This document shows positions 1 through 33,652 of a stretch of 33,652 bases of DNA, piece after piece. Every line of letters begins with the position of its first letter. Within the stretch, counting starts at the first letter, position 1. The position numbers were made by a program, and so were the translations under genes. Under the pieces are notes generated by a model. It was not told where the DNA came from. It made no database searches and worked only from the letters and a program-made list of their open reading frames with translations. The DNA comes from Helicobacteraceae bacterium. GTDB taxonomy: Bacteria > Campylobacterota > Campylobacteria > Campylobacterales > Sulfurimonadaceae. The stretch is from contig WTBY01000073.1 of the NCBI GenBank assembly GCA_013138865.1, positions 1 to 33,652 on the forward strand, read 5' to 3'.

Positions 1-1
1 T

Positions 2-97
2 GACTATAATAATTATAGACCTCACTCAACTTTAGGTAAATTAAGCCCTATTGAATATTTAGATAAGTATCATTTAGAGATGAATTATTCCGTTTGA
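2..97 (+). pseudogene. IS3-family transposase OrfB, C-terminal tail (runs off the left edge)
   Basis: The only open frame at the left edge reads 31 residues and ends in TGA at 95-97. It contains YNNYRPHSTLGKLSPIEY, the classic end of the DDE integrase domain in IS3-family transposases (the rve_3 region, NxxRPHxxLgxlsPxe). The rest of the gene lies outside the window, so it is unknown whether the transposase is intact. The reading frame closes 28 bp before a TG/CA-type element end at 125, as expected for OrfB next to the right inverted repeat. Confidence 0.85.
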
Positions 98-98
98 A

Positions 99-125
99 CT
101 AGTATGGTTTAAGGGGAGGCTTACA
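99..125 (+). mobile_element. Right end of the IS3-family element
   Basis: The segment after the transposase stop ends in GGTTTAAGGGGAGGCTTACA, with the terminal CA at 124-125. Read inward this is TGTAAGCCTCCCC, consistent with the TG...CA ends of IS3-family elements. The boundary is supported by homology on the other side: from 127 onward the sequence codes KEVLG, an internal stretch of integron integrases, so the recombinase reading frame resumes immediately at the element's edge. The left end and target duplication are outside the window. Confidence 0.7.
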
Positions 126-126
126 T

Positions 127-852
127 AAGGAAGTGTTAGGCTTAGATATTAGTGATTGGAATATACAGGCATTAAGAGCACAAGAGAGAAAACATATTCC
201 AGTTGTATTAACTAAAGATGAAGTTACTAGTCTTTTACAAAATATACCTGCTGAGTATAGTTTACTTGTTTATCTTATGTATGGCTGTGGACTTCGCATG
301 AATGAGGCTTTAAACCTTAGATTGAAAGATATTGATTTTGGATTTGATAAAATTTATATTTGGGATAGTAAGTCTTTAAAAGATAGGACTATACCGTTAC
401 CGCAAAAATTAAAAGCCAAACTTTTAGAGCAAGTTGAGATAGTGAGTAATTTACATAAACAAGACCTAGAAGATGGATATGGGAGTGTTTTTATACCATA
501 CGCTTTAGAAAAGAAATACCCACGCTCAAAACTTGAAACTAAATGGCAATTTTTATTTCCTATGAAAGGCATATCAACAGATCCTAGAAGCAAAGAGCAA
601 AGACGTCATCATGTACATCCACAAACTCTCGGTAGAAATATAAAAGTAGCATCCAAAAAAGCAAATTTAAATAAACGAGTAACTTCACATATTTTTAGAC
701 ACTCCTATGCTACACATCTACTTCAAGCTGGCATAGACTTAAGGAGTATTCAAGAACTTTTAGGTCATAAATCAGTTGAAACAACTATGATATATACACA
801 TGTGGTTTCTGAAATGAATAAAACTAAATTGATAAGTCCACTTGATTTTTAG
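127..852 (+). pseudogene. intI: Integron-type tyrosine recombinase, 5'-truncated by the IS
   Basis: This is the catalytic part of an IntI-class site-specific recombinase, the enzyme that inserts and excises gene cassettes at attI and attC. It carries the IntI-specific insert (KYPRSK, then STDPRS and RRHH) that ordinary XerC/XerD proteins lack. Numbered from a GTG at 133, all active-site residues are present: Arg55 in GCGLR, His186 and Arg189 in HIFRH, His212 in LLGHK and nucleophile Tyr221 in MIYTH. The N-terminal SAM-like DNA-binding domain (about 80-90 residues) is missing. The frame is open upstream to the IS end and starts KEVLGLD, where family members read LYxEVLG. The GTG at 133 has only an AAGGA directly against it, so a functional start is doubtful. 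A second, diverged copy lies at 30621-31075 on the other strand. Confidence 0.85.
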
Positions 853-1109
853 CTACTTGATAGCTAAACATATGTCCTATAATAGCTTTTTTTGATAGAA
901 GAGAGAGTCAAAAGTGGCTATTTCAGTGATTTTTGGTATTGTTTAGATTCTCCAATATCAGGAGCTATAGAAGTGATGTAAATTGTTCCAATAATGAGCT
1001 ATAGATATCTATGATTAGCCATATAGAAGTAGTTAATTTTTGTTGCTAAAAGCTGTAAAGTAGGTGTTTTATAGTTATTTATCTTCTACGAGATAGAATT
1101 TACTATTAA
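853..1109. other. Degenerate spacer between intI and the HD-GYP remnant
   Basis: I see no gene, no convincing promoter and no attC-like fold in these 257 bases. All frames carry frequent stops. The stretch is probably eroded sequence belonging with the decayed neighbours on both sides. Confidence 0.5.
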
Positions 1110-1447
1110 GTCACAGTTCAAGAGTTCGATAAGATAAAAAATCATCCAGAACAAGGTTACATTTTAGCTAAAAAAATTGGAATTACAAGTGATAAGATAC
1201 TCTCAGGAATAAGACATCATCATGAGAAATCAGATGGAAGTGGATACCCAGATAAATTAATATCTGAGGAGATAAATCTTTTCCCAAAAATCATTGCTAT
1301 ATGTGATGTATTTGATGCTTTAAGTACAAGAAGTCATATAAAGAACCCATGAATACATTTGATGCATTTAAACTTATGAAAAATGATACAAACCATTTAG
1401 ATATTGAACTACTAAATAAATTCATCCATATGATGGCAAAAAAATAA
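1110..1447 (+). pseudogene. HD-GYP domain (cyclic-di-GMP phosphodiesterase type) remnant
   Basis: Translation from about 1110 gives VTVQEFDKIKNHPEQGY, then RHHHEKSDGSGYP and a PKIIAICDVFDALST stretch. These are the second half of an HD-GYP domain: the HHE.xDGsGYP block and the AD.yDA.t-like metal-binding block. After TRS the frame breaks near 1340, where HIKNP runs into a TGA. The homologous tail (KEPMNTFDAFKLMK) continues in another frame to a TAA at 1445-1447. The N-terminal half, including the HD pair and any sensor domain, is absent. This is a non-functional fragment, and it ends 26 bp before the response regulator. Its original role, c-di-GMP hydrolysis, is known only from the family. 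Confidence 0.8.
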
Positions 1448-1462
1448 GTAGTTTTCTTTCGA

Positions 1463-1473
1463 TATAATACTAA
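1463..1473 (+). promoter_or_regulatory. TATAAT promoter of the two-component/ExbBD operon, probably leaderless
   Basis: TATAAT at 1463-1468 lies five bases before the ATG at 1474, preceded by a T-rich run (GTTTTCTTTC) and no -35 box, the usual Campylobacterota sigma-70 form. A start site 6-8 bases after the box would fall on or beside the ATG. No Shine-Dalgarno sequence is present. Confidence 0.55.
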
Positions 1474-2109
1474 ATGATAAAACTCCTTTTACTTGAAGAC
1501 GATACCCTTTTTGCAGAGACATTAATAGACTTCCTAGAAGATGAAGAGTTTGATGTTACTCATGTTAACAATGGTCAAAGTGCGCTAGACACTACTTTTA
1601 ACACTAAGTTTGATCTTTACTTACTTGACATAAACACACCTTTTATAGATGGTCTTACTCTACTTGATGAGCTACGATCAGCTTCAGATCAGACTCCTGC
1701 TATTTTTCTTACGTCTTATAGTGACAAAGAGACTCTTCTTTTGGGTTTTAAAAAAGGGTGTAACGACTTTTTAAAAAAACCTTTTGATCTTGATGAGCTT
1801 TTAGTACGTATAAATGTTCATGTAAATACGACAAAAGAGGTTAATGGTTTTGTAATAGATCGCGATCGCAAAACTATTTTTTATAAAAATGAAGAGTTAA
1901 AACTCTCAAACAAAGAGTACCTACTTTTAGAACTTCTTGTAGAAAATATAAATAAAAATGTTACAAAAGAGATGATTATAACTTCTCTTTGGAGTGCAAA
2001 TGAAGATGTAAGTGATGGAGCAATTAGGGTCTACATAAATAGACTAAAGAGTTACTTTCCACAAGATCTAGAGAACATTAGAGGTTTAGGTTATAGACTA
2101 AATGCGTAA
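1474..2109 (+). CDS. OmpR/PhoB-family response regulator
   Basis: A 211-residue DNA-binding response regulator. The receiver domain (about 1-115) has the acidic pocket at Asp9/Asp10, phospho-acceptor Asp52 in YLLDIN, the Thr80 position in FLTSY and Lys102 in LKKPF. The C-terminal winged helix (about 120-211) has the OmpR signatures KEYLLLELL and RVYINRLKSYF...RGLGYRL. It is the first gene of an operon with the histidine kinase (8-bp overlap), exbB and exbD. That suggests it controls, or responds to, a TonB-energised uptake process, but its target genes cannot be read from the sequence. It is likely translated from a leaderless message. Confidence 0.92.
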   Translation: MIKLLLLEDDTLFAETLIDFLEDEEFDVTHVNNGQSALDTTFNTKFDLYLLDINTPFIDGLTLLDELRSASDQTPAIFLTSYSDKETLLLGFKKGCNDFLKKPFDLDELLVRINVHVNTTKEVNGFVIDRDRKTIFYKNEELKLSNKEYLLLELLVENINKNVTKEMIITSLWSANEDVSDGAIRVYINRLKSYFPQDLENIRGLGYRLNA

Positions 2110-2935
2110 CATTGCGATCCAAATTTTCTTTTTTTATGTTCTTAGTGTTGCGATCATAACCTCAGCACTTTACTACGCTATGGCTATTGTTGGAGTTACT
2201 TCAATTTTGGCCATCTCTTTGTTTATAATTTCACTTAGTCTTATCTCTGGTCTTCTTGTGAGCAAGAGTGCGATCGAGCCACTTAACAACCATTTAAAAA
2301 ACTTAGAGAGCTTCTCAAAAGAGACACTACACGAGCTTAACATTCCCATAAGTACTATAAAAGCAAACCTACAAATGTTAAGTAAAAACGAGACTAATGA
2401 GAAATCACTTAAAAGACTAAAACGTATAGATGAAGCAACAACTTCTCTACAAGATCGCTACAATGAACTTGACTACCTTATAAAAAAACAGATGAAAAAG
2501 AGTCATTTAGAAAATTTTGACTTAAGTGAAGTTATAGAAAATAGAGTTGAAGTTTTTAAAGCTCTGTATGTAAATGTTAAATTTTCTCTCACTTTAGAAG
2601 AAGTTAGTGTAAATATGGATAAAATCGCTTTTATAAAAGTTTGTGACAATATTTTAGATAACGCTATAAAGTACTCATCACTAAACTCAAACATAAACAT
2701 AAGACTCTCAAACTCTGTTTTGGAGTTTGAAGACAGTGGTTGTGGAATGGATGAGTTTGAGCTTTTAAACATCTTTGATGAATACTACCAAAATGACGAA
2801 ACACAAAAAGGTTTTGGAATAGGTCTAAAGATGGTAAAAAGTTTTTGCGATAGTTCTAAAGTAGCACTACACATAAAGTCTAAAAAAGATATAGGCACAA
2901 CAATAATACTAAACTTTAAAGAGGTAACAACATAA
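2102..2935 (+). CDS. Membrane sensor histidine kinase
   Basis: A 277-residue kinase, short for the class. Two hydrophobic segments (about 5-28 and 31-53) are joined by only a few residues, so there is almost no periplasmic sensor domain. The phospho-acceptor is His77 in LHELNIPIS, followed by a DHp helix pair. The HATPase domain has an N box (NILDNAIKYS), G1 box (EDSGCGMD), F region (FDEYYQ) and G2 box (GFGIGLKMV). The gene begins inside the response regulator (ATGCGTAA overlap) and its TAA overlaps the exbB ATG by one base, so all four proteins should be co-translated. With so little outside the membrane, it may sense a membrane or protein-partner signal, possibly ExbBD. That last point is inference. 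Confidence 0.9.
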   Translation: MRNIAIQIFFFYVLSVAIITSALYYAMAIVGVTSILAISLFIISLSLISGLLVSKSAIEPLNNHLKNLESFSKETLHELNIPISTIKANLQMLSKNETNEKSLKRLKRIDEATTSLQDRYNELDYLIKKQMKKSHLENFDLSEVIENRVEVFKALYVNVKFSLTLEEVSVNMDKIAFIKVCDNILDNAIKYSSLNSNINIRLSNSVLEFEDSGCGMDEFELLNIFDEYYQNDETQKGFGIGLKMVKSFCDSSKVALHIKSKKDIGTTIILNFKEVTT

Positions 2936-3384
2936 TGGAAAATGCAATGTGGGTAGATAATGCAGAGATGATCTTAGACTACGCGATCATGGGTACACTA
3001 ATTTTAATGAGTATAGTTGCACTATGGCTTTCAGTTGAGCGACTTTTATTTTACAGCTCTATTCATTTAGATAGCTATGACAACAAAGACCAGTTAGAGT
3101 TAGATCTAAGTGACAACCTCTCAACGATCGCTACAATCGGTTCTAACGCTCCATACATTGGACTACTTGGAACTGTTCTTGGAATTATGATCACATTTTA
3201 CACTATGGGTGAAGTTGGAACTGTAGACGCGGCAAAGATCATGAGCGGTTTGGCCATGGCACTTAAAGCAACAGCTATGGGTCTAATAGTAGCTATTCCC
3301 TCGATCGTATTTTACAATGGCTTAGTACGTAAAATGGAAAAAATCTCAACTCAATGGGACATAAAACAGAGTAAGGCTAAATAA
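2935..3384 (+). CDS. exbB: ExbB/TolQ/MotA-family proton channel subunit
   Basis: A 149-residue inner-membrane protein of the ExbB type, which with ExbD uses the proton motive force to energise TonB. There are three hydrophobic segments: about 14-35, and two in the conserved C-terminal block starting at SNAPYIGLLGTVLGI and including ALKATAMGLIVAIPSI. The GLLGTVxGi and ALxxTaxGLxvAIPa signatures are diagnostic of the MotA/TolQ/ExbB domain. The length fits short ExbB proteins of Campylobacterota. It is translationally coupled to the kinase (ATAATG) and followed two bases later by exbD. No tonB gene follows. Confidence 0.9.
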   Translation: MENAMWVDNAEMILDYAIMGTLILMSIVALWLSVERLLFYSSIHLDSYDNKDQLELDLSDNLSTIATIGSNAPYIGLLGTVLGIMITFYTMGEVGTVDAAKIMSGLAMALKATAMGLIVAIPSIVFYNGLVRKMEKISTQWDIKQSKAK

Positions 3385-3386
3385 TT

Positions 3387-3767
3387 ATGAAAAAGATGAA
3401 GAAGTTTGATCAAGTAAATGTTATACCATTTATAGACATTATGCTTGTACTTCTTGTAATGGTCTTAACAACTACTACTTTCGTAAAGCAAGGTATCATA
3501 CCAGTTGATCTTCCAAGTGCACAAAGTGATAAAAAAGCCAAAGATGTTAAAGAGATAACGATCAACATAACAAAAAATGGTGACCTATACTTAGCAAAAG
3601 ATAGAGTAAATCTAGCTCAACTAGAAGCTAAGTTAAAAGATATCTCAAAAGAGGACACAGTAATTTTAAGAAGTGACAAAGAAGCAGAGTTTCAAAACTT
3701 TGTAAGCGTTATGGATCTACTTAAAAAACTACAACTAGACCAGCTTTACATAGTTACAAAAGAGTAA
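3387..3767 (+). CDS. exbD: ExbD/TolR-family biopolymer transport protein
   Basis: A 126-residue protein with one N-terminal transmembrane helix (about 13-32) and a periplasmic domain. Asp17 in PFIDIMLVLLVM is the essential protonatable residue of ExbD/TolR. The periplasmic part has the usual ITINITKNGDLYL and DTVILRSDKEA elements. It is the last gene of the operon and ends tail-to-tail, two bases from a gene on the other strand. A TonB partner would normally be the next gene; here it must be encoded elsewhere. Confidence 0.9.
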   Translation: MKKMKKFDQVNVIPFIDIMLVLLVMVLTTTTFVKQGIIPVDLPSAQSDKKAKDVKEITINITKNGDLYLAKDRVNLAQLEAKLKDISKEDTVILRSDKEAEFQNFVSVMDLLKKLQLDQLYIVTKE

Positions 3768-3769
3768 AG

Positions 3770-3997
3770 TTATTGGTGAACATTACCTAGTAACTTATAC
3801 TTCTTTTCTACACTAACCTCTTTGACACTCTCTTTTAGATCTTTACTACTACTTTCTTTAGAAAACTCTTTTTTTTCATGTGTCTGTATCTCACCATAAA
3901 GAGAGTTAAGTATAAAAAAAAGCACTACAATCGATAAAACAGCACCATAAAAAAGCATGTAGTTTCTTATGTACTCGTTACTAAAAGGTATATTCAT
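3770..3997 (-). CDS. Small membrane protein, unknown function
   Basis: A 75-residue protein not recognised as any family. One transmembrane helix (about 13-32) is followed by a very charged Lys/Glu/Ser-rich tail (about 38-68) that may form a coiled coil or stay disordered. It starts five bases after the stop of the GtrC-like gene on the same strand, so it is the last gene of that glycosylation cassette. It faces exbD tail-to-tail. It has no TonB C-terminal domain. It might be an accessory subunit of the membrane glycosyltransferase, but that rests only on position. Confidence 0.6.
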   Translation of the reverse strand: MNIPFSNEYIRNYMLFYGAVLSIVVLFFILNSLYGEIQTHEKKEFSKESSSKDLKESVKEVSVEKKYKLLGNVHQ

Positions 3998-4002
3998 TTT
4001 CT

Positions 4003-5334
4003 CTACTCTCTTTCTATATTCAATGTTTTAACATATTCTAAAGTCTGAACTTCAAAGTCTGCTTTATATGAGTATTTATCACTATCATGTGAAGCTATTA
4101 GGTTTATGGCACTAAAGTAGATCACTAAAAATAGTACTAACTTCCCTATATTTTGTGAGTTTAAGACCTCAGCTTGTAAATAAGTAAGAAGTGGAAATAG
4201 TGCAAAAGCAAAGATCATTATAAGATGCCAGTAACTAAATATGATCGGAGATAAAACAGCACTCGTAAAAATAGCTAAAAGAGTTCCCACTACATAAAGC
4301 AAGATCCACTTCTGACTATCAACTTCTGTGCTACTTCTTAAAAGAGAACTCTTAATACGCTTATAAACATATATATTTGCTTTAAGTGCAAAAATAATAC
4401 TAATAGCTCCAACGATGAAAAGAACAGCTCTATAAAGATAAGTTGCAAGTGTCTGTATAAGTTGAACCGACGAGACCCACTCAAATGAAGCCGCCATAAT
4501 AAGCTTGTTTGTAAATATAAACGATGCGTATCTTAACCAGTAAAGGAAAGCTTTTAAAACAGGGTAAACATGAACTCCACCCCAACCTATGTAGCGATCG
4601 TTTGCTTCTTTGTCTGAATTCTTTGCTATGTTCTCATTTACTGCTAACTCTTGAAAGTAAGGAACAAGAGAGAGTCCAATAACAACAAATGAAAAAAGTG
4701 CTCCAAAAATATTTACTTTTATAATACCTCTGTAAAAAAGGTAAGTTGATATAACTGCTAAAAGTGGCCATGAGTAGTGTAACTGCATAGCCATACCGAT
4801 CGAGAGTATATGAATAAATGTAAAGAAAAAAGAGCTTCTATTACGCATATTATACGCCGAATAGAAGTGCATAGCCGCAAAAAGAAATAGGTACGATGGG
4901 TTATAAAGTAAGTTTTCAAACATAAACCAAGGGTTCAACCAGTAAAGAAGCAAGAAAATAAGACGAATATTTTTGTCATAAACCTCTTTAATAACTGAGT
5001 CTAAAAGTAAAAAAGAGACAACATGAAGAAGAACTAAAAAAACCATAGGTGCATAGGGTGAGTCCCAAAATGCGATCGGAAGTCCTATTATGTAAGCTGA
5101 GAGACTTCCTGGAACATTTCCAACTGTACTTGCCTCATTTCCATAACTAAGCCAACTATTTGTGTAAGCTCCTAAATAGCCCTTTTGTAACATTTGAGTC
5201 TGATCACCTGTTAGTATCTGGTTAGTTGCATAGAAGTAACTAAAAAGTAGCCCAAGTGCAAAAATTGCGTAAAAAATAGTGTTAAAGTGTTTTTGTATTA
5301 AAGTGTTTTGATCTGTATTCATCTGAACGTCCAT
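4003..5334 (-). CDS. GtrC-like polytopic glycosyltransferase (GT-C fold)
   Basis: A 443-residue integral membrane protein with about ten to eleven hydrophobic segments. Its first periplasmic loop holds an acidic motif (TGDQTQMLQKG), the layout of GT-C enzymes that take sugar from a polyprenyl-phosphate donor. Sequence motifs alone do not name the acceptor. It follows gtrA and gtrB on the same strand (16-bp overlap with gtrA). In gtr clusters the third gene is a strain-specific transferase that adds a side-branch glucose or similar sugar to O-antigen in the periplasm. Role by context: the GtrC equivalent. Alternatively it could be an ArnT/PMT-like transferase for lipid A or protein. The start at ATG 5334 could instead be the Met five codons later. 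Confidence 0.7.
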   Translation of the reverse strand: MDVQMNTDQNTLIQKHFNTIFYAIFALGLLFSYFYATNQILTGDQTQMLQKGYLGAYTNSWLSYGNEASTVGNVPGSLSAYIIGLPIAFWDSPYAPMVFLVLLHVVSFLLLDSVIKEVYDKNIRLIFLLLYWLNPWFMFENLLYNPSYLFLFAAMHFYSAYNMRNRSSFFFTFIHILSIGMAMQLHYSWPLLAVISTYLFYRGIIKVNIFGALFSFVVIGLSLVPYFQELAVNENIAKNSDKEANDRYIGWGGVHVYPVLKAFLYWLRYASFIFTNKLIMAASFEWVSSVQLIQTLATYLYRAVLFIVGAISIIFALKANIYVYKRIKSSLLRSSTEVDSQKWILLYVVGTLLAIFTSAVLSPIIFSYWHLIMIFAFALFPLLTYLQAEVLNSQNIGKLVLFLVIYFSAINLIASHDSDKYSYKADFEVQTLEYVKTLNIERE

Positions 5335-5681
5335 AGTTTATGTATTACAAAAGTGATAAGTGGAATTATAAAAACGATCGCTAATGTTTTAATGTAGGTA
5401 TTATACTCTAAAATATATGCACTACTTACAAGTGCTAAAACAAGAGAGATAAGCTGAACAGCTAAATACTTTAGAGCTTTTTTTAAACCTAGCGAGTGTC
5501 TAAAAACAACACGAGACTGCACTACATACGAAAAAATATACGCAACACTAAACCCAACAAGATTAGAGATAAATAGAGAGTTAGCTACAAAGTATATGTA
5601 CGCATATGCTGTACTTAAGTGGATCGCAGTTGATCCACCGCCCACGATCGCATACTTAAAAAGCTGTGTTCTAGTATTCAT
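5319..5681 (-). CDS. gtrA: GtrA-family polyprenyl-phosphate-sugar flippase
   Basis: A 120-residue protein with four hydrophobic segments, the size and fold of GtrA/DPMS3-like proteins. Family features are the N-terminal FKYAIVGGGSTAIHL, the central NLVGFSVAYIFSYVVQSRVVF and a C-terminal KLWTFR. GtrA proteins move bactoprenyl-phosphate-linked sugar across the inner membrane. It overlaps gtrB by 11 bp and the GtrC-like gene by 16 bp, so the three are one translational unit. Confidence 0.88.
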   Translation of the reverse strand: MNTRTQLFKYAIVGGGSTAIHLSTAYAYIYFVANSLFISNLVGFSVAYIFSYVVQSRVVFRHSLGLKKALKYLAVQLISLVLALVSSAYILEYNTYIKTLAIVFIIPLITFVIHKLWTFR

Positions 5682-6606
5682 TTTCTATAATATAGACAGG
5701 TCTATTCTTAGACTCCATATAAAGACGTCCTATATACTCTCCTAAAATACCAATCCCCATGAGTTGTATACCACCTAAAAAGAGTGTAATAACTAATGTT
5801 GAAGCATAACCAGGAGTATCAACTCCAAAAAGAAGTGTTTTTAAAATAATCCACATACCAAAGAACACCGCTGTAGCAGATATTAATATACCTACATAGA
5901 GCCAAACGCGAAGAGGAACAGTACTAAAACTTGTAATTCCATCAAGTGCGAAGTTCCAAAGCTTCCAACCGTTAAAACTACTCTCACCAGCATGACGCTC
6001 TTCACGTTTGTACTCAACAACAGCGCTCTTAAAACCTACCCAAGCGAAGATGCCTTTCATAAAGCGTTGATTTTCGGGAAGTTGTTGAATTGCATTTAAA
6101 ACTTTACGAGTTATAAGGCGGTAGTCTCCAACATTGTTTGGTATCTCTACATTTGAAATTTTATTGTGAAACCTGTAAAAAAGGTTTGCACTAAAACGTT
6201 TTGCAACACTATCACTTGTACGATCAACTCTTTTTGCAACTACAACGTCATAACCATTTCTCCACTCTTTTAAAAATTCTAAAATAAGTTCTGGAGGATC
6301 TTGTAAGTCAACGTCAATTGGAACTATAAGCTCGCCTTTAGCCTCATTAAGCCCAGCAGTCATGGCTGCCTCTTTACCAAAATTACGAGAAAGGTTTATA
6401 AGTCGTATATGTTCATACTTCTCTTTAAGCGAGAGTATAGTGTTAAAAGTATTGTCACGACTTCCATCATTTATGAAAATAATTTCGTACGGATGTTCAC
6501 TAGTAATTAGCACCTTAGTAATCTCAACTAAAAAGTGTTCAACTACCTCTTGTTCGTTGTAACAAGGAACTATAATGGACAGAAGTGGATTGTTTGTCAT
6601 TTGCAT
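5671..6606 (-). CDS. gtrB: GtrB-type polyprenyl-phosphate glycosyltransferase (GT2)
   Basis: A 311-residue GT2 enzyme of the dolichyl/bactoprenyl-phosphate sugar synthase type. The N-terminal domain has SIIVPCYNEQEVV, IFINDGSRDNT and the DVDLQDPPE metal-binding motif. LSRNFGKEAAMTAGL is a strong family signature. Two C-terminal membrane helices (about 233-255 and 268-292) anchor it, ending GEYIGRLYMESKNRPVY. It makes the lipid-phosphate sugar (probably glucose) used by the GtrC-like enzyme. It is the first gene of the minus-strand cassette. Two in-frame ATGs are possible (6606 and 6600). Confidence 0.92.
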   Translation of the reverse strand: MQMTNNPLLSIIVPCYNEQEVVEHFLVEITKVLITSEHPYEIIFINDGSRDNTFNTILSLKEKYEHIRLINLSRNFGKEAAMTAGLNEAKGELIVPIDVDLQDPPELILEFLKEWRNGYDVVVAKRVDRTSDSVAKRFSANLFYRFHNKISNVEIPNNVGDYRLITRKVLNAIQQLPENQRFMKGIFAWVGFKSAVVEYKREERHAGESSFNGWKLWNFALDGITSFSTVPLRVWLYVGILISATAVFFGMWIILKTLLFGVDTPGYASTLVITLFLGGIQLMGIGILGEYIGRLYMESKNRPVYIIENEY

Positions 6607-6624
6607 ACCTTTTATTAGTTCAAA

Positions 6625-6630
6625 ATTATA
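6625..6630 (-). promoter_or_regulatory. TATAAT box of the gtr cassette
   Basis: On the minus strand this reads TTTTTTGGTATAATTTT, 18 bases before the gtrB start, with a T-rich tract upstream. This is the typical Campylobacterota -10 arrangement without a clear -35. Confidence 0.5.
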
Positions 6631-6648
6631 CCAAAAAAAGAATTTTCT

Positions 6649-6676
6649 CTAAACTTCTTATTTTTGCTAAACTTCT
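6649..6676 (+). repeat. Direct repeat CTAAACTTCT x2 in the divergent promoter region
   Basis: CTAAACTTCT occurs at 6649-6658 and again at 6667-6676, 18 bp start to start, between the divergent gtrB and DJ-1/PfpI genes. The spacing is close to two helical turns, so a tandem binding site is possible. Chance or simple AT-rich repetition is also possible. Confidence 0.35.
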
Positions 6677-6709
6677 AACTAAGAAATAAAACCATAAGAA
6701 GGTCTACAT

Positions 6710-7330
6710 ATGTTAAAAACTAAATTAGTATTAGGAGTTCTTCTTTTTGAAGGGTTTGAACTTTTAGATGTATGTGGACCACTTGAGATCTTTGGTAGAG
6801 CTAGTGAACATTTTGAGATCAAACTTGTCTCTGAACTTAGTGGCGATGTAAAAAGTGCGCAAAGTGTAAAGTTAGTTACAGATCACTCTTTTAGTGATGA
6901 CGAGAATTATGATATGTTGCTTATACCTGGTGGAGTTGGAACAAGGGTGCTGGTAAATAGTGAAGCAACACTCACATGGTTAAAAAACAATACTCCTAAA
7001 GCTCAACTTGTCGCTTCAGTCTGTACAGGTAGTGCTCTACTTGCAAAAGCTAACCTTCTTGACAACAAAAAAGCAACTACAAATAAAGCTGCTTTTATGT
7101 GGGTAACTGAGCAGTCTAATAAAGTAGAGTGGATCAAACAAGCAAGGTGGGTTGAGGATGGAAAGTTTTTTAGCTCTTCTGGAGTCTCAGCCGGTATGGA
7201 TATGAGCTTAGCTATTATCTCAAAACTATTAGGCGAAGAAGAAGCCAACAGCATAGCAACTTTTATAGAGTATGAGTGGCACAAAGACTCAAGTTGGGAT
7301 CCATTTTCAAAGATATATGGACTTTCTTAA
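6710..7330 (+). CDS. DJ-1/PfpI superfamily protein (isonitrile hydratase/GATase1-like)
   Basis: A 206-residue single-domain protein. Family features are FEGFELLDVCGPLEIF near the N-terminus, the DMLLIPGG strand and the nucleophile elbow ASVCTGSALLA with Cys105. A late SSGVSAGMDMSLAII segment matches isonitrile hydratases and the N-terminal domain of GlxA-type AraC regulators. No helix-turn-helix follows, so it is an enzyme or stress protein rather than a regulator. Substrate is unknown; hydratase, glyoxalase-like or chaperone roles all occur in the superfamily. An AGAAGG ribosome site precedes the ATG. It stands alone between two glycan clusters. Confidence 0.85.
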   Translation: MLKTKLVLGVLLFEGFELLDVCGPLEIFGRASEHFEIKLVSELSGDVKSAQSVKLVTDHSFSDDENYDMLLIPGGVGTRVLVNSEATLTWLKNNTPKAQLVASVCTGSALLAKANLLDNKKATTNKAAFMWVTEQSNKVEWIKQARWVEDGKFFSSSGVSAGMDMSLAIISKLLGEEEANSIATFIEYEWHKDSSWDPFSKIYGLS

Positions 7331-7372
7331 AAAGTTAAAAAACAAAAGTCTGCAAACATAGACTCACTTAGT

Positions 7373-7384
7373 TATAATACGATC
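7373..7384 (+). promoter_or_regulatory. TATAAT promoter of the polysaccharide operon, probably leaderless
   Basis: TATAAT at 7373-7378 lies six bases before the msbA-like ATG at 7385, and no Shine-Dalgarno sequence is present. A normal start site would coincide with the ATG. A short inverted repeat (AGTCT...AGACT, 7348-7365) lies just upstream. Confidence 0.55.
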
Positions 7385-9091
7385 ATGAAACAGACATTTA
7401 AAAGATACATACCCTACTTACAAAATTACAAATTTTACTTTTTTTTGGTTTTTATAGGTATTTTACTAACCGTTGCAGCGACTACTGCAACAGCTCAGAT
7501 CATGCAGCCACTTATGGACGATATGTTCATAAAACGAGATGCAAGTATGATCACACTCATACCTCTAATGCTTATAGGAATTTACTTTTTTAAAGCGCTT
7601 GGTCGCTATTTACAGAGTGTTTTCACTACTTATATAGGTTCTCATGTTGTAACTATTTTACGTGAAGAGCTACTTCAAAAGATGCTCTATTTAGACATGA
7701 CATTTCTGTACAAAAACAGAAGTGGTGATATGATCTCACGCATTACACTAGATGTTGCTAGAATTCAGTACTTCGTCTCAAATATGTTGCCAGAGTTAAT
7801 CCGTGAGAGCTTAACTGTCATAGCACTTATAGCTTATGTGATCTACTTAAACGCAACGCTTGCTTTTTATGCACTTGTTGTTATGCCGCTAGTTTTCTAC
7901 CCATTAATTAAAATAGCAAAAAGACTTAAAAAACTTTCCAACCGATCGCAAAATAAGAATGCTGATGTATTAACAAGACTAACAGAAGTCTTTAACAATG
8001 TAGAGATCATAAAAACTCATGCAACAGAAGAGTATGAAGTTGATCGCTTTGTTGGTGAAAATAGAGAGCTGTTTCGTATAAATATGAAGTCAACTTATGT
8101 TTCAGAGTTAGTATCACCACTTATGGAATTAGTTGGTGCTTTAGGTTTAGCAACTGTGATCTATATGGGTGCGAGTGAAGTTTATGAGAACAGAATGAGC
8201 GTTGGAGAGTTTACAGCTTTTTTAACAGCAGTTGGTTTAGTTTTTCAGCCGATTAGACGCATAGGTTCCATATATGGAAAAATTCAAGATGCACTAGTAG
8301 CAAGCGAGAGAGTATTTAAAATTTTAGATACTACCTCTTTAGTTACAGATGGTTCTAATGAGTTAAAAGAGAATATAGAGCTCATAGAGTTTAAAAACTC
8401 AGAGATAAGTTTCGAAGATGTAAAAGCTCTAAAAAATATAAATATCGCGATGAAAAAGGGTGATACGATCGCACTTGTAGGAGACAGTGGTGGAGGTAAG
8501 TCAACCCTTATTAACCTACTTATACGTTTCTATGATGTGGATAGTGGTTCACTATTAATAAACTCTAAAAATATTAAAACATACACAGAACATTCGCTTA
8601 GAGATAAAATAGCAGTAGTCTCTCAAAGGGTTTACATTTTTCAAGATACTCTCGCAGAAAATGTTGCTTATGGGCATGAGGTAAATGAGACAAAAGTTTT
8701 AGAAGCACTAAAATTAGCAGATGCACTAGAGTTTGTTCAGAGCTTAGAAGATGGAATTCACACTCAAATGCAAGAGTTTGGAGTAAACCTATCAGGTGGA
8801 CAACGCCAACGTATTGCGATCGCACGTGCTATATATAAACACGCTTCTTTACTAATTTTAGATGAAGCGACAAGTGCTCTTGATAACAAAAGTGAAAAAC
8901 GTATACAAGAAGCCCTTAATGCTTACACTAAGGATAAAATCACTATAATAATAGCTCATAGATTGAGTACGATTGAGCATGCAACAGAGATTTTAGTCTT
9001 TAAAGATGGAGAGATAGTCTCTACTGGAACGCATACAGAGTTGCTAGAAAACTCTCAAGAGTACAAAAGATTAGCTGGAAAAATGGAGTAG
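7385..9091 (+). CDS. msbA: MsbA-like lipid/LPS ABC exporter
   Basis: A 568-residue half-transporter: a six-helix membrane domain (about 1-315) fused to an ATPase domain. The nucleotide-binding motifs are Walker A GDSGGGKST (about 366-374), signature LSGGQRQR (about 468), Walker B LLILDEATSALD (about 487-498) and the H-loop IIAHRLST (about 522). The membrane domain resembles MsbA, which flips lipid A-core across the inner membrane as a homodimer. The gene opens the polysaccharide operon, which fits export of LPS. A PglK/Wzk-like role in flipping a lipid-linked oligosaccharide is the main alternative. Confidence 0.85.
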   Translation: MKQTFKRYIPYLQNYKFYFFLVFIGILLTVAATTATAQIMQPLMDDMFIKRDASMITLIPLMLIGIYFFKALGRYLQSVFTTYIGSHVVTILREELLQKMLYLDMTFLYKNRSGDMISRITLDVARIQYFVSNMLPELIRESLTVIALIAYVIYLNATLAFYALVVMPLVFYPLIKIAKRLKKLSNRSQNKNADVLTRLTEVFNNVEIIKTHATEEYEVDRFVGENRELFRINMKSTYVSELVSPLMELVGALGLATVIYMGASEVYENRMSVGEFTAFLTAVGLVFQPIRRIGSIYGKIQDALVASERVFKILDTTSLVTDGSNELKENIELIEFKNSEISFEDVKALKNINIAMKKGDTIALVGDSGGGKSTLINLLIRFYDVDSGSLLINSKNIKTYTEHSLRDKIAVVSQRVYIFQDTLAENVAYGHEVNETKVLEALKLADALEFVQSLEDGIHTQMQEFGVNLSGGQRQRIAIARAIYKHASLLILDEATSALDNKSEKRIQEALNAYTKDKITIIIAHRLSTIEHATEILVFKDGEIVSTGTHTELLENSQEYKRLAGKME

Positions 9092-9096
9092 ATAAA

Positions 9097-9963
9097 TTGA
9101 AAAAGAAAATATTAGTAACAGGCGGAGCAGGTTTCGTTGGTAGTAACCTTTGTGAGCGATTAGCAAAAGATGAGAACAATGATGTTTACTCATTAGATAA
9201 CTACTTTACTGGAAGCAAAGATAATCATGTTGCAAATGTAACATATATAGAAGGCTCAACTTCTAACATAGCTGAGCTTGTATCATTTAAACCTGACATG
9301 GTATATCACTTAGGTGAATACTCAAGAGTTGAGCAGAGCTTTGGAGATATAGAGAAAGTTTGGGAGTACAACAAAGATGGTATTTTCGCTGTTTTACAGT
9401 TTGTACGTAATGCTGGTTGTAAGATTTTATATGCTGGAAGTAGTACAAAATTTGGTGATGGTGGACTTGGTCGGAGTGCTTCACCTTATGCATGGACAAA
9501 AGCCACAAATACAGAGCTTGTTCAAAACTACGGGACTTGGTTTAATGTTCCATATGCGATCACTTACTTCTACAATGTTTATGGAGAGCGTGAGATCCAA
9601 ACAGGAAAATACGCAACTTTAATAGCTCTATTTAAAGAGAAGATGAAAAACAAAGAGCCACTTACAATCGTAGCACCAGGCGAGCAGAAGAGAAACTTTA
9701 CACATATTGACGACATTATAAATGGACTTGTTCTTGTAGGTGAGAATGGTTATGGTGATGAGTTTGGAATAGGATCACCAGAAGCATATAGCATAAAAGA
9801 GATAGCTCAAATGTATGGTGGTGAGATAGAGATGCTACCTGAGCGTGCAGGTAATAGAATGGTAGCAGACGTAATGAGTGCAAAAACAGAAGCACTAGGT
9901 TGGAAACCAACTCGTACTATTAAGCAGTACATAGAAGAGTGTAGAGCTAAGGAGTGGAAATAA
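9097..9963 (+). CDS. NAD-dependent sugar-nucleotide epimerase/dehydratase
   Basis: A 288-residue extended short-chain dehydrogenase. The Rossmann motif is [10 protein letters not shown] (about 8-17). Catalytic Tyr131 and Lys135 lie in SPYAWTK, with the Ser/Thr element in YAGSSTKFG. The late [14 protein letters not shown] and [12 protein letters not shown] segments are typical of UDP-glucose 4-epimerase-like enzymes. It is slightly short for GalE (about 330), so the exact substrate is open. The start is a TTG, preceded by GGAG inside the end of msbA; no ATG fits the Rossmann N-terminus. rmlA follows one base after the stop. Confidence 0.85.
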
Positions 9964-9964
9964 C

Positions 9965-10855
9965 ATGAAAGGAATAATACTAGCTGGTGGAAGCGGAACT
10001 AGGTTATATCCGATCACAAAAGGTGTATCTAAACAGCTAGTACCTATCTACGACAAACCAATGATCTACTATCCACTATCTGTTTTAATGTTAGCAGGTA
10101 TAAAAGAGGTTCTAATCATCTCTACTCCACAAGACTTACCTCGTTTTGAAGAGTTGCTAGGAGATGGATCTGATCTTGGAATGAAGTTTGAGTATGTCGT
10201 TCAACCATCACCTGATGGTTTAGCACAAGCTTTTATTTTAGGAGAAAAATTTATAGGTAGTGATGATGTTACTTTAGTTCTAGGTGATAATATCTTCTAT
10301 GGACAAGGACTCACAAACCTCTTAGCAGACTCTGTTAAGAATGTAGAAAAAGAGAAAAAAGCAACTGTTTTTGGTTACTATGTAAAAGATCCTGAGCGTT
10401 ATGGAGTTGCAGAGTTTAACGAAGATGGAATAGTAACTTCACTTGAAGAGAAACCAGAGAATCCAAAAAGCAACTACGCAGTTGTAGGTTTATACTTTTA
10501 CCCTAACTCAGTTGTACAAATAGCTAAAAATATAAAACCAAGTGAGCGTGGTGAGTTAGAGATCACAGATGTGAACAAAGAGTATTTAGATAGAGGCGAT
10601 CTTAAAGTAGAGCTTATGGGTAGAGGTTACGCTTGGCTTGATACTGGAACACACGAATCACTTTTAGAAGCTTCACAGTTTATACAAACTATAGAAAATC
10701 GTCAAAGTCTTAAAGTTGCTTGTTTAGAAGAGATCGCTTATGAAATGGGTTATATCTCAAAAGAGAAACTTTTAGAGTTAGCACAACCTTTACATAAAAA
10801 TCAATATGGACAGTACTTAATAAGAAGAGCTTCAATGGGTAGATGTATTAAATAA
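9965..10855 (+). CDS. rfbA: Glucose-1-phosphate thymidylyltransferase (RmlA)
   Basis: A 296-residue nucleotidyltransferase making dTDP-glucose from glucose-1-phosphate and dTTP, the first step to dTDP-L-rhamnose. The signature [11 protein letters not shown] (8-18) and [18 protein letters not shown] are those of Rml[14 protein letters not shown] and the late [17 protein letters not shown] are also specific to this family. Full length. It shares one base with rmlC (ATAATG). Product is feedback-controlled in characterised homologues. Confidence 0.96.
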
Positions 10856-11466
10856 TGAAATTTACAAGAAGTGAAATATCAGATGTAATTATATGTGAAC
10901 CAACCGTTCATGGAGATAGTCGTGGTTACTTTGTAGAGACCTTTCGTGAGGATAAGTTAGAAGAGTTTTTAGGGTTTAAAATTAACTTTATTCAAGATAA
11001 CGAAAGTAAATCAAACAGAGGTGTTCTACGTGGGCTACACTATCAACTTCCACCATTTGCACAGACTAAACTTGTTCGTGTTATACAAGGGAGTGTTTTA
11101 GATATAGCCGTTGATATTCGTAAAGGTAGTCCAACTTTTGGAAAATCTATGTCAATAGTTTTAAGTGCTGAAAATAAAAAGCAACTTCTAATTCCAAGAG
11201 GCTTTGCACATGGTTTTGTAGTTTTAGAAGATGAGACTATTTTTGCATATAAAGTTGATAACTACTATTCACAAGTAAGTGATCGCGGAATTGCCTATAA
11301 CGACAAAGAGTTAAATATTGAGTGGCAAATTCCAGCAAGTGAGCTAAAATTGTCTAAAAAAGATAGAGTTCAACCTCTTTTCAAAGAGACAAATGATCTA
11401 TTTGAATATGGTGTGAATTTATATACCCCAAGAGTACTTCCTCACCAAGGCTCACAGCGTGAGTAA
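10855..11466 (+). CDS. rfbC: dTDP-4-dehydrorhamnose 3,5-epimerase (RmlC)
   Basis: A 203-residue cupin-fold epimerase, third step of dTDP-rhamnose synthesis. GVLRGLHYQLPP holds catalytic His62. DIRKGSPTFGK, LLIPRGFAHGFVVL and the Tyr-rich region around KVDNYYS are family signatures. Slightly longer than typical (about 180-190) because of a C-terminal tail. The last eight bases overlap the GTG start of rmlD. Confidence 0.95.
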   Translation: MKFTRSEISDVIICEPTVHGDSRGYFVETFREDKLEEFLGFKINFIQDNESKSNRGVLRGLHYQLPPFAQTKLVRVIQGSVLDIAVDIRKGSPTFGKSMSIVLSAENKKQLLIPRGFAHGFVVLEDETIFAYKVDNYYSQVSDRGIAYNDKELNIEWQIPASELKLSKKDRVQPLFKETNDLFEYGVNLYTPRVLPHQGSQRE

Positions 11467-12325
11467 TATTTTAGTAACTGGTGCAAATGGACAGTTAGGA
11501 TCTGAGTTTAATGAGCTATCTTGCAGTTATAAATATAACTTTTTTTTTACCTCAAAGAGTGATTTAGATATCTCTAGCGCACAAGATGTTAAAAAGTATA
11601 TAACCACTAACAAAATTACTACTATTATAAATTGTGCTGCGTACACAGCTGTTGATAAAGCTGAATCTGAAGAGATCGAAGCTGATAAAATCAACCATTT
11701 AGCTCTGAAAAATTTAGCCGAAATTTCAAAAGAAAAAAATATAAAACTTATTCATATCTCAACAGACTATGTCTTTGATGGAAAAAACTATAAACCTTAT
11801 TTAGAGAGTGATCTAGTAAATCCAAACTCAGTCTATGGCAAAACAAAACTTGCAGGCGAGATGGCTATGAAAGAGCTAAACCCTCATAACTCTATTATAA
11901 TAAGAACCTCATGGGTATATTCAAGCTTTGGTACAAACTTTGTAAAGAGTATGCTTGCTCTTGGACGCGATCGAGATCATTTAGGTGTTATCTACGATCA
12001 AGTAGGTACTCCAACTTATGCAAGAGATTTAGCAAAAACAATTTTAAACATATTACCTAAAATAAAAAGTGAAAAAGTAGCCATTTACAACTACTCAAAT
12101 GAGGGAGTGCTTAGTTGGTTTGACTTCTCAAAAGAGATTATGAGAATGGCAAAAATAGAGTGTAAAATAAACCCTATAGAGACTTTTGAGTACCCAACTC
12201 CTGCTTCAAGACCATACTACTCACTGCTGAATAAGTCAAAAATTAAAAAAGAGTTTAATATAGAAATACCATACTGGAAAGACTCACTTGATGAGTGTTT
12301 AAGAGTTTTAGGAGAGAGAAAATAA
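11459..12325 (+). CDS. rfbD: dTDP-4-dehydrorhamnose reductase (RmlD)
   Basis: A 288-residue NAD(P)-dependent reductase performing the last step to dTDP-L-rhamnose. Signatures are TGANGQLGSE (7-16), STDYVFDG (101-108), SVYGKTK with catalytic Tyr126 and Lys130, and RTSWVYSSFGTNF. The start is GTG within GTGAGTAA, overlapping the rmlC stop; this gives the expected N-terminus right before the Rossmann motif. The stop overlaps the ATG of the next gene by one base. Confidence 0.95.
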   Translation: MSNILVTGANGQLGSEFNELSCSYKYNFFFTSKSDLDISSAQDVKKYITTNKITTIINCAAYTAVDKAESEEIEADKINHLALKNLAEISKEKNIKLIHISTDYVFDGKNYKPYLESDLVNPNSVYGKTKLAGEMAMKELNPHNSIIIRTSWVYSSFGTNFVKSMLALGRDRDHLGVIYDQVGTPTYARDLAKTILNILPKIKSEKVAIYNYSNEGVLSWFDFSKEIMRMAKIECKINPIETFEYPTPASRPYYSLLNKSKIKKEFNIEIPYWKDSLDECLRVLGERK

Positions 12326-13818
12326 TGCAAAAAAAATTTGATAATTGGAATATACTTAAACAAAATATTAATGATAAAAAAAGATCTGTTCACTTTCGGC
12401 AAGGAGAAATATACTTTATAAATATTGGACAAAATATTGGTTATGAAGTATTTGGAAAACAAGAGGAATTTTTAAGACCGGTATTAATATTTAGAAAAAT
12501 AAACAACTCTACTTTTTTAGCTATTCCCTTAACATCAAAAGTAAAAAATGATAATTTCCACCACACTATAACATTTAAAGATAGAGTTAATAGTGCTATG
12601 ATCACACAAATAAAAACTTTTGACTCAAAAAGATTATTATACAAAATTGGTAAAATAGATAAAGAGACATTTACAGATCTAGAAGAAAAAATAGTAGAAT
12701 TTTACAAGTTAACCCCAAAAAGGGGAGGCTACACTCTTCAAGAAGAAGAGCAGCGAATAAGCAACATTATATCTAAAAAAACTAAGTTTGTAAACAGTGG
12801 TTTAAAAACATTACTATTAACTGGTTGTGCTGGTTTTATAGGTAGTAACTTTGTCCCATATTTTTTACAAAAATATGAAAACTACAACATAATAAACTTA
12901 GACCTTTTAACTTACGCAGGTGAAGAAGCGAACCTAAGTGAAGTTGAAAATAGTGAGCGCTATAAGTTTATAAAAGGTGATATCTGTAACCGTGAATTAG
13001 TTGAATTTATATTTAATGAGTATGATATTAGAGGAGTAATTCATTTTGCTGCAGAGTCTCATGTTGATAACTCTATTAAGAATCCTGGTATTTTTATAGA
13101 GACTAATGTAACTGGAACATATACTTTAGTTGATGTTGCTAAAAACTACTGGATGAGCAGACCTTTTAACTATAAAACAGAGTACGAGGGATGTAGGTTT
13201 CATCATATTTCAACTGATGAAGTTTACGGAACACTAGGAGATACTGGACTATTTACTGAGACTACACCATATGCACCTAACTCACCATACTCAGCTTCAA
13301 AAGCAAGCTCAGATATGATCATACGTTCATATAATGAAACTTATGGACTAAACACAGTGATCACAAACTGCTCAAATAACTATGGTGCTAAACAGCACGA
13401 TGAGAAGCTTATACCAACTATCATAAGAAAAGCTCTAGCAAATGAACCCATCCCTATCTATGGTGATGGTAAAAATATACGTGACTGGTTATATGTACTT
13501 GATCACTGTAAAGGAATTGATCTTGTTTTCCATGATGGGTTGACTTCTAATACTTATAATATAGGTGGAAGAAATGAGAGAGACAATCTATATATAGTCA
13601 ACAAAATATGTGAAATACTTGATCAAAAAGTACCACAAGACAGTAGCTATAAAAGCTTAATAACTTTTGTAGAAGATAGAGCTGGACATGATCGCAGATA
13701 TGCAATCGATGCTACTAAAATAGAAAATGAACTTGGATGGAAAGCTGAAGAAAATTTCGAGAGTGGTATTTTGAAGACTATTGAGTGGTATTTAAAAAAG
13801 TATGAGGAGATAGAATAA
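12325..13818 (+). CDS. rfbB: MazF/PemK-like domain fused to dTDP-glucose 4,6-dehydratase (RmlB)
   Basis: One 497-residue reading frame with two domains that are normally separate. Residues about 24-127 are MazF/PemK-like: RQGEIYFINIG, FLRPVLIF with Arg51, AIPLTSK with Thr70, and TQIKTFDSKRLLYKIGKI; Arg51 and Thr70 fall where MazF has its catalytic Arg and Thr. After a linker (about 128-160), residues 161-497 are a full RmlB: Rossmann TGCAGFIGSN, catalytic Thr297-Asp298-Glu299 in STDEVYG, and Tyr322/Lys326 in SPYSASK. RmlB makes dTDP-4-keto-6-deoxyglucose, the second step to rhamnose. There is no in-frame ATG, GTG or TTG in the linker or at the RmlB N-terminus, so RmlB can only be made as a fusion. 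I chose ATG 12325, coupled to rmlD by ATAATG, over an in-frame GTG at 12295. No antitoxin is adjacent. The linker encodes an IS-end-like sequence (12717-12733). Confidence 0.9.
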   Translation: MQKKFDNWNILKQNINDKKRSVHFRQGEIYFINIGQNIGYEVFGKQEEFLRPVLIFRKINNSTFLAIPLTSKVKNDNFHHTITFKDRVNSAMITQIKTFDSKRLLYKIGKIDKETFTDLEEKIVEFYKLTPKRGGYTLQEEEQRISNIISKKTKFVNSGLKTLLLTGCAGFIGSNFVPYFLQKYENYNIINLDLLTYAGEEANLSEVENSERYKFIKGDICNRELVEFIFNEYDIRGVIHFAAESHVDNSIKNPGIFIETNVTGTYTLVDVAKNYWMSRPFNYKTEYEGCRFHHISTDEVYGTLGDTGLFTETTPYAPNSPYSASKASSDMIIRSYNETYGLNTVITNCSNNYGAKQHDEKLIPTIIRKALANEPIPIYGDGKNIRDWLYVLDHCKGIDLVFHDGLTSNTYNIGGRNERDNLYIVNKICEILDQKVPQDSSYKSLITFVEDRAGHDRRYAIDATKIENELGWKAEENFESGILKTIEWYLKKYEEIE

Positions 13819-14555
13819 TGGAAACAGTTGATATACATGAAATTGAGTGGAATGATGAGAAAGTAGCTAGGTTATGGGATTATTACTCAAAAACTCCTCC
13901 TTATAGTGAAGATTATTTTACAAAAGAGGTAGGAAAAAATATTTTACATGAAACAAGTAAAGTACTTGGAAACTTGGATAATAAAGTTATTTTAGATTTT
14001 GGATGTGGACCAGCATTCTTAATGGATCATATATCTAATTTAAATATTCAACCAAAGAAATATATTGGGCTTGATTTTTCAGAAAAATCTGTTGAAAATA
14101 TTAAAAACAAAAAAAATATTAGTTTTGATCATAATGGCGTTTTTGTCCAACAATTACCATCTAGTATTGAATCCAACTCAATTGATATCTGCTTTTTGAT
14201 AGAAGTTATAGAACATTTAGAAGATGATTATTTAGATGGAACATTAAAAGAGATTTTTAGAGTATTGAAACCAGGTGGCAAACTTATAATAACAACACCA
14301 AACAGTGAAGATTTAGATCAAAGTAAAAACTTTTGCCCAGATTGTGGTTCTATTTATCATAAATGGCAACATGTAAGATCTTTTACTTCACATGTATTAG
14401 AAGAGACTCTATTACAGCATGACTTTAAAACTGTAACAGTTGAAGAGTTGACATTTATTGGTGAAAAAACATCTTTTTTTAAAAAATTAAAGTTAAAACT
14501 TAGAAGATTATCACAACGTAAAAATGGGAATTTGTTTGGAATATTTATAAAATGA
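13818..14555 (+). CDS. SAM-dependent methyltransferase, class I
   Basis: A 245-residue methyltransferase. Motif I is ILDFGCGPAFLMDHI, followed by GLDFSEKSVEN, a LIEVIEHLED post-motif and VLKPGGKLIITTPN. A CPDCGSIYHKWQHVRSF segment gives a possible zinc-binding Cys pair seen in related UbiG-like methyltransferases of glycan clusters. The likely job is O- or N-methylation of a sugar in this polysaccharide; acceptor unknown. It overlaps the fusion gene by one base and the next gene by four (ATGA). Base composition is more AT-rich than the rml genes, as usual for variable glycan genes. Confidence 0.82.
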   Translation: METVDIHEIEWNDEKVARLWDYYSKTPPYSEDYFTKEVGKNILHETSKVLGNLDNKVILDFGCGPAFLMDHISNLNIQPKKYIGLDFSEKSVENIKNKKNISFDHNGVFVQQLPSSIESNSIDICFLIEVIEHLEDDYLDGTLKEIFRVLKPGGKLIITTPNSEDLDQSKNFCPDCGSIYHKWQHVRSFTSHVLEETLLQHDFKTVTVEELTFIGEKTSFFKKLKLKLRRLSQRKNGNLFGIFIK

Positions 14556-15472
14556 ACTTAAATAATGATCTAACTATAGGAATAGTTACATCCACTTACA
14601 ATAGAAATCATTTATTGAATAGATCAATTTTATCTGTTATTAATCAAACTTATTCAAATTGGATACTTTGTGTTATTGATGATTGTTCAACTGATCAAAC
14701 ATCTGAGATGATGCAAGAGTTTATAAATGATGAAAGAATTCATTATATTCAATTGAGTACAAACTCAGGTGTAAACGTTGTTAGAAATAAAGGTTTAGAT
14801 TATTTAATAAATGAAAAAAAATGTGATTTCATTTCAATGCTAGATGATGATGACTATTTTAATAAGAATACATTACTTGAAGCATTTAAAATAATTAAAA
14901 AAAATAAAACTCATAAATGGTTTTCGTCAAATCGAGTATACCCAAATGGTACTAAAATAACACAAGTAGATACGTATGGGTTAGTTTCATATTTAGATTA
15001 TATGGTAGGTGAAAAATTGAAAGGTGATGTAGTGCCATTTATTTCTTCTGATTTAATTGGTAATCTACGTTTCAGTGAATTTGGTTTAAAAGGGAATGAG
15101 TGGCATCTTTTTATACAGCTTAAATCTAATATATTTATGTATGATTTTGATTCAACAGTTAGCGAGTATCTAGAAACTGGTATGACTAATTCAAGTAAGA
15201 AAAAAACTCCAAAAATTATAAAAAAATTTAGAAGAGCTTTAGAACAAAATATTATTTACAACTTAAACAAGGGTCTCACTTATGAAAGTATTGAAGCAAA
15301 AAAATCTAAAAATCTATTAAGAAGTAATAATAGTATAAAGAATAGGTTGAAATACTATCGAAATTCAATTAGATCTTACTTTATAAATATAATAGATTTT
15401 TTAGGTATTTATAATTATTTAATAAAAAGAAACTATAAAAAATATCTAACTATGTTAGGCAATATTCAATAA
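14552..15472 (+). CDS. Glycosyltransferase family 2
   Basis: A 306-residue GT-A fold transferase. N-terminal IVTSTYNRNHLLNRSI, CVIDDCSTDQTSE for nucleotide-sugar binding and the SMLDDDDYF metal-binding motif place it in GT2. The C-terminal third is basic and AT-rich with little conservation. It probably adds one sugar of the O-unit or core; donor and linkage cannot be predicted. It shares four bases with the methyltransferase and one with the next gene. Confidence 0.85.
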   Translation: MNLNNDLTIGIVTSTYNRNHLLNRSILSVINQTYSNWILCVIDDCSTDQTSEMMQEFINDERIHYIQLSTNSGVNVVRNKGLDYLINEKKCDFISMLDDDDYFNKNTLLEAFKIIKKNKTHKWFSSNRVYPNGTKITQVDTYGLVSYLDYMVGEKLKGDVVPFISSDLIGNLRFSEFGLKGNEWHLFIQLKSNIFMYDFDSTVSEYLETGMTNSSKKKTPKIIKKFRRALEQNIIYNLNKGLTYESIEAKKSKNLLRSNNSIKNRLKYYRNSIRSYFINIIDFLGIYNYLIKRNYKKYLTMLGNIQ

Positions 15473-16299
15473 TGGATAATAAAAATTTCCTATCTATTTT
15501 ATTTCTTAGTTTTGATAAGTTCAGTGATGTATTGCCAGTAACATATCATTTTTTTCAAAAAAATTATTCTGAATGTAACTTTAATGTTTACTGGGGCAGT
15601 AATGGGGGAAAAATAGTAGACTTTCATAAAATTGCACCTAAATGGAGCTTAATTCATAATTCTAACTATGACAAAGGTTGGTCACAAAACTTAAAATCAT
15701 ATTTAGAAAATATTAGTACTAAATATGTATTAATAATATTAGATGATTTTTTAATTTTAAATAAACCTGATGAAGAAAAAATATTTAAGGCTCTTAAACT
15801 TATGGAAGAATTTCAAGCGCACTATTGTAGATTAAATCCTAATCCATCAGCTGATATTAAAATTAATGATCACTTTGGATTTATTAAATATTATTCAACA
15901 TATAGAACTTCCTTACAACCTAGTATTTGGAATAGAAAAGAATTACTCAATATTGTAAGTAAATATGAACTTGATCCATGGCAATTTGAACATAAAGCTG
16001 GAATTACTAATGAAAATATAAATGAAGTTTTCTTAGGTGTATTTACTGATATCATTCATGCTTACCATTGTATTGAAAAAGGTAAATGGCTTTCATCTTA
16101 TAAAGAATTATTTCATGAAGAAGGCCTTAATATTAATTATAATAAAAGAGGTACTTGTAATTTAAAAATAAAAAAATATTCTGATACTAAAGAAACCTCA
16201 CTATTTAATTTATTAAAAAATAAAATAAAATTCCATAGAAGAAAATTATTAAAAAAGAATATTTTTAACACTGAATTAAAAATAATTAAATATGATTAA
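15472..16299 (+). CDS. Putative glycosyltransferase of the polysaccharide operon
   Basis: A 275-residue soluble protein, not assigned with certainty. It opens with a beta-strand (FLSILFLSFDKF) and has a DxD-like LIILDDFLILNKPD followed by a QPSIWNRKELL and DPWQFE pattern, resembling poorly studied capsule or LPS glycosyltransferases that end a domain with an acidic, Trp-containing loop. The position between a GT2 gene and the amidotransferase genes supports a glycan role. Very AT-rich, with a Lys-rich C-terminus. Confidence 0.55.
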   Translation: MDNKNFLSILFLSFDKFSDVLPVTYHFFQKNYSECNFNVYWGSNGGKIVDFHKIAPKWSLIHNSNYDKGWSQNLKSYLENISTKYVLIILDDFLILNKPDEEKIFKALKLMEEFQAHYCRLNPNPSADIKINDHFGFIKYYSTYRTSLQPSIWNRKELLNIVSKYELDPWQFEHKAGITNENINEVFLGVFTDIIHAYHCIEKGKWLSSYKELFHEEGLNINYNKRGTCNLKIKKYSDTKETSLFNLLKNKIKFHRRKLLKKNIFNTELKIIKYD

Positions 16300-16317
16300 T
16301 GTAAATAGGATAACTAA

Positions 16318-18045
16318 ATGTGTGGAATAGCAGGATTTATACATACTAAAAATGGTTCGCTAGAAGTTTTAAAACAAATGCAAGCTGCGATCTATCATCG
16401 TGGACCTGATGAACAGCGATCGCTAGAGTTTAATCATGCCTTTATAGGCTTTAATAGACTAAGTATTATTGATCTAAGTTCTGCTTCAATGCAACCTATT
16501 TACCATGAAGAATCAAAAATAGTTCTTAGTTTTAATGGAGAGATATATAACTTTTTAGAATTAAAAGAAGACTTACTTGAAAAAGGGTATACCTTTAGTT
16601 CAGAAGGTGATGCTGAAGTTCTTCTAAAAACTTATTTAGAGTATGGTTTAGAAGATACACTTAGTAAGATAAATGGAATGTTTGCAATCTCTATTTACCA
16701 TATTAAAGAAGATAGACTAATCTTAGCTCGCGATCGTATGGGTAAAAAACCACTCTACTATCAACATATTAACAACTCTGTAATTTACGCTTCAGAACTG
16801 AATGCACTCAAAAAACATCCTAACTTTATAAGTGAATTAGAACCTACTTCTGCACAAAGATATTTAATTTTTGGTGGAGTTCCTGCACCTTACACAATGT
16901 ACAAAAATACAAAAAAGTTAGAAGCTGGTACATATTTAGTGTATGAAAACTCAAAAATTACTATTAAAAGGTATTGGGAGTTATCTTTCAAAAAGAAAGA
17001 TTACACTATATCAAGAGAAGAGGCTTATGAGAGCTTTCATAAGCTTTTAGATAGTAGTTTTGACATAAGAAAATATGCTGATGTACCAAAAGCACTCTAC
17101 CTTTCAGGTGGTATAGACTCTACGATCATAGCAAAACTATTTAATGATCAGAATCTTAAAATAGACTCTATTACTTCTACTTTTGCAAATAAAAAGTCTA
17201 ATGAAGAGAAGTATGCACAAGAAGTTATTAATAGGTATGGCTTTAACTCTAAAAAAATAAATATTCAACTTGACCAAGATGAACTCTTCACTCTTATGAG
17301 TAAAATGCATGAACCTTTTGCAGACTCTGCAATTTTACCAACTATGCAGATGTCAAAACTTGTTAAAGAGTTAGGTTACAAAGTTGTTTTTACTGGTGAT
17401 GGTGGTGATGAACTCCTTGGTGGATATCACTCATCAAAAGATTATTCGTTGCAGTATGAGTGGTTATATAAATTCTTTACGCCAATGAATCTTAAAACAG
17501 AAAAATTTTCTACACTGAAATATTTAAATCCAAAATATAAAGCAACATCATCATTTTTTCAAAATTATTATGAAGCAATTGATCAGAATAGTTATTTAGA
17601 AATTCTAAATGAGACTTTAAATCCTCTAGTTCAACGCTCAACTTCTTTTGTAGAATTTAGACAATTATTTACACTTTTTCATATGCATAATTTTTACAAC
17701 TATAAAGTGGATCGTGCCACTATGGCTTACTCTATTGAAGCTCGATCACCTTTACAGGACTATAGACTATTTGATTATGTTGCAAAATTGCCAACATCGT
17801 ACTATACAACACCAAAAAAAAGAGGAAAACAATTCTTAAAAAAACTCCTTCTAGATGATTTTCCTAATTCATTTGTATATAGAAAAAAGCAAGGCTTCAA
17901 TGTACCTATTGATGATTATATATCACATTTGAATATTGATCAATATATAAATAGTGCTGTAGAATACATAGGTATAGACCGTAATAGATCTAAAATAAAT
18001 AACTACCAACTATTTTCATTAGGTATATGGCTGGAGAATAACTAA
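16318..18045 (+). CDS. asnB: Glutamine-dependent asparagine synthase-like amidotransferase, copy 1
   Basis: A 575-residue two-domain enzyme. The glutaminase domain (about 1-210) starts with nucleophile Cys2 in MCGIAGFI and has YHRGPDEQ and FNGEIYN. The synthetase domain has the ATP-pyrophosphatase loop LYLSGGIDST (about 260) and FTGDGGDELLGGYH. AsnB-like genes in polysaccharide clusters often amidate uronic acids rather than make asparagine; that is inferred here from context. An AGGA ribosome site lies seven bases before the ATG. Copy 2 follows with no gap. The first 1.1 kb of the two genes is almost identical while the C-terminal third is not. Confidence 0.9.
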   Translation: MCGIAGFIHTKNGSLEVLKQMQAAIYHRGPDEQRSLEFNHAFIGFNRLSIIDLSSASMQPIYHEESKIVLSFNGEIYNFLELKEDLLEKGYTFSSEGDAEVLLKTYLEYGLEDTLSKINGMFAISIYHIKEDRLILARDRMGKKPLYYQHINNSVIYASELNALKKHPNFISELEPTSAQRYLIFGGVPAPYTMYKNTKKLEAGTYLVYENSKITIKRYWELSFKKKDYTISREEAYESFHKLLDSSFDIRKYADVPKALYLSGGIDSTIIAKLFNDQNLKIDSITSTFANKKSNEEKYAQEVINRYGFNSKKINIQLDQDELFTLMSKMHEPFADSAILPTMQMSKLVKELGYKVVFTGDGGDELLGGYHSSKDYSLQYEWLYKFFTPMNLKTEKFSTLKYLNPKYKATSSFFQNYYEAIDQNSYLEILNETLNPLVQRSTSFVEFRQLFTLFHMHNFYNYKVDRATMAYSIEARSPLQDYRLFDYVAKLPTSYYTTPKKRGKQFLKKLLLDDFPNSFVYRKKQGFNVPIDDYISHLNIDQYINSAVEYIGIDRNRSKINNYQLFSLGIWLENN

Positions 18046-19782
18046 ATGTGTGGAATAGCAGGATTCATAAATACTAAAAATGGTTCGCTAGAAGTATTAA
18101 AAAAAATGCAAGCTGAGATCTATCATCGTGGACCAGATGAACAGCGATCGCTAGAGTTTAATCAAGCTTTTATAGGCTTTAATAGACTAAGTATTATTGA
18201 TCTAAGCTCTGCTTCAATGCAACCTATTTACCATGAAGAATCAAAAATAGTTCTAAGTTTTAATGGAGAGATCTATAACTTTTTAGAATTAAAAGAAGAC
18301 CTACTTGAAAAAGGATATACCTTTAATTCAGAAGGTGATGCTGAAGTTCTTCTAAAAACTTATTTAGAGTATGGATTAGACACAACTCTAGAAAAAATCA
18401 ATGGAATGTTTGCAATCTCTATTTACCATATTAAAGAAGATAGGCTAATCTTAGCTCGCGATCGTATGGGTAAAAAACCACTCTATTATCAACATATAGA
18501 CAACTCTGTAATTTACGCTTCAGAACTGAATGCACTAAAGAAACATCCTAACTTTATAAGTGAACTAGAACCTACTTCTGCACAAAGATATTTAATTTTT
18601 GGTGGAGTTCCTGCACCTTATACAATGTACAAAAATACAAAAAAACTAGAAGCAGGAACTTATTTAGTTTATGAAAATTCAAGTATTACTATTAAAAAAT
18701 ATTGGGAGCTATCATTCAAAAATAGAGATACCTCCATATCAAGAGAAGAGGCTTATGAGACTTTTCATAAGCTCTTAAATAGTAGTTTTGATATAAGAAA
18801 ATATGCTGATGTGCCAAAAGCACTCTACCTTTCAGGTGGTATAGACTCTACGATCATAGCAAAACTATTTAATGATCAAAACCTTAAGATAGACTCTATT
18901 ACTTCAACTTTTGAAAATAAAAAGTCAAACGAAGAGAAGTATGCACAAGAGGTTATTAATAGATATGGTTTTAACTCTAAAAAAATAAATATAGAACTTG
19001 ACCAAGATGAGCTGTTTGCACTAATGAGTAAAATGGATGAACCTTTTGCGGACTCTGCAATTTTACCAACTATGCAGATGTCAAAACTTGTTAAAGAGTT
19101 AGGTTACAAAGTTGTTTTTACTGGTGATGGTGGTGATGAACTCCTTGGTGGATATCACTCACGAAGAGACTACTCACCTCTTTTTACAGTACCATTTAAT
19201 CACTTAAGTAAATACAACATACATAAAGGCTCTTGGAGCAGTTTAAAGTATTTAAACCCTAAATATAAATCTATTTATGGTTTTATGAAACATAGGCTGA
19301 AATCTGTTGAGCGAGAGAGCTACTTAAATATTATAGATGAAACATTAGAACCATTTATAAATAACTCAACAACGTTTTTAGAGTTCAAGCAGCTCTATAC
19401 AATCTTCAATATGCAAAACTTCTATAACTATAAAGTAGATAGAGCAACTATGGCTTACTCTATTGAAGCACGTTCACCTCTACAAGATTACAGACTTTTT
19501 GATTATATCTTTAAAATTCCAACCTCTTTTTATGCAAGCCCAAAAAAGAAAGGCAAGCAATTTTTAAAAGAGATCTTAGAAGAGGATTTTGATAAATCTT
19601 TTATCTATAGAAAGAAGCAAGGCTTTGGTATGCCTATAGGTGATTATATAGACAAACTAGATGTGCAAAAATATGTGAAACTTAGTTCTGATTACTTAGG
19701 TGTAGATTTTGATAAAACACTAGAGAATGAGAGTAAGTATTACTACTTAACTCTTGGGTTGTGGTTAGAAAAAAATAGTTAA
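18046..19782 (+). CDS. asnB: Glutamine-dependent asparagine synthase-like amidotransferase, copy 2
   Basis: A 578-residue tandem paralogue of copy 1 with the same architecture: Cys2, SGGIDST and FTGDGGDELLGGYHS. Identity with copy 1 is very high and gap-free up to base 19161 (copy 1: 17433), then drops sharply; the following segment (about residues 373-465) differs greatly. The NFYNYKVDRATMAYSIEARSP core returns in both at protein level but with different codons. The C-terminal parts shape the acceptor site, so the two may amidate different substrates. It is the last gene of the plus-strand operon, and its stop overlaps that of the convergent glycosyltransferase. Confidence 0.9.
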   Translation: MCGIAGFINTKNGSLEVLKKMQAEIYHRGPDEQRSLEFNQAFIGFNRLSIIDLSSASMQPIYHEESKIVLSFNGEIYNFLELKEDLLEKGYTFNSEGDAEVLLKTYLEYGLDTTLEKINGMFAISIYHIKEDRLILARDRMGKKPLYYQHIDNSVIYASELNALKKHPNFISELEPTSAQRYLIFGGVPAPYTMYKNTKKLEAGTYLVYENSSITIKKYWELSFKNRDTSISREEAYETFHKLLNSSFDIRKYADVPKALYLSGGIDSTIIAKLFNDQNLKIDSITSTFENKKSNEEKYAQEVINRYGFNSKKINIELDQDELFALMSKMDEPFADSAILPTMQMSKLVKELGYKVVFTGDGGDELLGGYHSRRDYSPLFTVPFNHLSKYNIHKGSWSSLKYLNPKYKSIYGFMKHRLKSVERESYLNIIDETLEPFINNSTTFLEFKQLYTIFNMQNFYNYKVDRATMAYSIEARSPLQDYRLFDYIFKIPTSFYASPKKKGKQFLKEILEEDFDKSFIYRKKQGFGMPIGDYIDKLDVQKYVKLSSDYLGVDFDKTLENESKYYYLTLGLWLEKNS

Positions 19783-20864
19783 TTAAATAATTTTTTGTAC
19801 TCTTTTAAAACAGTTTCAACACTATACGGTGTTAGAATACTTTTAGGTATTTGAGGTGGATTAATTAAAATATCGTTGATTTTTTCTATTAAACATAGTT
19901 CATCATTAAGTAGACATAGATAATTCTTTAGTTCTGGAGTTAAAATTTCATATGGACCAGATGGGCAATCTGTGCTAACTACAGGTATATTTAGTGCCAA
20001 AGCTTCAATTAAAACTGTTGGTAACCCTTCATGCTCAGATGTTAAAATAAAGGCTTTAGCATTTTTGATAATTGGATAAGGATTCTTGTGAAAACCAGAA
20101 AAGATAACACGTTCTTTAATATTTAATTTTTCAACTAAATTTTTCAACTGCTCTTCATCACTCCCTTTACCAACTAAAACTAGCTTAATAGTTTTATTTT
20201 GAAGTTTTGAAAATACATTAAGCAATAGTGTATGGTTTTTTTGTTTTTCAAATCTACCAACGTGAACTAAGTACTCTTCAGTAGGTAGATCAAAATCAAT
20301 TTTCTCATTTGAAAGTGATCTTATGTATTCATAGTCATATGGGTTGTACATTGTTTGAATAGTTTTTGGTTTAATCCCAAGTTCTAAAATATCTTCTTCC
20401 ACTCCCTTAGAGACGGTCAATATTTTTTTATTATTATAAAGTTTACGCAACTTCCACAATTTAATTAATCGCTTTATACCTTTTCTATTTCCAACTTGTC
20501 CAACCGATATAGCATCTCTAGCAACGTAGTAGCCATCAATATTTGCTAGATTCATTAGTTTATGCGTCAAACCTAAACTACCAGCAATAAAATTAATTTT
20601 TCCAAACTTATCTTCTACTGTTTTAATAGCTATTTTTAATTTACTAGCATACTTTTTATTATTCACAGAAGATAACATAGCTCTTTTATAGTTAAGCTGA
20701 ATAATATTAATTCTTTTATCAAAATCAAACTCTATTATATTTTTAATAAGAATAACACTTACATTATAGCCTTGTTCAACAAGCATAGTTGCAATTTTTA
20801 TATTAGAACGCTCAGCACCACCACCTGCAAGTGAATCAATTATTAAAACTATATTTTTTTTCAT
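19779..20864 (-). CDS. Glycosyltransferase family 4
   Basis: A 361-residue GT-B fold enzyme. The N-terminal IIDSLAGGGAERSNIKIA is a common GT4 acceptor-side motif. The donor side has VHVGRFEKQKNH, KLVLVGKGSDE and the EX7E region LTSEHEGLPTVLIEALALNIPVVSTDCPSGPYEIL. Such PSGP-ending enzymes often transfer galactose or N-acetyl-hexosamine, but the sugar is not predictable. It is the last gene of the five-gene minus-strand operon, eight bases after its neighbour. Confidence 0.88.
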   Translation of the reverse strand: MKKNIVLIIDSLAGGGAERSNIKIATMLVEQGYNVSVILIKNIIEFDFDKRINIIQLNYKRAMLSSVNNKKYASKLKIAIKTVEDKFGKINFIAGSLGLTHKLMNLANIDGYYVARDAISVGQVGNRKGIKRLIKLWKLRKLYNNKKILTVSKGVEEDILELGIKPKTIQTMYNPYDYEYIRSLSNEKIDFDLPTEEYLVHVGRFEKQKNHTLLLNVFSKLQNKTIKLVLVGKGSDEEQLKNLVEKLNIKERVIFSGFHKNPYPIIKNAKAFILTSEHEGLPTVLIEALALNIPVVSTDCPSGPYEILTPELKNYLCLLNDELCLIEKINDILINPPQIPKSILTPYSVETVLKEYKKLFN

Positions 20865-20872
20865 CTACGATC

Positions 20873-21931
20873 CTATTTTAATAAACTAAAATACTCATTC
20901 ATCTCACGAGTAGTATTAAATAATTTATGAGATAACTCAATATTTTTATTAGATTTGTTTTGTTCAAGCTCTAGGTTATTTACAATTTCTACTAATTTAT
21001 CATTTAACTTGTCTTGATTTTGTGATTCTACCAATGATATATGCATACCTAAATTAAATAGTTCAGGCATGGAAGAGTTGTCATAAACAATAGTTACAAC
21101 TCCATACGATAGAGTCTCTATTACTGCATTAGAAAAGCCTTCACCTAAGCTTGGAAAGAGCATTATATCAGACTCTTTTATTTTAGTAGTTATATCATCT
21201 ACAAAATTATGAAAAAAGACTTTATCTTTAATTGTTGATGATTTTAAGTACTCTTTTATGAATTCATAATAGTTTTGATCCTCAATATCTCCATAAAAAT
21301 CTATTTGAAAATTACTTTGTTTTAATGCTAAGTATTCACAAGACTTAATAGCATCAAGTTGAGCTTTACCCTCTGTAATTCTTCCGATATTGATTATTTT
21401 AATAATATCATTTGATTCTTTTTTTGCGATTTTGTTGCTTGCATTAAATGAAGCATAAATAATTTTTAATTGAGTGTTTTTAGCAAGTGGAATTACTTTC
21501 TTAACTGACTCCATTATATAATTTGAGTTAGCAATAAAATAGGCTACATTAGAGTAAATTAATTTATGAAAAAAATCTTTCTTAGAGGAATTTTTATATG
21601 TTCCTTGACGAATGATTAAATTAATATCCAAGCCTAAAAATGAAAAGTAAAGGGATTTTAATTCGGAAGCACCAAGAAAGATAATATTATTTATGTTGTC
21701 TTTCTTGAGTATATTTCTAACTTGTTTTATAAGTGAAAAGCTAAAATTTTTTTGAAATAGAACATATTTAGTCTCTATATTTTGTTCAACAGCTTTTTGT
21801 TCTATAAAAGAGTCTTTTCTTGCTATTATATAAACATTAGCTACACTACGTAGAAGTAGTGCAATTTTAATTGCTGCTAACTCCATACCTCCATTATTTT
21901 TAGAGAGACAAACAACTGCTACTGTTTTCAT
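20873..21931 (-). CDS. Glycosyltransferase family 4
   Basis: A 352-residue GT4 enzyme with N-terminal CLSKNNGGMELAAIKIA and C-terminal INIGRITEGKAQLDAI, IDFYGDIEDQNYY and the EX7E region FPSLGEGFSNAVIETLSYG. It belongs to the LPS-core type cluster read from 24612. One base separates it from the upstream gene. Donor and acceptor unknown. Confidence 0.87.
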   Translation of the reverse strand: MKTVAVVCLSKNNGGMELAAIKIALLLRSVANVYIIARKDSFIEQKAVEQNIETKYVLFQKNFSFSLIKQVRNILKKDNINNIIFLGASELKSLYFSFLGLDINLIIRQGTYKNSSKKDFFHKLIYSNVAYFIANSNYIMESVKKVIPLAKNTQLKIIYASFNASNKIAKKESNDIIKIINIGRITEGKAQLDAIKSCEYLALKQSNFQIDFYGDIEDQNYYEFIKEYLKSSTIKDKVFFHNFVDDITTKIKESDIMLFPSLGEGFSNAVIETLSYGVVTIVYDNSSMPELFNLGMHISLVESQNQDKLNDKLVEIVNNLELEQNKSNKNIELSHKLFNTTREMNEYFSLLK

Positions 21932-21932
21932 A

Positions 21933-22760
21933 TTAATACTTATTTAAACCATCATTACAGATGTATCGATTCTCTTGTTGAGCTTCTTTAAAACGTTTAT
22001 GTGCATCAGTTGGATCATATTCAACAGCTGTTCTTTGTTTATGCCATAAATGAAAAACATTTGCTATATTTTTACTAGATACTAGTTTGTACCCAGCAGC
22101 TTTAAACCTCCACGTAAGATCTGTATCGTCACCCAATATCGATAAACCATAACTTTCATCAAAACCGTTAATAGCTACAAAGTCTTCCTTGAAACATGAA
22201 AAATTACAGCCTAATATCTCTGTATTTCTTTTTCTATTTTTTAAAAAAAGTCCATAAAAAAGCCCATCACGATCAAAGTATAAACCTTGTTCAAACCTAA
22301 CTTCTCGATCAAACATAAATTTTAAAGAGTAAATATAGTAATTTTTTTCTACATTAAGTGGAGATAATTTTCCATCTAAAATTTTTTTAGTTGTATCCTC
22401 TGGTAAATTAACTCTTCTACCTGAAAGTATATGCTTCTTTTTAGCTAGTTTTACTTGTACTTCTATAAAATTACTATACGGAACAATATCACCATCTAAA
22501 AATAGAAGATATTCCCCAGTAGCCCTAACTATAGCTTTATTTTGAATAATATTTTTAGCCAAACCAACATCTGGTTGTGAGACATGGATAATATTTAAAA
22601 TATTTTTATACTGCTTTAAAAACTCTATTGTCTCTTTTGTATCATCATCTTCAGCTAGTACTATCTCAAAATTTTTATATGTTTGACTTTTGAAACTATC
22701 CAAAACAATTTGTAAAACTTTTAAATTTTTGTAATAGGCTATTATTATACTTACTTTCAA
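21933..22760 (-). CDS. Glycosyltransferase family 2 with galactosyltransferase-type C-terminus
   Basis: A 275-residue GT2 enzyme. VSIIIAYYKNLKVLQIVL opens it, YLLFLDGDIVPY is the metal-binding DxD region, and the later GCNFSCFKEDFVAINGFDE plus GDDTDLTWRFKAAGYKL matches the glyco_transf_7C/GT2 C-terminal domain seen in chondroitin- and galactosyltransferase-like proteins. Four-base overlap (ATGA) with the gene upstream of it on the minus strand. Confidence 0.86.
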   Translation of the reverse strand: MKVSIIIAYYKNLKVLQIVLDSFKSQTYKNFEIVLAEDDDTKETIEFLKQYKNILNIIHVSQPDVGLAKNIIQNKAIVRATGEYLLFLDGDIVPYSNFIEVQVKLAKKKHILSGRRVNLPEDTTKKILDGKLSPLNVEKNYYIYSLKFMFDREVRFEQGLYFDRDGLFYGLFLKNRKRNTEILGCNFSCFKEDFVAINGFDESYGLSILGDDTDLTWRFKAAGYKLVSSKNIANVFHLWHKQRTAVEYDPTDAHKRFKEAQQENRYICNDGLNKY

Positions 22761-23866
22761 GATATTAGCTCCTCAAATATTTTAGCTAATTTCTCAAACT
22801 GTAATGCAGAATTGAATTTTTCATTGGCTTTCATAAAACCACTTTCAGCAATTTTATTAGTCATAGTTTCACTCTTAATAAGCAACTCTATCTTCTCGTG
22901 CAAAGAGTTACTATTCTGGTTTTCAAATAGTAAGCCATTCTCATTATCATCTATAATTTCTAAAGCACCACAAGCGTTAGCTCCGATCACAGCAGTTTTA
23001 GTATGCATCGCTTCACTAAGGACTAAACCAAATGTTTCACACTTAGTTGCCATTACTATAACATTACATATTTGCATAAAATGAAAAGGATTTTTTAAAA
23101 ATCCGACAAACACTACACTATTTTGTAAATTCTTATCTTCTACTTTCGCTTTTAACTCTTGTAAATATGACTCATGCATAGCGTGACCTACAAAGTAAGC
23201 CTTAACATTTAAACCTTTTTCAACTAGCATCTGTATAGCTTCTATAAGTAAATACTGTCCCTTAACCTCTTCTATACGTCCAACTAAACCAACACAAAAA
23301 CTATCACTCATTCCAAGCTCACTGCGTTGTGCTAAAACTTCTTCCTCATTTAAAAGTTTTACTTTCTCACTTCCCATATAAAGGACTTCAACCTTTGGTC
23401 TTATCTCTTGGGGTACAAACTTTTTAATCTGCTCTGCAACCTGAAAAGTGACCGGCAACATAAGATCTATATTTTTATACAAAAAACGGTGATAGAAATC
23501 ATCTTTAAAACGAGTCATTGTCATATTTCTAGTTTGCGCTATTTGCACATCTTTAGAAGATAATTTTTTAGCTAAGACTGCGATCGGAATATCTTTTGTC
23601 CAATGAATATGAATAATATCAATACCAAGTTCATCTATTATTTTTGAGAGTTTTCTAGCTGCACTAAACATTAAAATATTACTACTCTTTTTAATAAGTC
23701 TGTATTTGTATTCACTTCCTTTATAGTACTGCTCTAGCTTACCAAGTGGATTAATTATACTGGTTACATTAAACTCACTGTTCAATGCCTTTGCACAGCG
23801 AACCATATATAATTCAAGTCCACCAAGGTCAGGAGAAAAACAGACTTCTAAAAGATTTTTTTTCAT
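22757..23866 (-). CDS. Glycosyltransferase family 4
   Basis: A 369-residue GT4 enzyme. The N-terminus has VCFSPDLGGLELYMVRCA and DIIHIHWTKDIPIAVLA. The C-terminal domain has VGLVGRIEEVKGQYLLIEAI, AYFVGHA and the EX7E region TKCETFGLVLSEAMHTKTAVIGANACGALEII. Probably an LPS outer-core or O-unit transferase; specificity unknown. Overlaps both neighbours by four bases. Confidence 0.88.
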   Translation of the reverse strand: MKKNLLEVCFSPDLGGLELYMVRCAKALNSEFNVTSIINPLGKLEQYYKGSEYKYRLIKKSSNILMFSAARKLSKIIDELGIDIIHIHWTKDIPIAVLAKKLSSKDVQIAQTRNMTMTRFKDDFYHRFLYKNIDLMLPVTFQVAEQIKKFVPQEIRPKVEVLYMGSEKVKLLNEEEVLAQRSELGMSDSFCVGLVGRIEEVKGQYLLIEAIQMLVEKGLNVKAYFVGHAMHESYLQELKAKVEDKNLQNSVVFVGFLKNPFHFMQICNVIVMATKCETFGLVLSEAMHTKTAVIGANACGALEIIDDNENGLLFENQNSNSLHEKIELLIKSETMTNKIAESGFMKANEKFNSALQFEKLAKIFEELIS

Positions 23867-24612
23867 TTTTTAAGCTCCAAATTAAGCTCATAAAGTTTTA
23901 TATATTTGTAAAAGTTAGTAACCATGTGTGAAAAGGCGATCACTAAACCTGCATAACCATCTAAAAAACCACGTTTTAATATGTATGTTCTAAAAAAAGA
24001 GTATTTGGCATTTAGTACAGCTTTTAGTGGAGATGAACTTTTTTTTCCTACATTATCTTTAGCATACGCAGTTGAGTAAACGTCAGCTTTTTGAATAAAG
24101 TCACTTAAACTATGGTAGCTATAGTGTTCTAATTCACCTTGAAGTTGCTCCATTTTAAAGCCATCTGTTTTAACTCTCTCATGAACTAACTTATCATTAA
24201 ATATTGTTTCACTTTTATTATACAAACGCTCAAGCTTTTCCAAACCCCAACCAGAGTGTTTCAACTTATAGCCTTTGTAGAAGTTAGATCTAAAAAGTTC
24301 ATATATTACGCCATTTTTTAGCTGTAAAACTTTTAAAGAGTTTAAAAGTTCTTCACTTATAACTTCATCTGCATCTATAGAGAGTATCCACTCATTTTTA
24401 GCAAATGAAGCAGCTCTATTTTTAGTAGGTCCAAAACCTAAAAATTCATCTATAACAAGGTTTGTATTATTATAATTTTTTACTATTTCTTGAGTTCCAT
24501 CATCTGAACCATTATCATAAACTACTACATCGTTAAACTCTTTTAAAGAGTCCAATGTCTTAACAATAGTTTTTATTCCATTTTTTACGATGATAACTGC
24601 AGAAATATTCAT
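23863..24612 (-). CDS. WaaE/KdtX-like glycosyltransferase family 2
   Basis: A 249-residue GT2 enzyme with ISAVIIVKNG, VVVYDNGSDDGTQEIV, the motif GFGPTKNRAAS and ILSIDADEVIS. This combination (short GT2, FxGyGxqKNxA, sxDADExis) is typical of WaaE/KdtX-type LPS inner-core beta-glucosyltransferases. HSGWGLEKLERLYNK and a C-terminal hydrophobic patch also fit. It is the first gene of the minus-strand operon, so the cluster likely makes LPS core. The start is 28 bases from a TATAAT box in the palindrome at 24624-24649. Confidence 0.85.
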   Translation of the reverse strand: MNISAVIIVKNGIKTIVKTLDSLKEFNDVVVYDNGSDDGTQEIVKNYNNTNLVIDEFLGFGPTKNRAASFAKNEWILSIDADEVISEELLNSLKVLQLKNGVIYELFRSNFYKGYKLKHSGWGLEKLERLYNKSETIFNDKLVHERVKTDGFKMEQLQGELEHYSYHSLSDFIQKADVYSTAYAKDNVGKKSSSPLKAVLNAKYSFFRTYILKRGFLDGYAGLVIAFSHMVTNFYKYIKLYELNLELKK

Positions 24613-24623
24613 TCAAACTCTTT

Positions 24624-24649
24624 AGTGTATAATACGCAGATTATACACT
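24624..24649. promoter_or_regulatory. Palindromic divergent promoter of the LPS-core cluster
   Basis: AGTGTATAAT at 24624-24633 and its exact reverse complement at 24640-24649 are separated by ACGCAG. Each arm contains TATAAT for one direction: 24628-24633 serves the plus-strand kinase gene and 24640-24645, read on the minus strand, serves the WaaE-like gene. The two promoters face each other and overlap, so their start regions lie inside the palindrome or the opposite arm. The plus-strand leader then has an AAGGG ribosome site before ATG 24671. Confidence 0.65.
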
Positions 24650-24670
24650 TAAAAAACTGTAAGGGCTATT

Positions 24671-25414
24671 ATGTCACTAAATATTTTACTAGATCAAAAC
24701 TATCAATTTTTAGCTAAACCACTTGAAAATATAAAAAATATTTTTTCACAAAGTACAAATAGTATACATAAAGCTAGAAATGAGTTAAAAACTACTCATT
24801 TAGTAGATACTGATTTAGTCATAAAATCATTTAAAATTCCTCATCTTTTTAATAAAATAGTATATACATTTTTCAGAAAGTCAAAAGCTTATAGATCATT
24901 TCATAATGCTCAAAAACTTATTCTAAAAGGTATAAATACACCTCAACCGATCGCTCTTTTGGAATTTTACAAAGCAAATCTGCTTAATGAGAGTTATTAT
25001 GTAGCTGAGGAGTTTAAATATGACTTTACGATCAGAGAAGCTCTATTACATCAAGTTGAAGACACCCAAAATATTTTTAAAGCATTCGCAGAGTTTACAC
25101 ATAAGGTACATAAAGCGGACATTTGGCACAAAGACTACTCACCTGGAAATATTCTTATAAAAAAAGAGGGTGATAACTATATTTTCTCGATCGTAGATAT
25201 TAATAGAATGGATTTTATTAGAATAAGTGAATATGACGGTTTAGAAAACTTTAACAAGCTTTGGGCAGATGAGGCAGATCTAGAAATCATGGCTAAAGTT
25301 TATGCGAAACTTGAAGGTATAGATGAAAAAAAAGCAATTCAGCTGATTATAAAACACGATAAAATAAATAAACGTATAAAAAACTTCAAAAAAAAATTAA
25401 AGTTTAAAAAGTAA
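24671..25414 (+). CDS. WaaP/InaA-family lipopolysaccharide kinase
   Basis: A 247-residue protein-kinase-fold enzyme. DTDLVIKSFKIP holds the ATP lysine region, HKDYSPGNILI (about 156-166) is the catalytic loop HxDxxxxN, and VDINRM replaces the DFG metal-binding motif, as in WaaP, KdkA and InaA families. These kinases phosphorylate heptose or Kdo of the LPS inner core. The position, divergent from the LPS-core glycosyltransferase operon on a shared promoter, agrees. The exact sugar phosphorylated cannot be read. The C-terminus is Lys-rich. Confidence 0.83.
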   Translation: MSLNILLDQNYQFLAKPLENIKNIFSQSTNSIHKARNELKTTHLVDTDLVIKSFKIPHLFNKIVYTFFRKSKAYRSFHNAQKLILKGINTPQPIALLEFYKANLLNESYYVAEEFKYDFTIREALLHQVEDTQNIFKAFAEFTHKVHKADIWHKDYSPGNILIKKEGDNYIFSIVDINRMDFIRISEYDGLENFNKLWADEADLEIMAKVYAKLEGIDEKKAIQLIIKHDKINKRIKNFKKKLKFKK

Positions 25415-25647
25415 TATAATATAAAAAAAATTAATAACTGCTACCTAATCTATCATAAGTTTTACTAATTCTACTTACATTCAAGATACTTTAATTTAAA
25501 CTATTATAGTCAAGATAAAATCAGACTAATAAAATTTAATCTTCACGCTATATATTATTTAACTTGTATTAGGTCTATTACATTTAGCAACTGTAATAAG
25601 TGGTGAGTTTGTAAAAACTTCAAGTTTTGTTAAATTAAGGAGGAAGC
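25415..25647. promoter_or_regulatory. AT-rich region carrying the nrf promoter and a strong ribosome site
   Basis: This 233-base gap holds no gene. AAGGAGG at 25637-25643, four bases before a GTG, is the strongest Shine-Dalgarno in the window and fixes the nrfH start. Several TATA-like runs occur (for example around 25548-25558), but I cannot assign a -10 or a regulator site with confidence. Confidence 0.45.
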
Positions 25648-26181
25648 GTGGAGAAGAAAAGTACCCTTCAAAAAATTGCTATATTAGCATTTTTAATTGC
25701 TGTAGGCTATTTTGTATATATCATATTTGCTGCTAAAGCATTATCCTATCTATCCAAAGATCCAAAAGCATGTATTAATTGTCATGTTATGAATACACAG
25801 TATGCTACATGGCAACATAGTTCTCATGCACGTCAAGCAACATGTGTAGAGTGTCATTTACCTACAGATGGCTTTTTTAATAAGTACATGGCGAAAGCTA
25901 GAGATGGTTTTAATCATACCGTAGCGTTTACATTCAATACGTATGATCATGCAATTAAGATAAGTGATGATGGTGCTTCAAGAGTTCAAAAGAACTGTAT
26001 CTCTTGTCATAAAAGTATCACTACAACATTAGCAACTAACTCTGACAAATATCACAATTTTAGTGATGAAAATGTTGAGAATGGAAGAAAATGTTGGTCA
26101 TGTCACAAACAGGTGCCTCATGGAAAAGTTAGAGGTCTAACAACTACGCCATACAACATAGGCGTTAAAGAAGTTAAATAA
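25648..26181 (+). CDS. nrfH: Cytochrome c nitrite reductase small subunit NrfH
   Basis: A 177-residue membrane-anchored tetrahaem cytochrome of the NapC/NrfH family. One N-terminal helix (about 8-28) anchors it on the periplasmic side. Four CXXCH haem sites are visible: CINCH (followed by VM, the NrfH-type CXXCHxM), CVECH, CISCH and CWSCH. It oxidises menaquinol and passes electrons to NrfA. Start GTG with AAGGAGG. nrfA begins 15 bases after the stop. This order and size match epsilonproteobacterial nrfHAIJ operons. Confidence 0.96.
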   Translation: MEKKSTLQKIAILAFLIAVGYFVYIIFAAKALSYLSKDPKACINCHVMNTQYATWQHSSHARQATCVECHLPTDGFFNKYMAKARDGFNHTVAFTFNTYDHAIKISDDGASRVQKNCISCHKSITTTLATNSDKYHNFSDENVENGRKCWSCHKQVPHGKVRGLTTTPYNIGVKEVK

Positions 26182-26196
26182 AATAAGGACAAAATA

Positions 26197-27699
26197 ATGA
26201 AATATAAATTGTTACTTTCAGGTTCAGTGATTGCAATAGGTTTTATGGCATTGATGGCTAGCAGCATTAATGAAAGAGAAGACGAGAGAGTCGCTCTTAA
26301 TAAAGTTCCTGTTGTTGCAGATAAAATTCAACATAAAAATGAAGAGTGGTCTAGATACTTTCCAAGACAATACAGTTCATGGAAAAAAACAAAAGAGAGT
26401 TCTGAAATTACAGATATGTTAAAAGAGAAACCTCAACTGGCTGTACTTTGGGCAGGTTATGGTTTTGCAAAAGACTATAATGCACCTAGGGGGCATTACT
26501 ATGCACTTCAAGACAACATTAACACTCTAAGAACTGGTGCACCAGTTGATGGAAAAACTGGACCAATGGTTACTGCGTGTTGGACATGTAAATCTCCAGA
26601 TGTTCCTAGAATTATTGAGAGAGATGGTGAATTAGAGTACTTTACTGGAAAATGGGCTAAATATGGACATGAGATTGTAAACCCTATTGGGTGTGCAGAT
26701 TGTCATAGCAACACAACTGGTGAATTAAGTGTAAGAAGACCTCACCTTGATAGAGCACTACAGTCTGCTGGTTTACCTACATTTGAAGACTCAACACATC
26801 AAGAAAAACGTAACCTTGTTTGTGCACAGTGTCACGTAGAGTACTACTTCCAAAAAACAGAGTGGACAGATAAAAATGGTAAGAAGAAAGTTGCTAAAGT
26901 TGTAACACTTCCTTGGGCAAATGGTTTAACAGCAGAAGGTGCTGAGAAGTATTATGATGACATGGGCTTTAAAGATTGGACACATAAAATTTCAAAAACA
27001 CCAATGTTAAAAACTCAACATCCAGGTTATGAACTATATAAAACAGGTATTCATGGTCAAAAAGGTGTTTCATGTGCTGATTGTCATATGCCTTACACTC
27101 AAGAGGGTTCTGTTAAATATAGTGATCATCAACTACAAAATCCATTAAACACTATGGACAGAAGTTGTATGACTTGTCATAGAGAGAGTGAAAAAACACT
27201 TGAAGAGATTGTTTCTAAAAAATATGATAGAAAAGATCAACTTCACGAACTAGCTATGGATAACTTAGCTAAAGCTCACCTTGAGACTGCAAAAGCGATG
27301 GAAGCTGGTGCAACTGACGCTGAACTAAAAGCTATTCGTGCAGATATTAGAAGTGGTCAATGGAAATGGGATTATGCAGTTGCGTCACATCCAGCATTCT
27401 TTCACGCTCCAGAGGAGACATTACGTCTTTTAGCTGTAGCTAATGAATCAGCTATGCAAGCTAGACTAGGTCTTGTTGCTGTTCTTGCTAAACATGGTGT
27501 AACTAACTATAGTGCTCCTGATTTTACAGACAAGAAAAAAGCTCAAAAACTAGCTGGTGTTCCACTACAAAAACTAGTAGACGCTAAAAAGAAATTTAAA
27601 GCTACATTAGAAAAAGAGTGGCAAAAACAAGCTATTAAAAATGGCAACTTAAATATGAAATACCGTAAAGGTGTTGATCAAGAGTCATCTTACTTTTAA
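26197..27699 (+). CDS. nrfA: Ammonia-forming cytochrome c nitrite reductase NrfA
   Basis: A 500-residue periplasmic pentahaem enzyme that reduces nitrite to ammonium by six electrons. An export signal lies at about 1-23. The catalytic haem site is CWTCK (Cys128-Lys132), the lysine-ligated CXXCK type. Four further sites follow: CADCH, CAQCH, CADCH and CMTCH. QCHVEYYF contains the conserved active-site Tyr region and KTQHPGYELY the conserved active-site His. Length is normal. An AAGGA ribosome site lies before the ATG. A folded intergenic segment separates it from nrfI. Confidence 0.97.
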   Translation: MKYKLLLSGSVIAIGFMALMASSINEREDERVALNKVPVVADKIQHKNEEWSRYFPRQYSSWKKTKESSEITDMLKEKPQLAVLWAGYGFAKDYNAPRGHYYALQDNINTLRTGAPVDGKTGPMVTACWTCKSPDVPRIIERDGELEYFTGKWAKYGHEIVNPIGCADCHSNTTGELSVRRPHLDRALQSAGLPTFEDSTHQEKRNLVCAQCHVEYYFQKTEWTDKNGKKKVAKVVTLPWANGLTAEGAEKYYDDMGFKDWTHKISKTPMLKTQHPGYELYKTGIHGQKGVSCADCHMPYTQEGSVKYSDHQLQNPLNTMDRSCMTCHRESEKTLEEIVSKKYDRKDQLHELAMDNLAKAHLETAKAMEAGATDAELKAIRADIRSGQWKWDYAVASHPAFFHAPEETLRLLAVANESAMQARLGLVAVLAKHGVTNYSAPDFTDKKKAQKLAGVPLQKLVDAKKKFKATLEKEWQKQAIKNGNLNMKYRKGVDQESSYF

Positions 27700-27703
27700 A
27701 AGT

Positions 27704-27784
27704 AGATGTTAAACGTTTTATCTAGGGATGCCCCCTAGGTATTACATCTTAAAATAGAGCGACTGAGAGTCCCTCTATTTTGAG
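27704..27784 (+). promoter_or_regulatory. Structured nrfA-nrfI intergenic region with two hairpins
   Basis: Hairpin 1: CTAGGG/CCCTAG at 27722-27738 with a five-base loop, enclosed by AGATGT near 27704 and ACATCT at 27744-27749. Hairpin 2: a 17-base arm at 27748-27764 pairs with 27768-27784 across a GAG loop, with one C-C mismatch and one G-T wobble; its core is AAAATAGAG/CTCTATTTT. Hairpin 2 ends exactly at the base before the nrfI ATG (27785). No U-tract follows, so it is not a standard terminator; a role in 3' protection of nrfHA mRNA or damping of nrfI translation is inferred. Confidence 0.6.
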
Positions 27785-30202
27785 ATGAATAAAAGGTTAT
27801 TTTTGATTTATAAAATAGTTAGTTCTTATAAAACCATGGTTTTATTACTTCTAATTTTAGCAATTGGTGCTGCATATGGTACTTTTGTTGAAAATGATTT
27901 TGGTTCTGCAATAGCCAGAGAGTTAATTTATAACAGTTGGTGGTATGAGCTATCGCTATTTTTCATATCTATAAATCTAATTAGCATAGTCCATAAAACA
28001 AAAATGTATAGAGTAAAAGCTAGAATGGTTTTTCACTTGGCCTTTGTTATCATCTTACTTGGTGCCTTTATTACAAGGTATTTTGGAACAGATGGAATGA
28101 TGTACATTAGAGAAGGTGAAAAGTCTAATGTAATTATGGTGGCTGAAAATATGCTGGAAGTGCCATTTGAAATTGAGCTAAATAAGTTTCAAATAACAAG
28201 GTACCCAGGTAGTAGATCGCCTTCTCAATTTAGCAGTCATGTTACACTAATAGATGAGAAAAATAGTAATACTTTTAAAACTGAAATATCTATGAATAAT
28301 ACACTTAGCTATAAAGGTTATAAGTTTTTTCAAACATCCTATGATGAAGATGAAAAAGGTACAAAACTATCTGTAAACAATGATCCAGGTGTAGAGGTTA
28401 CATATTTTGGTTATGCACTACTATTTTTATCTCTTATTCTTAACCTGTTTAATAAAAAATCTAGATTTCAATACCTAATAAGAAAAGTTAAAAATATAAA
28501 TATTACCTCTTTTTTATTACCTCTGTTGCTTCTATTATCAAACTCTCCTACGTATGCTGATGAAAATAGTTATATTCAAAACTATCTCATAGAGCACAAA
28601 GAGAACTCAAAAGAGTTAGCAGATCTGTTTGGTACACTAGTAGTTCAAGGACCAATAGGCAGAATGAAACCTCTTGACACACAAAACCGAGAAGTTTTAA
28701 ATAAGCTCACAGCTAAAAGCTCTTGGCAAGGTATGAGCGCAAACCAAGTAATGTTAGGTATGTTTGCTAGACCTAGCTTATGGAAAAAAGTTGATATTAT
28801 TAAAGTTAGAACACCTAAGTTAAGAGAGTTACTAGGTGCTAAAAAAGATCAAAAACTTCTAAGTTTTGTAGACTTTTTTGATGATAATAGCACTTATAAA
28901 CTAACAACTTTAGTAGAAAAAGCTCATAAGTTAGTTCCCTCTCGTAGAGGAACATTTGAGAGAGACCTTATTAGTGTAGATGAGAGACTAAATATTGCAT
29001 TTATGAGCTATAGAGGTGTACTTCTTACACTATTTCCACTTCCAGATAATGAACGTGACAAATGGGTAGATTTTAAAACAATGTTTAATATGGTAAAAAA
29101 TAGCAAAATAAAAAGAAGTACTAGTCGTCTTTTAGACGCTGTATATAATAGAAACTACTCTAAAGGTTTCTCATACGTAGAAGACATTAGAGAGTACCAA
29201 AACAGATATGGATCTACTGTTATGCCAACTAACAATAGACTCAGTACAGAGCTTTGGTACAACCAAATAGATCTATTTTTTAAATTGTCTATTATCTATT
29301 TAATGTTTGGTATAGCACTTCTTATATATGGAATAAGCTCAATTTTACATAATAAAATTAGAACTTCTAACGTAAATAAAGCGATATATAGCGTTGCTTT
29401 TTTACTTTTGTCTGTACATACATTTGCATTAGCATTAAGATGGTATATAGGTGGATACGCTCCTATAAGTAACACCTATGAGACAATGACATATATCTCA
29501 TACTCAGCTGTTTTAGCTGGTGTATTATTTTTAAGAAACTCAACCTTAGCACTTAGTGCTTCTTTTATAATGGCAGGTATTTTTATCTTTGCTGCTTATT
29601 TAGGAGAAATAGACCCTGAAATAACAAATCTTGTACCTGTCTTAAAATCGTATTGGTTAAGCATTCATGTATCTGTCATTACAGCTAGTTATGGCTTCTT
29701 TGGTGTAGGCGCAGTTATAGCTTTGATAACTATGGTACTTTACATTTTAAGAGATACAAAACGTCCTTATTTAGATGAACATATAAAACAGTTAACTTTT
29801 ATTACTGAGATAACTCTAATTTTAGGATTAACACTTTTAGTGATAGGAAATTTTTTAGGAGGTATTTGGGCAAATGAATCATGGGGTAGATACTGGGGCT
29901 GGGATCCAAAAGAGACTTGGGCATATATATCTATTTTAGTTTATGTTATAGTTTTACATATAAGACTTTTAAAAGATATATATACACCTTTTTTATTTTC
30001 TGTCTTATCTGTACTAGCTTTTTCATCAATATTAATGACATATTTTGGTGTAAATTTTTACTTAGCAGGAATGCACTCTTACGCCACAGGTGACCCTGTT
30101 CCAATTCCGACTTGGGTCTATATAATAGGTGGAATAGTTATCACAATGATTTTGATAGCATATCCTAAAAAAAACTTAAAGGAAAAAAATGAAAAAAATT
30201 AA
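27785..30202 (+). CDS. nrfI: CcsBA-type cytochrome c haem lyase NrfI
   Basis: An 805-residue fused ResB/CcsB plus CcsA protein of system II cytochrome c maturation. The N-terminal ResB part has about four membrane helices (residues about 18-36, 54-74, 78-98 and 205-222). A large periplasmic section (about 250-490) follows. The C-terminal CcsA part has the haem-handling WGWDPKETWAY signature (tryptophan-rich WWD loop) and the helix with FGIALLIYG. In Wolinella succinogenes the nrf-linked CcsBA attaches haem to the CXXCK site of NrfA; the same role is expected here. The ATG at 27785 has no good ribosome site and abuts a hairpin. An in-frame TTG at 27803, preceded by AAAAGG, is an alternative start. 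Confidence 0.92.
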   Translation: MNKRLFLIYKIVSSYKTMVLLLLILAIGAAYGTFVENDFGSAIARELIYNSWWYELSLFFISINLISIVHKTKMYRVKARMVFHLAFVIILLGAFITRYFGTDGMMYIREGEKSNVIMVAENMLEVPFEIELNKFQITRYPGSRSPSQFSSHVTLIDEKNSNTFKTEISMNNTLSYKGYKFFQTSYDEDEKGTKLSVNNDPGVEVTYFGYALLFLSLILNLFNKKSRFQYLIRKVKNINITSFLLPLLLLLSNSPTYADENSYIQNYLIEHKENSKELADLFGTLVVQGPIGRMKPLDTQNREVLNKLTAKSSWQGMSANQVMLGMFARPSLWKKVDIIKVRTPKLRELLGAKKDQKLLSFVDFFDDNSTYKLTTLVEKAHKLVPSRRGTFERDLISVDERLNIAFMSYRGVLLTLFPLPDNERDKWVDFKTMFNMVKNSKIKRSTSRLLDAVYNRNYSKGFSYVEDIREYQNRYGSTVMPTNNRLSTELWYNQIDLFFKLSIIYLMFGIALLIYGISSILHNKIRTSNVNKAIYSVAFLLLSVHTFALALRWYIGGYAPISNTYETMTYISYSAVLAGVLFLRNSTLALSASFIMAGIFIFAAYLGEIDPEITNLVPVLKSYWLSIHVSVITASYGFFGVGAVIALITMVLYILRDTKRPYLDEHIKQLTFITEITLILGLTLLVIGNFLGGIWANESWGRYWGWDPKETWAYISILVYVIVLHIRLLKDIYTPFLFSVLSVLAFSSILMTYFGVNFYLAGMHSYATGDPVPIPTWVYIIGGIVITMILIAYPKKNLKEKNEKN

Positions 30203-30560
30203 TATATTAGTTAGCGTTGCACTACTTGCAACAACATTGAGTGCACAAAGTGTTGATACAAATAATACGTTTTCAGAATTTACAAAAGTAGTAAATGAGC
30301 ATAAAAAACAGCAAGTAAAACCGTACTACCAAGGAACTGTAGTTAAAACTGAAAATGCTGGTGGCTATACTTATTTAGAGATAAAAGAGCATAATGGTAA
30401 AACATTTTGGGTAGCAGTTAGTGCTTCACCTGTAAAAGTAGGAGACTATGTAAGGTTTCAAAAAGAGTTAGTAACAAAAAACTTTAAAAGTAAAACACTA
30501 AACAAAACATTTGATGAACTAATGTTTGGATCAGACTTACAATATAAGGTTGTTAAGTAA
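30189..30560 (+). CDS. nrfJ: NrfJ-like small exported protein
   Basis: A 123-residue protein with an N-terminal signal peptide ending LLATTLSAQ (about 1-19). The rest is a small beta-rich domain: YYQGTVVKTENAGGYTYLEI, FWVAVS and KVGDYVRFQKELVTKNF, ending KTLNKTFDELMFGSDL. The pattern (motif KNFxSKtLnrTFdeiiF) is shared by small periplasmic proteins of unknown function. The position as fourth gene after nrfHAI matches NrfJ of Wolinella. It overlaps nrfI by 14 bases and has its own AAAGGA. Function not established; an accessory role in NrfA maturation is inferred from the operon. Confidence 0.75.
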   Translation: MKKINILVSVALLATTLSAQSVDTNNTFSEFTKVVNEHKKQQVKPYYQGTVVKTENAGGYTYLEIKEHNGKTFWVAVSASPVKVGDYVRFQKELVTKNFKSKTLNKTFDELMFGSDLQYKVVK

Positions 30561-30580
30561 AAAACGATCACAGTGTTATA

Positions 30581-30609
30581 AGTACCGTGTAAATTCATGA
30601 CACGGTACT
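30581..30609. terminator. Hairpin terminator between nrf and the second intI fragment
   Basis: AGTACCGTGT at 30581-30590 and ACACGGTACT at 30600-30609 form a perfect 10-base stem with a nine-base loop, just after the nrfJ stop. Only a short T-run follows on either strand, so termination may be weak. Its position between convergent genes suggests a bidirectional terminator. Confidence 0.6.
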
Positions 30610-30620
30610 TTAGTTATTAT

Positions 30621-31075
30621 TTAAAAATCTAAAGGACTAATAACTTTACTTTTATTCATTTCTGAAACAACATGAGTATATATCATAGTTGTTTCGACTG
30701 ATTTATGACCCAAAAGCTCCTGTATACTTCGCAAATCTATATCAGCTTGGAGTAGATGAGTAGCGTAAGAGTGTCTAAATATATGTGAAGTTACTCGCTT
30801 GTTTAGGTTGGCTTTTTGAGAGGCTACTTTGATGTTTCGTCCTAGAGTTTGTGCCATAACATGGTGTCTTCTTTTTTCTTTTGTTCTAGGGTCTGAAGAG
30901 ATACTTTTCATAGGAAATAAGTATTGCCATTTTTCTTCAAGCTTTGAGCGTGGGTATTTTTTATCTAAGGCATAAGGTATAAGGTATAAAAACGCTACCG
31001 TAACCATCTTCTAAATCTTGTTTATGAAGAGTTTTAACACTTTGCACCTGCTCAAGTAGTTTTATTTTTAACTGA
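30621..31075 (-). pseudogene. intI: Second integron integrase fragment, frameshifted and 5'-truncated
   Basis: The minus strand encodes about the last 150 residues of an IntI-class recombinase. [25 protein letters not shown] is in one frame; then [47 protein letters not shown] and a final ISPLDF are in another. The frame changes at a seven-base tandem duplication (ATAAGGT twice, 30972-30985 on the plus strand). It retains the second-box His and Arg, the LGH histidine and the Tyr, but lacks the first Arg box and the whole N-terminus. Protein similarity to the copy at 127-852 is very high over the shared part, but many codons differ, so the copies are not a recent duplication. Homology stops abruptly near 31075, where a truncated plus-strand gene begins. 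Confidence 0.85.
30972..30985 (+). repeat. Seven-base tandem duplication disrupting intI
   Basis: ATAAGGT is repeated twice in tandem. Removing one unit restores an uninterrupted minus-strand frame through [14 protein letters not shown], identical in pattern to the other intI copy, so this duplication is the inactivating lesson between the two half-frames. Confidence 0.8.
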
Positions 31076-31279
31076 TCGCGTGACATCATTAGTATACTAT
31101 TTATATTGTTACCAATATCAACAGTATCGGCATCGGATGAAGTTGCAGTCAAGGCACTAACAGCAGGAGCAATGGGACTTGGGTTTGCACTTCAATTAAT
31201 GGTAGTAGGTGGAATTTGGTATCTACTTAAATTTTTATATAAAAAGATTTTTAAATCAAATCAAAATAGGGAAAATTAA
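31076..31279 (+). pseudogene. 5'-truncated small exported/membrane protein gene
   Basis: The frame from 31076 to a TAA at 31277-31279 encodes ISILIFLLPISTVSA, like the core and cleavage region of a signal peptide, then SDEVAVKALTAGAMGLGFA, a single hydrophobic helix (LQLMVVGGIWYLLKFLY) and a basic tail. No ATG precedes the signal-like part: the frame begins at the junction with the intI fragment, so the start codon and n-region seem lost. TTG at 31106 is a poor alternative start. The next gene's ATG follows directly after the stop, implying a former two-gene unit. Architecture resembles a filamentous-phage coat protein or a small pilin-like membrane protein, but sequence does not prove either. 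Confidence 0.5.
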
Positions 31280-31687
31280 ATGTTGAAATATTTAATAGCT
31301 ATTTTTATATCTAGTATCTTAACCATAGAGGCAATGCCGATTAAAGATTTTAATAAATATTCTATTGAAGAAATTAATAAATTCTGGGCTAAACAAATTA
31401 ATAAAAAATGTCCTATCAGAAATGACAAGGTGACACGACAATTAAGTTGGGTAGCGCATGGTAAAATTGTTACTGTAAAAAAAGAGATTGATATGTACGA
31501 ATTAAGTGCATATGGTGCAGAAATAAAATTAAAAAACTATATGTATCCAATGGATAAAAGCATGGCATGTACTAACAAACTATGGAGCAAAGTTATTAGG
31601 AGAGGCACAATAGTGAAATTTAAATATATTGATACAAATAATAAATTCTTATTTAATATTTTTATTGATAAAAAGGATTGTAAATAA
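31280..31687 (+). CDS. Small secreted protein, unknown function
   Basis: A 135-residue protein, family not recognised. The N-terminus (about 1-18) is a signal peptide: LKYLIAIFISSILTIEAM. The mature part is charged, with three cysteines (in KKCPI, MACTN and the terminal DCK) and a YELSAYGAEIKLKNYMYP stretch that predicts beta-structure. An AGGGA ribosome site lies in the end of the truncated upstream gene and the ATG abuts its stop. It belongs to the integron-like accessory tail, where unknown single genes are the rule. Confidence 0.6.
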   Translation: MLKYLIAIFISSILTIEAMPIKDFNKYSIEEINKFWAKQINKKCPIRNDKVTRQLSWVAHGKIVTVKKEIDMYELSAYGAEIKLKNYMYPMDKSMACTNKLWSKVIRRGTIVKFKYIDTNNKFLFNIFIDKKDCK

Positions 31688-31829
31688 AATTCTAAAATAT
31701 GAGTAAACTAGAAATAAAAAATTTATATATTAAATGGTTATAATGTCTATTGAAGACTTGATTGGAATATCCAAAGTTGCAACCAAATGCAGCTTGGGAT
31801 AAAATAAAATATACAATATGAGGTAAACA

Positions 31830-32876
31830 ATGGATAATATTCAATACTATGTTGTAGTTGATAAATCAACTACATTTAACATTGAAGATGAAGAGAAAAT
31901 AAATAAAGTCGAAGTAGAATTTATAGATACAAAGCTTCCCTTTAGTGAAAAAACTATTGATACCTATTTAATTTCAAATGATAAAAATGAATGCGAAAGA
32001 TACATTAAAAATTTAAATAAAGATATACAAAAATATTTCCATATAGAACAAGTAGGAAGTGAAATACAATATACTGCTTTTATAGATATTTTAGGATTTT
32101 CAAATTACATAAAAACTGAAATAACTAATGATTATCAGGCAGAAGAATTTTATGATAATTTTAATGAAGTTATTGAGTATCTTAAACATGAAGAACAAAA
32201 TGAGTTTGCAATTGAGAAGGCAGATTATTTGAACGATATTAAACTTAGATACAGTTGGATTTCAGATACTTTTGTGGTTAGCCTAGAATATATGAATGAG
32301 ATTGAAAAAAATGATGAAAATATCATTAAAGGTATGATGATTTTTAAATTATCTATGATAATTGCTTCCATACACCATTTTATGGCGTCTAAATTTGGAC
32401 TTATTGTTAGAGGTGCAGTCTCATCAAAATATTCATGTATTACAGATAATTTTATTTTAGGAGAAGGTGTAGCAGAAGCTTCAAAACTAGAAAAAGAAAT
32501 AGCAATATATCCTAGAGTTGTTTTTGAAGAAAATATAATAAGTGATGAAATTCATGAAATAATAACACGAGAATATCAAGATAATGATTTAAATTTTATT
32601 TCAAAAGACTGTGATGGTTATTATTTTGTAAATTATTTAGCAATGTTGCAAAATATACCACCCATGATAGGGAAAATGTTTAAAATACCTGATGATAAAA
32701 TTAAAAAAACCTCAGTTAAACAAAAAATAAATGTAATTGAAAAGTATCAAAAAATAGTAGCAAATGGTTTTAAAATACCAAATGAAAAAGTTAAAGCAAA
32801 ATATACATGGCTAACTAATTACTTAGGAAGAGTTCTATTAAAAGAAAAATTTCAAAAAAATATTATTAATAATTGA
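31830..32876 (+). CDS. Nucleotidyl-cyclase-fold protein of unknown function
   Basis: A 348-residue protein. From about residue 78 it follows the class III nucleotidyl cyclase pattern: TAFIDILGFSNYI resembles the first strand with a metal Asp, YSWISDTFVVS fits the hairpin with the second Asp, and VRGAVSSKYSC...ILGEGVAEASKLEKE fits the IGIHTG...GDAVNLAARLE region. The Asn and Arg that stabilise the transition state in true cyclases appear as Ala and Lys, so activity is uncertain. Such proteins are common singletons in accessory islands. The first 75 residues are a separate, unrecognised N-terminal part. GAGG at 31820-31823 supports the ATG. Downstream, the toxin-antitoxin promoter overlaps its stop codon. 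Confidence 0.5.
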   Translation: MDNIQYYVVVDKSTTFNIEDEEKINKVEVEFIDTKLPFSEKTIDTYLISNDKNECERYIKNLNKDIQKYFHIEQVGSEIQYTAFIDILGFSNYIKTEITNDYQAEEFYDNFNEVIEYLKHEEQNEFAIEKADYLNDIKLRYSWISDTFVVSLEYMNEIEKNDENIIKGMMIFKLSMIIASIHHFMASKFGLIVRGAVSSKYSCITDNFILGEGVAEASKLEKEIAIYPRVVFEENIISDEIHEIITREYQDNDLNFISKDCDGYYFVNYLAMLQNIPPMIGKMFKIPDDKIKKTSVKQKINVIEKYQKIVANGFKIPNEKVKAKYTWLTNYLGRVLLKEKFQKNIINN

Positions 32877-32900
32877 GTTTCACTTAAGTTTTGCTATAAT
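32873..32900 (+). promoter_or_regulatory. Promoter of the toxin-antitoxin pair
   Basis: TTGAGT at 32873-32878 and TATAAT at 32895-32900 are 16 bases apart. The -35 box overlaps the stop codon of the upstream gene. Confidence 0.6.
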
Positions 32901-32908
32901 ATACTTAA
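32882..32908. promoter_or_regulatory. Inverted-repeat operator candidate over the toxin-antitoxin promoter
   Basis: The palindrome ACTTAAGT (32882-32889) and an ACTTAA (32903-32908) form inverted arms TTAAGT/ACTTAA that straddle the -10 box. This is where antitoxins of this class usually bind to repress their own operon. Confidence 0.45.
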
Positions 32909-32927
32909 ATAAATATTGGAGTATATT

Positions 32928-33173
32928 ATGCAAACTATGGCAATACAAATCCATGATGATTATGTTAATGATTTTATGAGTTATGTTAATAATCATAGTG
33001 ACAGTATAACTATCACAAAAGACAAGAACTTAGAATATGACCCTTACTTTTATGAAAGACAAAAAGAACTTCATAGTATAAGAGCTGATATTAAAAGTGG
33101 TAAGATGGAGATGTTATCGGAAACACAATATGAAAAAGAGATAGAGCAGTTTTTTTTAGAACTTGAAAAATAA
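32928..33173 (+). CDS. RelB/Phd-type antitoxin (putative)
   Basis: An 81-residue acidic protein directly upstream of a ParE/RelE-type toxin. The N-terminus (MQTMAIQIHDDYVNDFMSYV) resembles the short DNA-binding strand of ribbon-helix-helix antitoxins. The C-terminal half (RADIKSGKMEMLSETQYEKE) is the charged helix that usually neutralises the toxin. The ATG at 32928, preceded by GGAG six bases upstream, is preferred over an in-frame TTG at 32916, which would lack a ribosome site. The toxin starts two bases after the stop. Confidence 0.75.
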   Translation: MQTMAIQIHDDYVNDFMSYVNNHSDSITITKDKNLEYDPYFYERQKELHSIRADIKSGKMEMLSETQYEKEIEQFFLELEK

Positions 33174-33175
33174 GT

Positions 33176-33457
33176 ATGAAAATAATCCGTTCAAGAAAAT
33201 TTCAAACAAATCTTTTGGTAACTTTGCAACATATTGCCAAGGACAAGGTTAGTGCTAGTAAAAACTTTCAAAAAGAATTAGACAAACTAATAAATAATAT
33301 TCCAAATTTTCCATTTAAATATAGACAATCAATTTATTTTAGCGATAAAAATATACGAGATTTAATCTATAAGAAACACACTATAAACTACGAAATCAAT
33401 TTAGAAGACAACAGTATTGAAATACTAAATATTTTTAATCAAAACAAACCGTCCTAG
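33176..33457 (+). CDS. ParE/RelE-family toxin
   Basis: A 93-residue basic protein of the RelE/ParE fold. The pattern FQTNLLVTLQHIAKD...FQKELDKLINNIPNFPFKYRQS, then IRDLIYKKHTINYEI and ILNIFNQNKP, is the typical two-helix plus beta-sheet layout with the late YxIxY and IlxIfxxxxxP strands. Target (ribosome-bound mRNA or gyrase) cannot be decided from sequence. It is the second gene of the toxin-antitoxin operon and ends eight bases before an attC site, the usual spacing in an integron cassette. Confidence 0.85.
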   Translation: MKIIRSRKFQTNLLVTLQHIAKDKVSASKNFQKELDKLINNIPNFPFKYRQSIYFSDKNIRDLIYKKHTINYEINLEDNSIEILNIFNQNKPS

Positions 33458-33465
33458 AAGTTCAG

Positions 33466-33533
33466 ATACAACAAAACATAGGAACGCAATAAATTACCTA
33501 GCGGCAATTTATGGTTCTATTCGACCGTTATAC
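33466..33533 (+). other. attC recombination site (59-base element)
   Basis: The 68-base segment has the full attC layout. Inverse core 1L is ATACAAC (33466-33472), then a five-base spacer, 2L ATAGGAAC (33478-33485), a central stem, 2R GTTCTAT (33514-33520), a six-base spacer and core 1R GTTATAC (33527-33533). 2L pairs with 2R except for one extra G, the extrahelical base that orients attC. 1L and 1R each match RYYYAAC/GTTRRRY at six of seven positions. The central stem ATAAATT/AATTTAT (33489-33495 and 33506-33512) closes a CC-TAGC-GG tip. It lies directly after a toxin gene and before a new promoter and gene. Confidence 0.8.
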
Positions 33534-33545
33534 TCACAATATTAT

Positions 33546-33574
33546 TTGACTTAATATGAAAAAATCATTATAAT
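33546..33574 (+). promoter_or_regulatory. Promoter of the BrnT-like toxin gene, probably leaderless
   Basis: TTGACT at 33546-33551 and TATAAT at 33569-33574 with a 17-base spacer make the best sigma-70 promoter in the window. The -10 lies six bases before the ATG at 33581 and no ribosome site is present, so the message should be leaderless. Confidence 0.7.
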
Positions 33575-33580
33575 ATAATT

Positions 33581-33652
33581 ATGGAAGCAATAGAATTTAA
33601 TTGGGATAAAAATAAAGCTAGAATAAATCTTACCAAACATAAGATTTCATTT
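33581..33652 (+). CDS. brnT: BrnT-family toxin, N-terminus only (runs off the right edge)
   Basis: The 24 visible residues include FNWDKNKARINLTKHKISF, matching the start of BrnT (DUF497) ribonuclease toxins, which read FeWDenKnxxNxxKHgvsF. BrnT is RelE-like and normally followed by the BrnA antitoxin gene, which would lie beyond the window. It has its own promoter and follows an attC site, so it is probably the next integron cassette. Confidence 0.8.
   Translation, partial: MEAIEFNWDKNKARINLTKHKISF

Follow-up and report, generated by a model that had tools for sequence, protein, structure and literature searches.

An abrupt identity step between tandem asnB-type genes of a polysaccharide cluster suggests partial gene conversion

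The gene pair and its surroundings

The window (the whole stretch of 33,652 nucleotides that was analysed, contig WTBY01000073.1 of Helicobacteraceae assembly GCA_013138865.1) carries two asnB-type genes, A and B, which abut without a spacer inside a polysaccharide cluster (Table 1). Their start codons lie 1728 bases apart, the length of gene A including its stop, in agreement with the repeat period given in an earlier note made from the sequence alone. The same note had described an eight-base leader, ATAACTAA, in front of each ATG. The octamer does precede both start codons; before B, however, it is gene A's own 3′ end (AAT AAC TAA) and thus no separate leader.

Table 1. Coordinates of the asnB pair, of its segments and of neighbouring genes in the window.
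Feature	Position	Strand	Remarks
asnB-type amidotransferase A	16318..18045	+	575 aa, intact; PF00733/PF13537; TIGR01536 380.8 bits (cut-off 267.1)
asnB-type amidotransferase B	18046..19782	+	578 aa, intact; PF00733/PF13537; TIGR01536 370.5 bits (cut-off 267.1)
Putatively homogenised tract, A copy	16310..17433	+	8 bases before ATG + codons 1-372; 92.9% over codons
Putatively homogenised tract, B copy	18038..19161	+	first 8 bases = end of gene A
Fully identical stretch, 111 bases	17323..17433	+	runs through GDGGDELLGGY, ends at breakpoint
Diverged C-terminal part of A	17434..18042	+	53% aa to B; GC3 0.187
Diverged C-terminal part of B	19162..19779	+	66% aa to G002 homologue (codons 373-506); GC3 0.286
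Sugar epimerase-like and dTDP-rhamnose genes	9097..13818	+	9097-9963 and RmlB part of 12295-13818 by family
Methyltransferase, family 2 glycosyltransferase, 275-aa protein without family match	13818..16299	+	directly upstream of pair
Five glycosyltransferase genes	19779..24612	-	downstream of pair

Both products contain a GATase_7 domain (residues 46-165) followed by an Asn_synthase domain (PF00733, residues 241-535 in A and 241-544 in B; 179.2 and 176.6 bits, cut-off 21). With TIGR01536 and PF00733 both above their cut-offs, A and B are predicted to be AsnB-type class II glutamine amidotransferases. They share C2, N73-N78 (NGEIYN), S263, G264, G265, D267 and S268 (SGGxDS), G360, D361, G362, D364 and E365 (GDGxDE), and a C-terminal lysine, K524, invariant across 15 sequences including A and B. 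Together these residues, with C2 as the N-terminal cysteine, represent the AsnB-type motifs.

Among the neighbouring genes, rmlB was named by family and rmlA, rmlC and rmlD by eye from their translations; an LPS-kinase-like gene is also present in the window. Given the dTDP-rhamnose, methyltransferase, glycosyltransferase and LPS-kinase-like genes, the likely product of the cluster is a surface glycan. The 275-aa protein at 15472-16299, between the glycosyltransferase gene and the asnB pair, gave no Pfam or NCBIfam match, and a 348-aa protein at 31830-32876 gave no Pfam match.

Three further observations concern the region as a whole. The three genes at 13818-16299 are AT-richer (GC 0.23-0.27, GC3 0.13-0.16) than 9097-13818 (GC 0.31-0.38), a hint of different origin. 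A single 507-aa frame at 12295-13818 combines a PemK/MazF-like domain (residues 35-135) with the dTDP-glucose 4,6-dehydratase RmlB (173-502). Within 228 genomes of the family, G199 and G129 gave matches running from PemK into RmlB without a stop, in frames 501 and 502 aa long; in G095 and G118 a PemK match extends about 20 residues into RmlB, so that by sequence the fusion seems to recur. Two pieces of tyrosine integrases in inverted orientation flank the region (133-852, plus strand; 30621-31007, minus strand); their DNA is 81% identical across 406 aligned columns (454-851 with 30622-31026). The first piece matches the integron integrase model TIGR02249 minus its first 84 positions, and the second is 128 aa long.

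Position of the identity step and behaviour of silent sites

Over codons 1-372 A and B align without gaps and differ at 79 of 1116 bases (92.9% DNA and 94.4% protein identity; codon positions 1, 2 and 3 contributing 15, 10 and 54 differences), whereas from codon 373 onwards identity drops to 61.9% for DNA and 52.7% for protein, with indels. Self-BLAST recovered the same tract as 16307-17433 at 93.1% identity. The copies had been described as nearly identical without gaps up to this point; the absence of gaps stands, but with 7% differences "nearly identical" is generous. A likelihood change-point scan of the codon alignment placed the best break at 17433 (gain 123.9 lnL), with a 2-log-unit interval of 17429-17434, i.e. 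6 bases, and so returned the sharp breakpoint at 17433/19161 that had been read from the letters. Identity does not fall off gradually, which the earlier note had named as the outcome that would speak against exchange. Its other such outcome, a misassembly collapsed from a single gene, is excluded because the two parts differ by 7% and 38%.

No identical run in the tract exceeds the 111 bases directly before the break. When differences were permuted, a run of at least 111 bases arose anywhere in 55 of 5000 permutations and at the 3′ end of the tract in 1 of 5000. A draft assembly of 82 contigs that contains repeats of 93% identity is at risk of joining the genes of two strains into a chimera or of mis-joining a repeat, but with no identical run longer than this, both frames intact and the two tracts differing over most of their length, we consider an assembly artefact very improbable.

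Differences within the tract are denser near codons 110-118 and 200-230, and taken together they cluster strongly (the observed value was reached in 0 of 5000 permutations for 30 and 60 bases, and in 2 of 5000 for 90 bases). Silent differences are barely clustered (p = 0.027 in 10-codon bins, 0.14-0.36 in wider bins). A mosaic of several conversion events was considered and dropped, since with such weak silent clustering several events are not demonstrated and one event suffices.

The step is also evident at silent sites. Silent codons are identical at 292 of 340 positions up to codon 372 and at 52 of 104 beyond (Fisher p = 5e-13), and NG86 dS is 0.27 in the tract against about 2.2 (saturated) beyond it; dN/dS in the tract is about 0.11. 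The earlier note had pointed to silent sites in later conserved motifs; codons 461-480, identical in protein, share only 12 of 19 silent codons.

Elsewhere in the order, five pairs of asnB genes lying 3-6 kb apart in their genomes served as controls (L102, L103, L106, L107 and L108). They derive from 11 regions with two matches on one contig, among the matches listed in the order-level search, and each comprises two full ORFs; six regions were dropped, among them L111 and L112, in which the stretch was too short for both genes. Selection took the union of two motif filters (L103 and L107 passed only the second, L106 and L108 only the first); the same filters yielded no pair from 21 further loci (L006-L026). 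The control pairs, which are more diverged in protein than A and B (40-55% in the N-terminal part), show no silent-site step, with silent identities before and after the corresponding point of 62/55, 45/47, 46/46, 43/42 and 56/58 percent. Of the two paralogues in the own genome, the filter picked up the one in L100 but not that in L099; the former shares 60 of 120 and 20 of 47 silent codons with A (50/43 percent) and 66 of 125 and 27 of 54 with B (53/50 percent). Controls and paralogue together put the level of long-separated genes at about 50%, so that the 86% of the tract is the anomaly.

An old duplication without recombination, in which the N-terminal part is strongly constrained and the C-terminal part is under relaxed or positive selection, would fit the lower conservation of the C-terminal part across the family, where among 50 homologues an N-terminal identity of 0.4-0.5 accompanies a C-terminal identity of about 0.26 (401 pairs). 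The step at silent sites means, however, that protein constraint alone is insufficient, and as sole cause of the step it was ruled out by the silent sites and the control pairs; we find a history without recombination scarcely credible. In the same comparison (1072 of the 1225 possible pairs fall inside the identity bins given) the five pairs with an N-terminal identity of 0.8-0.9 have C-terminal identities of 0.75-0.88, against 0.94 and 0.56 for A and B.

Homologues and the history of the pair

Homologues were sought in overlapping sets of 228 genomes of the family, 398 of the order and 397 of the class (E ≤ 1e-95), the last two being samples of larger groups. A single close homologue, C, was found, in G002, a genome of the same family and another genus, where the end of contig 121 cuts the gene at codon 506; none was found in the remaining family, order and class genomes. 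Genome contigs searched for close homologues gave 21 loci with best segments of at most 44% identity, a plasmid search (E ≤ 1e-60) gave seven records at 30-32%, and the viral contigs searched gave no homologue. Gene C occurs once in G002 and in a gene setting unlike that of A and B, its neighbours (by eye from translations) being an aminotransferase, an acyltransferase and a glycosyltransferase.

Over codons 1-372 A and B are equidistant from C (69% and 70% in DNA, 76% and 77% in protein), and three-way sites unite A with B 290 times, A with C 20 times and B with C 31 times. Over codons 373-506 the corresponding counts are 64, 40 and 70, and in protein B and C are 66% identical while A stands at 55-56% to either (A-C 55%). 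Separate trees of the two parts, proposed in the earlier note as a check, pointed the same way, grouping A with B in the N-terminal part (100/98) and B with C in the C-terminal part (96/79), but the AU test rejected no alternative: for the C-terminal tree, with C cut at codon 506, A+B or A+C as sisters each gave p = 0.21, and for the N-terminal tree B+C and A+C gave p = 0.063 and 0.065, just short of rejection. The back end of the G002 gene thus groups weakly with B. Taken together, the three-way sites and trees fit an old split between A and B with a recently homogenised N-terminal part.

For 25 of the 47 further homologues listed, identity does not exceed 43% in the N-terminal part and 24% in the C-terminal part. 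Thirteen other homologues have 92 invariant columns in common; A matches them at 77 of these and B at 78, with 14 departures common to both. These shared departures mark the pair, by alignment, as a distinct offshoot of the family, whose function cannot be read from the family.

The same mosaic could have arisen by the opposite history, that is, a recent tandem duplication of the whole gene after which one back end was replaced from a foreign or distant asnB. The silent differences of the tract are spread nearly evenly, as after a single event, and it is B's back end that groups with C, a gene with a GC3 of 0.53-0.58. The GC3 of this part of B (0.286) also exceeds that of its own N-terminal part (0.202, p = 0.024) and of A's C-terminal part (p = 0.020), but these differences are weak and could reflect a later arrival of the back end, or nothing. 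Replacement moreover requires a foreign donor, conversion just the neighbour. The C-terminal part of A matched only itself, B and C in the 228 family genomes (E ≤ 1e-22), and that of B only itself and A in the 398 sampled order genomes, with no outside donor in either search. We regard replacement as rather unlikely, and prefer cis gene conversion because no outside donor is needed and none was found.

The earlier note had read the step as gene conversion or as recombination that swapped C-terminal domains. The silent sites, the three-way comparison with C and the control pairs strongly support recombination as its source. Our preferred reading, to which we give a probability of roughly 0.7, is that A and B go back to an old tandem duplication and had their front homogenised by recent recombination, most simply cis gene conversion. 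Two long-established copies of a glutamine-dependent AsnB-type amidotransferase would have stood side by side in a surface-polysaccharide cluster until the first ~1.12 kb of one was copied over the other. This would have overwritten the glutaminase domain, the linker and the ATP-pyrophosphatase core through GDGGDELLGGY, and the tract would have ended where A and B had already diverged, with purifying selection persisting on both genes.

Acceptor choice and comparison with known enzymes

The tract does not correspond to one shared glutaminase half, as had been proposed. Beyond the glutaminase domain and the linker it takes in residues 241-372 of the Asn_synthase domain, with the ATP-binding core, and it stops two residues after GDGGDELLGGY, so that the break is no domain border but lies about 130 residues into the synthetase domain. 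The proteins are least alike over codons 381-400 (15% identity), within a segment that exceeds its counterpart in E. coli AsnB by about 63 residues: the spacing from GGY to the next aligned block is 82 in A against 19, and 91 in B against 28. Structure models have pLDDT below 50 at residues 370-424 and 460-464 of A and at 371-379 and 389-418 of B. The extra segment may face the acceptor, and the C-terminal part may set acceptor preference.

Both enzymes presumably turn a carboxyl group, probably one carried by a sugar, into an amide, and the two acceptor specificities suggested by the earlier note are plausible from the sequences. When the whole own genome was searched with PF03721, no nucleotide-sugar dehydrogenase came up in the window or on contig 11, so that a uronic acid acceptor would depend on supply from another part of the genome. 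Three genes exceeded the PF03721 cut-off, two on contig 16 and one on contig 31; one on contig 16 is TviB-like at 591.8 bits (cut-off 592), an epimerase-like gene lies between the two, and the same contig also has two additional asnB-like genes, 34% and 33% identical to B. The uronate could be supplied from contig 16, or the acceptor could be something else.

More tentatively still, and with considerable doubt, the genes may form a modular pair in which conversion keeps the engine (glutaminase plus ATP site) the same in both while an acceptor-facing back end is free to diversify. The cluster would then amidate two different residues, or one residue in two contexts, and the break would lie at a point where the AsnB fold naturally allows acceptor specificity to be swapped. 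Should the back ends pick different acceptors, nature would have run a chimera experiment here, and the pair would locate where an AsnB-type enzyme tolerates being cut and rejoined and which part selects the substrate. If they do not, the pair still offers a clean case of a recombination tract that covers part of a gene and would lead whole-gene trees astray.

E. coli AsnB (PDB 1ct9) and the hydroxyamidotransferase TsnB9 (7ylz) share the fold and are the best structural matches for the models of A and B; they are also the two best sequence matches, at 22-24% identity. The nearest precedent, by analogy, would be sugar amidation by WbpS. WbpS, WbqG and PGN_1234 are AsnB-like enzymes that convert uronic acid to uronamide and, like A and B, are AsnB-type enzymes among surface-glycan genes. 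Deletion of P. gingivalis PGN_1234 is described as abolishing the uronamide (PMC7468200) and a Helicobacter pullorum wbpS mutant as carrying a truncated disaccharide glycan (PMC6025236), while a Rubrivivax gelatinosus polysaccharide cluster is listed with three genes labelled wbpS (PMC3684757), so that by this account multiple copies per cluster are already known. PMC7468200 also places WbpS in the TIGR03108 eps_aminotran_1 family. Against that model A and B score 371.4 and 361.7 bits, under the cut-off of 816.9. The pair further differs from the WbpS case in forming a direct tandem with an identity step and in having no nucleotide-sugar dehydrogenase nearby in the window.

Among titles and abstract openings, a literature search combining asparagine synthase with gene conversion returned nothing on the subject. 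Gene conversion between paralogues that differ over part of their length occurs in the adhesin genes babA and babB of H. pylori. Unlike these, A and B do not encode adhesins; like them, they show a step-like identity between paralogues, probably produced by recombination. Events of this type are known, as is the enzyme family.
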